Positions 1-64,000 of a stretch of DNA of 64,000 nt are shown here, piece after piece. A program made the position numbers and the translations under genes. This DNA is from Terrabacter sp. Root85 (lineage in GTDB: Bacteria; Actinomycetota; Actinomycetes; Actinomycetales; Dermatophilaceae): assembly GCF_001429185.1 (NCBI RefSeq), contig NZ_LMIW01000008.1:1009169-1073168 (forward strand), in the 5' to 3' direction. The notes beneath the pieces are model-generated. The model saw nothing but the letters and a program-made list of their open reading frames with translations. It ran no database searches and was not told the origin of the DNA. How positions within the stretch are numbered: the stretch's first letter is position 1; every line of letters begins with the position of its first letter.

Positions 1-527
1 AGCACGCCACGACGCGGCACGGCGGCCTCGACGTCGTCGTGCACAACGCCGGCATCACGCGCGACAAGCTCTTCGTCAACATGGACGACGACCGCTGGCG
101 CAGCGTCATGGAGGTCAACCTCCGCTCGGTCCTGCGGATGAACGACGCGATCCTGGGCGAGGGCGGACTCGCCGACGGCGGCCGCATCGTCTGCGTCGCC
201 TCGATCGCGGGCATCGCCGGCAACCGCGGCCAGACGAACTACGGCGCGAGCAAGGCCGGTGTCATCGGCCTCGTCACCGCGCTCTCGCGCCAGGTCGCGG
301 GCCGCGGGATCACGGTCAACGCCGTCGCGCCCGGCTTCATCGAGACGGAGATGACGGCGCGGATCCCTTTCGCCACGAGGGAGATCGGGCGCCGGATGAA
401 CTCCCTCCAGCAGGGAGGGCACCCGAAGGACGTCGCCGAGACCATCGCCTGGTTCGCCCAGCCCGGGTCCGCCGCCGTCACGGGGCAGGTGGTCCGCGTC
501 TGCGGCCAGAGCCTGCTCGGGGCGTGA
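1..527 (+). CDS. 3-oxoacyl-ACP reductase-like SDR (5' end missing)
   Basis: Short-chain dehydrogenase/reductase whose 5' end lies outside the window; the frame is open from base 3. The visible part has the SDR signatures in order: an HNAG version of the NNAG motif, the catalytic Ser in VASIAG, the YGASK catalytic Tyr-Lys pair, and a C-terminal TGQ segment. This pattern is closest to FabG, which reduces 3-oxoacyl-ACP with NADPH in fatty acid synthesis. The missing N-terminus would carry the GxxxGxG cofactor loop. The next gene, a MaoC-type hydratase, starts 7 nt downstream, so both probably act on the same acyl thioester. The family is clear; the exact substrate is not. Confidence 0.85.
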
Positions 528-533
528 GCGCCC

Positions 534-1391
534 ATGACCAAGGAGATCACCCTCGACGCGGCGCCCGACCTGCGCCGCATCTACGCCACGGCCGCGCTCC
601 GCAGGGGCAACGCGAGCGACGCGCTGCCCGACGTCCGCTGGTCACGGGCCGGCATACGCGTCGACGTCGACGACCTCGTCGCCTACGCCCACGTGTGCCG
701 TTTCCCGGTGTCCGGCACGTTGCCGCCCACCTACCCGCACCTCGTCGCGTTCCCGCTCCAGATGGCGGTCATGAGCGGCGACCGCTTCCCCCTCCCGCTG
801 CTCGGTGCCGTCCACGTCGAGAACCGCATCGAGGCACTGCGACCCGTCCAGCTCGACGAGCCGCTGGACGTCTCGGTCTGGGCGCAGGACCTCCGACCTC
901 ACCGCCGCGGCCGGCAGGTCGACCTCGTGTCCGAGGTCGGGGTGCGGGGCGAGGTCGTGTGGCGCGGTGTGAGCACCTACCTCTCACGCGGGGCCGAGCA
1001 CCCCGACGCCGAGCCGTCCGAACCACCGTCGACCGACCCGCTCGCTGCCGTCACGACGGGGCCGCTGTGGCGCTTGGGCGAGGGCACGGGACGGGCGTAT
1101 GCCGCCGTGTCGGGTGACTGGAACCCCATCCACGTGCACGCGCTGACGGCCAAGCCGCTCGGTTTCCCGAGCGCCATCGCCCACGGGATGTACTCCTACG
1201 CCAGGGTGCTCGCCGCACTCGGACCGCGACTGCCGGAGGCCGGGCTCACGAGCCGCGTGTGGTTCCGCAAGCCGGTGCGGCTGCCGTCGTCGGTGCGACT
1301 GCGCACGGCGTTCGAGGCGTCGCGCACGCTCTCGGTCCTCGAGCACGCCAAGGGCGAGATCGAGCACGCCGTCGTCGAGAACACCTGGTGA
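534..1391 (+). CDS. MaoC-family acyl-thioester hydratase/dehydratase
   Basis: A 285-residue hotdog-fold protein of the MaoC / FAS1-like dehydratase family. The C-terminal half has the hydratase-2 signature: Asp and His in GDWNPIHVHA, followed by FPSAIAHGMY. The N-terminal half looks like a second, non-catalytic hotdog repeat. Proteins of this size in actinobacteria hydrate or dehydrate enoyl or hydroxyacyl thioesters. The SDR gene immediately upstream could supply the ketoreduction step, so the pair may form part of a fatty-acid, polyketide-like or mycolate-type pathway. The ATG at 534 is chosen because the protein aligns with the fold from there and it sits 7 nt after the upstream stop. Confidence 0.85.
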   Translation: MTKEITLDAAPDLRRIYATAALRRGNASDALPDVRWSRAGIRVDVDDLVAYAHVCRFPVSGTLPPTYPHLVAFPLQMAVMSGDRFPLPLLGAVHVENRIEALRPVQLDEPLDVSVWAQDLRPHRRGRQVDLVSEVGVRGEVVWRGVSTYLSRGAEHPDAEPSEPPSTDPLAAVTTGPLWRLGEGTGRAYAAVSGDWNPIHVHALTAKPLGFPSAIAHGMYSYARVLAALGPRLPEAGLTSRVWFRKPVRLPSSVRLRTAFEASRTLSVLEHAKGEIEHAVVENTW

Positions 1392-1419
1392 CCGGCGACG
1401 GCGCTGCTCACGGCGCCGC

Positions 1420-2340
1420 TCACCGTGAGGCGTCGGCGGCGAGGTCCTGGACGAGCCGGTACACCCCGCTCTGCACGACGTAGCCCAGCTCGGCGTTGAT
1501 CCGGCGGATCCCGGCGTTGTGCTCCTCGTTGTTCGTCCGGGCCTTCGTCGCGCCTGCCCCGGTCGCGGCCACGTGCGCCTGCTGCTTGACGAGGCGCATG
1601 AGGCCGCGGCCCCGGAACGTGGGGTCGATGCCGCTGTAGGCGATGAAGAGCTCGCCTGCGCTGACCGTCCCGTAGGAGATCCCGGCGGGGGTACCGTCGA
1701 CGCGCGCGACGACGCAGATCGGGATGTCGCCGTTCGTCGTCATCGTGCGGAACTTCTCGAGCGTCATGACGAAGCCGACCGCCGCCTCGGGGTTGGTCTG
1801 GCTCGCCCGGAGCATGGCCTCGACCGCGCCCTCGTCGTCGAACTCGAGGTCAGGGACCTCCTCGAGGTCGACCCCTGCCGGCACGACGGGGGCCTCGGGC
1901 GGGTGCTCGACGAGGTCGAGGGCCGAGTCGATGGCGTGCTCCTCGACGCCGAAACCCCAGTGGCGGACGATCTCGAGCGACCTCGGCTCGTCGTCGTAGA
2001 CCCCTCCGCCGAGCCGTCGGGTCGTGTCCGGGACGTGGGGGAGCAGGAACCGGCGCAGGGCGCTTCCCACACCGTGGCCCTCGTGGTCACGGGCGACGAC
2101 GACCCGGAGCATCGACCGGTCCGGCGGTGCGAACGTGGGCCGCAGCGACAGGCCCACACCGAGCAGGTGCTCGTCGTCGTCCCTCGCGACGGCCACGACG
2201 AGATGGGTGAACACCTCGGGCGACTCGAACGGCCAGGCCACCTCGGCCCTCGTCAGGTGCTGCAGCCGAGCGCCGACGAGCTCGATGACGTCCTGGTGGG
2301 CAGCGGGCGACGCCAACGTCACGGTGACGGACGTGGTCAT
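1420..2340 (-). CDS. GNAT N-acetyltransferase, tandem-domain type
   Basis: A 306-residue protein that appears to contain two GNAT acetyltransferase modules. The first covers about residues 1-140, with acetyl-CoA-loop-like RDHEGHGVGSALR. The second covers about 150-300, with RGRGLMRLVKQQA and a following Asn-rich NNEEHNAGIRRINAELGY helix region. Such tandem GNATs in actinobacteria acetylate small molecules or amino sugars; the substrate cannot be read from the sequence. The ATG at 2340 directly abuts the stop codon of another GNAT gene on the same strand (stop at 2343-2341), so the two are co-transcribed and may derive from duplication. It converges on the MaoC gene with a 28-nt gap. Confidence 0.8.
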   Translation of the reverse strand: MTTSVTVTLASPAAHQDVIELVGARLQHLTRAEVAWPFESPEVFTHLVVAVARDDDEHLLGVGLSLRPTFAPPDRSMLRVVVARDHEGHGVGSALRRFLLPHVPDTTRRLGGGVYDDEPRSLEIVRHWGFGVEEHAIDSALDLVEHPPEAPVVPAGVDLEEVPDLEFDDEGAVEAMLRASQTNPEAAVGFVMTLEKFRTMTTNGDIPICVVARVDGTPAGISYGTVSAGELFIAYSGIDPTFRGRGLMRLVKQQAHVAATGAGATKARTNNEEHNAGIRRINAELGYVVQSGVYRLVQDLAADASR

Positions 2341-3276
2341 CTAGGCCCCCGGCCGCCAGACCCAGTTGCGGCGGTCGTAGACCTCGACGAAGCCAGAGCG
2401 CAGCATGTTGTGGAGCGACGGGTTGTGGGCTCCCTCGAGCTCCTGCCACGTCTCCGCGCTCATCCACGTGCAGCCGGCCGCGCGAGCCGCCTCGACCCGC
2501 AGCTGCATGAAGGCCGACTGGGCACCACGGCCGCGCGCCTCGGAAAGCGTCGCCGCCCCGCAGAAGGCAGCCGCGGGTCCCGCGACGTGCAGGTTCGCGG
2601 CGGCCACGAGCTCATCCCCGTCCCAGGCGCCGTAGGCGGTGAACCCCGGCCCGCTGCCCCCGGCGGCGGCGAACATCGAGAGCAGGTGCGGCTCGGGCGG
2701 CATCCCGAAGCCGCCGGCGAAGACGCGGGCGTACGCCTCGGCGTCCTCGGGGCCGATCGTGCCCACCCGGAGGTCGGTCGTCGACGGGGTCGTCGGCGTG
2801 GCCGCCGGCCGGAGCAGCTTGGCCCAGACGGACCCACCCACGATGCCGTGGCGCACGCAGATGTCGTCCCAGTCGGCCGGGAGAGCGGCAGGCGCGACCT
2901 GTAGGCAGAGGGCCGGGGCGCCGGCGGACGCGTAGAGGTCGACGAGGTGCGCCACGAGCGAGTCCGTGACCGGCTCGGTGACGCCGAAGCCGAGGGCCTT
3001 GTTCCAGTAGCCGCCCGTGGGGTCGTTGGCCATGACGACGGCCACGCCACCGGCGAGGCGTTCGGACCGCATGCCCAGCGCGGCCTTCGCCTCGGCGGGT
3101 GCGCCGTCGTGCAGCGCGATCATGAACTCCGCCTCGGCCGTCTCGGCGAGGGCGAGCGCCGTCGCCCGGTCGAGCCCGAGCGACTCCCACCCGGGCACCG
3201 GCGGCACCGGCACGGGTGGCTCGGCCGGCTCGGCCGCCTCGGCCGGTGGTGACGGGCTGTCGGTCGTCTGCTCCAC
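2341..3276 (-). CDS. GNAT family N-acetyltransferase
   Basis: A 311-residue acetyltransferase-like protein. The C-terminal half has the GNAT acetyl-CoA loop region ([14 protein letters not shown]) and a terminal strand ending [15 protein letters not shown]. The N-terminal half, with the segment [11 protein letters not shown], resembles the accessory half of two-domain GNATs. The frame is open back to 3618, but that would run over the start of divergent thrS. The GTG at 3276 is preferred because a GGAGGGG ribosome site lies 6 nt upstream of it. The first 35 or so residues are Pro/Glu/Ala-rich and probably disordered. The gene is followed without a gap by a second GNAT gene. Substrate unknown. 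Confidence 0.78.
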
Positions 3277-3505
3277 TGGCGTCCCCTCCTGTGCCGGGGC
3301 GCGCTCCGAGACGGCCGCCGGGCTCACCAGTATCCGCTCGGGAGCCGTCCCGCGAGGCCAGTTCGGGCCAGCCGAGTGGTCCCACGACCAAACCGTGTCG
3401 CCCGGTCCCGCGACGCCTCGATACGCTTGCACGAGCCGCCTGCAGCGGCAGCCCCCACGACCCGCCGCCCGCCGGCGGGTCCCGTTCGAACGAGGAGCAC
3501 CAACC

Positions 3506-5491
3506 GTGTCTGCACAGATCACCGTCACCGTCGCCGGAAGCGAGCGAGCGGTAGCGGAGCAGACGACGGCGGGTGAGCTCTTCGAGGGTGACCGCGCCGT
3601 CGTCGTCGCGCGCGTCAACGGTCAGCTGCGCGACCTCTTCCACGCCCTCGCCGACGGCGACGTCGTTGAGCCCGTCACGGTCGACAGCGAGGACGGCCTG
3701 GCCGTCCTGCGCCACTCGACGGCCCACGTGCTCGCCCAGGCCGTCCAGTCGCTCCACGCCGACGCCAAGCTCGGCATCGGCCCGCCCATCCGTGACGGCT
3801 TCTACTACGACTTCGACGTCGAGACCCCGTTCCACCCCGATGACCTCAAGGCCCTCGAGAAGGCCATGCAGAAGATCATCAACGAGGGGCAGACCTTCGA
3901 GCGACGCGTCGTCACCGACGCCGACGCGCTCGTGGAGCTCAAGGACGAGCCCTACAAGTGCGAGCTCGTCGGACTCAAGGGCGGCAACGCCGACGAGGCG
4001 GCCGAGGGCGCCGGGGTCGAGGTCGGAGCAGGCGAGCTGACGATCTACGACAACATCCGACGTGACGGCACCCGCGCGTGGGGTGACCTGTGCCGCGGCC
4101 CGCACATCCCGAGCACCAAGCTCATCGGCAACGCCTTCAAGCTGATGCGCTCGGCGGCTGCCTACTGGCGCGGCTCGGAGAAGAACCCGCAGCTCCAGCG
4201 TGTCTATGGCACCGCGTGGCCGACCAAGGACGAGCTCAAGGCCTACCTCGACCGCCTCGCCGAGGCCGAGCGCCGCGACCACCGTCGCATCGGCGCCGAG
4301 ATGGATCTCTTCAGCTTCCCCGACGAGCTCGGCTCGGGCCTCGTGGTCTTCCACCCCAAGGGCGGCGTCATCAAGCGTGAGATGGAGGACTACGTCCGGC
4401 GCCGGCACATCGAGGAGGGCTTCTCCTACGTCGGCACGCCGCACATCAGCAAGGAGGCGCTCTTCCACACCTCCGGGCACCTGCCGTACTACGCCGACAC
4501 GATGTTCCCGCCGATGGAGCTCGAGGGCGCGAAGTACCAGCTCAAGGCGATGAGCTGCCCCATGCACAACCTCATCTACCAGTCGCGGGGCCGTTCCTAC
4601 CGCGAGCTGCCGCTGCGCCTCTTCGAGTTCGGCGGCGTCTACCGCTACGAGAAGTCCGGCGTCGTGCACGGCCTGACCCGGGTGCGGGGCATGACGCAGG
4701 ACGACTCGCACAGCTACGTCACCGCCGAGCAGGCGCCGGCCGAGATCAAGCACCTGCTCGACTTCGTGCTCGGCCTACTGGGGGACTTCGGCCTCGACGA
4801 CTTCTACCTCGAGCTGTCGACCCGCGACACCGAGGGCGAGAAGTCCTCGAAGTTCATCGGCTCCGACGAACAGTGGGAGGCGGCGACCAAGGTTCTCGAG
4901 GAGGTCGCCACCGCCTCCGGTCTCGAGCTCGTGCCCGACCCGGGCGGCGCGGCCTTCTACGGTCCGAAGATCTCGGTGCAGGCGCGCGACGCCATCGGCC
5001 GCACCTGGCAGATGTCGACGATCCAGTACGACTTCAACCAGCCCGAGCGCTTCGGCCTCGAGTACCAGGCCGCCGACGGGTCGCGCCAGCAGCCGGTCAT
5101 GATCCACTCGGCGAAGTTCGGCTCGATCGAGCGCTTCCTCGGGGTCCTCGTCGAGCACTACGCCGGCGCCTTCCCGGTCTGGCTCGCACCGGTCCAGGCC
5201 CTCGGAGTGCCGGTCGCCGAGGACTACGCCGACTACCTCGGCGAGGTCCTCGACCGCCTGAAGCGCAAGGGAGTCCGCGTCGAGCTCGACGCGAGCGACG
5301 ACCGCTTCCCGAAGAAGATCCGCAACGCGAGCAAGTCGAAGGTGCCCTTCACGCTCATCGCGGGCGAGGACGACCGCGCCGCCGGCGCCGTCTCGTTCCG
5401 CTACCGCGACGGCTCGCAGAAGAACGGCGTGCCGGTCGACGACGCCATCAGCGAGATCCTCGCCGCGATCGAGAGCCGCGCGCAGGTCTGA
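3506..5491 (+). CDS. thrS: Threonyl-tRNA synthetase
   Basis: Class II threonine-tRNA ligase of 661 residues, a normal length for the family. The domains run in order: N-terminal TGS (about 1-65); the second additional/editing domain, with its HSTAHV HxxxH motif near residue 75; the catalytic core, with the zinc Cys of MSCPMH, motif 2 around [14 protein letters not shown], and the DDSHSY region; and a C-terminal anticodon-binding domain from about 555. It starts at GTG 3506, preceded by a GAGGAG site at 3492-3497. A TACGCT -10-like box at 3422-3427 would give a leader of about 75 nt. No T-box or other riboswitch fold was recognised. The gene is divergent from the GNAT pair and is normally followed by the HIT gene; here a GH92 gene intervenes. 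Confidence 0.97.
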
Positions 5492-5514
5492 GCGCCGTCC
5501 CCGACCGGAGCCAC

Positions 5515-5573
5515 GGACGTATGCCGTCGGGCCGGGTGCCCCTCACCGGGCCCCGGCCCGACGGCATACGTCC
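5515..5573. terminator. 22-bp perfect hairpin after thrS
   Basis: A perfect 22-bp inverted repeat (5515-5536 with 5552-5573) around a 15-nt loop, 24 nt after the thrS stop. Each arm carries the octamer GTATGCCG or its complement. It probably ends thrS transcription, although there is no long T tract. One of three intergenic hairpins in the window built on this octamer. Confidence 0.7.
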
Positions 5574-5687
5574 GCTTCTGTCCGATGTCGCACGTCCATC
5601 GGACAGGACACCGGCCACCGGTTGACCGCCGCGCCGGTCGTCACGAGTCTCGGGCAGGACATCGTCGTCGCCCGTGAAGGAACCTCC

Positions 5688-8600
5688 ATGCGCACCGTGC
5701 TCCGCTCGCTCGGCACCGCCGTCCTCGCCGCCGCCGTCCTCGGCCCCGTCCTGCCCTCCGGGGCGCCACCCGCGGCGGCCGCTCCGGCCGAGCGGCTCGT
5801 CGACGCGGTCAACCCGTTCATCGGCACCCAGGACAACGGCAACACCTTCCCTGGGGCCAGCGCCCCGTTCGGGATGGTGCAGGTGAGTCCCGACACCGGG
5901 GGAGAGGGGGGCTACGACCACTCCCAGCGCTCGATCTACGGCTTCAGCCAGACCCACCTGTCGGGCGTCGGATGCCCGGTGGTCGGCGAGCTGCCGGTGA
6001 TGCCGACGACCGGCTCCCTGACGAGCGTGGACCCGGACCGCTACCGGTCCACCTACAGCCACGCCGACGAGGAGGCCGAGCCCGGCTACTACCGCGTCGG
6101 TCTGGCGACCCACGGAGTCCAGGCCGAGCTGACCGCCACCGACCGCACCGGCTGGCAGCGCTACACGTTCCCGGCCGACAAGCAGCCGAACGTCCTGCTC
6201 AACACCGGCAAGGCCAACATGCGAGTCTTCGACTCCGAGGTGCACGTCGTCGGTGACCGGGTCGTCGAGGGCCGGATCCACGACGGCAACTTCTGCGCGG
6301 GCAAGGACGAGCACACCGTGTGGTTCCGTGCCGAGTTCGACCGCCCGTTCAGCTCGTTCGGCACGTGGAGCGGGTCGACGCTGACGTCGGGCGCCCGGGA
6401 CGCCTCGACGAAGGACGGCGGCAACGGCGCCGCGGTCACCTTCCCGACCGGCACGACGTCGGTGACGATGAAGGTCGCCCTCAGCTACACCGGCCCCGAG
6501 GGCGCGCGGACCAACCTGACCAGCGAGACCGGTGACTCGTTCGACTTCGACGCCACCCGAGCCGCGCTCGGGCAGCGGTGGGAGTCCGAGCTCGACAAGG
6601 CGCGCGTGACCGGCGGCACGAGCGAGCGCCGCACCGCCTACTACACAGCGCTCTACCACTCGCTCATGCACCCGAACCTCGCGTCCGACGTCGACGGTCG
6701 CTACCACGGCTGGGACGGGAAGAACCACGTGGCGCAGGGCTACACCCCGCGTCAGAACTTCTCGCTGTGGGACACCTACCGCCCGCAGAACCAGCTGCTC
6801 GAGGTCCTGGCGCCCGACGTGGCCCGCGACTCGTACCTGTCCGTGCTCGCCATCGGTCGCGAGGGCGGGTGGCTGCCCCGTTGGGCGCTCGTCAACAGCG
6901 AGACCAACATCATGACCGGCGACCCCGTCACCCCGTTCCTCGTCGAGGGCTGGAGCAAGGGCTTCCTCGCCGGCCACGAGGCGGAGGCGTACGCGCTGCT
7001 CAAGCAGAACGCGACCGAGCGCCCGCCGGCCGACAGCCAGTACAACGGCCGCGCCGGGCAGCACTGGTACGAGAAGCTCGGCTACATCCCGTTCGGTCTG
7101 GACGTGGGCACCGACTGCGTGTCGCACGGCGGGGACAACGACTGCGCCCACCCGGCCTCGGCGACGATGGAGTACTCCGCCGCCGACGCGTCACTCGCGC
7201 TGATGGCCAAGGGACTGGGCCACACCGCCGACGCGGCGATGCTCACCGAGCGCAGCGGCTGGTACCGCAACCTCTGGGACGCGGGGACGCAGACGTTCCG
7301 CCCACGCCTGGCCGACGGGACGTGGCTCGACCCGTACGACCCCGTCGAGGCGTCCCACGCCTTCCACGAGGGCGGCTCGTACCAGTACCAGTGGCTCGTC
7401 CCGCAGGACCCGGCCGGCCTGACCCGCCTCATGGGTGGTCGGGCGGCGACCGAGAAGCGCCTCGACGACTTCTTCGCCTACCCGAAGCTGCTCACCGACC
7501 CGGCCGGCACTGCACGCACCGACTGGATCGAGGCGACCTACGCCTACTACAGCAAGCCCACCTACAACCCGAACAACGAGCCCGACCTGCTCGCGCCGTA
7601 CGTCTACGCCTGGGTCCAGCAGCCCGCCAAGATCGCGACGGTGGCGCGGGCGGCCTTCACCCTCTTCACCGACGGCCCCGACGGCATGACCGGCAACGAC
7701 GACCTCGGCACGATGTCGGCGTGGTACGTCTTCTCGTCCTGGGGGCTCTACCCGACGATGAGCGGGTCGAACGTCTTCGTCGTCAGCTCGCCCCAGTTCG
7801 AGCGCGTCGACGTCGCCGTCGCCTCACCGACGTCGGTGCGCACCGGACAGGGCGGTCACCTGACGATCACCGCACCCGGTGTCTCCGACGACCGGCGCTA
7901 CGTCCAGAGCCTCACGGTCGGCGGGACGAAGAGCACGAAGAGCTGGGTCGGCTGGGACGCCATCCGACACGGTGGGTCCATCGCGCACACGGTGGGCACG
8001 ACCCCGAGCCGGTGGGGCACGACGCCGGCCGACGTGCCGCCGTCGGCCGTGCAGGCCGGACGCGACCCGCGCCTGTCGCTCTCGATGGCCGCTCGTCCGA
8101 ACCCCGTGGTCGTGCCGACCGGGGCGCGTGAGGCCCGCCTCACCGTCGACCTCGTGGGCCAGGCCCCCAAGAGCCTGCCCGTCGACGTGTCCGTGACGGC
8201 CCCCGCAGGCTGGACGGCCGACGTGGGTTCCGGCGACGAGGGCGCCGCCGTGCTGCACAGCGACGGCGTCCCCGCGAGCGCGACGGTGCCGGTGACCCTG
8301 CGCCTCCCCGCCGGCCTGGGGGTGGGGGACCACGAGGTGGTCGTCACCGCCACGGCACCCGGTGTCGATCCCGTGACGCGCACCGTGCCCGTTCAGGTCC
8401 GCGAGGCCCTCGACTGCGTCGGCGGCGCACCGAGATGCGCCGTGGACCTGGCGCCGGCCCGCAACCACGACGGCACGGCGACCGTCGCCGCACCGAGCGA
8501 GGGCAACTTCGACGGCAGCGGCTGGAGCTACGACGCCGCCCTGCTGCCAACCCCGGGCCCGTGGGTGCACGACGGGACCACGTATGCCGCTCCGGTCACC

Positions 8601-8972
8601 TCCGGTACGACGCCGAACTTCGTCGAGGGACGCGGTCAGACGCTGCTCGTGCAGGCCGGCAGCCGCTCCACGATCCATCTCGTCGGGTCGACGCACAACG
8701 GCGACGTGGGGACGGCCCTGCGCCTGACCTACACGGACGGCAGCGTCCAGTCCGTCCCGGTCGCGCTGACCGACTGGGCCGCGGGCAGCGGGCACAACGG
8801 CAACACGGTGGCGATCGCCATGGACCATCGGATCAAGGGCGGTGCGGGTGTCGACGGACCTCCGGTCCAGATCTTCGGCACGGCGGTCGCCGTCGACCCC
8901 GCCCGGCAGCTCCAGGCCGTCACCCTGCCCGCCGACGACCGCTTCGAGGTGTACGCCCTGACGCTCCGCTGA
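5688..8972 (+). CDS. Secreted GH92 alpha-mannosidase with accessory domains
   Basis: A 1094-residue exported glycoside hydrolase of family GH92, exo-acting Ca2+-dependent alpha-mannosidases. Residues 1 to about 33 are a signal peptide (Arg, hydrophobic core, Ala-rich cleavage region). The GH92 body spans about 38-730: NPFIGT near the start, the general acid Glu in HEGGSYQYQW, and the GNDDLGTMSAWYVFS signature containing the catalytic Asp. A beta-sandwich of the NEW3/alpha-galactosidase-associated type follows (about 800-910), then a C-terminal 190-residue carbohydrate-binding-like domain. The ATG at 5688 has a GAAGGAA site 6 nt upstream; the frame extends further upstream but without signal-peptide sense. 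Likely substrates are fungal mannan or high-mannose N-glycans. It sits between thrS and the HIT gene, which are neighbours in many actinobacteria, so it looks inserted. Confidence 0.92.
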   Translation: MRTVLRSLGTAVLAAAVLGPVLPSGAPPAAAAPAERLVDAVNPFIGTQDNGNTFPGASAPFGMVQVSPDTGGEGGYDHSQRSIYGFSQTHLSGVGCPVVGELPVMPTTGSLTSVDPDRYRSTYSHADEEAEPGYYRVGLATHGVQAELTATDRTGWQRYTFPADKQPNVLLNTGKANMRVFDSEVHVVGDRVVEGRIHDGNFCAGKDEHTVWFRAEFDRPFSSFGTWSGSTLTSGARDASTKDGGNGAAVTFPTGTTSVTMKVALSYTGPEGARTNLTSETGDSFDFDATRAALGQRWESELDKARVTGGTSERRTAYYTALYHSLMHPNLASDVDGRYHGWDGKNHVAQGYTPRQNFSLWDTYRPQNQLLEVLAPDVARDSYLSVLAIGREGGWLPRWALVNSETNIMTGDPVTPFLVEGWSKGFLAGHEAEAYALLKQNATERPPADSQYNGRAGQHWYEKLGYIPFGLDVGTDCVSHGGDNDCAHPASATMEYSAADASLALMAKGLGHTADAAMLTERSGWYRNLWDAGTQTFRPRLADGTWLDPYDPVEASHAFHEGGSYQYQWLVPQDPAGLTRLMGGRAATEKRLDDFFAYPKLLTDPAGTARTDWIEATYAYYSKPTYNPNNEPDLLAPYVYAWVQQPAKIATVARAAFTLFTDGPDGMTGNDDLGTMSAWYVFSSWGLYPTMSGSNVFVVSSPQFERVDVAVASPTSVRTGQGGHLTITAPGVSDDRRYVQSLTVGGTKSTKSWVGWDAIRHGGSIAHTVGTTPSRWGTTPADVPPSAVQAGRDPRLSLSMAARPNPVVVPTGAREARLTVDLVGQAPKSLPVDVSVTAPAGWTADVGSGDEGAAVLHSDGVPASATVPVTLRLPAGLGVGDHEVVVTATAPGVDPVTRTVPVQVREALDCVGGAPRCAVDLAPARNHDGTATVAAPSEGNFDGSGWSYDAALLPTPGPWVHDGTTYAAPVTSGTTPNFVEGRGQTLLVQAGSRSTIHLVGSTHNGDVGTALRLTYTDGSVQSVPVALTDWAAGSGHNGNTVAIAMDHRIKGGAGVDGPPVQIFGTAVAVDPARQLQAVTLPADDRFEVYALTLR

Positions 8973-8997
8973 CGGGTCTGAAGGCCCTCCCGCGGGC

Positions 8998-9034
8998 GAG
9001 GGGGCGGCGTGTCAGGGCGACACGCCGCCCCCTC
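8998..9034 (+). terminator. Terminator of the GH92 gene
   Basis: A 16-bp perfect stem (8998-9013 with 9019-9034) and a 5-nt loop, 25 nt after the GH92 stop codon. Strongly GC-rich with no T run, as is usual for this type of genome. Confidence 0.8.
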
Positions 9035-9066
9035 CGGGTCGCGGTGAAGAAACTGCCGACAAGGGC

Positions 9067-9095
9067 TTGCGCGCCGACGTCCGCGGGGTTACAAA
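9067..9095 (+). promoter_or_regulatory. Strong-looking promoter for a small RNA
   Basis: TTGCGC at 9067-9072 and TACAAA at 9090-9095 (inside TTACAAAT) are spaced by exactly 17 bp, a good match to a housekeeping sigma promoter. No ORF with a credible start follows closely. The next downstream structures are small hairpins ending in a terminator at 9154-9186, which suggests a short non-coding transcript. Confidence 0.6.
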
Positions 9096-9101
9096 TGAGG
9101 A

Positions 9102-9186
9102 ACCGAACCGCTTCGGCGGATCGGTTTCCGAATCGCTTCGGCGAGGACGAACAGAAGGCCCGGGAACTCATACTTCCCGGGCCTTC
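9102..9186 (+). ncRNA. Candidate structured small RNA (about 85 nt)
   Basis: Predicted transcript from about 9102 under the promoter at 9067-9095. It contains a CCGC/GCGG stem capped by a UUCG tetraloop (9108-9119), a short CGG-UUU-CCG hairpin, a second UUCG hairpin with a UCGC/GCGA stem (9133-9144), and a 13-bp terminator stem (9154-9166 with 9174-9186). I do not recognise an established RNA family. It could instead be the leader of the downstream HIT gene, but the internal terminator and a separate TAGGAT box at 9425 argue for an independent RNA. Confidence 0.45.
9154..9186 (+). terminator. Terminator hairpin with CTCATAC loop
   Basis: A 13-bp perfect stem (GAAGGCCCGGGAA and its complement) with the 7-nt loop CTCATAC. 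It is the first of three consecutive hairpins whose loops share the pattern CTCA-Y-AC, and would end the candidate small RNA. Confidence 0.6.
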
Positions 9187-9246
9187 ACCTTCCGTCGCAC
9201 CGGTCGACCGACGAGTCCGTCGAGGCCTGCGCGTCCGAGGATCCCG

Positions 9247-9344
9247 GCCCTGCGGCTCTCACACCCGCAGGGCTGTTCCCTGTCCGGGTCCTGTCGAGGT
9301 CCCGGGTACGACGAAGGCCCTGCGGTCTCACACACCGCAGGGCC
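9247..9344 (+). other. Two further hairpins with shared loop motif
   Basis: Two GC hairpins follow the terminator at 9154. One is a 9-bp stem (9247-9255 with 9265-9273) with loop CTCTCACAC. The other is an 11-bp stem (9316-9326 with 9334-9344) with loop CTCACAC. Both stems contain CCCTGCGG and its complement, so they are related to each other. They may be stacked terminators or a regulatory array upstream of the HIT gene. No gene is seen in 8973-9438. Confidence 0.5.
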
Positions 9345-9424
9345 GACTCCATTGAACCGAAGCTCGGGCCGATGGGGAAATCGACACGCGGCAGGCGGGT
9401 CGTCGCGCGTCGCGGGCGTCGTCC

Positions 9425-9430
9425 TAGGAT
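9425..9430 (+). promoter_or_regulatory. -10 box (TAGGAT) for the HIT gene
   Basis: TAGGAT ends 8 nt before the ATG of the HIT gene and no ribosome-binding site is visible, which is consistent with a leaderless transcript starting at or next to the A of ATG. Confidence 0.5.
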
Positions 9431-9438
9431 CAGTCACC

Positions 9439-10032
9439 ATGACGACGCAGGGGAGTGGCCCGACGCCCACGGGTGGGAGCCCCGCCCCCGAGCCCACTCT
9501 CGAGCCGGCGACCGCCTTCGCCCGCGTCGAGGACGGCTTCGAGCGGCTCTGGACCCCGCACCGGATGGCGTACATCCTCGGGGACCGACCCACCGCGGAG
9601 GCCGGGCACGGCTGCCCGTTCTGCGCCGCTCCGGGCAAGACGGACGCGGAGGGCCTCATCGTCCACCGCGGCGAGCACTGCTACGTGGTGATGAACCTCT
9701 TCCCCTACAACCCGGGCCACGTCCTCGTGTGCCCCTACCGTCACGTCTCCCTCTACGTCGACCTGACCGACGACGAGACGGCCGAGTTCACGGCGCTGAC
9801 CAAGCAGGCCGTGCGTGCCCTGCAGGCAGCCTCCGAGCCGCACGGCTACAACCTCGGCATGAACCAGGGAGCCGTGGCCGGCGCCGGGGTCGCGGCCCAC
9901 CTGCACCAGCACGTCGTGCCGCGCTGGAGCGGCGACTCGAACTTCCTGCCCATCGTCGGCCAGACCAAGGCGCTGCCCGTCCTGCTCGAGGACACCCGCG
10001 CGCGCCTCGTCGATGCCTGGCCGACCGACTGA
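9439..10032 (+). CDS. HIT-family nucleotide hydrolase/phosphorylase
   Basis: A 197-residue histidine-triad protein. The triad HLHQHVV lies near residue 155, and a CPFC cysteine pair (about residues 54-57) sits in the N-terminal zinc-binding-like position. Its place between thrS and pgsA matches the mycobacterial Rv2613c locus, whose product splits diadenosine tetraphosphate, so a dinucleoside polyphosphate hydrolase or phosphorylase role is likely by homology and context. The frame is open upstream into the hairpin region, but the ATG at 9439 is preferred because the TAGGAT box immediately precedes it. The first 30 or so residues are Pro/Thr-rich and probably flexible. Begins the pgsA-pimA gene group. 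Confidence 0.9.
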   Translation: MTTQGSGPTPTGGSPAPEPTLEPATAFARVEDGFERLWTPHRMAYILGDRPTAEAGHGCPFCAAPGKTDAEGLIVHRGEHCYVVMNLFPYNPGHVLVCPYRHVSLYVDLTDDETAEFTALTKQAVRALQAASEPHGYNLGMNQGAVAGAGVAAHLHQHVVPRWSGDSNFLPIVGQTKALPVLLEDTRARLVDAWPTD

Positions 10033-10125
10033 GGACCACCGGGCGCGGGCCCGCAGGTCACGGACGCGCCACGGTGCGTGCGCCGGGCCCGAGCACGCCC
10101 GACCGGTCAGTACGCTGTCACCACC

Positions 10126-10749
10126 ATGCTCAACAGACTCCTGCGCGCGTCGCTGACCAAGATCCTCGGTCCGATCGCCCACCTGTTCCTCCGCCTCGGG
10201 ATCAGTCCCGACGTCGTGACGGTCGTCGGCACCCTCGGGGTCTGCGCCGGGGCACTGGCGTTCTTCCCCCGCGGTGAGATCTGGGTCGGCGTGCTCGTCA
10301 TCACCGCGTTCGTCTTCTCCGACAACGTCGACGGCATCATGGCCCGCGAGTCCGGCCGCTCGAGCAAGTGGGGCGCCTACCTCGACTCCACGCTCGACCG
10401 CATCGGCGACGCCGCGATCTTCGGCGGCCTCGTGCTCTTCTACGCCGGCAAGGGCAACAACCAGCTCATGGCCGGCCTCGCGCTCAGCTGCCTCATCCTC
10501 GGCAGCGTCGTGTCCTACGCCAAGGCGCGGGCAGAGGGCCTCGGCTACACGGCCAACGTCGGGATCGCCGAACGCGCCGACCGGCTCGTCGCCGTTCTCG
10601 TCGCGGCCTTCTTCGCCGACCTCTTCAACTCGACGATCCTGCTCGGCGTCGTCCTGGGCCTGCTCGCCGTCGCCAGCCTCGTCACCGTCCTCCAGCGGAT
10701 GCTGACGGTGCGTCGCCAGGCCCTCGCCTCCGGCGAGGTGGGCGCGTGA
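10126..10749 (+). CDS. pgsA: Phosphatidylinositol phosphate synthase (CDP-alcohol transferase)
   Basis: A 207-residue integral membrane CDP-alcohol phosphatidyltransferase. The family signature DG-x2-AR-x8-G-x3-D-x3-D is present around residues 68-90 (DGIMARESGR, then GAYLDSTLD), including all acidic metal ligands. Several hydrophobic helices follow. In actinobacteria the enzyme at this locus joins CDP-diacylglycerol and inositol 1-phosphate to make phosphatidylinositol phosphate, the precursor of PI and PI-mannosides. The downstream acyltransferase and PimA mannosyltransferase support this over phosphatidylglycerophosphate synthase. A TACGCT box at 10111-10116 lies 9 nt before the ATG. It overlaps the next gene by 4 nt. 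Confidence 0.92.
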   Translation: MLNRLLRASLTKILGPIAHLFLRLGISPDVVTVVGTLGVCAGALAFFPRGEIWVGVLVITAFVFSDNVDGIMARESGRSSKWGAYLDSTLDRIGDAAIFGGLVLFYAGKGNNQLMAGLALSCLILGSVVSYAKARAEGLGYTANVGIAERADRLVAVLVAAFFADLFNSTILLGVVLGLLAVASLVTVLQRMLTVRRQALASGEVGA

Positions 10750-11777
10750 GCGACCTCGCACGCCGCGCCACCGACACCCTCAGCGTGCTCGGCTTCAAGC
10801 TCGGGTGGTCCGTCGTCCGCGCCCTCCCGGAGCGCGCGGCATACGCCCTCTTCGACCGGGTGGCCGCCATCTCCGTCCGGCGCGGTGGGAAGGGCATCGA
10901 CCGGCTGCGGTCGAACTACCGTCGGGTGCGGCCCGAGCTGTCCGACGCCGACCTCGACTCCCTGGTGCGTCAGGGGATGCGCTCCTACATGCGCTACTAC
11001 TGCGAGGCGTTCCGGCTCCCGTCCCTGACCCGGGCCCAGATCGACGGGGCGGTCGTCGTCCGTGGCGACGCCGAGATCCGCGAGCTGTGCGCGCGCGGCG
11101 ACGCCGGGGTCGTCTTCGTCGGCCACCTCGGCAACTTCGACCTCGCCGCGGCCTGGTCCGCCGGCAGCCTCATGCCGGTGACGACCGTCGCCGAGCGGCT
11201 CAGGCCCGAAGAGGTCTTTCAGGAGTTCGTCGCGTTCCGGCGCAGCATCGACATGGACATCATCCCGCTCACCGGCGGGGACGACCCCTTCCACGGGCTG
11301 CTCGACGCGACACGGAGCGGCGGGAGGCTCATCGCCCTGGCCGCCGACCGCGACCTCACCAACGGCGGTGTCGAGGTCGACCTCCTCGGCCACCGCGCGC
11401 GGATGGCCAAGGGGCCGGCCGTCCTGTCGCTCATGACCGGTGCACCGCTCTTCGCGGCCCGGATCTGGTACGAACCCGCTCCCGCTGGCTCCGGCCTCGG
11501 CGGCCACCGCACGGTCATCGAGTTCAGCAACCGCCTCGTGCCCCGTGTCGAGGGCACGACGGCGGTCAAGGCGGCCGACCTCATCCAGCAGTGCGCCGAC
11601 CACGTCGCCGTCGCGATCCGCGAGCACACGTCGAGCTGGCACATGCTCCAGCGGGTCTTCGTCGACGACCTCGACGCCCCTGCGGCGTCCTCGGACGCCG
11701 CCGCGCAGACCTCCGCGATGACCTCCGCGATGACCTCCGCGCAGCCGGCGCAGCCGACGACGGGACGCACGACGTGA
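10746..11777 (+). CDS. Phosphatidylinositol mannoside acyltransferase (PatA-like)
   Basis: A 343-residue member of the LpxL/PatA lysophospholipid acyltransferase family. The catalytic His and acidic residue appear as GHLGNFD (about residues 119-125), with the usual downstream ERLRPEE and ADRDLTNGG segments. In mycobacteria PatA acylates the mannose of PIM1/PIM2 on the cytoplasmic face of the membrane. The gene sits between pgsA and pimA with 4-nt GTGA overlaps on both sides, as in Mycobacterium and Streptomyces, so the same role is inferred. The C-terminal 30 or so residues are a low-complexity Ala/Thr/Ser/Gln tail encoded by short imperfect DNA repeats around 11710-11745. Confidence 0.88.
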   Translation: MSDLARRATDTLSVLGFKLGWSVVRALPERAAYALFDRVAAISVRRGGKGIDRLRSNYRRVRPELSDADLDSLVRQGMRSYMRYYCEAFRLPSLTRAQIDGAVVVRGDAEIRELCARGDAGVVFVGHLGNFDLAAAWSAGSLMPVTTVAERLRPEEVFQEFVAFRRSIDMDIIPLTGGDDPFHGLLDATRSGGRLIALAADRDLTNGGVEVDLLGHRARMAKGPAVLSLMTGAPLFAARIWYEPAPAGSGLGGHRTVIEFSNRLVPRVEGTTAVKAADLIQQCADHVAVAIREHTSSWHMLQRVFVDDLDAPAASSDAAAQTSAMTSAMTSAQPAQPTTGRTT

Positions 11778-12946
11778 GGATCGGGATCGTCTGCCCGTAC
11801 TCGTTCGACGTCCCGGGCGGGGTGCAGTTCCACGTGCGCGACCTCGCCGAGCACCTCATCGGCCAGGGGCACGACGTGTCGGTGCTCGCGCCGGCCGACA
11901 GCGAGACCGAGCTGCCCGACTACGTCACGTCGGCCGGCCGGGCCACCGCCGTGCGCTACAACGGCTCCGTCGCCCGTCTCAACTTCGGCCCCGTCACGGC
12001 GTCCAAGGTCGGCAAGTGGCTCGACGCCGGCCAGTTCGACGTGCTCCACCTGCACGAGCCGGTCACCCCCAGTGTCAGCGTGCTCGCACTCATGGCGGCC
12101 GAGGGACCCATCGTCGCGACCTTCCACACCTCGATGCTGCGGTCGCGGACGATGCAGACGGCCTACCCGATCATCCGACCGAGCCTCGAGAAGATCGCCG
12201 GCCGCATCGCCGTGAGCGAGGACGCCCGCCGGACGGTCACGACCCACGTCGGCGGCGATGCGGTCGTGATCCCCAACGGCGTCTACGTCGACCGGTTCGC
12301 GAGCGCCCCGCGGCGCTCGGCGTGGATGGGCACGCCCGCATCGCCGACGATCGCCTTCCTCGGCCGGATGGGGGAGCCGCGCAAGGGACTCCCGGTGCTC
12401 GCGGCTGCCCTGCCCGAGATCCTCCGCTCGGTCCCGGGACTCCGCGTCCTCGTCGCCGGGCCCGGTGACCCCGAGGAGGTCACCGAGGGCTGGCCCCCCG
12501 AGGTCGTCGCCGCGTGCGAGTTCCTCGGCTCCGTCTCCGACGACGACAAGGCGTCGCTGCTCGCGTCGGTCGACGTCTACGTCGCGCCCAACACCGGGGG
12601 AGAGAGCTTCGGCATCATCCTCATCGAGGCGATGAGTGCCGGCGCCTGCGTCCTCGCCAGCGACCTCTCGGCGTTCTCCCGCGTGCTCGACGGCGGCACG
12701 GCCGGCGCGATGTTCGCCAACGAGCAGCCCGACGACCTCGCGCGCACGCTCGTCGACCTGCTGCGACGACCCGAGCGTCGTGCCGAGCTCGCCGCCGCCG
12801 GCCAGCACCGGGCCCGGCTCTTCGACTGGTCGGTCGTCGCCGACGAGATCCTCGCCGTCTACGAGACCGTCATCGAGGGCGTCGCGGCCGCGCACCTCGA
12901 GCCGCAGGGACGCTGGAACCGCTTCCTGCGCGGGGGTGCGCGGTGA
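11774..12946 (+). CDS. pimA: Phosphatidylinositol alpha-mannosyltransferase
   Basis: A 390-residue GT4 glycosyltransferase with GT-B fold. It opens with [18 protein letters not shown], the Gly-rich acceptor/donor loop typical of PimA. The C-terminal domain carries the retaining EX7E motif (ESFGIILIE) that binds GDP-mannose. PimA transfers mannose from GDP-mannose to position 2 of PI, the first step of PI-mannoside and lipoglycan synthesis at the inner leaflet. It starts at GTG 11774 overlapping the acyltransferase stop by 4 nt, and overlaps the next gene by 4 nt. Identification is strong from both sequence and context. Confidence 0.93.
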
Positions 12947-13494
12947 GCGAGGTCCTCTCGTGGGTCTTCGCGATCCTCTTCGTCCTCGTCGTCATCGCCT
13001 GGTACCTCTCCTACACGGCGGCCCGCCTCGACCGGCTCCACGTCCGCCTCAGCGGCACCCTCGCCGCCCTCGACGCCCGGCTGGTTCGGCGGGCCGAGGC
13101 GGCCGTCGAGCTGGCCAACAGCGGGCTCCTCGACGGTGCGACCGCGCTCATCCTGGCCAACGCCGCGGCGGAGTCCCTCGAGGCACCGTCGGAGCACGGC
13201 GACGCCCGCGAGCTCGCCGAGAACGACCTCACCGAGGCCCTCGAGCTCGCCCTCACCCCGCAGGCCGTCAGCACGCTGCGCTCGACGGCCCTGGGGCAGG
13301 ACGTGCTCGCCCGGCTCTCCTCCGCCTGCACGCGCGTGCAGCTGGCGCGACGCTTCCACAACGACGCCGTCACCGACGTCCGCCGGGTGCGGCGCAAGTG
13401 GACCATCCGCATGTTCCACCTCGCGGGCTACACCCCGATGCCGCACACCATCGAGTTCAACGACGACTCGCCGGAGCACCTCGCCCTCGTGTGA
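12943..13494 (+). CDS. Membrane-anchored LemA-like protein
   Basis: A 183-residue protein with one N-terminal transmembrane segment (about residues 5-22) followed by long helices. The layout resembles LemA family proteins: an N-out anchor and a helical bundle with a conserved segment near [13 protein letters not shown] and a following AGY. The homology is judged from topology and a weak motif only, so it may be an unrelated small membrane protein. It overlaps pimA by 4 nt and is probably translated with it, so a role at the envelope is possible. No enzymatic motif was seen. Confidence 0.55.
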
Positions 13495-13548
13495 CCGGCC
13501 CCACGCGCAGGACCGCGGACCGCGTCGTCCGCACCTCTCGCGGGGGCC

Positions 13549-13554
13549 TACGCT
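13549..13554 (+). promoter_or_regulatory. -10 box (TACGCT) upstream of pdxS
   Basis: TACGCT lies 41 nt before the pdxS start codon, leaving a leader of about 35 nt. It marks a new transcript after the pimA group. Confidence 0.45.
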
Positions 13555-13595
13555 TTGAGGCACACCGAACCCAGATCACGGGAAAGCAGGACATC

Positions 13596-14534
13596 GTGAG
13601 CACCACCCCGACCTCGGGCAGCACGCCCGCGGCTGACCAGCAGAGCGGCACGAGCCACACCGGCACGACGCGCGTGAAGCGCGGCATGGCCGAGATGCTC
13701 AAGGGCGGCGTCATCATGGACGTCGTCACGGCCGAGCAGGCCAAGATCGCCGAGGACGCCGGCGCCGTCGCCGTCATGGCCCTCGAGCGGGTCCCCGCCG
13801 ACATCCGCGCCCAGGGCGGCGTGTCGCGCATGAGTGACCCCGACATGATCGACGGCATCATCGAGGCCGTCTCGATCCCCGTCATGGCCAAGGCCCGCAT
13901 CGGCCACTTCGTCGAGGCGCAGGTGCTCCAGAGCCTCGGCGTCGACTACATCGACGAGTCCGAGGTGCTGACCCCGGCCGACTACGCCAACCACATCGAC
14001 AAGTGGCAGTTCACCGTGCCCTTCGTCTGTGGTGCGACCAACCTCGGCGAGGCGCTGCGCCGCATCACCGAGGGCGCGGCGATGATCCGCTCCAAGGGTG
14101 AGGCCGGCACCGGTGACGTCTCCAACGCGACGACGCACATGCGCACCCTGCGCGCCGAGCTCAACCGCCTGCACTCGATGAGCCCCGACGAGCTCTACGT
14201 CGCGGCGAAGGAGCTCCAGGCTCCCTACGAGCTCGTCAAGGAGGTCGCCGAGGCCGGCAAGCTCCCCGTCGTGCTCTTCACGGCCGGTGGCATCGCGACG
14301 CCTGCCGACGCCGCGATGATGATGCAGCTCGGCGCCGAGGGTGTCTTCGTCGGCTCGGGCATCTTCAAGTCCGGCAACCCGGCCCAGCGCGCCGAGGCCA
14401 TCGTCAAGGCCACGACCTTCCACGACGACCCCGACGTCATCGCCAAGGTCTCGCGTGGCCTCGGCGAGGCCATGGTCGGCATCAACGTCGACGAGATCGC
14501 CCAGCCGCACCGTCTCTCCGAGCGCGGTTGGTGA
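13596..14534 (+). CDS. pdxS: Pyridoxal 5'-phosphate synthase subunit PdxS
   Basis: A 312-residue (beta/alpha)8 synthase subunit. Conserved landmarks are [17 protein letters not shown], the [10 protein letters not shown] loop, [13 protein letters not shown] (with the second catalytic Lys) and [13 protein letters not shown]. With the glutaminase PdxT it makes PLP from ribose 5-phosphate, glyceraldehyde 3-phosphate and ammonia. The first 20 or so residues are a Ser/Thr/Gly-rich extension seen in actinobacterial forms. It starts at GTG 13596. Here pdxS and pdxT are separated by the DUF4037 gene and an opposite-strand kynureninase, although the two subunits must work as a complex. Confidence 0.96.
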
Positions 14535-14561
14535 CCTCCGCACTCCCAGCTCCACGCTGAT

Positions 14562-14597
14562 GTATGCCGCCGTGCCCGACCGGGCGCGGCGGCATAC
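14562..14597. terminator. Hairpin with GTATGCCG arms after pdxS
   Basis: An 11-bp stem (14562-14572 with 14587-14597), each arm containing GTATGCCG or its complement, encloses a second small stem (14574-14578 with 14581-14585). It lies 28 nt after the pdxS stop and probably terminates it. Confidence 0.65.
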
Positions 14598-14659
14598 GCC
14601 GTCCTGGGCCCGGTCGGTCCGGCACCGCGGGCCACCCTGACCCGCGTCGCGCAGACCCG

Positions 14660-14726
14660 AACACACCGAGAAGGTCACAACCCACCGGCGTCGGATCCCG
14701 TTGGGTTGTGACCTGCACGGTGTGTT
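14660..14726. repeat. Two-tier inverted repeat upstream of the DUF4037 gene
   Basis: GGTCACAACCCA (14673-14684) is perfectly repeated in inverted form at 14702-14713 with a 17-nt spacer. An outer pair AACACACC (14660-14667) and GGTGTGTT (14719-14726) extends the symmetry. The centre lies 65 nt before the GTG at 14758. It could be an operator for a dimeric regulator or a cruciform/RNA hairpin; it lacks the octamer found in the hairpin just upstream. Confidence 0.5.
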
Positions 14727-14757
14727 GCGGGGGCTCGGGGCTGGCACGATCGGGTGC

Positions 14758-15777
14758 GTGAGCGCCACCGGAGCGGAGCTGTCGCGGACCTACTTCGAGC
14801 GGGTCGTCGAGCCCCTCGTGCGTGACCACTGGCCCGGGATGCCTTGTGCCGCAGCGCGTCTCGGGAGCGGGTCCGACGTCCTCGGGCTCGACGACGCGAT
14901 GTCGCGCGACCACGACTGGGGCCTGAGGCTCAACCTCCTCGTCCCGGACGACGTCGTCATGGCCGTCGACGACCACCTCGCCGAGCAGCTGCCTGCGTCG
15001 TTCGCCGGCCACCCCACCCGGTTCGCGACGACGTGGGACCCGGCTGTGCGCCATCGGGTGCAGGTCGAGACGGCCCGCGACCTCGCCGTCTCGCGCCTCG
15101 GCGTCGACCCCACCCGCGACCTGACGGTGGCCGACTGGCTCTCCCTGACGGGCCAGGCCGTCCTCGAGGTCACCGGCGGAGCGGTCTTCGTCGACGACGT
15201 GGGCGAGCTGGCCGGCATGCGCCAGCGCCTCGCGTGGTGTCCCGACGACGTCTGGCGCCACGTCGTCGCGACCGACTGGGTCCGGCTCGGGCAGGAGCTG
15301 CCCTTCGTCGGCCGGACGGGGGAGCGCGGCGACGACCTCGGCTCGCGTGTCGTCGCGGCGCGGCTGGCCGGGATCGCGATGCACCTGGGCCACCTGCTCG
15401 AGCGGCGCTGGCCGCCCTACGCCAAGTGGCTCGGCACGAGCGTCGCCCGGCTGCCCCGGTCCGCGGTCGCCCTCGAGCCGCTCGAACGGGCGGTGGCATC
15501 GCCCGACTGGCGGCAGCGGGAGGACGGTCTCGTCGAGGCGCTGCGGGTGCTGGCCGTGGTCCAGGGCGAGGTCGGGCTGCCCACCGTCGCCGACCCCGTC
15601 GAGCCGTTCTGGGACCGGCCCTACCGCGGCGTGCGTGGCGCGGTGGTCGAGGTCCTCGAGGCCAGCGTCACCGACCCGGCCGTGCGGGCACTGCCCCGAG
15701 GAGTGGGCTCCGCCGAGCAGTGGAGCGACAACGTCGACGTGCTGACGGACGCCCGTCGACGCCGGCCCACGCGATGA
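14758..15777 (+). CDS. DUF4037 nucleotidyltransferase-like protein
   Basis: A 339-residue protein matching the DUF4037 family pattern. Its N-terminal segment GSGSDVLGLDDAMSRDHDW resembles the GS-x(n)-D-x-D active site of nucleotidyltransferases (about residues 36-54). The rest is helical with no recognised catalytic motif. Members are common in actinobacteria but their substrate is unknown to me. The GTG at 14758 is used because the frame upstream runs through an inverted repeat. It sits between pdxS and a convergent kynU, so it interrupts the usual pdxS-pdxT pairing. Confidence 0.75.
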   Translation: MSATGAELSRTYFERVVEPLVRDHWPGMPCAAARLGSGSDVLGLDDAMSRDHDWGLRLNLLVPDDVVMAVDDHLAEQLPASFAGHPTRFATTWDPAVRHRVQVETARDLAVSRLGVDPTRDLTVADWLSLTGQAVLEVTGGAVFVDDVGELAGMRQRLAWCPDDVWRHVVATDWVRLGQELPFVGRTGERGDDLGSRVVAARLAGIAMHLGHLLERRWPPYAKWLGTSVARLPRSAVALEPLERAVASPDWRQREDGLVEALRVLAVVQGEVGLPTVADPVEPFWDRPYRGVRGAVVEVLEASVTDPAVRALPRGVGSAEQWSDNVDVLTDARRRRPTR

Positions 15778-15807
15778 CGGGCGCAGCACCATTGACCCGG
15801 CGGTGCG

Positions 15808-17061
15808 TCAGGTGACGGCGCCTCGCTCGGCGAACTCGGGACGCTCGAACTCGCGCCCGTCGAGGACCTCCTTGACGTGGACCGCGGCCTGCACCGCGTC
15901 CACGTGGGTGACGTAGAGCGGCGCGAAGCCGAGCCGGATGATGTCGGGCTCGCGGAAGTCCCCGATGACACCACGGGCGATGAGGGCCTGCACGACGGCG
16001 AACGCCTGGGGGTGGCGCAGGGACACCTGGGACCCGCGGCGCTCCGGCTCGCGCGGCGTCGCCAGCGGGAGGTCGATCCCGAGCGCGTCGAGGGCGTCGA
16101 TGAAGGTGCCGGTCACGGAGAGCGACGCCGCGCGCACGTCGGCGGGGGAGAGGCCGTCGTAGGCCGTGAGCGCGGCCTCGAGGGCGAGCACCGAGAGCAG
16201 GGGCGGGGTCCCGACCCTGGCCCGGGTGATGCCGGGCGCGGGCTCGTAGTCCGGACGCATCTCGAAGGGGTGGGCGTGTCCCTGCCAGCCGGTGAGGGGC
16301 TGGTCGAAGTCGTCCTGGTGGCGGGTCGCGACGTAGAGGAAGGCGGGGGCGCCGGGGCCGCCGTTGAGGTACTTGTAGCCGCACCCGACCGCGAGGTCGG
16401 CGCCGCCCTCGTCGAGCTCGACCGCGATCACGCCCGCCGAGTGGCAGAGGTCCCAGCAGGCGAGGGCGCCGACGGCGTGGGCGGCCACGGTGATCGCGCG
16501 CAGGTCCCAGAGCTCGCCCGTGCGGTAGTCGACGCTCGAGTAGGAGGCGAGCGCGAGGGCGTCACCGATCTCGGCGATGGCGGCCACGGCGTCGCATGGG
16601 TGGACCCGGCGCACCTCGAGGCCGGCCAGCTCGGCCGCGGACTCGGTCATGTAGAGGTCGGTGGGGAAGGAGTCGGGGTCGGTGATGACGACGCGGCGGC
16701 CGGGCCGCAGCCGTCCGGCGCCGATGACCGCCTTGAAGAGGTTGACCGACGTCGAGTCGGTCACGACCACCTGCCCGGGAGCAGCACCGACGAGACGGCC
16801 GACGAGGTCGCCGACGCGGGTCTGCGCGCCCCACCAGTCGGCCTCGTTCCACGATCGGATCAAGCGCTCGCCCCACTGGCGGTGCATGACGTCGTCGACG
16901 ACGGCCGGAACCGCGCTCGGCAGGGCGCCGAGCGAGTTGCCGTCGAGGTAGATGACGTCGTCGGGGAGGGTGAACAGGTCGCGGGTGCCCCGGAGCGGGG
17001 AGGCGGCATCGGCCTGCTCGGCGCGGGCGGTCAGGTCGTCGTGGGTGTGCACCGTCGTCAT
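15808..17061 (-). CDS. kynU: Kynureninase
   Basis: A 417-residue PLP-dependent fold-type I enzyme. Diagnostic segments are DGNSLGALP near residue 40, [23 protein letters not shown] with the PLP-binding Asp, and [13 protein letters not shown] with the Schiff-base Lys. It cleaves kynurenine to anthranilate and alanine (or 3-hydroxykynurenine) in tryptophan catabolism. No kynurenine formamidase or tryptophan 2,3-dioxygenase gene is adjacent, so the pathway partners lie outside the window. It is divergent from pdxT, whose product helps supply its cofactor. A TACGTT box 6 nt before the ATG suggests a leaderless mRNA. Confidence 0.94.
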
Positions 17062-17067
17062 GGCCGC

Positions 17068-17073
17068 AACGTA
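17068..17073 (-). promoter_or_regulatory. -10 box (TACGTT) for kynU
   Basis: On the minus strand TACGTT ends 6 nt before the kynU ATG and no ribosome site is visible, the spacing expected for a leaderless transcript. Confidence 0.5.
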
Positions 17074-17176
17074 TCCGGTGGCATCGTGCCGATGTCAGGG
17101 CCGCCTCCGCGGACGTCTGGCATCCGAGACGGTTCTCGCTGCCCGACCCGTGGCGCGTCCGTCACGACGAGCGCTC

Positions 17177-17182
17177 TACGCT
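17177..17182 (+). promoter_or_regulatory. -10 box (TACGCT) for pdxT
   Basis: TACGCT ends 6 nt before the GTG at 17189, the same geometry as at rel, tyrA and the MBL gene. It supports the upstream start of pdxT as a leaderless start. Confidence 0.5.
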
Positions 17183-17188
17183 GACCCG

Positions 17189-17941
17189 GTGAGCACCATC
17201 AGCACCATCCCCGGCACGACCGCCGACCCCGCCGCGGACCCCGCCGTGGACCCTGGCGCCGACCGTCGCGCCGAAGGCGTCGGCGTGCCGCGCATCGGCG
17301 TCCTCGCCGTCCAGGGCGATGTCAGCGAGCACCTCGCAGCCCTCACCGCGCTCGGCGCCGAGGGCGTCACGGTCCGGCGTCCGGCCGAGGTCGAGGCCAT
17401 CGACGGCCTCGTCATCCCCGGTGGCGAGTCGACGGTCATGGACAAGCTCGTCCGCGCCTTCGACCTGTGGGAGCCCCTGCTGCGGCGCATCGCCGAGGGC
17501 ATGCCCGCCTACGGCTCGTGCGCCGGGATGATCATGCTCGCCGACCGCATCGCCGACGCGCGTCCCGACCAGCAGACGCTCGGGGGTCTCGACATCACGG
17601 TGCGGCGCAACGCCTTCGGCCGTCAGGTCGACTCCTTCGAGCAGGACCTCGACTACGCCTGGGGCGACCGCTCGACGACCGGCACGGTGCACGCCGTCTT
17701 CATCCGCGCCCCATGGGTCGAGCAGGCCGGTCCGGGCGTCGAGGTCCTCGCCCGCGTCAGCGAGGGCCCGGCCGCCGGTAGGATCGTCGCGGTCCGGCAG
17801 GGCAACCTCATGGCCACGTCCTTCCACCCCGAGGTGGGGGCAGACCGCCGGATCCACGCCGAGTTCGTCTCGATCGTCAGAGAGCACCGACTCCAGCAGT
17901 CGGGTGCACGCCAGTCACCGGAACGCGAGGACACTGCATGA
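17189..17941 (+). CDS. pdxT: Pyridoxal 5'-phosphate synthase glutaminase PdxT
   Basis: Class I glutamine amidotransferase that feeds ammonia to PdxS. It shows IPGGES, the nucleophile Cys in YGSCAGMI, and the His/Glu pair in SFHPEV. The annotated product is 250 residues, about 40-50 longer than typical PdxT because of an N-terminal Asp/Pro/Ala-rich extension. Two starts are possible: GTG 17189, with a -10 box 6 nt upstream (leaderless), or GTG 17285, with a GAAGG site 7 nt upstream, which would give a normal-length protein. It ends in a 4-nt ATGA overlap with yebC. Confidence 0.93.
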
Positions 17942-18699
17942 GCGGCCACTCCAAATGGGCCACCACGAAGCACCAGAAGGCGGCCAAGGACGCCAAGCGC
18001 GGCAAGCTCTTCGCCAAGCTCATCAAGAACATCGAGGTCGCGGCCCGTCAGGGTGGCGCCGACCCCACCGGCAACCCGACGCTCTACGACGCCATCCAGA
18101 AGGCCAAGAAGACGTCGGTGCCCAACGACAACATCGACCGCGCCGTCAAGCGCGCCTCGGGGGCCGAGGCGGGCGCGGCCGACTGGCAGACGATCATGTA
18201 CGAGGGCTATGCCCCCAACGGTGTCGCCGTGCTCATCGAGTGCCTCACCGACAACCGCAACCGGGCTGCCGCCGAGGTGCGCACCGCGCTGACCCGCAAC
18301 GGCGGCCAGCTCGCCGACCCGGGCTCGGTGTCCTACGTCTTCAACCGCAAGGGTGTCGTGACCGTCCTCAAGGGCGCCGGCTCCGAGGACGACATCCTCG
18401 AAGTGGTGCTCGACGCGGGTGCCGAGGAGGTCAACGACAACGGTGACACGTGGGAGATCATCTCCGAGGCCACCGACTTCGTCGCGGTCCGCAAGGCGAT
18501 CCAGGATGCCGGCATCGACTACGAGTCGGCCGAGGCGTCGTTCGTCCCGAACCTCCAGGTCCCGCTCGACCTCGACGGCGCCAAGAAGATGATCCGCGTC
18601 ATCGAGGCCCTCGAGGACAGCGACGACGTGCAGAACGTCTTCGCCAACGGCGACATCCCCGACGACGTCCTCGCGCAGCTCGACGACGACGAGGACTGA
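17938..18699 (+). CDS. yebC: YebC/TACO1-family DNA-binding regulatory protein
   Basis: A 253-residue member of the YebC family, opening with the invariant [20 protein letters not shown]. All three domains are present and the length is normal. Family members are linked to transcriptional control and, more recently, to translation of difficult proline stretches. In actinobacteria the gene almost always precedes ruvC, as here. Translation is probably coupled to pdxT through the ATGA overlap. A terminator hairpin follows at 18735-18762, so ruvCAB starts a separate transcript. Confidence 0.94.
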
Positions 18700-18734
18700 C
18701 CGCGCCGAGGGCTCGTGCGCCCGAGGTTCGACGA

Positions 18735-18762
18735 GGAGGCACGCCGAGACCGGCGTGCCTCC
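18735..18762 (+). terminator. Terminator between yebC and ruvC
   Basis: A 12-bp perfect stem (18735-18746 with 18751-18762), a 4-nt loop and a short pyrimidine/T stretch following (CGTCCTTT). It ends the pdxT-yebC transcript. Confidence 0.75.
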
Positions 18763-18784
18763 CGTCCTTTCGGGGGAGGCCCGT

Positions 18785-18810
18785 TAGCGTTGTCCCGAAC
18801 ACCTGTTCGG
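18785..18810 (+). promoter_or_regulatory. SOS (LexA) box and -10 box of ruvCAB
   Basis: TAGCGT at 18785-18790 is a likely -10 element. Directly downstream, at 18797-18808, GAAC-ACCT-GTTC matches the actinobacterial/Bacillus-type LexA operator GAAC-N4-GTTC with flanking C and G. LexA bound there would overlap the transcription start, making ruvCAB damage-inducible. Confidence 0.75.
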
Positions 18811-18844
18811 ATCGTCCAGAGCCCCACGCCCCAGGAGGTATGCC

Positions 18845-19501
18845 GTGCGCGTCCTCGCGGTCGACCCCGGGCTCACCCGCTGCGGCGTCGGCGTGGTCGA
18901 CGGAGTCCCGGGGCGCAAGCTGTCGCTCGTCGAGGTCGGGGTCATCCGCACCCCGTCCGGCGACCCGACCCCGAAGCGCCTCGTCGCCGTCGAGGACGAG
19001 ATGCGGCAGTGGTTCGCGCGGCACCGTCCCGAGGCCGTGGCCATCGAGCGCGTCTTCGCCGACACCAACGTCTCCACCGTGATGGGCACCGCTCAGGTGA
19101 CCGGGATCGTCATGATCATGGCCGAGCGGCTCGGCCTGCCCGTCACCCTCCACACACCCACCGAGGTCAAGGCCGCGGTCAGCGGCAGCGGACGCGCCGA
19201 CAAGGCGCAGGTGACGACGATGGTGACCCGGCTCCTCGGGCTCGACACCCCGCCCAAGCCCGCCGACGCCGCCGACGCGCTCGCCCTCGCGATCTGCCAC
19301 GTGTGGCGCGGAGGCACGCAGAGCCGGCTCGAGGAGGCGCGGCTCGAGGTGCTCGCGCGCACGGGCAACCGGGGGAGCGGCATACCCCGCCGGGTCCCAC
19401 CGGGAGCCGCCCCACCGCTGCAGCGGCTGCGCGCCGCGACCACCCAGCCCACCCGCACCGGCCAGACCGCCCGACCCCACCCTGGAGCCCAGCCCCGATG
19501 A
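18845..19501 (+). CDS. ruvC: Holliday junction resolvase RuvC
   Basis: An RNase H-fold endonuclease that cuts four-way junctions moved by RuvAB. The acidic residues appear in [10 protein letters not shown] (first Asp), AIERVF (Glu) and the [12 protein letters not shown] stretch (last Asp pair). It is 218 residues, longer than the usual 165-190 because of a basic, Pro/Arg-rich C-terminal tail from about residue 175. It starts at GTG 18845 after an AGGAGGT site with 5-nt spacing. First gene of a ruvCAB operon with ATGA overlaps, under a SOS box. Confidence 0.95.
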
Positions 19502-20096
19502 TCGCCTCGCTCTCCGGCACCGTCCTGAAGGTCGGCCTCGACTCGGTCGTGGTCGGCGTCGGCGGTGTCGGCATGCTCGTCCACACCACTCCGGCCACGG
19601 CGACGTCCGTGCGCCTGGGCCAGCCGACCGAGCTCGCCACCAGTCTCGTCGTGCGCGAGGACTCGCTGACGCTCTACGGCTTCGCCACCGACGACGAGAA
19701 GCACGTCTTCGAGACCGTCCAGACCGTCTCGGGGGTCGGGCCCCGCCTCGCGCTGGCCGTGCTCGCGGTCCACTCGCCCGACGCCGTCCGGGTCGCGCTG
19801 GGCACGGGCGACCTCGTCGCGCTGACCAAGGTCCCGGGCATCGGCAAGAAGGGCGCTGAGCGGATGGTCCTCGAGCTCAAGGACAAGCTCGGCGCCCTGC
19901 CGGGCTCGGCCGGCCAGAGCGACCACGTCCACCTCGACGCCGGCGAGGCGTGGCGCGAGCAGGTCCGGGAGGCGCTCGTCGGACTCGGGTGGACCGTGCG
20001 CCAGGCCGACGACGCGCTCGACAAGATCGCTCCCCTCGCGGCCGACGGCGCCGGGGTGTCGGCACTGTTGCGGGCCGCCCTGCAGGAGCTCGGCCG

Positions 20097-20100
<4 letters not shown>
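19498..20100 (+). CDS. ruvA: Holliday junction branch migration protein RuvA
   Basis: A 200-residue junction-binding subunit. The N-terminal OB fold starts MIASLSGTV. The two helix-hairpin-helix motifs are [13 protein letters not shown] and [13 protein letters not shown], which contact the crossover. The C-terminal domain III (about 150-200) binds RuvB. Overlaps ruvC and ruvB by 4 nt each, so the three subunits are translated together. Confidence 0.95.
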
Positions 20101-21233
<1,133 letters not shown>

Positions 21234-21318
21234 GGCCGGGCCCGGCGTGGTCGCGCGTCCCGCACCGAGCGCGACCAAAACGTGACCCGCGCACGCTGCG
21301 GGACCGTTCCGTCTTGGT

Positions 21319-21347
21319 CTGACAAACGGCACCGGCGCACGTAGACT
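21319..21347 (+). promoter_or_regulatory. Promoter of the yajC-secDF group
   Basis: CTGACA (21319-21324), a 17-bp spacer and TAGACT (21342-21347) form a good promoter, leaving a leader of about 125 nt before yajC. The leader has no recognised riboswitch. Confidence 0.55.
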
Positions 21348-21478
21348 CCTGCGGGCACCATCGCCGCTGCCGCGGCACCATCCGGTGCTCCCGGTCGTTG
21401 ACGCGACAGCCGACCCGATCAACGGGTCGTGGCGCGCCTGCGCGCTGACCGGACGAAGACACGAAGGACTGAGCTGAC

Positions 21479-21841
21479 ATGAACAACAACGGGGCCCTCT
21501 CGTTGCTGATTTTCGCCCTGCCCCTGCTGCTGCTGGGCTGGCTGTTCTTTTCCCAGAACAAGCGGATGAAGCAGATGCGCAACTTCAGCTCGTCGCTCGA
21601 GGTCGGAGACGCCGTCGTCACCTCGTCGGGCATCTACGGCACGATCAAGCACCTCGACGACAGCAGCGCGTGGCTCGAGATCGCCGAGGGCACGACCGTC
21701 CGGTTCGACCGGCGAGCCCTGGCGATGAAGCAGGCCGACGTGGCTGCCGCCGACGCGGCAGCCACTGGTTCGCCCGCCCACGACGCCCCCGTCGACGACG
21801 CGCCGGGTGCGAACCCGGGTTCCCACCAGAACGGTCAGTGA
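21479..21841 (+). CDS. yajC: Preprotein translocase subunit YajC
   Basis: A 120-residue protein with a single transmembrane helix at residues 6-24, followed by a cytosolic domain with the family core VGDAVVTSSGIYGTI. The last 35 residues are a charged, Ala/Asp/Pro-rich tail. YajC associates with SecD and SecF at the Sec translocon; secD starts 7 nt downstream. An AAGGA element lies about 10 nt before the ATG. Confidence 0.92.
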   Translation: MNNNGALSLLIFALPLLLLGWLFFSQNKRMKQMRNFSSSLEVGDAVVTSSGIYGTIKHLDDSSAWLEIAEGTTVRFDRRALAMKQADVAAADAAATGSPAHDAPVDDAPGANPGSHQNGQ

Positions 21842-21848
21842 GGGTTTC

Positions 21849-23759
21849 GTGGCACGCAGCTCCACCAAGAAGTCGGCGAGACGGAGCCTCCTGGCGCTCG
21901 TCGTCATCATCCTCGCCCTCGGCGGTCTCGCCGCCGGCCTGACGAAGTGGGCCGACGGGTCGATGAACCCTCGCCTCGGGCTCGACCTCGAGGGCGGCAC
22001 GGAGCTCGTGCTCCAGCCCCAGCTCAACGGCACCGAGACCATCAGCGAGGGCCAGGTCAACCGCGCGGTCGACATCATCCGCCAGCGCATCGACGCCAAC
22101 GGCGTCTCCGAGGCCGAGATCACGACGCAGGGCGGCCGCAGCATCGTCGTGGCGATCCCCGGCCAGCCGACGGCCGAGCAGCTCGACGCGCTGAAGAAGC
22201 CCTCTCAGCTGCGCTTCCGCGCCGTCTACGTGCAGGCGCTCGACCCCAACGCCAGCCAGGCCAACCCGAGCGGCACGCCGACCGGGACGTCCACCGGCAC
22301 GGCGACGCCTTCCGGCACCGCGACCGGCACGGGCACGCCGAAGGCCACGGGCACTGCGACGCCCTCGACGTCCGCGACCGCCCAGAACGGCGTCGTCCCC
22401 GACGCGCTGCGCGCCGCCACGACCCCGGTGACCCCGACGCCGTCGGCCACGCCGTCGGGCACGGCGACGACGCCGGCACCTGCCGCCACCGAGGCCCCCG
22501 CGCCGACGGCCGCGCAGACCGAGGCCGCCATCAAGACGCAGGTGAGCACCGGCCTCGTCGGGCTCGGCTGGGACAAGGCCAAGGCCGACGCAGCTGCGAC
22601 GAAGGTCGCCAAGGAGTACACCGCGCTCGACTGCTCGGCTCCCGGGGCGGTCGACAAGATCCAGGACGACCCGGCCCAGCCCATCGCCACGTGCGGCGAG
22701 GACCGTGTCACCAAGTACGTCCTCGGCCCGAGCGAGATCGACGGCAGCGAGATCGCCGACGCCACGAGCGGCTACCAGCCCGGCCCGAACGGCCAGCCGA
22801 CCTCCATCGTCGAGGTCGCACTGTCCTTCAAGGACGCCGGCAAGGCCAAGTTCGCGGCCGTGACCAAGCGCCTCTACGGCCTGCAGTCCCAGCCGCCGCT
22901 CGACCAGTTCGCAGTCGTGCTCGACAAGGCCGTCATCACGGCACCGCAGGCCCGCGCCGTCATCACCGACGGTCGGGCCTCGATCACCGGCTCGTTCACC
23001 ATCGACTCGGCCAAGCAGCTCGCCGAGCAGCTGAAGTTCGGTGCCCTCCCGATCTCCTTCGCCCTGCAGACGCAGGACAACATCACGCCCCAGCTCGGTG
23101 AGGAGCAGCTGCGCATCGGCCTGCTGGCCGGCTTCATCGGTCTACTGCTCGTCGTCATCTACTCGCTGCTCCAGTACCGCGCGCTCGGCCTCGTCACGGT
23201 CGCCTCGCTCGTCGTGGCCTCCGTCATCACCTACCTCGCGGTGACGGTCCTCGGTACGACGCACGGCTTCCGCCTGACGATGGCCGGGGTGACGGGTCTC
23301 ATCGTGGCCATCGGTGTCACGGCCGACAGCTTCATCGTCTACTTCGAGCGCATCCGCGACGAGGTGCGTGACGGTCGCCCGCTCGTGGCTGCCGTCGAGA
23401 CCGGGTGGAAGCGCGCCCGCCGCACGATCATCGCGGCCGACGGCGTCAACTTCATCGCGGCCGGGGTGCTCTACTTCCTCGCCTCGAGCAACGTCCGGGG
23501 CTTCGCGTTCACGCTCGGACTGACGACGCTCATCGACCTGCTCGTCGTCATCCTCTTCACGCACCCCACGGTGCAGCTGCTGGCCCGCACGAAGTTCTTC
23601 GGCGGCGGCCACAAGTGGTCGGGTCTCGATCCGGAGCGCCTCGGCGCCAAGGAGGCGGTCCGCTACCGCGGCCGCGGCCAGTTCGGGGCACCCGGCGCTC
23701 AGCGCCCGCCCGCCACCGTGGGCTCGGCCCGCGTCGCCGATGGGAAGGCCCAGGCATGA
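21849..23759 (+). CDS. secD: Protein translocase subunit SecD
   Basis: A 636-residue RND-type membrane protein that uses the proton motive force to help pull proteins through SecYEG. An N-terminal helix (about residues 12-30) is followed by RLGLDLEGGTEL, the P1 extracytoplasmic domain, then five helices from about residue 425, with GLIVAIGVTADSFIVYFERIRDE as the conserved loop. Residues of about 140-235 are a Thr/Pro/Ala/Gly-rich low-complexity insertion in the periplasmic-equivalent domain. It starts at GTG 21849 (7 nt after yajC) and overlaps secF by 4 nt. Confidence 0.95.
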   Translation: MARSSTKKSARRSLLALVVIILALGGLAAGLTKWADGSMNPRLGLDLEGGTELVLQPQLNGTETISEGQVNRAVDIIRQRIDANGVSEAEITTQGGRSIVVAIPGQPTAEQLDALKKPSQLRFRAVYVQALDPNASQANPSGTPTGTSTGTATPSGTATGTGTPKATGTATPSTSATAQNGVVPDALRAATTPVTPTPSATPSGTATTPAPAATEAPAPTAAQTEAAIKTQVSTGLVGLGWDKAKADAAATKVAKEYTALDCSAPGAVDKIQDDPAQPIATCGEDRVTKYVLGPSEIDGSEIADATSGYQPGPNGQPTSIVEVALSFKDAGKAKFAAVTKRLYGLQSQPPLDQFAVVLDKAVITAPQARAVITDGRASITGSFTIDSAKQLAEQLKFGALPISFALQTQDNITPQLGEEQLRIGLLAGFIGLLLVVIYSLLQYRALGLVTVASLVVASVITYLAVTVLGTTHGFRLTMAGVTGLIVAIGVTADSFIVYFERIRDEVRDGRPLVAAVETGWKRARRTIIAADGVNFIAAGVLYFLASSNVRGFAFTLGLTTLIDLLVVILFTHPTVQLLARTKFFGGGHKWSGLDPERLGAKEAVRYRGRGQFGAPGAQRPPATVGSARVADGKAQA

Positions 23760-24910
23760 TCAACTTCGCCCAGGTCGGCAACGACCTCTACACCGGCAAG
23801 CGCTCGATCGAGTTCATCAAGCGCCAGAAGACGTGGTACGCCATCTCGGCGGTGCTCATCGTCCTCGCACTCGTCGGCATCTTCGTCAAGGGCCTGAACT
23901 TCGGCATCGAGTTCAGCGGTGGGTCGGAGTTCCGCGTCCAGGGCGTGTCCAACAGCCAGGGCTACGAGGAGAAGGCCCAGAGCGCCATCGCCAGCGCCGG
24001 CATCGAGGGCAACGTCGTCACGACGATCGTCGGCCAGGACACCGTCCGCGTGCAGTCCGAGGCTGCGGCCGACCGCACCGACGAGGCCAGCACCGCACTC
24101 GCCCAGCAGTTCGGCGTCGACAAGGGCGCGGTCAGCGCGTCGCTCATCGGTCCGAGCTGGGGGCAGTCGGTCAGCCAGCAGGCGATCCGGGGACTCATCG
24201 TCTTCCTCGTCATCGTGACGGCGGTCATGGCGCTCTACTTCCGCACGTGGAAGATGGCCGTGTCCGGTCTCGTGGCCCTGCTGCACGACCTCGTCATCAC
24301 CGTCGGCATCTACGCGCTCTTCGGCTTCGAGATCACGCCCTCGTCGATGATCGGGTTCCTCACGATCCTCGGGTACTCGCTCTACGACACCGTCGTCGTC
24401 TTCGACAAGGTGCGCGAGAACACCGCGGACGCGTTCCGGACCAAGCGCATGACGTACTCCGCGGCGGCCAACCTCGCGGTCAACCAGACGCTCGTCCGCT
24501 CGATCAACACGACCGTCGTCGCGCTGCTGCCGATCGCGGCCGTGCTCTTCGTCGGCTTCACGCTGCTCGGCCCGGGCACGCTGCTCGACCTGTCGCTCGC
24601 CCTCTTCATCGGCATCGCGGTCGGCGCCTACTCGTCGATCTTCATCGCGACCCCGCTGCTCGTCGACCTGCGTCGCAACGAGCCCGCCGTCCGTGAGCTC
24701 GACAAGTACGTCGCGCGCCACGGTGCCAAGCAGGCTGCCTCCGCAGCACAGCTCGGCGGTGAGCCGGCCTACGTCGGCGCGGACGCCACTGGTGCTGCTG
24801 CCGACGACGGCGCCGACTCCGCGGTCGAGGGCGCACCGCGTCCCGTGCACAAGTACGCCCAGGCCGGACCGCGCAACCAGCCCAAGCGCGCGCCGAAGTC
24901 GCGACGCTGA
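23756..24910 (+). CDS. secF: Protein translocase subunit SecF
   Basis: A 384-residue partner of SecD. One N-terminal helix (about 28-46), GLNFGIEFSGGSEF at the start of the extracytoplasmic domain, and five C-terminal helices with the family loop ILGYSLYDTVVVFDKVREN. The tail after about residue 325 is cytosolic and Ala/Pro-rich. It is translationally coupled to secD by an ATGA overlap and followed at once by a strong terminator. Confidence 0.95.
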   Translation: MINFAQVGNDLYTGKRSIEFIKRQKTWYAISAVLIVLALVGIFVKGLNFGIEFSGGSEFRVQGVSNSQGYEEKAQSAIASAGIEGNVVTTIVGQDTVRVQSEAAADRTDEASTALAQQFGVDKGAVSASLIGPSWGQSVSQQAIRGLIVFLVIVTAVMALYFRTWKMAVSGLVALLHDLVITVGIYALFGFEITPSSMIGFLTILGYSLYDTVVVFDKVRENTADAFRTKRMTYSAAANLAVNQTLVRSINTTVVALLPIAAVLFVGFTLLGPGTLLDLSLALFIGIAVGAYSSIFIATPLLVDLRRNEPAVRELDKYVARHGAKQAASAAQLGGEPAYVGADATGAAADDGADSAVEGAPRPVHKYAQAGPRNQPKRAPKSRR

Positions 24911-24911
24911 C

Positions 24912-24937
24912 GGCGGGGCCGCATCCGCGGCCCCGCC
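24912..24937 (+). terminator. Terminator after secF
   Basis: An 11-bp GC stem (24912-24922 with 24927-24937) with a 4-nt loop, starting 2 nt after the secF stop codon. Confidence 0.8.
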
Positions 24938-24985
24938 TCCGCACGCGGTTCGTGCACCGCCCGTTCGACCACCTCAGGAGACGGC

Positions 24986-25510
24986 GTGAGCCAGATCAGT
25001 GACCTCGTCGCGAGCAAGCTGCGTGACATCCCGGACTTCCCCAAGCCCGGGGTCCTCTTCAAGGACTTCACCCCGCTCATCGCCGACGGTGCCGCCCTCG
25101 GCGAGCTCGTCCGCGACATCGCGCAGCGGTATGCCGGTCAGGTCGACGTCGTCGTCGGCATCGAGGCCCGCGGCTTCATCCTCGGCGCGGCCGTGGCCTA
25201 CGAGCTCGGCCTCGGCATGGTGCCCGTGCGCAAGGCCGGCAAGCTTCCGGGGGAGACCCTCAAGGAGTCCTACCCCCTCGAGTACGGCACGGCCGAGATC
25301 GAGGTGCACACCGACGCCTTCGAGCCCGGCCAGCGCGTGCTCGTCCTCGACGACGTGCTCGCCACGGGCGGCACCGCCGAGGCGTGCGCGCAGCTCGTCG
25401 AGCGGGCCGGCGCCACGGTCGCCGCGATCGAGGTCGTGCTCGAGCTGGCCTTCCTCGAGGGACGCAGCCGTCTCGCGGGCCGGCCGGTCAACGCCATCCT
25501 CACCGTCTGA
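24986..25510 (+). CDS. apt: Adenine phosphoribosyltransferase
   Basis: A 174-residue purine salvage enzyme that makes AMP from adenine and PRPP. The PRPP-binding loop is VLVLDDVLATGGT (about residues 115-127), and the N-terminal region has DFPKPGVLFKD and GIEARGF, as in all Apt proteins. It starts at GTG 24986 with a CAGGAGA site 4 nt upstream. Its place between secF and rel is conserved across actinobacteria. Confidence 0.95.
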   Translation: MSQISDLVASKLRDIPDFPKPGVLFKDFTPLIADGAALGELVRDIAQRYAGQVDVVVGIEARGFILGAAVAYELGLGMVPVRKAGKLPGETLKESYPLEYGTAEIEVHTDAFEPGQRVLVLDDVLATGGTAEACAQLVERAGATVAAIEVVLELAFLEGRSRLAGRPVNAILTV

Positions 25511-25526
25511 TCACAGAGGGACCGCC

Positions 25527-25532
25527 TAGACT
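25527..25532 (+). promoter_or_regulatory. -10 box (TAGACT) for rel
   Basis: TAGACT ends 6 nt before the rel ATG, with no ribosome-binding site in between, which is consistent with a leaderless mRNA. Confidence 0.5.
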
Positions 25533-25538
25533 CTCTGC

Positions 25539-27824
25539 ATGAGCGAGGACGTCCGCAACGAGCTGTCCACCCCGTCGCGGGTGCGCGCCCGTTTCGCCCG
25601 CTTCGGGGCCACCCGGCCGGCGGGCAACCCCGTGCTCGAGCCGCTCATGACGGCGGTGCGCCAGAACCACCCGAAGGCCGACCTCTCGGTCATCGAGCGG
25701 GCGTATGCCGTCGCCGAAAGCGCCCACGAGGGCCAGATGCGCAAGAGCGGCGACGCCTACATCACGCACCCGCTCGCCGTCACGACGATCCTCGCCGAGC
25801 TCGGCATGACGCCGCCCACCCTCGCGGCGGCGCTGCTGCACGACACCGTCGAGGACACGGCATACGGCCTCGACGAGCTGCGCCACGACTTCGGTGACGA
25901 GATCGCCATGCTCGTCGACGGCGTCACCAAGCTCGACAAGGTCACCTACGGCGAGGCCGCGCAGGCCGAGACCGTCCGCAAGATGGTCATCGCGATGGCG
26001 CGCGACATCCGGGTCCTCGTCATCAAGCTCGCCGACCGGCTGCACAACGCCCGCACGTGGCGCTACGTCAGCCCCGAGTCGGCCAAGCGCAAGGCCAACG
26101 AGACGCTCGAGATCTACGCCCCGCTCGCGCACCGCCTCGGCATGAACACCATCAAGTGGGAGCTCGAGGACCTCTCGTTCGCGACGCTCTACCCCAAGGT
26201 CTACGACGAGATCGTGCGTCTCGTCGCCGAGCGAGCCCCGGCCCGCGAGGAGTACCTCGCCGGGGTGCGCACCCAGGTCACCGAGGACCTCACGGCCGCC
26301 AAGATCAAGGCCGTCGTCACCGGCCGGCCCAAGCACTACTACTCCGTGTACCAGAAGATGATCGTGCGGGGCCGCGACTTCGAGGAGATCTACGACCTCG
26401 TCGCCGTCCGCGTCCTCGTCGACACGGTGCGCGACTGCTACGCGGCGCTGGGCGCCCTTCACTCGCGGTGGAACCCGGTCCCGGGCCGGTTCAAGGACTA
26501 CATCGCGATGCCGAAGTTCAACATGTACCAGTCGCTGCACACGACGGTCATCGGACCCCAGGGCAAGCCGGTCGAGATCCAGATCCGCACGCACACGATG
26601 CACCGCCGCGCCGAGTACGGCGTCGCCGCGCACTGGAAGTACAAGGACCAGAGCAACGGCGGCGGCCCCGCCCGTCCCGGCGAGATCACGCCGCAGAACG
26701 ACATGGCCTGGCTGCGCCAGCTGCTCGACTGGCAGCGCGAGACCGAGGACCCGGGCGAGTTCCTCGACTCGCTGCGCTTCGAGATGGGCAGCAGCGAGGT
26801 CTACGTCTTCACCCCGAAGGGCTCGGTCGTCGCGCTGCCGATGGGCGGCACGCCCGTCGACTTCGCGTATGCCGTCCACACCGAGGTCGGGCACCACTGC
26901 ATCGGCGCGCGCGTCAACGGGCGCCTCGTGCCCCTCGAGTCGACCCTCGAGAACGGCGACGTCGTCGAGGTGCTGACGTCCAAGGCCGACGGCGCCGGCC
27001 CGTCGCGCGACTGGCTCCAGTTCGTCAAGAGTCCCCGGGCCCGCAACAAGATCAAGCAGTGGTTCTCCAAGGAGCGCCGCGAGGAGGCCATCGAGGCCGG
27101 CAAGGACTCGATCGCCAAGGCGCTGCGCAAGCAGAACCTCCCGCTCCAGCGGCTCATGAGCCACGAGTCGATGACCGCCGTCGCGACCGACCTGCGCTAC
27201 CAGGACATCGAGGCGCTGTACGCCGCGGTGGGCGAGGGGCACGTCTCCGCGCAGCACGTCGTCGGCAAGGTCGTCGCGTCGATGGGTGGCGTCGACGGCG
27301 CCACCGAGGACCTCGCCGAGGCCACGGTCCCGACGCGGGCCGCCAGCCGGCGCAAGCCGGGCGACCCCGGTGTCGTCGTCGTCGGCACGGCGGACGTGTG
27401 GGTCAAGCTCGCCAAGTGCTGCACCCCGGTGCCGGGCGACCCGATCATCGGTTTCGTGACGCGCGGCAACGGCGTCTCGGTGCACCGCGTCGACTGCACC
27501 AACGCCGACCAGCTGACGGCCAACCCGGAGCGGCTCATCGACGTCGAGTGGGCGCCGAGCTCCGCCAGCGTCTTCCTCGTGCAGCTGCAGGTCGAGGCTC
27601 TCGACCGCAACCGCCTCCTCAGCGACGTGACCCGCGTCCTGTCGGACCAGCACGTCAACATCCTGTCGGCATCGGTCCAGACGTCGCGCGACCGGGTGGC
27701 CATCTCCCGCTTCACCTTCGAGATGGGGGACCCGGCGCACCTCGACCACGTCATGCAGGCGGTCCGCAAGATCGACGGGGTCTTCGACGTCTACCGTGTC
27801 AACGGCGGCAAGTCGACGATGTAG
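25539..27824 (+). CDS. relA: Bifunctional (p)ppGpp synthetase/hydrolase Rel
   Basis: A 761-residue long RSH enzyme that makes and degrades the alarmone (p)ppGpp on ribosomes. The HD hydrolase domain is intact ([15 protein letters not shown] at about residues 104-112), so it should be bifunctional. The synthetase domain follows (about 250-370, with [16 protein letters not shown]). Then come TGS (VYVFTPKG, about 425), the zinc-finger/conserved-Cys domain ([14 protein letters not shown], about 625) and a C-terminal ACT domain. The arrangement matches mycobacterial and Streptomyces Rel. It has its own apparent promoter and ends before a bidirectional terminator. Confidence 0.96.
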
Positions 27825-27860
27825 CCGTCGGCGTCTGGACACCGCACCACGCGGCACGCA

Positions 27861-27902
27861 AAAGGGCCCACCCGACGAGATCGCTTGTCGGGTGGGCCCT
27901 TT
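27861..27902. terminator. Bidirectional terminator between rel and the DUF349 gene
   Basis: A 16-bp perfect stem (27861-27876 with 27887-27902) flanked by A and T runs on opposite sides (AAAGGG and CCCTTT). It can stop transcription from both converging genes. Confidence 0.85.
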
Positions 27903-27920
27903 CGTGGGTGGGGCTGGTCG

Positions 27921-30020
27921 TCAGCCGCCGAACTCGGCGACGCCGGCGCGGGCCTGGTCGAGCCAGACCTGACGCGCGTCGAGCGCCTCGCGGGCCTTCT
28001 TGATCTTGCTCGCGCTGCCGGACGCCTCGGCCTTGGCGAGGTCGTCCTGCAGGTCCGCGACGGCACGCTCGAGCTGGTCGACCATGGCCCGGGCACGGGC
28101 CGCGACCTCGGGGTTGCTCGACTTCCACTTGCGGTCCTCCGCGTCCCGCACGGTCTGCTCGACGCGGCGCATGGCCTTCTCGACGCGCTCCATGTCGGAC
28201 CGCGGGACCTTGCCGGCGGCATCCCACTTGTCCTGGATGACGCGCAGCTGGCCCTTTGCCTTCTCGAGGTCGGTCACGGGCAGGATCGCCTCGGCCTCGA
28301 CGAGCAGGCCCTCCTTGACGGTGAGGTTGCCGCGGTACTGCTCCTCCTCGGCGGCGACGACCTCGTCCTTCGCCGTGAAGAAGGTGTCCTGCGCCGCCTT
28401 GAAGCGCGCCCACAGCTTGTCGTCGTCGGACCTGCTGGCCCGACCGGCGCGGCGCCACTCGTCCATGAGGCGCTTGAACGCCCCTGCGGTGGCAGCCCAG
28501 TCGGTGCTCGTCGCGAGCTTCTCGGCCTCGGCGACGAGCCGCTCCTTGGCACCCTTGGCGTCGGCGTGCTGCGCGTCGAGCCCGGCGAAGTGGCTGCGTC
28601 GTGCCTTGTCGAAGCCGTTGCGGGCGCTGCTGAAACGCTGCCACAGGTTCGACTCCGTCTCGCGGTCGAGGCGGGTGGCGGAGCGCTGGTGCGCCTTCCA
28701 CTCGTCGAGCAGCTCACGCATCCGGGCGCCGCTCGTCTTCCACTGGATCCGGTTCTCCGGCTGGCCGGCGATCGACTCGGCCTCGGCCACGATCTTCTCG
28801 CGCTCGGCCGTGGCGGCCACCCGCGCCTCGGCGCGGTGCTGCTGCTCGACGTTGCGCTTGGCGGCGAGGCCGGACTGGATCTCGTCGAGCTTGGTGGCGA
28901 GGGCGTCGAGGTCGCCGACGACGGTCGCGTCCTTGACCTGTGCCGCGAGGGTCTTGAGGCCCTCACCGACGTCCTTCGACGGGACCTCGGGCTGCGACAG
29001 GCGCTGCTCGAGCAGCACCGCCGATGCGAAGAGCTCGTCGTACTTGCGCGCGAAGTAGGTCAGTGCCTCCTGGTCGCTCGCGCCGGGATAGGAGCCGACC
29101 TCCTGCTCCTCGCCGTCCTTGGTGCGGACGAAGACCGTGCCGTTCTCGTCGACGCGTCCGAAGGCCGCCGAGGCCGAGTGGTCGGTCGTGATCGGCGCCG
29201 GCGCGGCGGGAGTGACCGTCGGGTGCGGGACGGCCTTGGCGAGTGCCGCCGGCGTCGGGATCGACGAGGGCTTGGGGATGCTCCCCGGGGACGGCGCAGC
29301 GGGTGCCGCGACCTCCTCGCCCTCCGTGGCCTCCGTGGCCTCCGTGGGCGCTGCGGTCTCCGTGGGCGCTGCGGTCTCCGCCGGCGCCGCGGTCTCGCCG
29401 GCGTCACCGGACTCGGTGCTGCTGACCGACGCCACGGCCTCCGCGGTCTCGACCGCGGCCGCCGCCGGCTCGTCTGCCGTCACCGCGACGGGCCCGGCCA
29501 CGGCCGACTCGCTGGCCTCGGGCGTGGCGACGGGCGCCTCGGCCGCTGCCTCCGGTGCGGTGCCGGCCGGCTCGGCGCTCTCCGGCTCTGCCACGGCCAC
29601 CGGCTCGGGCTCGACCACGGGCTCGACCACGGGCTCGACCACGGGCTCGACCACGGGAGCGGCCTCGGCGTCAGCCTCGGCGCTCTCGGTCGTGTCGCCG
29701 GACTCGGTGGCCTCCACCGAGGCGACGGCCTCGGCCGTCTCGGTCGTCGCCGCAGGCTCGGACGGGGTGGAAGCGTCGGCCGTGTCGGCCGGCGCGGTGT
29801 CGTCGACCGTCGCGACGGTGTCGGCCGTGTCGGCCGGGGCGGTGTCCTCGACCGTCTCGACGGTGTCGGCCGTTTCGGATGGCGCGGTGTCGTCGACCGT
29901 CTCGACGGTGTCCACGGTGTCGGCGTTCTCGGCCGCCGGTTCGACCGCGGCCTCGCTGGGCTGCTCCTCCGTCGCGGTGGCGGTGGTGTCGTCCGGCTCG
30001 GGCTGCTTGATGTCGGTCAT
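27921..30020 (-). CDS. DUF349 repeat protein with repetitive acidic N-terminus
   Basis: A 699-residue protein. From about residue 290 onward it consists of helical DUF349 repeats (for example WKTSGARMRELLDEWKAH and WAATAGAFKRLMDEWRRAG), predicted to form coiled coils. The first 260 or so residues are acidic, Ala/Thr/Val/Glu-rich and repetitive: three 15-residue blocks near TADTVATVDDTAPAD and four tandem VVEP units. Function is not established; DUF349 proteins recur next to rel and cyclophilin genes in actinobacteria. It overlaps the upstream cyclophilin gene by 4 nt, so the two form an operon. The repeat-bearing part is probably disordered. Confidence 0.85.
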   Translation of the reverse strand: MTDIKQPEPDDTTATATEEQPSEAAVEPAAENADTVDTVETVDDTAPSETADTVETVEDTAPADTADTVATVDDTAPADTADASTPSEPAATTETAEAVASVEATESGDTTESAEADAEAAPVVEPVVEPVVEPVVEPEPVAVAEPESAEPAGTAPEAAAEAPVATPEASESAVAGPVAVTADEPAAAAVETAEAVASVSSTESGDAGETAAPAETAAPTETAAPTEATEATEGEEVAAPAAPSPGSIPKPSSIPTPAALAKAVPHPTVTPAAPAPITTDHSASAAFGRVDENGTVFVRTKDGEEQEVGSYPGASDQEALTYFARKYDELFASAVLLEQRLSQPEVPSKDVGEGLKTLAAQVKDATVVGDLDALATKLDEIQSGLAAKRNVEQQHRAEARVAATAEREKIVAEAESIAGQPENRIQWKTSGARMRELLDEWKAHQRSATRLDRETESNLWQRFSSARNGFDKARRSHFAGLDAQHADAKGAKERLVAEAEKLATSTDWAATAGAFKRLMDEWRRAGRASRSDDDKLWARFKAAQDTFFTAKDEVVAAEEEQYRGNLTVKEGLLVEAEAILPVTDLEKAKGQLRVIQDKWDAAGKVPRSDMERVEKAMRRVEQTVRDAEDRKWKSSNPEVAARARAMVDQLERAVADLQDDLAKAEASGSASKIKKAREALDARQVWLDQARAGVAEFGG
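29612..29656 (-). repeat. 12-nt tandem coding repeat (VVEP units)
   Basis: About four copies of a 12-nt unit (TCGACCACGGGC on the plus strand) inside the DUF349 gene, encoding VVEP repeats. A likely slippage-prone tract. Confidence 0.85.
29773..29907 (-). repeat. 45-nt tandem coding repeat, three units
   Basis: Three 45-nt units (29773-29817, 29818-29862, 29863-29907) with few differences encode related 15-residue Thr/Val/Asp/Ala blocks in the N-terminus of the DUF349 protein. Confidence 0.8.
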
Positions 30021-30859
30021 GCCTTCTTCTCCGTCACGCTGACGCTGAGGATGCTGATCGGGGAGACGGGGGTTCCGTCCGTCGGGCTGGGGGGCAGGGC
30101 CTTGTTCGCGGCGATCTTGTCGACGATGTCGAGGCCCTTGGTCACCTTCCCGAAGATCGTGTAGCCACCGCCGTCGGTGGGCAACTGGGTTTCCTTGTAG
30201 GTGATGAAGAACTGGCCGCCGTTGCTGTTCGGGTCGGAGGTGCGCGCCATGGCGAGCACACCGGTGGGGTACTTCCCGTCCTTGGGCGCGTTCTCGATGC
30301 CGAAGGTGTAGCCCGGGCCGCCCTGACCGGTGCCCGTGGGGTCACCGCACTGGAGGACGTAGATGCCCTCGGTCGTGACGCGGTGGCACGGGCTCGGGGC
30401 CCAGAAGCCGGTCTTGGCCAGGTTGATGAACGAGGCGACGGTCTGCGGCGCCTTCGTCCCGTCGAGCTCGAAGGTGAGGTCGCCGCACGTGGTCCTGACC
30501 GTGGCGACGAAGGTCTTGCCGGCAGCCGTGGCCTTGGCCGGGACCTGCTTCTGCTGCTTCGGGGTCGTCTGGTTCGCCGGGGGAGCGGTGCAGCCGGCCG
30601 CGAGCTTCTGGCCCGCAGCGAGCCCGCCCGAGCTCGTCGGGGTGCTCGCAGGGGTCGTCGACCCGGCCGCGGGGGTGGCGGTGTCGGAGCTGCCGACGAG
30701 CTTGGGCACGACGATGGCCGCAGCGATGACGAGGATGACCGCGAGGATCACACCGAAGACCTGCTTGTCGCGCGTCGAGTCGCTCACCGGCGGCTTGGCG
30801 GTCTTCTGCTGTTCCTCGTGGCGGCGGCGCGCACGTGCGCGTTCCTGCTCTTTGGTCAC
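30017..30859 (-). CDS. Membrane-anchored cyclophilin-type peptidyl-prolyl isomerase
   Basis: A 280-residue protein with a basic cytosolic N-terminus, one transmembrane helix (about residues 35-55), a Ser/Thr/Pro linker, and a cyclophilin domain from about residue 112. The domain has TVASFINLAKTGFW, CHRV and the active-site GGQFFITY. It should catalyse prolyl isomerisation outside the membrane. The GTG start at 30859 has a GAGGAGAGG site just upstream. It overlaps the DUF349 gene by 4 nt. In other actinobacteria a similar cyclophilin also lies beside rel. Confidence 0.9.
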   Translation of the reverse strand: MTKEQERARARRRHEEQQKTAKPPVSDSTRDKQVFGVILAVILVIAAAIVVPKLVGSSDTATPAAGSTTPASTPTSSGGLAAGQKLAAGCTAPPANQTTPKQQKQVPAKATAAGKTFVATVRTTCGDLTFELDGTKAPQTVASFINLAKTGFWAPSPCHRVTTEGIYVLQCGDPTGTGQGGPGYTFGIENAPKDGKYPTGVLAMARTSDPNSNGGQFFITYKETQLPTDGGGYTIFGKVTKGLDIVDKIAANKALPPSPTDGTPVSPISILSVSVTEKKA

Positions 30860-31001
30860 GAACCTCTCCTCGTACGGGCCACATGGGCTGTCCCCGGGCG
30901 TTCGGTCATTTTATGGAACGACTGCGGCGCGCACGCAGCGGGACGGGTCACGAGTCCGTGACATCTCCCCTCCGACGCGCGGATTTGCGCCCGGAAGCCC
31001 T

Positions 31002-31056
31002 GCGGACGGCATACCCAGTGTGTCGGTCCCGAGTCCCGAGGGCGTATGCCGTCCGC
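31002..31056. terminator. Intergenic hairpin with CGGCATAC/GTATGCCG arms
   Basis: A 13-bp perfect stem (31002-31014 with 31044-31056) with a 29-nt loop lies between the divergent cyclophilin and MBL genes, so it is not an ordinary terminator for either. It is the third octamer-bearing hairpin in the window and may be a structural or protein-binding element. Confidence 0.5.
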
Positions 31057-31075
31057 CCCGGTGGTTGTGCGTCGC

Positions 31076-31081
31076 TAGGCT
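31076..31081 (+). promoter_or_regulatory. -10 box (TAGGCT) for the MBL gene
   Basis: TAGGCT ends 6 nt before the GTG at 31088, consistent with a leaderless transcript covering the MBL and hisS genes. Confidence 0.45.
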
Positions 31082-31087
31082 CCCAGC

Positions 31088-31789
31088 GTGCTGACCATTG
31101 CCTTCCCCGCCCAGGCGTTCGACACCAACTGCTACGTGCTCGCCGCGGGTGCCGGGGAGGAGTGCGTCATCGTCGATCCCGGGATCGGCGTGGAGGAGAC
31201 GTTGCGCGAGGTGCTGACGGAGCACCGGCTGAGGCCGGCCGCGGTGCTGCTCACGCACGGGCACGTCGACCACGTCTACTCGGTGACCCCCGTCTGCGGC
31301 GCCGACACGGCTGCCTACATCCACGCGGACGACCGCTACCGCCTGCACGACCTGCTCGGACGCAGCAACCCGGGCCTCGTCGCGATGCTCGAGCAGCAGT
31401 TCGGCGCCGCGGCGACGTGGACCGAGCCGACCAACGTCGTCGAGATCACCGACGGCACCCGGCTGACGCTCGCGGGCATGGAGTTCGACGTGCTCCACGC
31501 CCCCGGCCACACCGAGGGCTCGGTCATGTTCGGCATCGACCGGGTGCCCGACGGCATCCGGGACCAGGTCGACGTCGACCGGACGATGGTGACCGGTGAC
31601 GTGCTCTTCGCCGGCTCGGTGGGCCGCACCGACCTGCCGGGCGGCGACCCGGCCGCGTTGCAGCGCAGCCTGCGCGACGTCGTCCTGCCGCTGCCTGACA
31701 CGACGCTCGTGCTGCCCGGCCACTACCAGGCGACGACCATGGCCCACGAACGCGCCACCAACCCCTACCTGAGAGACTTGCCCGCGTGA
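31088..31789 (+). CDS. Metallo-beta-lactamase-fold hydrolase (glyoxalase II-like)
   Basis: A 233-residue MBL-fold enzyme. The metal-binding motif is THGHVDH (about residues 56-62). Further ligands are the His of APGHTEGS, the Asp of TGDVLFAGSVGR and the His of LPGHYQAT. This is the glyoxalase II / hydroxyacylglutathione hydrolase-like pattern, so thioester hydrolysis is likely, but the substrate is unknown. The gene commonly precedes hisS in actinobacteria; here it overlaps hisS by 4 nt. Confidence 0.88.
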   Translation: MLTIAFPAQAFDTNCYVLAAGAGEECVIVDPGIGVEETLREVLTEHRLRPAAVLLTHGHVDHVYSVTPVCGADTAAYIHADDRYRLHDLLGRSNPGLVAMLEQQFGAAATWTEPTNVVEITDGTRLTLAGMEFDVLHAPGHTEGSVMFGIDRVPDGIRDQVDVDRTMVTGDVLFAGSVGRTDLPGGDPAALQRSLRDVVLPLPDTTLVLPGHYQATTMAHERATNPYLRDLPA

Positions 31790-33135
31790 GCACCCCGCAG
31801 CCCAAGGCCGCCAAGGTCATGCCGATCAGCGGCTTCCCCGAGTACCTCCCGTCCGAGCGCATCGTCGAGCAGCGCTTCCTCGACGTCATCCGGGAGACCT
31901 TCGAGCTGCACGGCTTCTCCTCGGTCGAGACCCGGTCCATCGAGCCGATCGAGCGACTCAGCGCGCAGGGCGAGGACGCCGACAAGGAGATCTACGCCGT
32001 GTCGCGCGTGGCCGGCGGCAGCGACGACGACGCGCGCTGGGGCCTGCACTTCGACATGACCGTGCCGTTCGCGCGCTACGTCCTCGAGAACGCCGGCAAG
32101 CTCTCCTTCCCCTTCCGCCGCTACCAGATCCAGAAGGCGTGGCGTGGGGAGCGACCCCAGGAGGGGCGCTACCGCGAGTTCACCCAGGCGGACATCGACG
32201 TCGTCGACGTGGGGCAGCTCTCGCCGCACTTCGAGGCCGAGATGCCGCTCGTCATCGCCGACGTCTTCAGCCGGTTCCCGGTGGGCGACTTCGTCATCCA
32301 GGTCAACGACCGCAAGATCCCCGACGGCTTCTACCAGGGGATCGGCATCACCGACGTCATCGGGACGCTGCGCATCGTCGACAAGCTCGACAAGATCGGC
32401 CCGGAGAAGGTCAAGGTGCTCCTCGTGGAGTCGGGCACGACGGACGAGCAGGCCGACCAGTGCCTCGCCCTCGCCGCGATCCGCTCGGCCGACCTCGGCT
32501 TCGTCGAGCAGGTCCGGGCCCTCGGCGTCGAGCACCCGCTCCTCGACGAGGGGCTCGACTCCCTGGCCGACGTCATCCGCACCGGCATGGCCCACGCCCC
32601 CGGCAAGCTCGTCGCCGACCTGCGCATCGCACGCGGCCTCGACTACTACACCGGCACCGTCTACGAGACCCAGTTCGTCGGGCACGAGTCGTGGGGGTCG
32701 TTCTGCTCCGGCGGCCGCTACGACGCCCTCGCCAGCGACGGGAAGAACACCTATCCGGGCGTCGGCATCTCCATCGGCGTGACCCGCATCCTCGGCCTGC
32801 TCATCGGCCGCGGGCTCGTCACCGCGTCACGCTCGACGCCTGCCGCCGTGCTCGTCGCCCTGACCGACGACGAGTCGCGCGAGGGTGCGGTCGCCGTGGC
32901 CACGGCCCTGCGCCGCCGCGGGATCGCCTGCGAGGTCGCACCGTCGGCAGCCCGCTTCGGCAAGCAGATCCGCTACGCCGAGCGTCGCGGCATCCCCTAC
33001 GTGTGGTTCCCCGGGGCGGGGGAGTCCGGCGACGAGGTCAAGGACATCCGCAGCGGCGAGCAGGTCCCGGCCACCGCCGACGCGTGGACCCCGCCGGCTG
33101 ACGACCTCGTGCCGCAGGTCACGCGAGCCGACTGA
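31786..33135 (+). CDS. hisS: Histidyl-tRNA synthetase
   Basis: A 449-residue class II histidine-tRNA ligase. Motif 1 is replaced in style by PISGFPEYLPSERIVE. Motif 2 is KAWRGERPQEGRYREF, the histidine-specific motif is RIARGLDYYTGTVYE, motif 3 is VGISIGVTRI, and a C-terminal anticodon-binding domain follows from about residue 340. Motif 2 departs from the usual FRYERPQ form, as does the N-terminus, which suggests the divergent HisRS lineage found in some actinobacteria. It starts at GTG 31786 coupled to the MBL gene. Confidence 0.93.
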   Translation: MSTPQPKAAKVMPISGFPEYLPSERIVEQRFLDVIRETFELHGFSSVETRSIEPIERLSAQGEDADKEIYAVSRVAGGSDDDARWGLHFDMTVPFARYVLENAGKLSFPFRRYQIQKAWRGERPQEGRYREFTQADIDVVDVGQLSPHFEAEMPLVIADVFSRFPVGDFVIQVNDRKIPDGFYQGIGITDVIGTLRIVDKLDKIGPEKVKVLLVESGTTDEQADQCLALAAIRSADLGFVEQVRALGVEHPLLDEGLDSLADVIRTGMAHAPGKLVADLRIARGLDYYTGTVYETQFVGHESWGSFCSGGRYDALASDGKNTYPGVGISIGVTRILGLLIGRGLVTASRSTPAAVLVALTDDESREGAVAVATALRRRGIACEVAPSAARFGKQIRYAERRGIPYVWFPGAGESGDEVKDIRSGEQVPATADAWTPPADDLVPQVTRAD

Positions 33136-33166
33136 CCCGAGGTGCGCGACCGACCGCGTGCGGAGG

Positions 33167-33778
33167 TCAGGTGCCGGGCGGCGGGCGCAGGCCCTGGTCA
33201 CGCAGCTCGAGCAGGGCGAGCTCCCGAATGACCTCACGGTCCTGGCGCCGCCACGCCCCGGCGGGGTCGTCGGAGACGCGGGCCAGTGCACGCATCGGCT
33301 GCGTCGCCATCGCACGGAGGGCGAAGAGGTCGAGGTCCTCACCGGCATCGATGAAGCGCTGCGACTGGGTCGCGTTGCGCACGAAGCGAACCCGGACGTA
33401 GAGCCAGACCGCGAGGACGAGGACGATCGGCACGAGCGCCAGGGCGATCCCGAGCCCGAGGGCGAGCGTGTCGACCGTGTCGGCCATCGACGTCCCGGCC
33501 TGCTGGAGCGTCGTGCCGGACCCGGCGGCCTGGGTCAGCCACGTCTTCAGCTGGTCACCCACGAGCGGCAGCTGCCCGGCCTGGTCGCCCGCGCCCGTGA
33601 GGGCCCCGTTGACGGACTTCCCGGCCGACGTGATCGAGTCCGCAGGGGCACGCAGCTGCTCGACCGTGTCGTGGACCTGGCGACCGGCATACACCCAGAG
33701 GCCGATCCACAGGAGCATGAGCACGTCGGACAGCAGCTGTCGGGTGCGTCGGGCGGGGGTGTCTGCGTAGAGCTTCAC
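33167..33778 (-). CDS. Two-helix membrane protein with soluble middle domain
   Basis: A 203-residue membrane protein: helix at about residues 15-33, an extracytoplasmic stretch with small helices (about 35-110), a second helix at about 112-133, and a cytosolic C-terminus with many charged residues. I do not recognise the family. The GTG at 33778 overlaps the stop of the upstream small membrane gene by 4 nt, so both are made together. The frame is open much further upstream, but that portion is a shadow of the neighbour. Confidence 0.65.
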   Translation of the reverse strand: MKLYADTPARRTRQLLSDVLMLLWIGLWVYAGRQVHDTVEQLRAPADSITSAGKSVNGALTGAGDQAGQLPLVGDQLKTWLTQAAGSGTTLQQAGTSMADTVDTLALGLGIALALVPIVLVLAVWLYVRVRFVRNATQSQRFIDAGEDLDLFALRAMATQPMRALARVSDDPAGAWRRQDREVIRELALLELRDQGLRPPPGT

Positions 33779-34146
33779 GGGCCCATGTTGGCGAAGACGA
33801 CGACGAAGAACACGACGAGGGCGATGAAAGCGGCGAATCCTCCCACCAGGGAGGCCACGAGGAAGCCCCCCGCGAACGAGCGAAGTGCCGGGAGAGCCGT
33901 GGCCGCCGCCGCGACCGCGAGGCCGATCACGAGCAGCACGAACGCCTCGGGTGGCTCCACGCCCTGGAAGATCGGCCCCCAGACGGCTGCCACGGCGAAG
34001 AGCACGCCGGCGACGACGCCCTGGCGCCGCGTCAGCACGATGGCGCCCCCGCCCGGCCACCGCGCGGGCCTCCGCTGCCTCGGCGGCCGTGAACCGGCCG
34101 GCGCCACCGGCCAGCTGTATCCCTCGTGCGCCGGCGGATCGGTCAC
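33775..34146 (-). CDS. Small four-helix membrane protein
   Basis: A 123-residue protein with a basic, Pro/Arg-rich N-terminus and about three to four hydrophobic segments from residue 40 to the end. The GTG at 34146 is chosen because an AAGGAGG site sits 4 nt upstream; a longer start at 34194 lacks one. Family unknown. Forms a two-gene operon with the next membrane protein. Confidence 0.65.
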   Translation of the reverse strand: MTDPPAHEGYSWPVAPAGSRPPRQRRPARWPGGGAIVLTRRQGVVAGVLFAVAAVWGPIFQGVEPPEAFVLLVIGLAVAAAATALPALRSFAGGFLVASLVGGFAAFIALVVFFVVVFANMGP

Positions 34147-34348
34147 GGCCCCTCCTTCTCCGAGCTCGTCGGCCGCGGATGGCGGTGACCACACTGTGGC
34201 ACGAGGCCGGGCCGGTCAGCGGCAGTTGCAGGAGGTCGTGACCGGGCCGTGACACCCATGGATACAGTGGGCTCGCGGCCCCTGCGGGCCTCTTCTCACC
34301 ACGGCAACGGCGCCATGGTCGAGTCAGTCCGGAAGGAAGTGCAGCAGC

Positions 34349-35464
34349 ATGAAGGTCGGCATCCCCCGCGAGGTCAAGAACCACGAGTACCGCGTGGCCA
34401 TCACCCCCTCAGGCGTCCACGAGCTCACCGAGAACGGTCACGACGTCATCGTGGAGAAGGACGCCGGTGTCGGTTCGCAGATCAGCGACGACGACTACGT
34501 CGCGGCAGGCGCCCGCATCCTCGGCTCCGCCGACGACGTCTGGGGCGAGGCGGAGATGGTGCTCAAGGTCAAGGAGCCCGTGGCCGAGGAGTACCACCGG
34601 ATGCGCGAGGGCCTGACCCTCTTCACGTACCTGCACCTCGCGGCCGACAAACCGCTCACCGAGGAGCTCGTCAAGCGCAAGGTCACCGGCATCGCCTACG
34701 AGACCGTGCAGCTGCCATCCGGGGCCCTGCCGCTGCTCTACCCGATGTCCGAGGTGGCCGGCTGTCTCGCCCCGCAGGTCGGTGCCCACGCGCTGATGCG
34801 CGCCCAGGGCGGCCGCGGCGTGCTCATGGGCGGCGTCGGTGGCGTGGCCAACGCCAAGGTCGTCATCCTCGGTGCCGGCGTGTCGGGCCAGAACGCCGCC
34901 AACATCGCGCTCGGCATGGGTGCCGACGTCACGCTGCTCGACACCGACCTCGACAAGCTGCGGATGTCCTTCTGGCGCTACGAGAACCAGGTCCACGGCC
35001 TCGCGTCCAACCGCCTCACGGTGCAGCAGCAGGTCCAGGAGGCCGACATGGTCATCGGGGCCGTGCTCATCCCCGGTGCGGCCGCCCCCAAGCTCGTCTC
35101 CAACGAGCTCGTCTCCCAGATGAAGCCGGGCTCCGTGCTCGTCGACATCGCCATCGACCAGGGCGGCTGCTTCGAGGACAGCCACGCCACGACGCACGCC
35201 GACCCCACCTACACGGTGCACAACTCGGTCTTCTACTGCGTCGCGAACATGCCCGGCGCCGTGCCCAACACGTCCACCTACGCGCTGACGAACTCGACGC
35301 TGCCGTATGCCGTGAAGCTCGCCAACCAGGGGTGGCGCGACGCGCTGCGCGCCGACCACGCGCTCGGACTCGGTCTCAACACGCACGACGGGCACGTCAC
35401 GTACGCCGGCGTCGCGGAGGCCCACGGCATGACGTCGGTTGGTCTCGACGAGGCCCTGTCCTGA
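34349..35464 (+). CDS. ald: Alanine dehydrogenase
   Basis: A 371-residue NAD-dependent enzyme that interconverts alanine with pyruvate and ammonia. It starts [17 protein letters not shown], has the substrate Lys in [12 protein letters not shown], the NAD-binding [18 protein letters not shown] (about residues 174-191), and the conserved [16 protein letters not shown] segment. A GGAAGGA site precedes the ATG. A TACAGT box at 34263-34268 may be the -10 element. No regulator gene is adjacent. The final four bases overlap xerD. Confidence 0.95.
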
Positions 35465-36447
35465 CCGAGCAGGTCGTCACCGAGCCACCCGCGGCACGGC
35501 CCTCGCGCCTCGAGCGCGACGTCCGCGGGTGGCTCGACCACGTCCGCGTCGAGAAGGGCGCGTCCGACAACACCCTCAAGTCCTACGCCCGCGACCTGCG
35601 CTCCTACGCAGCGTTCCTGGCGGCCAAGGGGATCGACGACCCGAGCCGGGTCACCGAGGCCGACGTCACCGACTTCCTCGCCTCCCTGCGCGAGCGCGGG
35701 CTCGCGGCCTCGTCCGCGGCCCGCACGCTCGTCGCCGTGCGCGGCTTCCACCGGTTCCTCGCGCTCGAGGGCGAGGTCGCCGGCGACCCGGCGGCCAACG
35801 TCGCCCCGCCCAAGCCACCCGCCCGGCTGCCCAAGGCGATCCCGATCGAGGCCGTGGAACGGCTGCTCGCGGCGGCATCGGTCGGCGACACGCCCGAGTC
35901 ACTGCGCGACCGTGCCCTCCTCGAGGTCCTCTACGGCGTCGGCGCCCGCATCAGCGAGGCCGTCGACCTCGACGTCGACGACATCGAGACCGCCGGACCC
36001 GCAGACGGCTCCGGGACCGCCCCGAACGGCGGGGGAGTGGCGTCCGTCCGGCTGCACGGCAAGGGTGGCAAGGAGCGCGTCGTCCCCGTCGGCCGCTACG
36101 CGGTCGAGGCCGTGACGGCATACCTCGTCCGGGGCCGTCCGGCCCTCGCCACGCACGGACAAGGGGGGCCGGCGCTCTTCCTCAACCAGCGGGGGGCGCG
36201 CCTCTCGCGGCAGTCGGCCTGGGCGATCATCCGCCGCGCCGCCGAGCGGGCCGACCTCACCGAGCACGTGTCGCCCCACACGCTGCGCCACTCCTTCGCC
36301 ACCCACCTGCTCGACGGCGGGGCGGACGTCCGCGTCGTCCAGGAGCTGCTCGGGCACGCCTCCGTGACCACCACCCAGATCTACACGATGGTGTCGGTCC
36401 ACCGACTCCGCGAGGTCTATGCGGGCGCCCACCCCCGTGCCCGCTGA
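35461..36447 (+). CDS. xerD: Tyrosine recombinase XerD
   Basis: A 328-residue site-specific recombinase acting on chromosome dimers at dif. An N-terminal SAM-like domain (about 20-105) is followed by the catalytic domain with Arg (GARISEAV), Lys (HGKGGKERV), [21 protein letters not shown] and the Tyr nucleophile in IYTMVS. A Gly/Pro-rich insertion sits at about residues 175-195. No ATG, GTG or TTG lies in frame near the N-terminus. The best start is CTG 35461, overlapping the ald stop as CTGA, analogous to the ATGA/GTGA couplings elsewhere. It precedes parA and scpAB, the usual XerD context. Confidence 0.9.
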
Positions 36448-36507
36448 TAAGGTCACACGTGATCAGCGCGAGGCTGACCGCAGCATCCCAGGGCAAGGCC
36501 GAGCGGA

Positions 36508-37488
36508 GTGGAACACCCGGTGAACGAGGAGTCACACGACACCATGCAGTCCGTGCCGTCCGAGGACCTCGACCAGCCCCGACAGAGTCCGGTCGGTGCC
36601 GCCCCGCGGGTCGCCCACCTGCCCGGCACCGAGTCCGCCGGCTCCGGGGCCATGGGCCCGACCGGCCGTCCGCTGCCCGACTTCCCGACCCCCGTGCCGC
36701 TCTCGAGCCACGGGCCCGCGCGCATCATCGCCATGTGCAACCAGAAGGGCGGCGTCGGCAAGACGACGACGACGATCAACCTCGGTGCCGCGCTGGCCGA
36801 GCTCGGTCGCAAGGTCCTCGTCATCGACTTCGACCCGCAGGGTGCGCTCTCCGTCGGTCTCGGCGTCAACGCGCAGGAGCTCGACACGACGATCTACAAC
36901 CTCCTCGTCGAGCGCGGCCACGAGATCCACGACGTCATCCAGCAGACGCGCACGCCCAACCTCGACCTCGTGCCGGCCAACATCGACCTGTCCGCGGCCG
37001 AGGTCCAGCTCGTCGGTGAGGTCGCCCGCGAGCAGATCCTCGCCCGCGTCCTGCGCCCCGTCGTCGACGAGTACGACCTCGTCCTCATCGACTGCCAGCC
37101 GTCGCTCGGCCTGCTCACGGTCAACGCCCTGACGGCCGCGCACGGCGTCATCATCCCGCTCGAGTGCGAGTTCTTCGCGATGCGCGGCGTCGCCCTGCTC
37201 ATCGACACGATCGACAAGATCACCGACCGGCTCAACCCGCGCCTGCAGGTCGACGGCATCCTCGCCACCATGTACGACAGCCGGACCCTGCACAGCCGGG
37301 AGGTCGTGCGCTCGGTCGTCGACCACTTCGGCGAGCAGGTCTTCCACACGGTGATCAGCCGCACCGTGAAGTTCCCCGACGCGACCCTGGCCGCCGAGCC
37401 GATCACGTCCTACTCGTCCGAGCACTCCGGTGCCAACGCCTACCGCCAGCTCGCCCGTGAGCTCATCGCGCGCGGCGGCGCGGCCTGA
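36508..37488 (+). CDS. ParA-family chromosome partitioning ATPase
   Basis: A 326-residue deviant-Walker ATPase: CNQKGGVGKTTTT (about residues 77-89), FDPQGALSVGLG, and the Walker B-like VLIDCQPSLGLLT. The first 70 residues are a Pro/Ser-rich extension. It lies beside xerD, scpA and scpB, so it is the second, orphan ParA-like protein of the segregation cluster (like Rv1708) rather than the parAB pair near the origin. The start is uncertain: GTG 36508, GTG 36520 or ATG 36544 are all possible. A TAAGGT box at 36450 may drive it. Confidence 0.88.
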   Translation: MEHPVNEESHDTMQSVPSEDLDQPRQSPVGAAPRVAHLPGTESAGSGAMGPTGRPLPDFPTPVPLSSHGPARIIAMCNQKGGVGKTTTTINLGAALAELGRKVLVIDFDPQGALSVGLGVNAQELDTTIYNLLVERGHEIHDVIQQTRTPNLDLVPANIDLSAAEVQLVGEVAREQILARVLRPVVDEYDLVLIDCQPSLGLLTVNALTAAHGVIIPLECEFFAMRGVALLIDTIDKITDRLNPRLQVDGILATMYDSRTLHSREVVRSVVDHFGEQVFHTVISRTVKFPDATLAAEPITSYSSEHSGANAYRQLARELIARGGAA

Positions 37489-37502
37489 TCCGCAGTGATC
37501 TG

Positions 37503-38531
37503 ATGACCGAGCAGGACACCGTCGACCGCCCCGCGGTCGACGCCGACGACGCTGCCGTGCCCCCGGACCCGATGGTCGAGGTAGCACCAGCCCAGGAGCT
37601 GACGCCCGGCGGTGTCATCACGCGACGCTCTGCAGCCCCCTTCGAGGTGCACCTCGACGTCTTCTCCGGGCCCTTCGACCTCCTGCTCGGCCTCATCAGC
37701 AAGCACAAGCTCGACATCACCGAGGTCGCCCTCGCCAAGGTCACCGACGAGTTCGTCGCGCACATCAAGACCGCCCAGGCAGCCAACAGCGACTGGGACC
37801 TCGGCCAGGCCTCGGAGTTCCTCCTCATCGCGGCGACCCTGCTCGACCTCAAGGCCTCGCGCCTGCTCCCGCAGTCGGGCCCCCAGGACGACGAGGACCT
37901 CGCGCTCATCGAGGCGCGTGACCTGCTCTTCGCCCGGCTCCTGCAGTACCGCGCCTACAAGGACATCGCGGCCACCTTCCGTGAGCGGATGGCCACGGCC
38001 GGCCGCATCACCCCGCGCCAGGCCGGTCTCGAGCCGGAGTTCGCGGCACTGCTGCCCGAGCTCGTCATCGCCATCACACCCGAGCAGTTCGCGATGATCG
38101 CCGCCCGGGCGATGACGCCGAAGGTGGCGCCCACCGTCGGGCTCGAGCACCTCCACGCACCGCAGGTCAGCGTCCGGGAGCAGGCGGCGATCATCGTCGA
38201 GCGCCTGCGCCACCGCGGACAGGTCTCGTTCCGCAGCCTCGTGGCCGACGCCGACAGCACCCTCGTCATCGTGGCGCGCTTCCTCGCCCTGCTCGAGCTG
38301 TTCAAGGAGGCGGCGATCGCCTTCGAGCAGGCCGAGGCGCTCGGCGAGCTCGACATCCGCTGGACGGGCACCGACGACGGCGACATCGCCATCGACGACG
38401 AGTTCGACGAGGACGACGAGGACGACGAGAACGAGGACGACGTCGAGGGCGCCGAGGGTGACGCGCCGACGCCGGACACCGAGCAGACGGGTGGCGACGC
38501 CACCTCACGAAGAGGAGCAGACGATGAGTGA
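37503..38531 (+). CDS. scpA: Segregation and condensation protein A
   Basis: A 342-residue kleisin that bridges the SMC heads. The N-terminal domain begins near residue 46 (FEVHLDVFSGPFDLLLGLI, typical of ScpA) and the winged-helix C-terminal domain ends near residue 285 (VIVARFLALLELFKEAAI). The last 45 residues are a strongly acidic tail of Asp and Glu. It starts 15 nt after the parA-like gene and overlaps scpB by 8 nt. Confidence 0.94.
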   Translation: MTEQDTVDRPAVDADDAAVPPDPMVEVAPAQELTPGGVITRRSAAPFEVHLDVFSGPFDLLLGLISKHKLDITEVALAKVTDEFVAHIKTAQAANSDWDLGQASEFLLIAATLLDLKASRLLPQSGPQDDEDLALIEARDLLFARLLQYRAYKDIAATFRERMATAGRITPRQAGLEPEFAALLPELVIAITPEQFAMIAARAMTPKVAPTVGLEHLHAPQVSVREQAAIIVERLRHRGQVSFRSLVADADSTLVIVARFLALLELFKEAAIAFEQAEALGELDIRWTGTDDGDIAIDDEFDEDDEDDENEDDVEGAEGDAPTPDTEQTGGDATSRRGADDE

Positions 38532-39180
38532 CCAGTCGGCGCAGGGGCCCGACGCGACCGTCGAGCCCGAGGTGCTCGGCGACCGCGAGGGTGCCGACGA
38601 GCAGATCGCCTTCGACATCAACGACTTCCCGGGCGGAGCCCGCTCGGCGCTCGAGGCCGTGCTCATGGTCGTCGACGAGCCGGTGACCGAGGTCGCCCTC
38701 GCGTCGGCACTCGAGCTGCCCGTCGACGACGTGCGGGTCCATCTGCACGCCCTCGAGGAGGAGTATGCCGCCGCGCAGCGCGGGTTCACCCTCCGCAGCG
38801 TGGCGGGCGGATGGCGCGTCTACAGCCGGTCCGACTTCGCGCCCGTGGTCGAGAAGTTCGTCCTCGACGGCCAGCAGGCCAAGCTGACCCAGGCCTCGCT
38901 CGAGACGCTCGCCGTCATCGCCTACCGCCAGCCGGTCTCCCGCGCCCGCGTCAGTGCCGTCCGCGGCGTCAACGTCGACGGCGTCGTCCGCACGCTGGCG
39001 TCGCGCGGCCTCATCGAGGAGGTCGAGGACGTGGGCGAGAGCGGTGCCATGCTCTTCCGCACGACCCCCTACTTCCTCCAGCGGATGGGACTGTCGTCGC
39101 TCGACGACCTCCCGGCGTTGGCGCCCTACCTCCCGGACGCCGACGTCATCGACGAGCTCATCGAGGAAGGACACGCATGA
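38524..39180 (+). CDS. scpB: Segregation and condensation protein B
   Basis: A 218-residue winged-helix dimer that binds ScpA. Landmarks are RSALEAVLMVVDEPV, LTQASLETLAVIAYRQPV, and GLIEEVEDVG with FFLQ-like YFLQRMGL. The ATG at 38524 follows a GAGGAG site within the scpA 3' end, and the frame upstream is not meaningful. Coupled to rluB by ATGA. Confidence 0.94.
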   Translation: MSDQSAQGPDATVEPEVLGDREGADEQIAFDINDFPGGARSALEAVLMVVDEPVTEVALASALELPVDDVRVHLHALEEEYAAAQRGFTLRSVAGGWRVYSRSDFAPVVEKFVLDGQQAKLTQASLETLAVIAYRQPVSRARVSAVRGVNVDGVVRTLASRGLIEEVEDVGESGAMLFRTTPYFLQRMGLSSLDDLPALAPYLPDADVIDELIEEGHA

Positions 39181-40139
39181 GCGAGTACTCCAGGTCCCCC
39201 CGCCAGCCGCGCAAGAAGGGGTCCGGGCCCACCGGAGGCCCCGGAAGCGTCGGCGGCGCCCGCCGTGGCGGCCGACCCGTGGCGGGCGGCAAGAGCGCCG
39301 GCGGCAAGACCGGCGGCAAGGGCTCCGGCCCGCGCTTCGCAGGCTCGACGAAGGCCAGCCAGCCCACCAGGCTGCCCGACCGCAAGCCCGCACCCGAGAT
39401 CGACGTCCACGACCCCGACGGCGTGCGCCTGCAGAAGCTCATGGCCGCCGGCGGCGTCGGCTCGCGGCGTGTCTGCGAGAACCTCATCGAGCAGGGGCGC
39501 GTCGAGGTCGACGGCCAGATCGTCACGGAGCTCGGCGTGCGCATCAACCCGCAGACCCAGGTCGTCCACGTCGACGGCGTCCGCGTCAACCTCGACGAGG
39601 ACCGCGTCTACCTCGCCTTCAACAAGCCCAAGGGCGTCGTGACGACGATGCACGACGAGCTCGGCCGCATCTCGCTCGAGGACTACGTCGGCAACCGCGA
39701 GCAGCGCCTCTTCCACGTGGGGCGTCTCGACGCCGACACCGAGGGTCTGCTCCTGCTCACCAACGACGGCGACCTCGCCCACCGGCTGCAGCACCCGGCA
39801 TACGGCGTCCTCAAGACGTACGTCGCGACGATCCGCGGCCCGGTGCAGCGCGACGTCGGCAAGCGCCTGCGCGAGGGCGTCGAGCTCGAGGACGGTCCCG
39901 TCAGCGTCGACTCCTTCCGGATCGTCGACCACCAGCCGGGCAAGGCCATGGTCGAGGTGGTGCTCCACGAGGGCCGCAAGCACGTCGTGCGCCGCATGCT
40001 CGAGGCGGTCGGGCACCCGGTTCTCGAGCTCGTCCGCACCGAGGTCGGCCCGATCCGTCTCGCCGACCTCAAGTCCGGGCGCACCCGACGCCTCAACAAG
40101 GCCGAGATCGGGGCGCTCTACAAGGCCGCCGGTCTGTGA
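39177..40139 (+). CDS. rluB: 23S rRNA pseudouridine synthase (RluB/RsuA family)
   Basis: A 320-residue pseudouridine synthase. Residues 1-75 form a Gly/Lys/Arg-rich disordered arm, probably RNA-binding. An S4 domain follows (RLQKLMAAGGVGSRR), then the catalytic domain with GRLDADTEGLLLLTNDG containing the nucleophilic Asp. In actinobacteria the enzyme at the scpB locus is annotated as RluB-like. ATGA overlap with scpB. Confidence 0.92.
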   Translation: MSEYSRSPRQPRKKGSGPTGGPGSVGGARRGGRPVAGGKSAGGKTGGKGSGPRFAGSTKASQPTRLPDRKPAPEIDVHDPDGVRLQKLMAAGGVGSRRVCENLIEQGRVEVDGQIVTELGVRINPQTQVVHVDGVRVNLDEDRVYLAFNKPKGVVTTMHDELGRISLEDYVGNREQRLFHVGRLDADTEGLLLLTNDGDLAHRLQHPAYGVLKTYVATIRGPVQRDVGKRLREGVELEDGPVSVDSFRIVDHQPGKAMVEVVLHEGRKHVVRRMLEAVGHPVLELVRTEVGPIRLADLKSGRTRRLNKAEIGALYKAAGL

Positions 40140-40173
40140 TCCGGACGTCCCGGCCCCGGGACGACCGGCTCGC

Positions 40174-40179
40174 TACGCT
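40174..40179 (+). promoter_or_regulatory. -10 box (TACGCT) for tyrA
   Basis: TACGCT ends 6 nt before the GTG of tyrA, indicating a leaderless transcript start within the otherwise compact gene run. Confidence 0.5.
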
Positions 40180-40185
40180 GACGGG

Positions 40186-41268
40186 GTGAGCACGCACGTC
40201 CGCATCGTCGGCGCTGGGCTGATCGGGACCAGTCTCGGGATCGCGCTGTCCAACAACGGATTTCGGGTGTCTCTGGACGACCCATCACCGACGGCCGTCC
40301 AGCTGGCGCGCGACCTCCGGGCGGGCGAGATGGCCGAGGACGTGACGGACGCCCCGGACGTCGTCGTCGTCGCGGCGCCGCCCGACGTCGCCGCTCGCGT
40401 CGTCGTCGACGCGCTGGGCCGGTGGCCCGACGCAGTCGTCACCGACGTCGCCTCCGTCAAGGAGTCGGTGCTCCGCGTCGTCCTCGACTCGGGCGCCGAC
40501 GCGAGCCGCTACGTCGGGTCGCACCCGATGGCCGGTCGCGAGCGCTCGGGCGCCGCAGCCGCCCGGGCCGACCTCTTCGACGGCCGGGCGTGGGTCGTCG
40601 TGCCGCACGAGGCCTCGACCGACGCGGCGGTGCGTCGCGTGAAGGAGCTCGCCCTCGCCGTCGGCTCCGCTGTGCGGGTCATGCCGGCCCACGAGCACGA
40701 CGAGGCCGTGGCAGCCGTCTCGCACGTGCCCCAGCTCGCGGCGAGCATCGTCGCCGCGTGCCTGCGCGAGCTGCCCGAGTCCGCCGTCGGTCTCGCCGGC
40801 CAGGGACTGCGCGACGTGACCCGGATCGCGGCGAGCGACCCACGGCTGTGGACCCAGATCCTCGCCGGCAACGCACCCGCCGTGCGCGACGTCCTGCGCC
40901 ACGTCCGCGACCAGGTCGACGACGTCGTCGGGGCCCTCGACACCCTCGCCGACGCCGACGGCGCCGGCTCGCTCGGCACGCTGAGCCGGGTCCTCGAGGC
41001 CGGCAACCTCGGCCACGCACGGATCCCCGGCAAGCACGGTGCGGCTCCCGCCGCGTACGAGGTCGTCTCCGTCGTCGTCCCCGACGAGCCGGGATCACTG
41101 GCCCGACTGCTCACGGACGTCGGCCACGCCGGCATCAACCTCGAGGACCTCCACCTCGAGCACGGGCTCGGGCAGGCCGTCGGCGTCGCCGAGATCTCGG
41201 TCGTGCCCGCGTCCGTCGAGCCGTTGCGAGCCGAGCTGGCCCGCCTCGGCTGGCGCGTGCACGACTGA
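40186..41268 (+). CDS. tyrA: Prephenate dehydrogenase
   Basis: A 360-residue NAD(P)-dependent enzyme of tyrosine synthesis. The Rossmann motif VGAGLIGTSLG is at residues 8-18. Substrate-site elements are GSHPMAGRERSG and MPAHEHDEAVAAVSHVPQ. A C-terminal ACT domain (about 285-355, from VVPDEPGSLARLL) suggests allosteric control by an amino acid. It lies between rluB and cmk, as in other actinobacteria. Confidence 0.93.
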   Translation: MSTHVRIVGAGLIGTSLGIALSNNGFRVSLDDPSPTAVQLARDLRAGEMAEDVTDAPDVVVVAAPPDVAARVVVDALGRWPDAVVTDVASVKESVLRVVLDSGADASRYVGSHPMAGRERSGAAAARADLFDGRAWVVVPHEASTDAAVRRVKELALAVGSAVRVMPAHEHDEAVAAVSHVPQLAASIVAACLRELPESAVGLAGQGLRDVTRIAASDPRLWTQILAGNAPAVRDVLRHVRDQVDDVVGALDTLADADGAGSLGTLSRVLEAGNLGHARIPGKHGAAPAAYEVVSVVVPDEPGSLARLLTDVGHAGINLEDLHLEHGLGQAVGVAEISVVPASVEPLRAELARLGWRVHD

Positions 41269-41314
41269 CGGCGCCGCCCCTCGGGCGGGTCCGGGGACGG
41301 CCCGGTCGAGGCAC

Positions 41315-41320
41315 TATCCT
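41315..41320 (+). promoter_or_regulatory. -10 box (TATCCT) for cmk
   Basis: TATCCT ends 7 nt before the cmk ATG with no ribosome site between, a leaderless-type arrangement. Confidence 0.4.
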
Positions 41321-41327
41321 CGTCCGC

Positions 41328-42035
41328 ATGTCGCAGACCCCCGAGGACCCCCTGTCCGGTTTCGTCATCGCTGTCGACGGTCCCTCGGGGTCCGGCAAGT
41401 CGAGCGTCAGCAAGCAGGTGGCCCGGTCCCTCGGCTACGGCTACCTCGACACGGGCGCCATGTACCGCGCCCTCACGTGGTGGTGCCTCCACGAGGGTGT
41501 CGACCTGACCGACGCCGACGCGATCACCGCTGCGGCGCAAAGCTTTCCGCTGTCCATCGGCACGGATCCCGACGCACCGACCGTGGAGGTCGGCGGCACC
41601 GACGTCGCCGGTGCCATCCGCGAGACGGGGATCTCGACCAGCGTCTCCGCGGTCGCCACCGTCATCCCCGTGCGCGAGATCCTGCGGGTCCTCCAGCGCC
41701 GCCTCATCTCCGAGGCCGCCGCGGCCACCGGTGGCGTCGTCGCCGAGGGACGGGACATCACGACAGTCGTCGCCCCCGACGCGCCCGTGCGCATCCTGCT
41801 CACCGCGTCCGAGGAGGCCCGGCTCGCACGACGCTCGACCGAGCTGCACGGCGCCGCCGACGCCGACGCCGTCGCGGCGACCCGGTCCCAGATCGTCGAC
41901 CGCGACAAGGCCGACTCCGCCGTGTCGGAGTTCACCGTGGCCGCCGACGGCGTCACGACGATCGACACGTCGCACCTCGACTTCGAGGGCTCGGTCGAGG
42001 CGGTGCTCCAGGTGGTCGAGGCGGCCCGGGCATGA
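41328..42035 (+). CDS. cmk: Cytidylate kinase
   Basis: A 235-residue NMP kinase phosphorylating CMP and dCMP. P-loop GPSGSGKSS (about residues 17-25), DTGAMYRA, the NMP-binding insert, and AEGRDITTVV with the LID region RSTELHG. Normal length. Overlaps plsC by 4 nt. Confidence 0.94.
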   Translation: MSQTPEDPLSGFVIAVDGPSGSGKSSVSKQVARSLGYGYLDTGAMYRALTWWCLHEGVDLTDADAITAAAQSFPLSIGTDPDAPTVEVGGTDVAGAIRETGISTSVSAVATVIPVREILRVLQRRLISEAAAATGGVVAEGRDITTVVAPDAPVRILLTASEEARLARRSTELHGAADADAVAATRSQIVDRDKADSAVSEFTVAADGVTTIDTSHLDFEGSVEAVLQVVEAARA

Positions 42036-42697
42036 GCCAGGCGGTCGCTCCCCATCCGAACCGGGCCCGGATCGGCCGCCCGATCGGCAAGGTCATCTTC
42101 AGCACCCTCTACCGGGGCGCGGCCCTGCACCCCGAGCGGGTGCCGCTCACGGGGCCGGTCATCCTCGTCGCCAACCACGCGGCGTTCCTCGACGGGCCCC
42201 TCGTCTTCGGCCTGGCGCCGCGCGCCGTGAGCTTCCTCGTCAAGCAGGAGGCCTTCTCGGGCTTCTGGGGCTGGACGATCCGCAACGTCGGCCAGATCCC
42301 CATCGACCGCTCCCTCGGGGACCGCGCGGCGTTGGCCTCGGCCAGCGCCGTCCTCGAGGGCGGGGGTGCGATCGGGATCTTTCCCGAGGGCAACCGCGGT
42401 GACGGTGAGGTCCACCAGGTCAACCACGGGGCCGCCTGGATCGCGCTGCGCACCGACGCGCAGATCGTGCCGGTCGCGGTCAGCGGGACGCGCATCCCGG
42501 GCGCGACGAAGGACGACTGGCCGGCCTTCCGGTCGCGGCTTGTCGTCGACTTCGGCGACCCGTTCCGGCTCGTCGTCGACCCCTCTGCGCCCGGTCGGGA
42601 CCGTCTCCGGCTGGCCAGTGACCACCTGCGGGACGCCCTCGCGTCACATGTACGCCGCTCGCGGGTGGAGAATGGTTCCTCAACAGACGTTCACTGA
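42032..42697 (+). CDS. plsC: 1-acyl-glycerol-3-phosphate acyltransferase family protein
   Basis: A 221-residue PlsC-type acyltransferase. Motif I is NHAAFLDG (NHx4D, about residues 46-52), and motif III is FPEGNRGDG. It probably acylates lysophosphatidic acid or a related lysophospholipid at the membrane. The cmk-plsC-der order is conserved in actinobacteria. The exact acceptor is not shown by the sequence. Confidence 0.9.
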   Translation: MSQAVAPHPNRARIGRPIGKVIFSTLYRGAALHPERVPLTGPVILVANHAAFLDGPLVFGLAPRAVSFLVKQEAFSGFWGWTIRNVGQIPIDRSLGDRAALASASAVLEGGGAIGIFPEGNRGDGEVHQVNHGAAWIALRTDAQIVPVAVSGTRIPGATKDDWPAFRSRLVVDFGDPFRLVVDPSAPGRDRLRLASDHLRDALASHVRRSRVENGSSTDVH

Positions 42698-42709
42698 TTC
42701 GAGGACACC

Positions 42710-44209
42710 GTGACTGACGAGACCGCCCGCCCCATCGACGAGGGCGCTCCGATCTCGACCGCCGACCCCTCCGTCGACGACGCCGCCGTGGAGCGCGCCC
42801 TGCGCGCCGGGCTCGACGACTTCGAGCTCAGCCCCGAGGACCAGGCGCTGCTCGACGCCCAGGGGCCGATCTCCGACGACGGCGCGGGGCAGGGCCCGCT
42901 GCCCGTCGTGGCCGTGGTCGGCCGACCCAACGTGGGCAAGTCGAGCCTGGTCAACCGCATCCTGCGGCGCCGCGAGGCCGTCGTCGAGGACGTGCCGGGT
43001 GTGACGCGTGACCGCGTCTCCTACGAGGCCGAGTGGGGCGGGCGCCGCTTCACCATCGTCGACACCGGCGGCTGGGAGGCGGACGCCACAGGCATCCACC
43101 TGCGCGTCGCCGAGCAGGCCGAGATCGCGATCGACCTCGCCGACGTCGTCATGTTCGTCGTCGACGCCACGGTCGGCGCGACGGACGACGACGAGGCGGT
43201 CGTCAAGCTGCTGCGCCGCTCCGGCAAGCCGGTGGTGCTCGTGGCCAACAAGGTCGACGACCAGCGCGGCGAAGCCGACGCGGCGATGCTGTGGAGCCTC
43301 GGCCTCGGCCAGCCGTTCCCGGTGTCCGCCGTGCACGGCCGCGGGAGCGGCGACGCCCTCGACGCCGTGCTCGAGGTGCTGCCCGACGTGTCCGCGCACG
43401 GCGCGTACGCCCAGGGTGGTCCGCGGCGGGTGGCGCTCGTCGGGCGCCCCAACGTCGGCAAGTCGAGCCTGCTCAACCGTCTCGCGGGGTCCGAGCGCGT
43501 CGTCGTCGACAACGTGGCCGGCACCACGCGTGACCCGGTCGACGAGCTCATCGAGCTCGGCGGCAAGACCTGGCGCTTCGTCGACACCGCCGGCATCCGG
43601 CGCCGCGTCCACCAGAGCCGGGGCGCGGACTTCTACGCGTCGCTGCGCACCCAGACGGCTTTGGAGAAGGCCGAGGTGGCCGTCGTGCTCATCGACGCCG
43701 AGGAGCCCATCGCCGAGCAGGACGTCCGTGTCGTGCAGCAGGTCATCGACTCGGGCCGAGCCCTCGTCATCGCGTACAACAAGTGGGACACCCTCGACGA
43801 GGAGCGCCGCTACTACCTCGAGCGCGAGATCGAGAAGGAGCTCGTCCAGGTGCCGTGGGCTCCCCGGGCCAACGTCTCCGCGCGCACGGGCCGTCACATG
43901 GACCGCCTCGTGCCCGCCATCGAGACCGCCCTCGAGTCGTGGGACACCCGTGTCCCCACCGGCCGGCTCAACGCCTTCCTCGGCGAGATCGTGGCCGCCC
44001 ACCCGCACCCGCTGCGTGGTGGCAAGCAGCCCCGCATCCTCTTCGCGACCCAGGCCTCGACGCGTCCGCCGCGCTTCGTCATCTTCGCGTCGGGCTTCAT
44101 CGAGGCCGGCTACCGCCGCTTCATCGAGCGTCGCCTGCGCGAGCAGTTCGGCTTCGAGGGCACGCCGATCGAGGTCTCGGTCCGCGTCCGCGAGAAGCGC
44201 CGGCGCTGA
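42710..44209 (+). CDS. der: Ribosome-assembly GTPase Der (EngA)
   Basis: A 499-residue protein with two tandem G domains, each with [10 protein letters not shown] (about residues 71 and 246), G3 DTGG/DTAG, and NKVD/NKWD G4 motifs, followed by the KH-like C-terminal domain. It acts in 50S subunit maturation. The N-terminal 60-residue acidic arm is typical of actinobacterial Der. It starts at GTG 42710. It is the last clearly conserved backbone gene before the tRNA-Pro and the accessory island. Confidence 0.95.
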
Positions 44210-44279
44210 CCTGCCGCTGTCCCGACGGGGCACACGGCCGCTCCCGGGGGCCGATTGGGACCAGCGGCATCCGGTGCGC

Positions 44280-44285
44280 TAATGT
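44280..44285 (+). promoter_or_regulatory. -10 box (TAATGT) for tRNA-Pro
   Basis: TAATGT lies 22 nt before the mature 5' end of tRNA-Pro, with TTGGGA at 44255-44260 as a possible -35 element (19-bp spacing). Confidence 0.45.
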
Positions 44286-44307
44286 TCCTTTCGCCCCGAG
44301 GGGCATT

Positions 44308-44381
<74 letters not shown>

Positions 44382-44386
44382 CCGAA

Positions 44387-44428
44387 AAACCGCCTCTGAC
44401 CTGCGGAAACGCAGGTCAGAGGCGGTTT
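44387..44428. terminator. Terminator after tRNA-Pro with GAAA tetraloop
   Basis: A 19-bp perfect stem (44387-44405 with 44410-44428) closed by a GAAA tetraloop, with A-rich and T-rich flanks. It would terminate the tRNA and perhaps also integrase transcription from the other side. Confidence 0.85.
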
Positions 44429-44485
44429 CGGTTTTGACGTGGATCTCCAGAATGGTTGTTTACTAGACGTAAACGATTTCGAGGC

Positions 44486-45667
44486 CTACGGATCCGAGCG
44501 CGCGTCGTCGCTCTCAGCGAGCCGCTCGAGGAGCTCGGAGAGGTCGGCTGAAACCGGAGGCTTTGCGATGTAGTGGTCCCGGGTCACCTGGCTTGAGGAG
44601 TGTCCGAGCTGGCGCGAGGCGAGCTCGGACGTAGTCGCCTCGGAGATCAGCGTCGCGACCGTCTTGCGGAAGGTGTGGGGCGTCACCCACTCATAGCCTG
44701 TGTCCTGCCGGATCTGCCGCCACCGACGTTCGATGTTGACGACCTGGTGCCAGGTGCCGTTGCGGGTTGCGAAGACGGCGTCGTTCTCGTTGGGTGTCGC
44801 GAACTCCCGGCGCACGCGCAGCAGCTCGGTGGCGAACCGGGGCAGGACTACGGTTCGCCGGCTGGCGTCCGACTTCGGCGTGGGCTTCCGATAGGTGCCC
44901 TTCCCTGTTTCGGTCTTGATCGTGCCCGACACCGTGAGCACCGGCAGGTCACCATCGAGGTCCAGGTCGCTCCAGCGCAAGGCGAGCACCTCGCCGATGC
45001 GGCAGCCGGTGGCGAGCATCAGGTCGATTATGTCGGCCATGTCGCGGGTGGCCTTCGGTCCGGGGCGGTCCGAGTTGACCCACCGGCGTACAGCGGCGCG
45101 GATCTCGACCAGGTCCTCTACCCGAAGCGCCTTGGTCTCCTGCTTCGGTCGGTGAACTCGGCTCGTCCCGCGGGCCGGGTTGGTCGGGATCGCATCGTGT
45201 CGGACCGCGAGGTCGAGCATGGCCCCAAGGACGACCTTGGCCTTGCGTTGCCGGTTCACGCTCTGATCGCGCAACCTCAGCAGGAGCCGATCGAGCCGCC
45301 CCGTGGTGGCCTCGCGGAGCTTCAGTCCACCGACACTGGGTAGGACCAGGTTGTCCAGCACCCGGCGGTACTCGTTGATAGTGGTCTGCTCGATCCGTCC
45401 TTCGGCCTCGAGACCGCTGATCCATTCGGTGGCGAGGTCGATCAGCCGGGTCTCTGCGGTGAGGAGCTCACCTGCTGGCGCGGTGCGCGTGCCCAGGACG
45501 TCTCGAAGCGCTCGCTCCGCAGCGGCCTTGCTCGGACCAGTCGCGGTGACGCGGCGCGTGTTGCCGTCGGTGTCACGGAACCGAGTCAGGGCTCGATAGT
45601 TGCCGTCGCGGATCTTCTCGGTGGTGATGGTCCCCCAGGTACCGAGGGGGAGTGGTGGCCTGGCCAT
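44486..45667 (-). CDS. int: Phage-type tyrosine integrase
   Basis: A 393-residue site-specific integrase. A small N-terminal arm-binding-like domain (about 1-60) is followed by a SAM-like core-binding domain (about 70-165) and a catalytic domain with Arg in GCRIGEVLAL, HTFRKTVATLI, LGHSSSQVTRDHY and the final Tyr in RDHYIAK. All catalytic residues are visible, so it may be active. Its 3' end faces tRNA-Pro, as in actinomycete integrative elements such as pSAM2 that use a tRNA-Pro. The excisionase-like gene lies 3 nt upstream on the same strand. Confidence 0.9.
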   Translation of the reverse strand: MARPPLPLGTWGTITTEKIRDGNYRALTRFRDTDGNTRRVTATGPSKAAAERALRDVLGTRTAPAGELLTAETRLIDLATEWISGLEAEGRIEQTTINEYRRVLDNLVLPSVGGLKLREATTGRLDRLLLRLRDQSVNRQRKAKVVLGAMLDLAVRHDAIPTNPARGTSRVHRPKQETKALRVEDLVEIRAAVRRWVNSDRPGPKATRDMADIIDLMLATGCRIGEVLALRWSDLDLDGDLPVLTVSGTIKTETGKGTYRKPTPKSDASRRTVVLPRFATELLRVRREFATPNENDAVFATRNGTWHQVVNIERRWRQIRQDTGYEWVTPHTFRKTVATLISEATTSELASRQLGHSSSQVTRDHYIAKPPVSADLSELLERLAESDDARSDP

Positions 45668-45670
45668 GGG

Positions 45671-45889
45671 CTACTCGCCCTCTGCGGGCTCGAGGTGCTC
45701 GACGATCCAGGCGTCGAGGTCCGCGCGGCGGTAGCGCAGGCAACCGCCCATCTTCACGGCGCGTGGTCCGAACCCGACCCGGCGTGTCCGCCAGGTGTAG
45801 ATCGTCGCCTTCGGGATGGCGAGGTAGGCCGCAGCCTCGTCGATGGTCAGGATCATGCTCACTTGGTTGGTGTCGACGGTGGTACTCAT
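45671..45889 (-). CDS. xis: Excisionase-like MerR/helix-turn-helix protein
   Basis: A 72-residue protein with a winged helix-turn-helix of the excisionase type (TIDEAAAYLAIPKATIYTWR, then LRYRRADLDAWI). ATG 45889 is chosen because AAGGAG lies 6 nt upstream; a GTG 21 nt earlier would include that site in the coding region. Such proteins bind att DNA and direct excision by the partner integrase. Only int and xis are present, without replication or transfer genes, so the element is reduced or a remnant. Confidence 0.82.
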   Translation of the reverse strand: MSTTVDTNQVSMILTIDEAAAYLAIPKATIYTWRTRRVGFGPRAVKMGGCLRYRRADLDAWIVEHLEPAEGE

Positions 45890-46126
45890 CGTGTGCTCCT
45901 TCGTGGTCACGAGGACAGGTTTGCCCTCGTAACAGAAGGTGTGCAGCCCTCACCGCGCGGCCTGTGGAGAATCGACCCCTAATCGAGCTTCTGGAGCGAT
46001 CGCCGATGCATCGCCGGGCGAACGGTCTCCTTGACCCCGACCGGCGAGACCTCGCGTGGAGCATCTGCCGCTCCGTTACGTCGGTTGTCGGGTTGCGATC
46101 GCGCTTGCTGTGTTTTGCGCTCTTAG

Positions 46127-46161
46127 CCAGAGGTCGCAGGTTCAAATCCTGCCCCCGCTAC
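46127..46161 (+). pseudogene. 3' fragment of an initiator tRNA (tRNA-fMet)
   Basis: The 35 bases from CCAG at 46127 to CTAC at 46161 match the 3' part of actinobacterial tRNA-fMet: the 3' strand of the anticodon stem, the AGGTC variable loop, the GCAGG-TTCAAAT-CCTGC T arm and the CCCCGC acceptor strand. The 5' half is absent. This is the kind of scar left when an element integrates in the tRNA 3' end, or a piece carried in an attP site. The tRNA identification rests on recalled consensus. A terminator follows. Confidence 0.7.
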
Positions 46162-46164
46162 GAA

Positions 46165-46202
46165 TTTCAGGCTCGGTTCCCTCTGGGGAACCGAGCCTGA
46201 AA
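46165..46202 (+). terminator. Rho-independent terminator after the tRNA-fMet fragment
   Basis: A 16-bp perfect stem (46165-46180 with 46187-46202), a 6-nt loop, then GTTTTCTA. It looks like the native terminator of a tRNA gene, supporting the view that the fragment came with its original downstream flank. Confidence 0.8.
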
Positions 46203-46317
46203 GTTTTCTAACTTGACTCGGTCATCACAAAGTCAGGCTTATGTGACCAACGCGCTCGCGATGCGGGTCACCTCGGCCCAGCCTCGTCCCGGGTGGCGTC
46301 GCCGCTACGACAGGGCG

Positions 46318-47343
46318 ATGAACACGCTCATGCTCGCCGCGCTGCCGGCCACCGCCCGCCCCGCCATCCCGCCCACACCCACCGACGACCCCGACCTGAC
46401 ACGCGCGGGGCTCACACCCGTCGATGCCGCCCGCATCGGCAAAGCCCTCGCCGCCGCCCGCACCGCCGGCACCCGGCGGCTCTACGACGTCGTCTGGGGC
46501 CAATGGCAACGCTGGTGCGCCGAACGGGGCGTCGCCGCCGTTCCCGCCGACCCACTCGCCGTGTGCGCCTACCTGACCGAACGCGCCGAAGCCGGACGCG
46601 CCACCGGCACCCTGGACATGGCCTGCACCGTCATCCGGCACGTCCACCGCACCACCGGCGCCGTCGACCCGATCGCGTCCGAAGCCGTCCGCCAAGTCCG
46701 CCGTGGACTGCGTCGTACGTACGGCGGCGCAGCCCGACGCCTCGCCAGGCCGCTGTCGGTCGAGGAGATCCGCCAGATCGTCGGCAGCATCGACCGCACC
46801 ACCCCGCACGGGATCCGCGACGCCGCGATCATCCTGCTCGGCTACGCCTCCGCCCTGCGGCGAGCCGAGCTCGTCGCGCTCGACCTCGCCGACATCGAGC
46901 ACAAGCCCGCCGGACTCGTGCTGCACATCCGGCAATCCAAGACAGACCAAGAGGGCCACGGCGAGCAGGTTGCCGTCGCCCACGGCCAGCACGCGCTCAC
47001 CGACCCGGTCGCCGCGCTCAACGCCTGGCGGGATCTGCGCGGCGAGACCCCCGGCGCCCTGTTCACCCGGATCTGGGGAAGCGCCATCAGCTCCGAACGA
47101 CTCTCGGGCCACGTCCCCGCCCGGATGCTCCGCTCCCGCGCCATCGCGGCCGGGCTCGACGGCACCCGCATCACCGCCCACTCCCTGCGCGCCGGACACG
47201 CCACCACCGCCGCGCTCGCCGGCGTACCGCTGAACCGGATCGCAGCGCAGACCCGGCACAAAGATCTCGGCGTGCTGGTCAACCGCTACATCCGGCCACT
47301 CGAAGCTCTCGAGAACACCTCCAGCAAGGACCTCGGCCTGTGA
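46318..47343 (+). CDS. Second tyrosine recombinase
   Basis: A 341-residue recombinase unlike the integrase at 44486. An N-terminal SAM-like domain (about 35-130) is followed by a catalytic domain with Arg in ASALRRAELVAL, Lys in SKTDQEG, HSLRAGHATTAA, TRHKDLGVL and the Tyr in VNRYIRP. All key residues appear present. The start is uncertain: ATG 46318 is used, but TTG 46213 or ATG 46261 are possible. It sits immediately upstream of a 5'-truncated fic gene, so the recombinase or its element probably interrupted or replaced that locus. Confidence 0.85.
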   Translation: MNTLMLAALPATARPAIPPTPTDDPDLTRAGLTPVDAARIGKALAAARTAGTRRLYDVVWGQWQRWCAERGVAAVPADPLAVCAYLTERAEAGRATGTLDMACTVIRHVHRTTGAVDPIASEAVRQVRRGLRRTYGGAARRLARPLSVEEIRQIVGSIDRTTPHGIRDAAIILLGYASALRRAELVALDLADIEHKPAGLVLHIRQSKTDQEGHGEQVAVAHGQHALTDPVAALNAWRDLRGETPGALFTRIWGSAISSERLSGHVPARMLRSRAIAAGLDGTRITAHSLRAGHATTAALAGVPLNRIAAQTRHKDLGVLVNRYIRPLEALENTSSKDLGL

Positions 47344-47368
47344 ACCTGGCGCACCGCCCCGATCGTCC

Positions 47369-47620
47369 GGACTCGACCTCGGCGACTTCGTAGCGCGACT
47401 CGCCGAACGATGGGGCGACCGGTCGCTCATCCACCCCTTCCGCGACGGCAACACCCGCACTCAGAGCGCCTGGGTCACCGCCATCGCCCACCGCGACGGC
47501 TACCACCTCGACTGGCCGAGCATCGACGTAGACCTGCTCAGTCGGGTACGTATCCACGCGGTCGCAGGGGCTACGTCGCCTCTTACGGACTTCCTAACGG
47601 CGCACCTGTCCTCAGATTGA
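47369..47620 (+). pseudogene. Fic-domain protein, 5'-truncated remnant
   Basis: A frame with no start codon reads LDLGDFVARLAERWGD, then HPFRDGNTRTQ, the Fic active-site motif, and HRDGYHLDW, typical of the helices after it, ending in TGA at 47618-47620. The N-terminal half of the domain is missing, although the catalytic His and Gly-Asn are intact. Full Fic proteins AMPylate targets and are often toxins. Here it is a broken gene directly after the second recombinase, and no antitoxin is visible. Confidence 0.7.
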
Positions 47621-47673
47621 TTCCGGGACCACCGTGGTCGGGGCTTCACAGGATTATTGTCGGACCCAACGGC

Positions 47674-47679
47674 TAGCGT
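47674..47679 (+). promoter_or_regulatory. -10 box (TAGCGT) for the Wadjet operon
   Basis: TAGCGT ends 7 nt before the GTG at 47687. No good -35 hexamer was found at the standard distance. It supports the GTG as a leaderless start over an in-frame TTG at 47657. Confidence 0.45.
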
Positions 47680-47686
47680 TCCTCGA

Positions 47687-49246
47687 GTGACCTCCGGTGC
47701 ACTCGATCCTCGCGAGCGTCAAACGCTCGGTGCGCTGCGCTATGCCGTCAACGAAGAGGCAGCGAGCTACCTCGCCATCATGCGGCTCTTCACCTCAGGC
47801 ATGAGCGGCTTCCTCTCGGATCAATCGGCTGCCGACATCGCAGAGCGCCTCGCCGCAGACGGCATCGAACTCGACCAGGACACCGTCGAGCAGCGCCTCT
47901 CGTACCTCGTCGAGCACGGCAACCTGGCGCGCAGCCCACGAGAGACCGAAGCCCGGAGCATTCGGGAATACCTCACCAACCGAGCGCGCTATCAACTCAC
48001 ACAGCGAGGCGAACTCGTCCACCGCCAGGTCGAGGAGCTTCTGCAGCACTCGGAGTCAGCGCGCGAGGTGTCCAGCGAAGTCCTCCCCGTCATCCTCACC
48101 GGCATCGAAGACTTCGTGAACAACGCGCGACGCGGATTCGACGACACCGACCCGCGTGAGCTCGCCGGACGGATCACCACGCTGTTTGCCCAGTTCGAGG
48201 TACTGGTCAACTCCACGCGGCAGTTCTACTCCTATCTCACCCAAGTGCTCACCCGATTCGACCTCGGTCGGGACGAGTTCGAACTGTTCAAAACCGCGCT
48301 CCTGGACTACCTCTCTCGGTTCATCGACGAGATCTCCCGGCACATGCCCCAAGTGGGCGACCGGCTCCAAGAACTCCGTCCGAACCTCGCGGAACTCTGC
48401 GAGCGTGCCAACACGGGAGAGCGGCTCGTCGGCATCGACGGCACCGCAGCACGTCGGGCTACCGGCCTCGAACCGGGCGACTGGGAAAGCCTCCACGCGT
48501 GGTTCGTTGGTTCGCCCGGCCGACGTTCCGATGCCGACAACGTCCGGGCACTTGCCACCGACGCAATGCGATCCCTCCTCGTGAACCTCAGGCGGATCGC
48601 CGCCGGAGCAGACCGTCAGCAGAGCCGATACGGCGATCTCACCCGACTAGCCGCATGGTTCGACACCAGCTCGGACGAGGACGCCCATGCACTGTGGGCA
48701 GCAGTCTTCGGTCTCTATCCCACGCGCCACCTTGCCTTCAAGGCCGAGTCGGACGACGAACCAATTCCAGCCACCCAGAGCTGGTGGACCGCTCCGGCCG
48801 CCGAAGTGCCCGTCGGACTTCGGATCCACGGCGACCGCACCGCGCGCGGACGGGCAGGAGCACGCGTCGACTTCACCGCGGCCAAGAACGCCCGGCTCGC
48901 GGAGCGCGCCAGGCAACAGCGGCGCCGCGAGGCAGCCTTGCGCGAACTCGCCACCCATGCAGGCACCCTGCGAGAAGCCCGCGTCAGCGATGACGCACGC
49001 GAGGTCTTCCTCGACCTCTACTCCACGGCACTCACGGGCTACGGGCGCCCCCTCGCGGCAGGTGCGACTGCCGAAACGACAACGCCCATCGGCCCACATC
49101 GGCTGACACTCGCCGTCGAGCGTGCCCCGGGGTCGACTGTCGCCATCGCCAGCCCCGCGGGGAAACTCGTTCTCCGCGACATCGAAATCAGGGTCAGTAT
49201 CGCCGCCGAGTCCGATGGTCAAAGGCAGATGGGATCCGGCGCATGA
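47687..49246 (+). CDS. jetA: Wadjet type II subunit JetA (DUF2397/TIGR02677 family)
   Basis: A 519-residue protein of the TIGR02677 type. The N-terminal region (ALRYAVNEEAASYLAIMRLF) and the following winged-helix-like segments with LSYLVEHGNLARSPRE correspond to the kleisin-like JetA of type II Wadjet. In the complex it would link the SMC-like JetC heads. The C-terminal third is rich in Arg and Ala and probably helical. It is the first of four genes, each overlapping the next by 4 nt. The family call rests on recalled family features and operon composition. Confidence 0.85.
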   Translation: MTSGALDPRERQTLGALRYAVNEEAASYLAIMRLFTSGMSGFLSDQSAADIAERLAADGIELDQDTVEQRLSYLVEHGNLARSPRETEARSIREYLTNRARYQLTQRGELVHRQVEELLQHSESAREVSSEVLPVILTGIEDFVNNARRGFDDTDPRELAGRITTLFAQFEVLVNSTRQFYSYLTQVLTRFDLGRDEFELFKTALLDYLSRFIDEISRHMPQVGDRLQELRPNLAELCERANTGERLVGIDGTAARRATGLEPGDWESLHAWFVGSPGRRSDADNVRALATDAMRSLLVNLRRIAAGADRQQSRYGDLTRLAAWFDTSSDEDAHALWAAVFGLYPTRHLAFKAESDDEPIPATQSWWTAPAAEVPVGLRIHGDRTARGRAGARVDFTAAKNARLAERARQQRRREAALRELATHAGTLREARVSDDAREVFLDLYSTALTGYGRPLAAGATAETTTPIGPHRLTLAVERAPGSTVAIASPAGKLVLRDIEIRVSIAAESDGQRQMGSGA

Positions 49247-50454
49247 GTGTCGTTCCCGAGCGCCCTGCGCCCGCGCCCGACTTGTACGCCGAAGCCGACG
49301 TACGACGAGCTGCCCGCGCGCTCCTGCAGACACCACTCCTGCACAGCGAGCAGCACCACGACGATCTTGCTCTCGTTCGCCGTCACCGAGACGAGCTGAC
49401 CAAACTGTTCGCCGACGGTCTCGGCTACCGACTCGTCGTCGAACCGGCGCTCGCCCGTCTCTATAAGACCGGCATCGGCCGGGACGGACGCCGAGGCCTT
49501 CGCCGACGCAACGGAAACCACTTCACACCCCGCGCCTACGCCATGGTGGCGCTCGTCCTGGCAGCACTCACCCGGTCACGACAGCAAATCATGATCGACG
49601 AACTTGTCGCGGGCGTCCGGTCCGCGGCAGTCGACGCCGGAGTAGATGTTGACCTCGACGCACTGTCGGAGCGACGCGTACTTCACGCCGCGCTGATCGC
49701 GCTGATCCATATCGGCGTGGTGAGCGAGCGCGACGGCGACCTGGAGCACTGGGCCGAGCGACGCACCGACTCATTGCTCGACGTTCACCGCGACCGACTG
49801 GCCGTCCTCGTCGCAGCGCCCCTAAGCCGATGCGCGACACCCGAAGAAGTCTTCGAGGACGCGTCGCTCCCGTCCTCGGCCGGGGGCTCCCGCGTCCCGA
49901 TCCGCCGACGCCTCGTCGAGCACCCCATCCTGTCCGTCGACGGCCTCACCGACGAACAACGTGGCTGGTGGCGCCGGAACAGGCACCGCGAGGTCGAGTG
50001 GTTCAGCAGTACTCTAGGTCTCGACCTGGAGCTGCGCGCAGAAGGTGCAATCGCCATCGACCCGAGCGGAGAGCTGACCGACCGCGCATTTCCTGGCACT
50101 GGATCCGCAGCCCACTTCGCACTCCTGCTCCTCGCCGAGTTGGTCGAAGAGGTGCGCTCCGACAACCAGACTGACCCAACTTCAGGCCCGTGGGCACGCC
50201 TGGCAACCTCAACCGCGCGAACGGCCGGCGACAAAGTGTTCCAGGCATGGAAACGCGGACTCCGCAAGGAACATCGCGAGAACCCAGACGCCGTCTTCGA
50301 CGAAGCGATCGAGATCCTTGCCGACGTAGGACTCGTCCAACGAGACGCAGACGGGCTTCGCGTCCACGCCGCCGCAGCCCGCTACGCACCCAAAGCGCAG
50401 CTCATCGAGGCACAGCAGGCTGCCCCGACCCTTTTCGACGAGGACCACTCATGA
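49243..50454 (+). CDS. jetB: Wadjet type II subunit JetB (DUF2398/TIGR02678 family)
   Basis: A 403-residue protein of the TIGR02678 type, expected to act as the KITE-like (MukE-like) winged-helix partner of JetA. Characteristic features are the N-terminal AARALLQTPLLHSEQH segment, RNGNHFTPRAYAMVALVLAA, and a later HPILSVDGLTDEQRGWW segment. No catalytic motif is seen, as expected for a structural subunit. Coupled by ATGA overlaps to jetA and jetC. Confidence 0.85.
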   Translation: MSVVPERPAPAPDLYAEADVRRAARALLQTPLLHSEQHHDDLALVRRHRDELTKLFADGLGYRLVVEPALARLYKTGIGRDGRRGLRRRNGNHFTPRAYAMVALVLAALTRSRQQIMIDELVAGVRSAAVDAGVDVDLDALSERRVLHAALIALIHIGVVSERDGDLEHWAERRTDSLLDVHRDRLAVLVAAPLSRCATPEEVFEDASLPSSAGGSRVPIRRRLVEHPILSVDGLTDEQRGWWRRNRHREVEWFSSTLGLDLELRAEGAIAIDPSGELTDRAFPGTGSAAHFALLLLAELVEEVRSDNQTDPTSGPWARLATSTARTAGDKVFQAWKRGLRKEHRENPDAVFDEAIEILADVGLVQRDADGLRVHAAAARYAPKAQLIEAQQAAPTLFDEDHS

Positions 50455-53400
50455 CCACAACCTTCGTCCGTTCCGCGGTACGGGAGACAGCCGACACCGA
50501 CAGGCGGTTTCGGCTCAGCCGCGCCGGCATCCTCAACGTCTGGCAGTACGACGACCAGGTCTTCGACTTCGCCGACGGCCGCTTGCTGCTCAGAGGAGCC
50601 AACGGCGCCGGAAAGTCCAAGACACTCGAGATGCTGCTTCCGTTCGCCCTCGACGGCGACAAGGCCAGAATCACAGCCTCCGCCAAGCACCACACCAGCC
50701 TCCTCTGGCTCATGACGGACGGCTTCGAGGGCAACGCACGGGTCGGCTACATCTGGGTGGAGTTCCTCCGCACCGACGACGCCGGACAGCCGGAGGCATT
50801 CACCTGCGGCATCGGAATCCGAGCATCGGAATCCCAACGGACCGCCACTGCCTGGCACTTCGCCACCCACCGCCGCGTCGGACACGACCTTGCCCTCGAA
50901 GACGCGGGCGGACCGCTTTCGCGAGGTCGTCTGGAGGACGCAATCGGAGCTGACGGCCAAGTCTTCGAGAAGGCCGCCGCGTTTAAGGAACACGTCGGTC
51001 GCACGCTCTTCGGGCTCGACCCGAGCCAGTACGACGAGGTGCTCCGGCTTCTCTACTGGCTCCGACAGCCTCAGGTCGGGGAAGACATCGACCCCGGCAA
51101 GCTGGCCCAGTACCTCTCCCAGGCCCTCCCACAGATCGACGAACTGGCCATCCGCAAGGCAGGGGACACCTTCGACGAACTGGTTGCCTTCGGCGAGCAG
51201 ATCGAACGTCGCGCCTCGGCAGCGGAAGCTCTCTCCGTCCTCGCTGACGCATACGCCGACTACGCCCGAGCAGCCGTTGCGCAACGCGCCGCCAAGCTCG
51301 CAGAGATCCTCACGACCGAGCGGAACCTGCGGCGGCAACTGAGCAAGGCAGAAGCGACGCTCCAACGCGTCACAACCGAACGCAAGGAAGCCGAGGACTC
51401 GCTCAAGCAATCAACCGCCGATGCTGAGGCTGCCGGAACGCGGCTGCGTGCTCTGCAGGAGAGTCCAGAAGCACGGGATCAGCGCAGATTGAGCGACTTG
51501 GCCGAACGCGCCGAACGGGAGGCTGCCGAGTCGAAGCGAGCAGGCGAACGGGTCCAACGACGCCGCGAGGAGCACGGGCGCAAGGCCGAGGCACTTGCCA
51601 TTGCCGCCCAACAGTTGCGCGAGATGACCCGGGCCTTTACCGACGAACTGGCCGACACAGTTCGCCGACATCAGGAGTCTGTGCCCGATTCAGTCATGGT
51701 CTCGCCCGTGTCGTTGGTGGCCATCGACCTCACCAACCATGCCGACGTCGCAGCCCTCGGTTCCGGGTTAGACGATGCACGCTTGACGATCACGAAGGCC
51801 GACGGTTCGGTCGGAGTTCGGGCCGCGGCAGTCACAGCGGTAGTTGAGGCAACGGCACGATACAAGGACGCCCGGCGCATTGAGGAAGAGGCGCAGCGGC
51901 GGGCCGACGAGGCCGAGTCCCGCTGGGAGGACGCCCGACAGCGACGCTCGGCTTCGGAGGGTGCGGCGATCCAAAGCGAGATCGACTTTCGCGCATCACT
52001 GACCAACTGGGCGGGACTTCCCGAAGCAGTGCACGTGGACCTGCCGACGGAGTTCGACGCAGAGACGCTCGACGCCTTCCCCGAACTCGTTCGAACCGCC
52101 GTGTCCGGCCCGCTGGCCACTCTTCGCGCTGAGCTTCAGAGCGAGTCCACGAAGCGCGACAACGCGGACGTGCAGGTCCGAGCCTTGGAGCAGAAGCGAA
52201 GCGAAGTCGAGGCCGAACGCGATCCTGCGCCGCCGCAACCATCGCTCCGTCGAACTCCGCGGCCAGACGGCCACTCCTTGTGGCAGGTCATCGACTTCAC
52301 GACCGGACTCGACGAGCCCGTTCGCGCCGCCATTGAAGCGGCACTCCAGTCCGCGGGCCTCCTCGACGCCTGGCTCCGACCTGGCGGCCGACTTCTCGAC
52401 CCCGGACTGCACGACACATTGCTCGTAGGTCACACGCCGGCAAGCGGACCGACGTTGTCCGATGTGCTCCACGTAGACCTGCCGGCCGGCTCCGATGTCT
52501 CGGTCGAGGATGTGCGTGCTGTGCTCGACGCAGTCCACCTCGGTGACGACCCTGACGCAGAGGCTGCCATCGGCGCCGACGGTACGTGGCGCCTCGGGCC
52601 GGCACACGGACGAGCCGCAAAGGAGGCGCCGCAGTACATCGGAGCAACGGCTCGGGCACACGAGCGAGCACGCCGCCTCGCCGAGATCGACCAAGAACTC
52701 CAACGCCAACGAGACACCCGAGACATCGCGAAGGAGTCTGCCGAACGGGCGGGAGGCACGATCGCGGCGCTCGACTCCTGGGTGCTCGGCCGCCCCACCG
52801 ACAGCGGGCTGCGCGAAGCATGGACTCGCCTAACGGAACAGATCGAAGCGGAGCTGCGCGAGGAGTTGGCCAATCGCGACGCTCAGCGCGAGGCCCACGG
52901 GCGGCGTGACGAGACAGCCCAAGCACACTCCTCACTCACTCGACTTGCCCAAGAGCACGACCTTCCCGTGGACAGTTCCTCACTGGCAGCTCTCAAAGAA
53001 CGGCTGGATCACCTCCGCGCCGATCTGGACGCTCTGGGGAAGCTAATACCGCACCTGCGCCGCAACCTCGACCGATGGTCATCAGATGCGGTGTCCGTCG
53101 ATGAGGCGCTCCGCGAGTTGGAATCCGAGAAGGAAGAGCACGCCGCGGCCGTCGATCGCGCTGGCCAAACCCAGGCCGAGCTCGACGCCCTCCGTGAGGC
53201 GGTTGGTGCCTCGGTGCAGGAGTTGGAGCGCAAGATCGCTCTCGCAAGGGAGTCGAAGGCATCTCACGAGGCAGCCAAGAAGACGGCCGACACGCGAGTA
53301 CGCGAGCTAGCGGAAGCGTTGGGCGAAGCACGTAGCGGTTTGACGACCGCACAGGAGCGCCTCGCATCCCACGCCCCGGCAAGAGCCGAAGCACTCGCAT

Positions 53401-54515
53401 GGTTTGCGCAACTTGCCCAAGCACCAGGACTCCTTGCCGCCGCCGAGGTGGCTTCGGCTGAACCATTCCTCCAGGCAGAGAACATCGTTGGCGACGCACC
53501 CATCCCAGACTCCATCACGCAAATAGTTCGCGAACTCGCCGACCCATCGACTGGGGACATCACACGGGCTACCGACCGTGTGTGGGCCGCTCACCGCGAC
53601 GCTGAGAGCGGCCCTGCGGCCGACCACCAGCTCGCGATGGCACGATACGGCGACCTCCTTGCCGTCACGGGACGAGACGACGCGGGTGAGGCCCCCGTGG
53701 TGGTAATCGCAGCCAGAGTTACCGCCGCGGTCGAGCACGACCGGACACTCTTGACCGAACGCGAGAAGAAGCAGTTCGAGCAACACATCCTCGGCGAACT
53801 CGGAGACGCTCTGCGAGCCTGCAGGCGCGACGCAGACGAACTGGTCACCGCCATGAACGACCTCCTCGGTGAGGTGCGCACCTCTCAAGGCATCCGACTC
53901 CGTCTGAAGTGGGACCTCCGCGACGACATACCCGCTGAAGCGCGCGCGGCCGTCGATCTGCTTGCGCAGCCAGTCGGCGCCCTCGTTCCGGAAGAGCGAG
54001 CTTCGCTGCGCGATGCCCTGCACGGACTGATCGAGACTTCGCGAACGTTGAATCCCGAACTCTCCTACAGCGAGCATCTCGGGTCGGCGCTGGACTATCG
54101 GACCTGGTCGGAGTTCTCGATCCGGTACACGAGGCCGGAGAAGTCGGGCACTTGGGAACGCCTCCACCGGCGTTCAGCCCTCTCCCAGGGCGAGCAGAAG
54201 GTGCTCTGCTACCTGCCGCTATTTGCCGCCGCTGCAGCCCACTTCACGTCCCTTGCCGGTGCAGCTCCACACGCTCCTCGCCTTGTACTTCTCGACGATG
54301 CGTTCCCGAAGATTGACGTCAGGACCCACCCACTCCTCTTCGGCTTGCTCGTCCAGCTCGACCTCGACTTCGTCATCACCAGCGAACGGCTATGGGGATG
54401 CCACGACACTGTTCCGTCTCTCGCCATCTATGAAGCGTTGCGTAACCCCACTCAGCGCGGCATTGCGCAGTACGAATCCCGTTGGGACGGCCGAACCCTC
54501 CATTCGATCGGATGA
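50451..54515 (+). CDS. jetC: Wadjet type II SMC-like ATPase JetC (TIGR02680 family)
   Basis: A 1354-residue SMC/MukB-like ATPase. Walker A is GANGAGKS at residues 49-56. Long coiled coils rich in Arg, Glu and Ala run from about 270 to 570 and 820 to 1060. Between them lies a hinge-like or insert domain (about 570-800). The ABC signature LSQGEQ is at 1244-1249 and Walker B is LVLLDDAF, with Asp 1282 and Asp 1283. All motor motifs are intact. In characterised Wadjet systems this motor extrudes plasmid DNA loops and positions JetD to cut small circles. The family assignment to TIGR02680 is from overall layout and context. Confidence 0.9.
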   Translation: MTTTFVRSAVRETADTDRRFRLSRAGILNVWQYDDQVFDFADGRLLLRGANGAGKSKTLEMLLPFALDGDKARITASAKHHTSLLWLMTDGFEGNARVGYIWVEFLRTDDAGQPEAFTCGIGIRASESQRTATAWHFATHRRVGHDLALEDAGGPLSRGRLEDAIGADGQVFEKAAAFKEHVGRTLFGLDPSQYDEVLRLLYWLRQPQVGEDIDPGKLAQYLSQALPQIDELAIRKAGDTFDELVAFGEQIERRASAAEALSVLADAYADYARAAVAQRAAKLAEILTTERNLRRQLSKAEATLQRVTTERKEAEDSLKQSTADAEAAGTRLRALQESPEARDQRRLSDLAERAEREAAESKRAGERVQRRREEHGRKAEALAIAAQQLREMTRAFTDELADTVRRHQESVPDSVMVSPVSLVAIDLTNHADVAALGSGLDDARLTITKADGSVGVRAAAVTAVVEATARYKDARRIEEEAQRRADEAESRWEDARQRRSASEGAAIQSEIDFRASLTNWAGLPEAVHVDLPTEFDAETLDAFPELVRTAVSGPLATLRAELQSESTKRDNADVQVRALEQKRSEVEAERDPAPPQPSLRRTPRPDGHSLWQVIDFTTGLDEPVRAAIEAALQSAGLLDAWLRPGGRLLDPGLHDTLLVGHTPASGPTLSDVLHVDLPAGSDVSVEDVRAVLDAVHLGDDPDAEAAIGADGTWRLGPAHGRAAKEAPQYIGATARAHERARRLAEIDQELQRQRDTRDIAKESAERAGGTIAALDSWVLGRPTDSGLREAWTRLTEQIEAELREELANRDAQREAHGRRDETAQAHSSLTRLAQEHDLPVDSSSLAALKERLDHLRADLDALGKLIPHLRRNLDRWSSDAVSVDEALRELESEKEEHAAAVDRAGQTQAELDALREAVGASVQELERKIALARESKASHEAAKKTADTRVRELAEALGEARSGLTTAQERLASHAPARAEALAWFAQLAQAPGLLAAAEVASAEPFLQAENIVGDAPIPDSITQIVRELADPSTGDITRATDRVWAAHRDAESGPAADHQLAMARYGDLLAVTGRDDAGEAPVVVIAARVTAAVEHDRTLLTEREKKQFEQHILGELGDALRACRRDADELVTAMNDLLGEVRTSQGIRLRLKWDLRDDIPAEARAAVDLLAQPVGALVPEERASLRDALHGLIETSRTLNPELSYSEHLGSALDYRTWSEFSIRYTRPEKSGTWERLHRRSALSQGEQKVLCYLPLFAAAAAHFTSLAGAAPHAPRLVLLDDAFPKIDVRTHPLLFGLLVQLDLDFVITSERLWGCHDTVPSLAIYEALRNPTQRGIAQYESRWDGRTLHSIG

Positions 54516-55726
54516 CCGGCGTTCCGACGTGGATCACCGACCCAGCTCTCGCCGACGCTTGGTCGAAGATCCGAGAACGATTTGAGAAGGCAGGACTCGT
54601 AGCAGTCGGGCGCGTCGAGATTGAGACCGCCACCCGAGACAAGCGTCATGCGCTCGGTGCACTCCTGGGACGTTCAGTCACGCGAAGCGCCATGCGAGTG
54701 GATCTCGCCGACCTGGATCAGCGGCTGCGCGACCGCTCTGGAATGGGCGGGTTGCTGGAGGTCCTGACCGCCATCCACGGCGAAGCTCCCAAGGATCGAC
54801 CTGCCGCCAGGGCGACAAGGAATGCTGCACGTCAGAGGCCCTTGGACAGAGCGGCCGAGTTGGTCGACGCTCCCTGGGCCGATACCTGGATCGAAGGTCT
54901 GCGGCGCACCGGCCTTCTGACGGCCAGAGAGGACGCGCTCCGCATCGTCGAGGATGCGGCCAAAGTCCTCAACGAGCTCGTCGCTCCTTCGGTTCGCCCG
55001 CAGTCCCGCGTCGAGCTCGCTGCCCGGTTGTTGGGCAACGCCCACGCATTGGATGCCGATCGCGTGCTGCACCGCGTTGTCATTCGCGGATTGGCCGCCG
55101 CTGCCGGCGTGGGTGTGCCTGAAGCAACCCCGGGTGTCGTCGGCCTGTGGTCGAGGTTCGGGATCGAGCCAGATCTTCTCTCGCGCACATGCCTGGTCCT
55201 TGGGCTTGGCGCGCCGGGCGTAGCCGGGGAAAGACTGGGGCTCGCGGCTGAGTCGGGGGACCCGGTCCACATCACCGAGTGGGACCTGCGTCGATTGGGC
55301 GCCTTCGATGTCGGGGACCGCTACGTGCTGGTCTGCGAGAACCCGCGGGTTCTAGAAGCGATCGCCGAGACCGGCGACTTGGGTCACGTTGTTGTCTGTA
55401 CGTCCGGTGAGCCCAATCTGGTCGTTACGGAGATCCTGGGACGCCTCCACGAGGGAGGCGAGCACCTGCGCTACCACGGCGACTTCGACTGGCCCGGAAT
55501 CGGGATCGCCAATCGCGTCAGAGAGAACTTCGGCGCGGAACCATGGCTCATGGCGGCTGACGACTATGTTGCTGCCGTGCGCCGGGAGAACCTTCCGCTC
55601 GGACCGCACGTCATCGAGCCGACGTGGGACGCCGAACTCGGAGCGGCGATGCGTCTCCACGGTCGGGCAGTCCACGAGGAGTCGATGCTCGCTCAGATAC
55701 TTGGGCACCTCGCCACGTCGACCTGA
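54512..55726 (+). CDS. jetD: Wadjet type II nuclease JetD (DUF2399/TIGR02679 family)
   Basis: A 404-residue protein with a helical N-terminal part and a C-terminal Toprim-like nuclease domain. The metal-binding Glu lies in VLVCENP (Glu 276), and the DxD pair is DFDWPG (Asp 324 and Asp 326). SGEPN lies between them. This is the topoisomerase VI A/Toprim-type endonuclease of Wadjet that cleaves small circular DNA. All three acidic residues are present, so it should be active. It overlaps jetC by 4 nt and its stop codon touches a 15-bp direct repeat. Confidence 0.88.
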   Translation: MTGVPTWITDPALADAWSKIRERFEKAGLVAVGRVEIETATRDKRHALGALLGRSVTRSAMRVDLADLDQRLRDRSGMGGLLEVLTAIHGEAPKDRPAARATRNAARQRPLDRAAELVDAPWADTWIEGLRRTGLLTAREDALRIVEDAAKVLNELVAPSVRPQSRVELAARLLGNAHALDADRVLHRVVIRGLAAAAGVGVPEATPGVVGLWSRFGIEPDLLSRTCLVLGLGAPGVAGERLGLAAESGDPVHITEWDLRRLGAFDVGDRYVLVCENPRVLEAIAETGDLGHVVVCTSGEPNLVVTEILGRLHEGGEHLRYHGDFDWPGIGIANRVRENFGAEPWLMAADDYVAAVRRENLPLGPHVIEPTWDAELGAAMRLHGRAVHEESMLAQILGHLATST

Positions 55727-55739
55727 TCGGTCATCGAAA
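55725..55739. repeat. 15-bp direct repeat, copy 1 (after jetD)
   Basis: GATCGGTCATCGAAA begins at the last two bases of the jetD stop codon and recurs exactly at 59390-59404. Similarity continues imperfectly for about 18 more bases (GTCACCGAAGTGATCGAACG here, GGTCATCGGAAACGAACGG there). The pair flanks the NACHT gene. Confidence 0.7.
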
Positions 55740-55794
55740 CGTCACCGAAGTGATCGAACGCCATCACCCGCACCCGTGTTCGGAGAACTGAGAC

Positions 55795-58700
55795 TTGAGT
55801 AGAGCAGGGCAAGCCGACGCCGTAGGAGGTGTCTTCCGTGTGGTTGCGGCGGCCTATCTCGCCGTACATGCCCTCCGTGAACAGCCAGTCGCGGGACTCG
55901 ACCTTCCGAGCGACGTGCACGCCGCTCGTCTGGACTTCGAGACCGATGACCCGACCGACGACCTCGTAGCCACGATGTCCGACGGCAGTCGTTGCTTCAT
56001 TTCGGCGAAACGCGCCGTCGGAAACGACCGACACCTCAAGTCGACCGTTGAGGGCTGGGTCGCTCAGATGAGCACGGTTCGCGGTGGGGATGTTCTGGTG
56101 ATCGCTGCCGAGGAGCTGAAAGGTCCTGTCAAGGACCTTCCAGAAGCACTGCGTCGACGCCGGGACGGTCGAGAGCTGGCAGTCCGGCACCAGAAGGCGA
56201 TCACGGCCGTCACCAAGAGCGTGCCCGTCGGCCTCCGCGACGACATGCTCAATCGAACCCGAGTGCTGCACATCCCCATGGCTACCGGGACGAGCCAAAC
56301 CCGCGCGCTCATGGAGTCGTTGGCGAGCTACCTGGTCGAGGACGGGAAGGGCACCGCCGTCGTCAGCCTGCTCGCCGACGCCTTCCATCGTCAGTCGGGC
56401 GAAGCATCGGGCAGCACCGTCGAGGACTGGGTCCAGACGGTCCAAGGCTCGCGACCACTCATCGCTGACGGTTCAGGCCCGACCGGGATGCGCATAGCCG
56501 CGAGTCTTGCGGCGCTCGACGAGTACAAGCGAGTCCTCATCAGTCGTCGCGGCAGGATCGACTTGACGCTGCTTGCCGAGGATCTACCTCCGGTGACCGT
56601 TGACGACCTCATCGACGGCCTCCGGGTCGAGACCGCCGAGAACCAGCGCGGAGATGGCGACAGCTTCCTCCGCGTCATCCGTCGATGGCGACGCATGCTG
56701 CTGGTTGGCCAACCCGGCACCGGCAAATCGGTCGCCCTGCGCGAGCTGGCTGCACAATGCGCCAGCGACCCGCACGCGCCGCTTCCCATCGTCGTGCACC
56801 TTCCTAGCCTGCTACAGCCGAGCCCTAGCGACCTGTCCGCTGATCTCCTGATCAGCTCGGCCGCTGAGCGGGTCGCGAACCCGGAATTACGGTCTCCACT
56901 GATGCGGGCGATGCGCCAAGAGCTGGACTCAGGCACTGCCATTCTGCTGTGCGACGGTCTTGACGAGTGTGGCCCCAAGGCGGCCTGGATAGCCCAACAA
57001 ATCAAGGATGTTCTCGACGGCTTCGCCCCACGAGTCGGGATTGTCGTCGCCACCAGGGCCAATGCTGTTGCCGCGGCCACGCGAATAGGGCTGCCTCGCG
57101 TCCACTTGAATCCGCCCCAGGATCTGAGCACCACAGTGCAGAGCGTCCTGAGGACGTGCTCCGAGACCCGGATCCAAGCTGGCGGACGTGAGAGCTGGCT
57201 CGCCATTCGGCGCAAGTGGATCGAGGACGCACGCAACCAGCACCCCGAGCTGTTTCGAGTGCCACTTCTCGCCGTGTTGCTGGCACTGATCTGCGCCGAC
57301 ACCGCCGAGGCAGAACTCCCCAAGGGTCGCGCGGTGTTGTTGCACAATGCCGTGGAGCAATCGGTGACGCGCTGGGAGGCCCAACGAGCCGTCGCGGGGG
57401 CGAGGCCCTGGGCGACGGACCTTACCGGCGGCATGCTCCTTGACGGGTACGTAGTCCTTGGACGCTTGCTGGACTCAGGTGCCGAGCCATCCAGAAACGA
57501 GGCGGTCGAGGCCCTGACGACCCTGCTGCAGGACCGGGATAGCTGGAACCTTGCGCCACGGCGAGCACGTGAGGTCGCCACAGATGTCCTTCGCTTCTGG
57601 GACGAGCACGTCGCCGTGTTCGTCGTGAACGCGTCGGATCGCATGAGCGCCCGCAGCAAGGTCTTCACCGAGATCGCAACCGCCATGTGGACCCTCACCG
57701 CAATCGATGATGAGATCGCCTCCTGGCTCGCGGATGTTCTGCCCTACACGGATTCCGACGGTGCGATCGGGTTGGCGGCCGGTCTCAACCAACGGGTCGT
57801 TGAGTGCATGCTCAGCGCTTCAGAGATGGGCGGGGCGGCCAGCATGCTGCTCGGTGAGTTGGTGGTCCGGGAGGTAATTGAGCTCGACGAGGACCAGACC
57901 ACTCGACTTCTCGAGAAGCTTCGACTGGCCGTGGAGCGGGCAGTGGCAGGGGACCCCGAGCCCGACCGGACGCCGCGTGAGCCCAGCCGCCTGTGGTCGA
58001 TGCTTCGAGGACGTCGCTATCAGACACAGCCCGTCTGGAACTACGTCGAGCTCGCATGCAGCCTGAAACTGTTGTCAGCAGCCGACCGAGCGACACGAGG
58101 GGAGATCCTCGCAACGGCGGAACTCGCTGCAGCGGACGCCGCGATCGCGAACGCACTCTGCGCACTGACCGACGCAAAGACAGATCGCGAGCCGCTGAAT
58201 GATCGAGCCATCGAACTGGTCAAGGGTGTGATGCAACAGCCGCTCCCCCCTGACGGCGAGCTGATCCGGCAGTCCCGGCGGCGATCGGCAATAGTTGGCG
58301 GTGCACCGCTTGCGCCCGGAGTCGCTCAGGTGGCGCTCGAGGGAGTCCCGCATCTCTCCGCACTCCCGGAGGGGTTCGGACGATGGGTCTTCGACGTCAG
58401 CATGAAAGCAAACCACGGCTACGGGGACAAGATCCGCGCCGCACTACAAGCCAAGGGCGTCAGTACCAACGAATGGTGGTCCGAGCGAAGCACCTTCAGA
58501 AAACTTGGAGCGTGGCGAGATGACCATGACCGCTACGAACGGATGCTCCTGGAAGACATCGCATCGTTGGCGCCAAGCGACGAAACCGGGGCCAGCCCAC
58601 TCGCAAGGGACCGGTATTGGTCGCTGACCTCCGTCGGAGATCTGCTGGCGGCGACCAACTACGCCAGTGTGAGTGTGCAGGACTTCTCCCGCGCCTTCGT

Positions 58701-59385
58701 CCACGACGACATGGCATCACGCAGAGGCTGGCTCGGCGCGATAGCCGACGCGTATCGCATCGATAAGGCAGAGGCAGCCCGGGAGGCCGCGTGGATGCTT
58801 GACCAGTTGAGTCAGAGCATCGGCGGCGAGCACGGGCTGAACGATCACTGGTTCGTCGCGAGCATGTCTCCTCAACGAGGCCCGGCGCTGGACGATGATG
58901 CCGTCGCACGGCTCGCCCGTGAGCAACACGATGCGCTGCTCGGAAGCCTCCGAGCCGACTCAGACTGGATCGCATGGTCCGCAGCAGAGGTGCTCATCAA
59001 CGTTCCGGTCCCGACCTGGGACGCCGCCCAGCTGTTCGCGACGGACATGACGGGATGGCCTCTCGATAGAGCAGCCCTTCTGTACATGGTCGCCATCCTC
59101 TCCGCGGGCGATGGAAGCGTCGACCGGTTCGCCGCAGCCGCGACTTCCGAGGCCCCTGAGTACCGCACGGCCGCCCAATACTGCCTGTCCGTCATGGGAG
59201 AACTCGACGCAGACGGCTCTGTCGACACTCAACTGCGGCAAGACCCGGATCTGACCGTGCGTCCCAAGGGCAGCCGCGCCGATGAACCGCACGCCTCGTA
59301 CTGGACCTGCAACGACTGCCGTACTCGGAACGACCCCGAGACCGAAGACTGCCCGGGCTGTGAGCACGGTACGAGGCCCGACTGA
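55795..59385 (+). CDS. NACHT-type NTPase with nuclease-like N-terminus and RanBP2-type zinc finger
   Basis: A 1196-residue protein of a kind found in antiphage defence. Residues 1 to about 130 look like a PD-(D/E)xK nuclease-like domain of the Cap4/Mrr sort: DD at 55-56 and ISAKR with Lys 72 stand in the usual D...(E/Q/S)xK positions. The NTPase core has Walker A GQPGTGKS (305-312) and Walker B LLCDGLDE (384-391), a NACHT/STAND pattern. A long helical region follows with no recognised motif. The last residues fit W-x-C-x2-C-x3-N-x6-C-x2-C exactly (Trp 1170, Cys 1172, 1175, Asn 1179, Cys 1186, 1189), a RanBP2-type zinc finger. The start is TTG 55795 after GGAG. It lies 68 nt after jetD. Confidence 0.8.
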   Translation: MSRAGQADAVGGVFRVVAAAYLAVHALREQPVAGLDLPSDVHAARLDFETDDPTDDLVATMSDGSRCFISAKRAVGNDRHLKSTVEGWVAQMSTVRGGDVLVIAAEELKGPVKDLPEALRRRRDGRELAVRHQKAITAVTKSVPVGLRDDMLNRTRVLHIPMATGTSQTRALMESLASYLVEDGKGTAVVSLLADAFHRQSGEASGSTVEDWVQTVQGSRPLIADGSGPTGMRIAASLAALDEYKRVLISRRGRIDLTLLAEDLPPVTVDDLIDGLRVETAENQRGDGDSFLRVIRRWRRMLLVGQPGTGKSVALRELAAQCASDPHAPLPIVVHLPSLLQPSPSDLSADLLISSAAERVANPELRSPLMRAMRQELDSGTAILLCDGLDECGPKAAWIAQQIKDVLDGFAPRVGIVVATRANAVAAATRIGLPRVHLNPPQDLSTTVQSVLRTCSETRIQAGGRESWLAIRRKWIEDARNQHPELFRVPLLAVLLALICADTAEAELPKGRAVLLHNAVEQSVTRWEAQRAVAGARPWATDLTGGMLLDGYVVLGRLLDSGAEPSRNEAVEALTTLLQDRDSWNLAPRRAREVATDVLRFWDEHVAVFVVNASDRMSARSKVFTEIATAMWTLTAIDDEIASWLADVLPYTDSDGAIGLAAGLNQRVVECMLSASEMGGAASMLLGELVVREVIELDEDQTTRLLEKLRLAVERAVAGDPEPDRTPREPSRLWSMLRGRRYQTQPVWNYVELACSLKLLSAADRATRGEILATAELAAADAAIANALCALTDAKTDREPLNDRAIELVKGVMQQPLPPDGELIRQSRRRSAIVGGAPLAPGVAQVALEGVPHLSALPEGFGRWVFDVSMKANHGYGDKIRAALQAKGVSTNEWWSERSTFRKLGAWRDDHDRYERMLLEDIASLAPSDETGASPLARDRYWSLTSVGDLLAATNYASVSVQDFSRAFVHDDMASRRGWLGAIADAYRIDKAEAAREAAWMLDQLSQSIGGEHGLNDHWFVASMSPQRGPALDDDAVARLAREQHDALLGSLRADSDWIAWSAAEVLINVPVPTWDAAQLFATDMTGWPLDRAALLYMVAILSAGDGSVDRFAAAATSEAPEYRTAAQYCLSVMGELDADGSVDTQLRQDPDLTVRPKGSRADEPHASYWTCNDCRTRNDPETEDCPGCEHGTRPD

Positions 59386-59389
59386 AATC

Positions 59390-59404
59390 GATCGGTCATC
59401 GAAA
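59390..59404. repeat. 15-bp direct repeat, copy 2 (after the NACHT gene)
   Basis: An exact copy of 55725-55739, starting 5 nt after the NACHT stop codon. With copy 1 it brackets the NACHT gene as a possible cassette. Confidence 0.7.
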
Positions 59405-59445
59405 GGTCATCGGAAACGAACGGCAACTGTTCCGAGCGCTTCCGA

Positions 59446-59451
59446 TACAAT
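59446..59451 (+). promoter_or_regulatory. -10-like box (TACAAT) before a tRNA-like element
   Basis: TACAAT inside CCGATACAATTG is a strong -10 match in a GC-rich genome, with no clear -35 element. Transcription would run through the hairpin at 59467-59496 and the tRNA-like element. Confidence 0.35.
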
Positions 59452-59494
59452 TGATGTCGTCCAATGGGGAACCTCCTCTATAACCCGAGGTTTC

Positions 59495-59578
59495 CCAGAG
59501 GGACCCGAAGTCTCAGGTAGTCCGGGACCGGCCTCCGATCTTGTCCAGAGGATTAGGGTTCAAATCCCTGCTTCTGGT
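59495..59578 (+). pseudogene. tRNA-like remnant
   Basis: An 84-nt segment whose ends pair as a 7-bp acceptor-like stem (CCAGAGG 59495-59501 with CTTCTGG 59571-59577, one G-U). The 3' side has a T arm TAGGG-TTCAAAT-CCCTG. A D-arm-like GGAC/GTCC stem and GG-TA loop are also present, but the anticodon arm region has no proper 5+7+5 loop. It is probably a decayed or mobile-element tRNA or an att remnant; I cannot assign an amino acid. Confidence 0.35.
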
Positions 59579-59812
59579 CGACTCGGACGGTGTCGATGGC
59601 GTCCATGACTTGGCTGTCCCTCGCCGCGAACCGAACCGCGGGGAGTAGGAACTGAAACCGGATCTTGATGTCCGGCACCGGGAACTGCCCGGGGCGGTGC
59701 GACCTCGGAGATGTAGAGAGCGCCACGAACGAGCGGTCTCCTGACCAACCCTGCCATCACCGGGGCGGCGGTCGTCCACCGACCGGGGCAATCCCGCCGC
59801 TCCCGTCCCGCG

Positions 59813-61642
59813 TTACCGATCGTCGTCGTGCTGACCGATGTTTAGCTTTCCCTTGATCCGCTCGACTCCTTCAGAGGCGACCGCTTTGGCCGAATCGCGG
59901 ACGACGTCCACCTCGTCGGGGTCTCCGTGTAGCAGCGCCTTGGCGGTGTTCTTGGCGAATTCCATGGTGATCTTCGGGGGCAACGGCGGCACGTTCTTGC
60001 TGGTGTATGCGTCGATCAGGGTCACTCCTTGATGCGCGAACGCCGCATCCCACGCCGCTGCGACATCGTCGTCGCTCGTGACGCGGATCCCTTTGAACCC
60101 AAGCAGTTCCGCCCAACCGGCGTAGTCCACCGACTCCACATCCTGGGAGACAGGCCACACAGGGTTGGCGTCTTCAGTGCGCATCTCCCACGACACCTGG
60201 GTGAGGTCGTTGTTGTGCAGCACCATGACGATGAACTGCGGGTTGTCCCACTTGCTCAGGTACTTCTTGACCGTGATGAGCTCGTTCATGCCGAGCATCT
60301 GGAAGGCGCCGTCGCCGATGGTGCAGACAACGCAGCGGTCAGAGTGGGCGAACTTCGCCGCCGTCGCATAGGGCATCGCGGCCGCCATGCTCGCCAACCG
60401 GCCCGAGAGGTCACCCATCATGCCGTCGCGCAGGCGGATGTGGTGCCCGTACCAGTCCGCGGTGGACCCGGCGTCGCAGGTGACGATCGCCTTGGCCGGC
60501 AGCCGCTGGTTCAGCTCGTGGTAGACGCGCCGTGGGTTGACGCCGTCGGAGTAGTTGAGCATCGCCTGGGCCTGCATCTCGTTCTCCCACTCGACCATGC
60601 CCTTGGCGACCCCTTCCTGCCACGACAGGTCGGTCTTCTGGTACAGGTGAGGGATCAGCGCGAGCAACGTCTGCTTGACGTCACCCCAGATGTTCAGTTC
60701 GGTCGGGTAGCGCAGGCCCATCTGCTCCGGTTTGAGATCGACCTGGATCGCGCGCGCCTGGCCGGTCTTGGGCAAGAACTGCGAGTACGGATAGTTGGTG
60801 CCGAGCAGTACCAGGGTGTCGCAGTCGTCCATCTGGTGCTGGCTGGGGCGGGTGCCGAGCAACCCGAGTTGCTGGGTGTGGAACGCCACATCTGAGGGAA
60901 CGACCTGCTTGGCCCGCAACGCGGTGATGATGCCGGCGCCGCACAGTTTCGCCGCCGCCAGCACCTCGTCGGTGGCGCCGTTCGAGCCGTGTCCGACCAA
61001 GAAGGTGACCTTGTTCCCCGCGTTGATGATCTCGGCTGCCTTCTCGATCTCAGCTTGTGGTGGAACGATTGAGATCGACGGTGCCGCCGAACTGGACCGC
61101 GATACCCCGTTAGCCGGTTTCAGTTTCGGCATGTCCATTCCCTGTACGTCGTGCGGTAGCACGATGACGGCAGGGCCCAGACGTACCAACGCCGTTCGGA
61201 ATGCCGTGTCGACGACGGCCTGAGCCTGCTGCGGGGTCACGATCGTCTGTACGTAGACCGCGACGTCTTCCATCGTGCGCTCGAGGTTGTCTTCCTGCTG
61301 CTCGAACGTGCCCAGCGAACTGATGGCCTGTTGGCCCACGATCGCGACGACGGGCTGGTTGTCGCTCTTCGCGTCGTACAACCCGTTGAGCATGTGGAAG
61401 GCGCCGGGCGAGGAGGTGGCGATGCAGACACCGACCTCGCCGGTGAACTTGGCGTGTGCCGTGGCCATCAGCGAGCAGATCTCTTCGTGCGTGGGGCGGA
61501 TGTAGTCCAGGCCGTCGCCTTCGCGTTGAGCTGCGCCGAGGGCGCCGTCGAACTCTCCGATGCCATCACCGGGGAATGCGAAGACCCGAGTCACACCCCA
61601 CTCACGGATCCGTTGAATGATGAAATCGCTGACATTGGCCAT
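59813..61642 (-). CDS. Thiamine pyrophosphate enzyme, pyruvate oxidase-like
   Basis: A 609-residue TPP-dependent enzyme of the pyruvate oxidase/acetolactate synthase family. The catalytic Glu is in RPTHEEICSLMATAHAK (about residue 52). Substrate- or FAD-domain elements (about 190-340) follow, and the TPP motif GDGAFQMLGMNEL ends about 30 residues later in LHNND. Length and order fit pyruvate oxidase (PoxB), which makes acetate or acetyl phosphate from pyruvate, but other 2-keto acid decarboxylations are possible. An AGGAGA site is 6 nt before the ATG. It is the last gene of a minus-strand group, 106 nt after the enolase-superfamily gene. Confidence 0.85.
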   Translation of the reverse strand: MANVSDFIIQRIREWGVTRVFAFPGDGIGEFDGALGAAQREGDGLDYIRPTHEEICSLMATAHAKFTGEVGVCIATSSPGAFHMLNGLYDAKSDNQPVVAIVGQQAISSLGTFEQQEDNLERTMEDVAVYVQTIVTPQQAQAVVDTAFRTALVRLGPAVIVLPHDVQGMDMPKLKPANGVSRSSSAAPSISIVPPQAEIEKAAEIINAGNKVTFLVGHGSNGATDEVLAAAKLCGAGIITALRAKQVVPSDVAFHTQQLGLLGTRPSQHQMDDCDTLVLLGTNYPYSQFLPKTGQARAIQVDLKPEQMGLRYPTELNIWGDVKQTLLALIPHLYQKTDLSWQEGVAKGMVEWENEMQAQAMLNYSDGVNPRRVYHELNQRLPAKAIVTCDAGSTADWYGHHIRLRDGMMGDLSGRLASMAAAMPYATAAKFAHSDRCVVCTIGDGAFQMLGMNELITVKKYLSKWDNPQFIVMVLHNNDLTQVSWEMRTEDANPVWPVSQDVESVDYAGWAELLGFKGIRVTSDDDVAAAWDAAFAHQGVTLIDAYTSKNVPPLPPKITMEFAKNTAKALLHGDPDEVDVVRDSAKAVASEGVERIKGKLNIGQHDDDR

Positions 61643-61748
61643 GACGCTTCTCCTGTTGTCGGTGTGCCGTTCTATCTGAGAGTTCCTTTGACGCAGATGA
61701 TTGAGTCGCTGCCTTCGTGGGTTTCAGACCGTCGGCCCCTGGCCACTG

Positions 61749-62876
61749 TTAGGCGACGCGGTAGCGCTCGGCGTCCGCGACTCGGAGGGTCAGGCCGTTG
61801 CCGGGCGCTTCGTCATTGGGGGTGATGGTCCCCCCCGTCGGGTCGAGGGTGCCGTCGAAGAACATCGACTCGATGCGGACGTGGTCGTGGAACCACTCGA
61901 GGTGACGCAGGTTGGGGATAGCGGCGGCGACGTGGGCATGCAGGTGCGGTCCGCAGTGGCCCGATATTTGCAGGCCGAAGGATGCCGCTACAGCCGCGAC
62001 CCGGATGAATTCGGTGATGCCGCCGCAGCGCGAGACGTCGGCCTGGAGGCAGTCGACAGCGCCGGCTGCGCACATCCGGCGGAAGTAGAAGAGGTCGTAG
62101 CCGTACTCCCCGGCGGTGACGTCGGCGGCGACGGCGTCGCGTACCTCGCGCAGGCCCTCGAGGTGATCAGAGGAGACCGGCTCCTCGAACCAGCGCACGT
62201 CCAGGTCGGCCGCGGCTGCCATCACCCGGATCGCCTGTTTGCGGGTGTAGCCACCGTTGGCGTCGACGAACAGTTCGGTGTCGTCTCCGATCACGGCGCG
62301 AGCCTGTGCCATGCGATCGAGGTCGCGTTCGGTCTCGGTGCCCCAGGACTGCCCGATCTTGATCTTGACCCGGGGGATCCGCTCCTCGATCGCCCATTTG
62401 GCCAGTTGCTCGCGCAACTGACGGGCGTCGTACGTCGTGAAGCCGCCGCTGCCGTAGACCGGCACCTTGGTGGTGACGGCGCCCAGGAGGTGGTGCAGGG
62501 GGAGGTCGAGCAGCCGGGCCTTGAGGTCCCACAAGGCCACGTCGACTGCGGCGATGGCATAACCGGCGATGCCGGGGCGGCCAGCGTTGCGCACCGCTTT
62601 GATCATGGCCTTCGAGGATCCGGGGACGTCCATCGCGCTGCGTCCTTGCACCAGGCCGGCAATCTGGTCGCTGATCAGGGTCGCGCAGGCGGTGGGGCCG
62701 TAGGTCCACCCGATGCCCTCGACGTCGCCGGAGCGGGCTCGGACCACCACCATGGTGGTGGAGTCCCAGCTGATCGTGCCGTCGGCCTCGGGCGCATCAG
62801 TGGGCACGGTGTAGGCACTGACCTCGACGCTGTCGATCGTGGCGCCGGTCACGGCGTTGATGGTGGTGTCGCTCAT
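61749..62876 (-). CDS. Enolase-superfamily dehydratase/racemase (mandelate racemase type)
   Basis: A 375-residue member of the mandelate racemase/muconate-lactonising group. The general base Lys lies in RVKIKIGQSW (KxK). The metal ligands are Asp in FVDANGGY, Glu in RWFEEPVS and Glu in TAGEYGYD, and a His-rich ISGHCGPHLHAH lies on the last strand. Likely substrates are sugar acids or hydroxy acids; the exact reaction is not shown. ATG 62876 has AAGGAG 7 nt upstream. An in-frame ATG at 62921 also has AAGGAG, giving a 15-residue longer form. It lies between the GMC and TPP genes, as one operon. Confidence 0.88.
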   Translation of the reverse strand: MSDTTINAVTGATIDSVEVSAYTVPTDAPEADGTISWDSTTMVVVRARSGDVEGIGWTYGPTACATLISDQIAGLVQGRSAMDVPGSSKAMIKAVRNAGRPGIAGYAIAAVDVALWDLKARLLDLPLHHLLGAVTTKVPVYGSGGFTTYDARQLREQLAKWAIEERIPRVKIKIGQSWGTETERDLDRMAQARAVIGDDTELFVDANGGYTRKQAIRVMAAAADLDVRWFEEPVSSDHLEGLREVRDAVAADVTAGEYGYDLFYFRRMCAAGAVDCLQADVSRCGGITEFIRVAAVAASFGLQISGHCGPHLHAHVAAAIPNLRHLEWFHDHVRIESMFFDGTLDPTGGTITPNDEAPGNGLTLRVADAERYRVA

Positions 62877-62938
62877 GCGGACTCCTTGGGGGGTGTGCTC
62901 TTCGCTGGTAGACCCACTCATGCCAGCTCCTTGTGAAA

Positions 62939-64000
62939 TCAGTTGCCTCGACGCGAGGTCGAGATGAGACGCTCGGCTGCTCTGGCGGCGACGGCCATGA
63001 TGGTCAGGGCCGGGTTGGCGCTGCCCTGGGTGGGCAGCACGCTGCCGTCGGTGATGTAGAGATTGGGGACCGCGAAGGTGCGGCACTCGGCGTCGACGAC
63101 GCCCTCTTCCTGGTCGGTCGCCATCCGCGCTCCACCGACCAAGTGGGCGAAGCGGTCGATGGTGATCACTTCGTCCGCGCCTGCGGCGTGCAGGATGTCC
63201 TCCATCACGCTTTGGGCGGCCCGCATCAGGGCGGCGTCGTTGTCGCACTGGGAGTAGGAGAAGTGGGCGACGGGCAGGCCGTGACGGTCCTTCTGCTCCG
63301 AGAGGGTGACCCGGTTGTCCGGCTGGGCCAGGAACTCGCACAGGGCCCCGAGACAGGACCAGTGCACGTAGTCGCTCATGTATTCGCGCAGGTCGGCGCC
63401 CCAGTGCCCTTGTGCCGCAACGTGTTCTGCCCACGTGATCGGCAGGGGTGAGACGGTCTGGATGGAGAACCCACGCTTGTAGGGCTTGGCGGGGTCGGTC
63501 TCGTAGAACGCCTCTGTACTGACCTCGGGCGGCGGGGCCTTGTACATACGCACCTCGGCGTCGAATCGGCCTGCAGTCTGCGGGGCCCCCTGCACCATGA
63601 GGTAGCGACCGACCTGGTCGAAGTCGTTGCACAACCCGTCAGGAAAGCGGGCGCAGGCAGAGTTCAGGAGCAGTCGTGGGGTCTCGATGGAGTAGCCGGC
63701 GATCACCACGACCGCGGCGCGCTGGAAGTGGGGGACACCATCACGCACGTAGTGCACCCCGGTGGCTCGGCCGCTGCGCTCATCGATCTCGATCTTGGTG
63801 ACCATGGCGTTGGCGCGGACCTCCGCCCCGTGGGCCAAGGCGTCCGGGATGTGGGTGATCAGCGGTGAGGCCTTGGCGTTGACCTTGCAGCCCTGCAGGC
63901 AGAAGCCGCGATAGATGCAGTGGGCCCGGTTGCCGAACCGCCCATTGACGATCGCCACCGGACCGACCTTGGCCGTGAGCCCCAGGTGGTCGGCGCCGCG
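62939..64000 (-). CDS. GMC-family FAD oxidoreductase (5' end missing)
   Basis: The C-terminal 353 residues of a GMC oxidoreductase; the start and FAD-binding GxGxxG lie beyond the window edge. The visible parts are CIYRGFCLQGCKVNAKAS with spaced Cys, the IETPRLLLNSA segment, and the GMC C-terminal motif FAHLVGGARMATD followed by NLYITDGSVLPTQGSANP. The Cys pattern resembles the large subunit of membrane gluconate or sugar-acid dehydrogenases. It is likely to oxidise a polyol or sugar acid, upstream of the dehydratase and TPP enzyme in the same cluster. Stop at 62941-62939. Confidence 0.88.
   Translation of the reverse strand, partial: RGADHLGLTAKVGPVAIVNGRFGNRAHCIYRGFCLQGCKVNAKASPLITHIPDALAHGAEVRANAMVTKIEIDERSGRATGVHYVRDGVPHFQRAAVVVIAGYSIETPRLLLNSACARFPDGLCNDFDQVGRYLMVQGAPQTAGRFDAEVRMYKAPPPEVSTEAFYETDPAKPYKRGFSIQTVSPLPITWAEHVAAQGHWGADLREYMSDYVHWSCLGALCEFLAQPDNRVTLSEQKDRHGLPVAHFSYSQCDNDAALMRAAQSVMEDILHAAGADEVITIDRFAHLVGGARMATDQEEGVVDAECRTFAVPNLYITDGSVLPTQGSANPALTIMAVAARAAERLISTSRRGN

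Follow-up and report, generated by a model that had tools for sequence, protein, structure and literature searches.

Avs (AVAST) STAND proteins combine a nuclease, a STAND NTPase and a long helical sensor, and we know of no Avs protein that carries a RanBP2-like zinc finger. Most known fingers of the RanBP2 type belong to animals and plants, and nearly all work on them has been done in eukaryotes. The clade 6 proteins bNACHT25 and bNACHT32 are described as having an N-terminal PD-(D/E)XK DNase effector, a central NACHT module and a C-terminal sensing region, and the main text of that report does not mention zinc (PMC12169576). In defence helicases of the YprA family, some CxxC motifs are said to resemble RanBP2-type fingers (PMC12458937).

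We analyzed a 64,000-nucleotide stretch of the Terrabacter sp. Root85 genome (the window), in which one gene encodes an NLR-like protein that ends in such a finger (Table 1). With a probability of roughly 0.55, we read it as a single-gene NLR-like nuclease defence protein of Actinomycetes, in which a helical solenoid senses and a constant finger docks.

Table 1. Positions of the NLR-like gene, its predicted domains and the surrounding mobile element in the window.
Feature	Positions	Strand	Basis
tRNA 3'-end-like repeat, left edge of element	46118..46168	+	comparison with L002
Tyrosine recombinase of element	46213..47343	+	Pfam PF00589; PHROG integrase
Mobile element, 13.3 kb: integrase, Wadjet type II JetABCD and NLR-like gene	46221..59571	.	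comparison with L002
Wadjet type II jetA, jetB, jetC, jetD	47657..55726	+	PADLOC JetA2/B2/C2/D2
NLR-like protein gene	55795..59385	+	1196 aa, TTG start; start position common to relatives
PD-(D/E)XK-like nuclease domain, residues 1-130	55795..56184	+	invariant E49, D55, D56, K72; family HMM, PADLOC PDC-M54A
Helical connector, residues 131-286	56185..56652	+	poorly conserved; low-confidence model; boundary approximate
NACHT NTPase core, residues 287-480	56653..57234	+	Walker A K311; Walker B D387/D390/E391
Helical region after NTPase, residues 481-616	57235..57642	+	model secondary structure; boundary approximate
HEAT-like helical solenoid, residues 617-1155	57643..59259	+	least conserved part; presumed sensor; profile and structure searches
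RanBP2-like C4 zinc finger and short tail, residues 1170-1196	59302..59382	+	signature, conservation, profile search

The reading frame is closed by a stop codon at 59,383-59,385, and its TTG start is supported because relatives, which are 24-49% identical to the window protein, begin with M/V/L-S-R-A-G-Q at the corresponding position. According to the original prediction, a single protein joins a nuclease-like N-terminus to a NACHT core and a terminal RanBP2-type finger, and no described system is known to do so. At the level of sequence, this architecture is established, and no named family with the same domain set was found in Pfam, PADLOC-DB, NCBIfam, PHROGs or the searched literature. The full-length predicted structure is poor (mean pLDDT 53), and no fold is therefore proven for the 1196-aa protein.

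The family is patchy in Actinomycetes. It occurs in 8 of 394 genomes of the class, the window's own included, and in one genus nine of 343 genomes carry it, two of these nine only in split or fragmentary form. Our counts refer to 22 non-redundant members. These leave out the near-identical L002, the window's own copies (L001/L036), broken copies from two genomes (L031/L034, L032/L035) and duplicates (L005=L052, L006=L053, L012/L025=L051, L013=L040, L014=L041, L015=L042, L016=L043, L017=L044, L018=L045, L024=L049, L026=L052, L027=L053, L028=L050, L029=L046, L030=L048 and L033=L047). Besides a relaxase and a PD-DExK protein, ten selected neighbours include three more STAND proteins; this survey used 10 hand-picked proteins per search, taken from 248 ORFs.

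Pfam assigns residues 299-427 to NACHT (PF05729) with 30.7 bits against a cut-off of 26.7 (E 3e-7), which confirms the NACHT/STAND core that had been proposed from the motifs GQPGTGKS and LLCDGLDE. The former contains K311 and the latter D387, D390 and E391, all four invariant in 12 of 12 sequences, so that the protein has a NACHT domain with both Walker A and an acidic Walker B, as is characteristic of NACHT/STAND NTPases.

A PD-(D/E)XK nuclease fold is likely for residues 1-130, judging from motif conservation and from a strand and helix order taken from a low-confidence model. Residues E49, D55, D56 and K72 are invariant in 15 of 15 aligned N-termini, and K72 lies within S70-A71-K72-R73, the SAKR motif noticed earlier. 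The N-terminus is matched by the PADLOC model PDC-M54A (E 2.5e-13). In a 461-frame set, the N-terminal family HMM found one Mrr_cat restriction-nuclease protein (E 2.6e-5), in an alignment that spans the Q-x-K motif. This HMM recovers 1 of 14 Mrr/Cap4 reference loci, and profile-profile scores against references are weak. Pfam's Mrr_cat is touched by 1 of 15 N-termini (E 0.035), and no Pfam model matches the window protein in this region. Position 70 is S in the window protein and Q in deeper relatives: 12 members have S-x-K, nine have Q-x-K, and in one of the 22 the N-terminus is missing or unreadable. Judged from the motif, the S found in 12 of 21 readable members could weaken catalysis.

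Beyond the NTPase, evidence for a HEAT-like solenoid comes from the profile of alignment A2, which matches alpha-repeat/HEAT chains with E 2.8e-5 over the whole sequence and 0.003 for the best stretch (about residues 1036-1155), and from the list of structural matches, which is topped by HEAT proteins. The solenoid is the least conserved part (identity 0.23-0.26), and the highest dN/dS among six Streptomyces copies is found within it (0.41, residues 901-1035). Divergence alone does not mark it as the sensor, because the connector is also poorly conserved (0.28 over residues 126-290).

At the end of the protein, W1170, C1172, C1175, N1179, C1186 and C1189 form W-x-C-x2-C-x3-N-x6-C-x2-C, perfect as originally read and in agreement with the published RanBP2-type signature W-x-C-x(2,4)-C-x3-N-x6-C-x2-C (PMC12383448). 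A search of all six frames of the window yields the exact signature once. Of 20,000 shuffled versions of the protein, none contains it and one contains a relaxed form. On sequence grounds, conservation is better evidence than shuffles against a chance finger. The finger is present in 20 of the 22 members, which answers in the affirmative the earlier question of whether homologues keep it, and the exact signature is found in the window protein; of the 22 members, 10 have it. Seventeen of the 20 fingers have four cysteines, and in the other three His takes the last ligand position or one close to it, a pattern expected if a metal is held. The signature Asn is replaced by Q in six fingers and by V or F in three. 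Two members (L011 and L043) lack the finger and keep the nuclease motifs, so the finger is not indispensable everywhere.

Sequence constraint on the finger is about equal to that on the enzymatic parts. Alignment A2 has 12 rows, 10 of them with the finger; over these 10, core identity is 0.41 in the finger, 0.42 in the nuclease and 0.39 in NACHT. Identity is 0.27 in the variable linker between solenoid and finger. Purifying selection is evident in the six Streptomyces copies, in which the finger (24 codons, dN/dS 0.12) and the nuclease (0.10) have the lowest values. This suggests that the finger matters for the working of the protein, being kept about as carefully as the enzyme parts in distant relatives.

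When the finger profile was compared with PDB, Nup153 was the best match (E 3.8e-8), and all 14 matches with E < 0.001 were of the RanBP2 type; ribosomal eL40 followed next (E 0.0016). Scores for the Pfam RanBP model (PF00641) fall short of its cut-off of 27, both for the window finger (10.7 bits) and for the best relative, L015 (23.1). At E <= 10, this model lists 3 of 8 finger fragments and leaves 5 of 8 unlisted, and three other Pfam zinc models outscore it on the window fragment. In 197 genomes of the class, matches to the finger profile at E <= 1e-4 occur only within the NACHT-finger family, in three genomes.

The gene lies in a mobile element that is 99.1% identical to one in Nocardioides rubriscoriae (locus L002), with flanks that match on neither side. 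Over 51 aligned columns, the repeat at its left edge and the right edge of the L002 element are 90% identical. Wadjet had been viewed as a functional neighbour, and the NLR-like gene might be an accessory of the adjoining type II system: it begins 68 bases past jetD, on the same strand and within one mobile element shared by two genomes. This is nevertheless very improbable, as conserved linkage to JetABCD is absent: no Wadjet genes were found in the flanks of 21 other loci (1.8-10 kb a side), and JetA is missing or remote in 11 of 12 family-carrying genomes (missing from six; on another contig or > 1 Mb away in five besides the window's own). A different objection concerns the effector. The split between S-x-K (12 members) and Q-x-K (nine) might mean that the N-terminus of the window clade is no longer a nuclease and works by binding alone. 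We regard this as quite unlikely, because E49, D55, D56 and K72 stay invariant, the N-terminus is the most constrained part (dN/dS 0.10), and a Cap4_nuclease domain from another genome has S-V-K at what appears by eye to be the same motif.

Three further explanations concern the finger. The original prediction proposed that it could be a sensor, and it could trigger the receptor by binding single-stranded RNA as ZRANB2 does or a ubiquitin-like protein as NZF fingers do; it has the cysteine spacing and fold class of RanBP2 fingers, and ZRANB2, Npl4 and TAB2 are among its sequence matches. ZRANB2-type fingers read RNA with a stacking aromatic and two guanine-reading Arg (PMC6384913), and NZF fingers bind ubiquitin with a Thr-Phe pair (PMC12383448). 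Nearly all such residues are missing from the 20 fingers, and the sensor idea is thus unsupported. The stacking aromatic occurs in 0 of 20, the first Arg in two, the second in one, each of two RNA-reading Asn in none and the Asp preceding Trp in one; Thr of the ubiquitin pair is found in none and Phe in one. The window finger has neither the aromatic nor either Arg, and lacks both residues of the pair. Of the 20 finger cores, 14 carry a negative net charge, three are neutral and three are positive (L007, L008 and L041). Moreover, variation would be expected of a sensor engaged in an arms race, but the finger varies little beside a diverging solenoid, which makes it an unlikely reader of variable phage products and the whole proposal rather improbable. 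It is doubtful, too, that the finger binds no ligand and simply caps the solenoid or stabilises the protein. Its extreme C-terminal position and its tolerated loss in L011 and L043 would fit a cap; however, the variable linker (identity 0.27) parts it from the solenoid, with which a cap is expected to vary, and the finger is the better conserved of the two. Finally, it is possible, albeit unlikely, that the protein takes two inputs: the solenoid would read the changing invader and the finger a constant cell signal, and the nuclease would fire only if both agree. The second signal would come from a host factor; a protein tag is one candidate, and an actinomycete protein linked to translation or to the ribosome is another. 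If so, a eukaryote-like finger would have a new binding mode and provide a licence check in bacterial immunity.

In the preferred reading, that of a nuclease defence protein with a sensing solenoid and a docking finger, the NACHT core would, by analogy with NLR biology, keep the PD-(D/E)XK-type nuclease inactive at rest. The divergence of the solenoid suggests that residues 617-1155 may recognise an invader product or its effect. The NACHT core would then undergo nucleotide exchange and oligomerise, and the clustered nuclease domains, to judge from their motifs, could cut host or invader DNA and stop the infection. The finger would be a zinc-binding module for protein docking, invariant across invaders. 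It would bind either a constant partner or the nuclease or NACHT part of the same protein, and in this way fix the activation threshold or geometry. The RanBP2-like finger is an old, selected part of this bacterial NLR-like family. If it gates activation, it offers a handle on how NLR-like proteins of bacteria avoid firing when no invader is present, and on which constant cell components they watch.

Among known systems, Avs proteins have a layout like that of the window protein. Avs3 is the best Foldseek match of the full-length model (E 2.4e-4), but a TM of 0.11 and the poor model bar any claim of an Avs3 fold; Avs chains are absent among sequence matches to solved structures. PDC-M54A, a PADLOC candidate, resembles the window protein over the N-terminal 95 residues or so, and L018 to about residue 255, whereas the remainder of its models (1621-1657 residues) matches no part of the window protein. 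The W and the spacing of the four Cys are shared with the fingers of Nup153, YAF2, TAB2, Npl4 and ZRANB2 (the best 14 profile matches have E 4e-8 to 1e-3), but the bacterial family differs from them in the residues that read RNA or ubiquitin. Helicases of the YprA family, as described, are likewise prokaryotic defence proteins with RanBP2-resembling motifs; they carry the finger inside a beta-barrel insert and are not NLR-like. As far as their published description goes, bNACHT25 and bNACHT32 differ in having their own NCH1 helical C-terminus, and share with the window protein a nuclease-type N-terminus, a NACHT middle and a C-terminal sensing region, the last of these predicted here.

All the motifs of the original prediction were found at their places in the window protein: S70-A71-K72-R73 in the nuclease-like N-terminus, GQPGTGKS with K311, LLCDGLDE, and the C-terminal RanBP2-like zinc finger from W1170 to C1189. 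Pfam detected NACHT at 30.7 bits versus a cut-off of 26.7. Read in all six frames, the window has a single occurrence of the finger signature, W1170-x-C-x2-C-x3-N-x6-C-x2-C1189; shuffling the protein 20,000 times never produced it and produced a relaxed form once.

Features of the window in and around the element that carries the NACHT gene
Feature	Position	Strand	Remark
tRNA-Pro	44308-44383		beside second integrase
Second integrase	44486-45667	-	beside tRNA-Pro
Shared element	46221-59571		99.1% identical to Nocardioides rubriscoriae locus L002
NLR-like NACHT gene	55795-59385	+	open frame, TTG start, 1196 residues

A genome scan yielded eight loci: one 99% identical copy (N. rubriscoriae) and seven relatives at 44-48% identity in Streptomyces, Glycomyces and Streptomonospora. 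Two further relatives, 26% and 29% identical, are plasmid-borne, one in Rhodococcus and the other in Streptomyces. By whole-genome search, the family occurs in only one of 58 relatives' genomes, namely the window's own, and in eight of the 394 class genomes searched, the window's own again included. It is present in nine of 343 genomes of one genus (that of G166, presumably Streptomyces), two of the nine having only split or fragmentary copies, and in two of 396 genomes of a phylum-wide sample, both known already. The split or fragmentary genes are L031/L034 (genome G486) and L032/L035 (G621), with an internal stop in one fragment. The Glycomyces luteolus copy, L008, is missing roughly 150 N-terminal residues and is flanked upstream and downstream by two 401-aa ORFs (128-1333 and 9144-10349), both resembling the same genes of family locus L043; this copy looks as though it was cut by insertion sequences.

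Conservation of the finger was checked in an alignment and tree of 22 family members, from which duplicate copies had been removed. The finger is present in 20 of the 22, as W-x-C-x2-C and a second ligand pair at the C-terminal end. Four cysteines are found in 17 members, and His lies at or near the last ligand in three (L046, L047 and L048), a substitution to be expected if the site has to bind a metal. These three fingers are a C3H-like variant of the RanBP2 type. The full signature is exact in ten members; its Asn position is occupied by Asn in 11 of the 20 fingers, Gln in six, and Val or Phe in three. The two members that lack the finger, L011 and L043, are on separate tree branches, and L046, the closest relative of L011 (69% identity), does have it. 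In ten finger-bearing rows of the alignment, W1170 and all four Cys are unchanged. Averaged over pairs of these rows, identity amounts to 0.42 for the nuclease region, 0.41 for the finger core, 0.39 for NACHT and 0.37 for 446-640; it is lower in the connector (126-290), at 0.28, and in 641-1169, at 0.23-0.27. Among six Streptomyces copies, dN/dS from a custom Nei-Gojobori script is 0.10 in the nuclease region and 0.12 in the finger (a rough value, because it spans only 24 codons); the rest has 0.18-0.41, with a peak at 901-1035. Judged from these comparisons, the finger is ancient in the family and under selection. The overall observation behind the original prediction is right and stronger than could then be known.

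When a profile of eight family fingers was compared with all PDB chains, 14 matches had E < 0.001, comprising Nup153 (E 3.8e-8), YAF2, TAB2, TAB3 and Npl4, all of them established RanBP2-type fingers; ribosomal eL40, another small zinc protein, came next (E 0.0016). The Rhodococcus finger alone had ZRANB2 as its top match (E 0.011). In Pfam, PF00641 stayed under its cut-off in all eight family finger fragments and was unlisted for five; for the window fragment, TFIIS-, DUF7129- and Sec23-type zinc models outscored it, likewise below their cut-offs. Among 197 class genomes, the finger profile matched three (E <= 1e-4), always via the NACHT-finger family.

The finger had been proposed to sense phage RNA or protein. 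Through an alignment of ZRANB2 with the Rhodococcus finger, we mapped onto the family the RNA contacts of ZRANB2 and the ubiquitin contacts of NZF fingers, as given in excerpts of two papers (PMC6384913 and PMC12383448, respectively). Of the RNA-contacting residues in these excerpts, the 20 fingers have the stacking aromatic in none, the two Arg in two and one, both Asn in none, and the Asp before Trp in one; of the ubiquitin-contacting residues, Thr is found in none and Phe in one. Net charge of the finger core is negative in 14 of the 20, neutral in three and positive in three (two Glycomyces members and L041). The near-complete absence of these contact residues speaks against the sensor proposal, as does the constancy of the finger while the adjoining HEAT-like solenoid (617-1155) diverges. 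The latter pattern points instead towards a finger that docks on an unchanging target, either elsewhere in the cell or within the protein itself.

E49, D55, D56 and K72 are unchanged in all 15 N-termini. At position 70, 12 members, including the window's clade, have Ser and nine have Gln; L008 lacks its N-terminus. An HMM built from these N-termini was searched against 14 reference loci (12 Mrr, 2 Cap4) and Glycomyces xiaoerkulensis locus L007, 461 frames in all. It matched the L007 family member and the Mrr-type restriction nuclease L068 (E 2.6e-5), where the alignment covers the Q-x-K motif and a downstream part, and had no match in the remaining 13 of the 14 reference loci. Profile-profile comparison gave a weak match, as did Pfam (one of 15 N-termini, E 0.035). 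We consider the N-terminus likely to be a PD-(D/E)XK nuclease. In locus L056 (genome G094), a Cap4_nuclease domain (54 bits) has S-V-K, matched by eye, where Q/E-x-K is usual; therefore, the Ser in the motif of the window's clade may not be unique.

A complete Wadjet type II set and a tyrosine recombinase lie upstream of the NACHT gene. DNA beside the shared element has no match to L002 on either side, except a 51-base repeat at opposite edges that resembles a tRNA 3' end. Because the identity is confined to the shared element, recombinase, Wadjet and NACHT gene very probably move together as one element. The L002 copy has its integrase matched in two frames (427-1543) and therefore may no longer move by itself. 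Within 44308-46168 of the window, position 46132 repeats a 20-base piece of the tRNA-Pro 3' half; a small element may therefore adjoin the larger one. The link to Wadjet, which the original prediction mentioned, is not supported by the 21 other family loci: no Wadjet gene was found in their flanks (1.8-10 kb a side). JetA is present in six of 12 family-bearing genomes; in the five besides the window's, it is more than 1 Mb from the family gene or on a different contig. Grouping of the 248 neighbour ORFs by similarity gave no cluster present at more than three of 22 loci. Two scans of ten neighbours each turned up a relaxase, a DUF6602/PD-DExK protein and, in Glycomyces and Streptomyces, three other STAND proteins; for several neighbours there was no match. 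In L007 (3480-17467), three STAND proteins stand in a row: a 1740-residue NACHT protein with a Q-V-K motif of its own, the family member, and an nSTAND-like protein of 1243 residues.

Among the matches listed in a literature search, we noticed no paper on a RanBP2-type finger in a NACHT or STAND defence protein; few subscription journals were covered, and an earlier description is possible. RanBP2-like fingers are noted in YprA defence helicases in a preprint (PMC12458937). The PADLOC candidate PDC-M54A matches the first 95 residues of the window protein, and it matches N-terminally in five of six family relatives tested. For bNACHT25, an N-terminal PD-(D/E)XK domain is reported to be required for defence, and DNA degradation to accompany activation (PMC12169576). 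By analogy with bNACHT25, we take the window protein to be a one-gene NLR-like receptor, in which the solenoid would be the sensing part, NACHT the switch and the nuclease the acting part.
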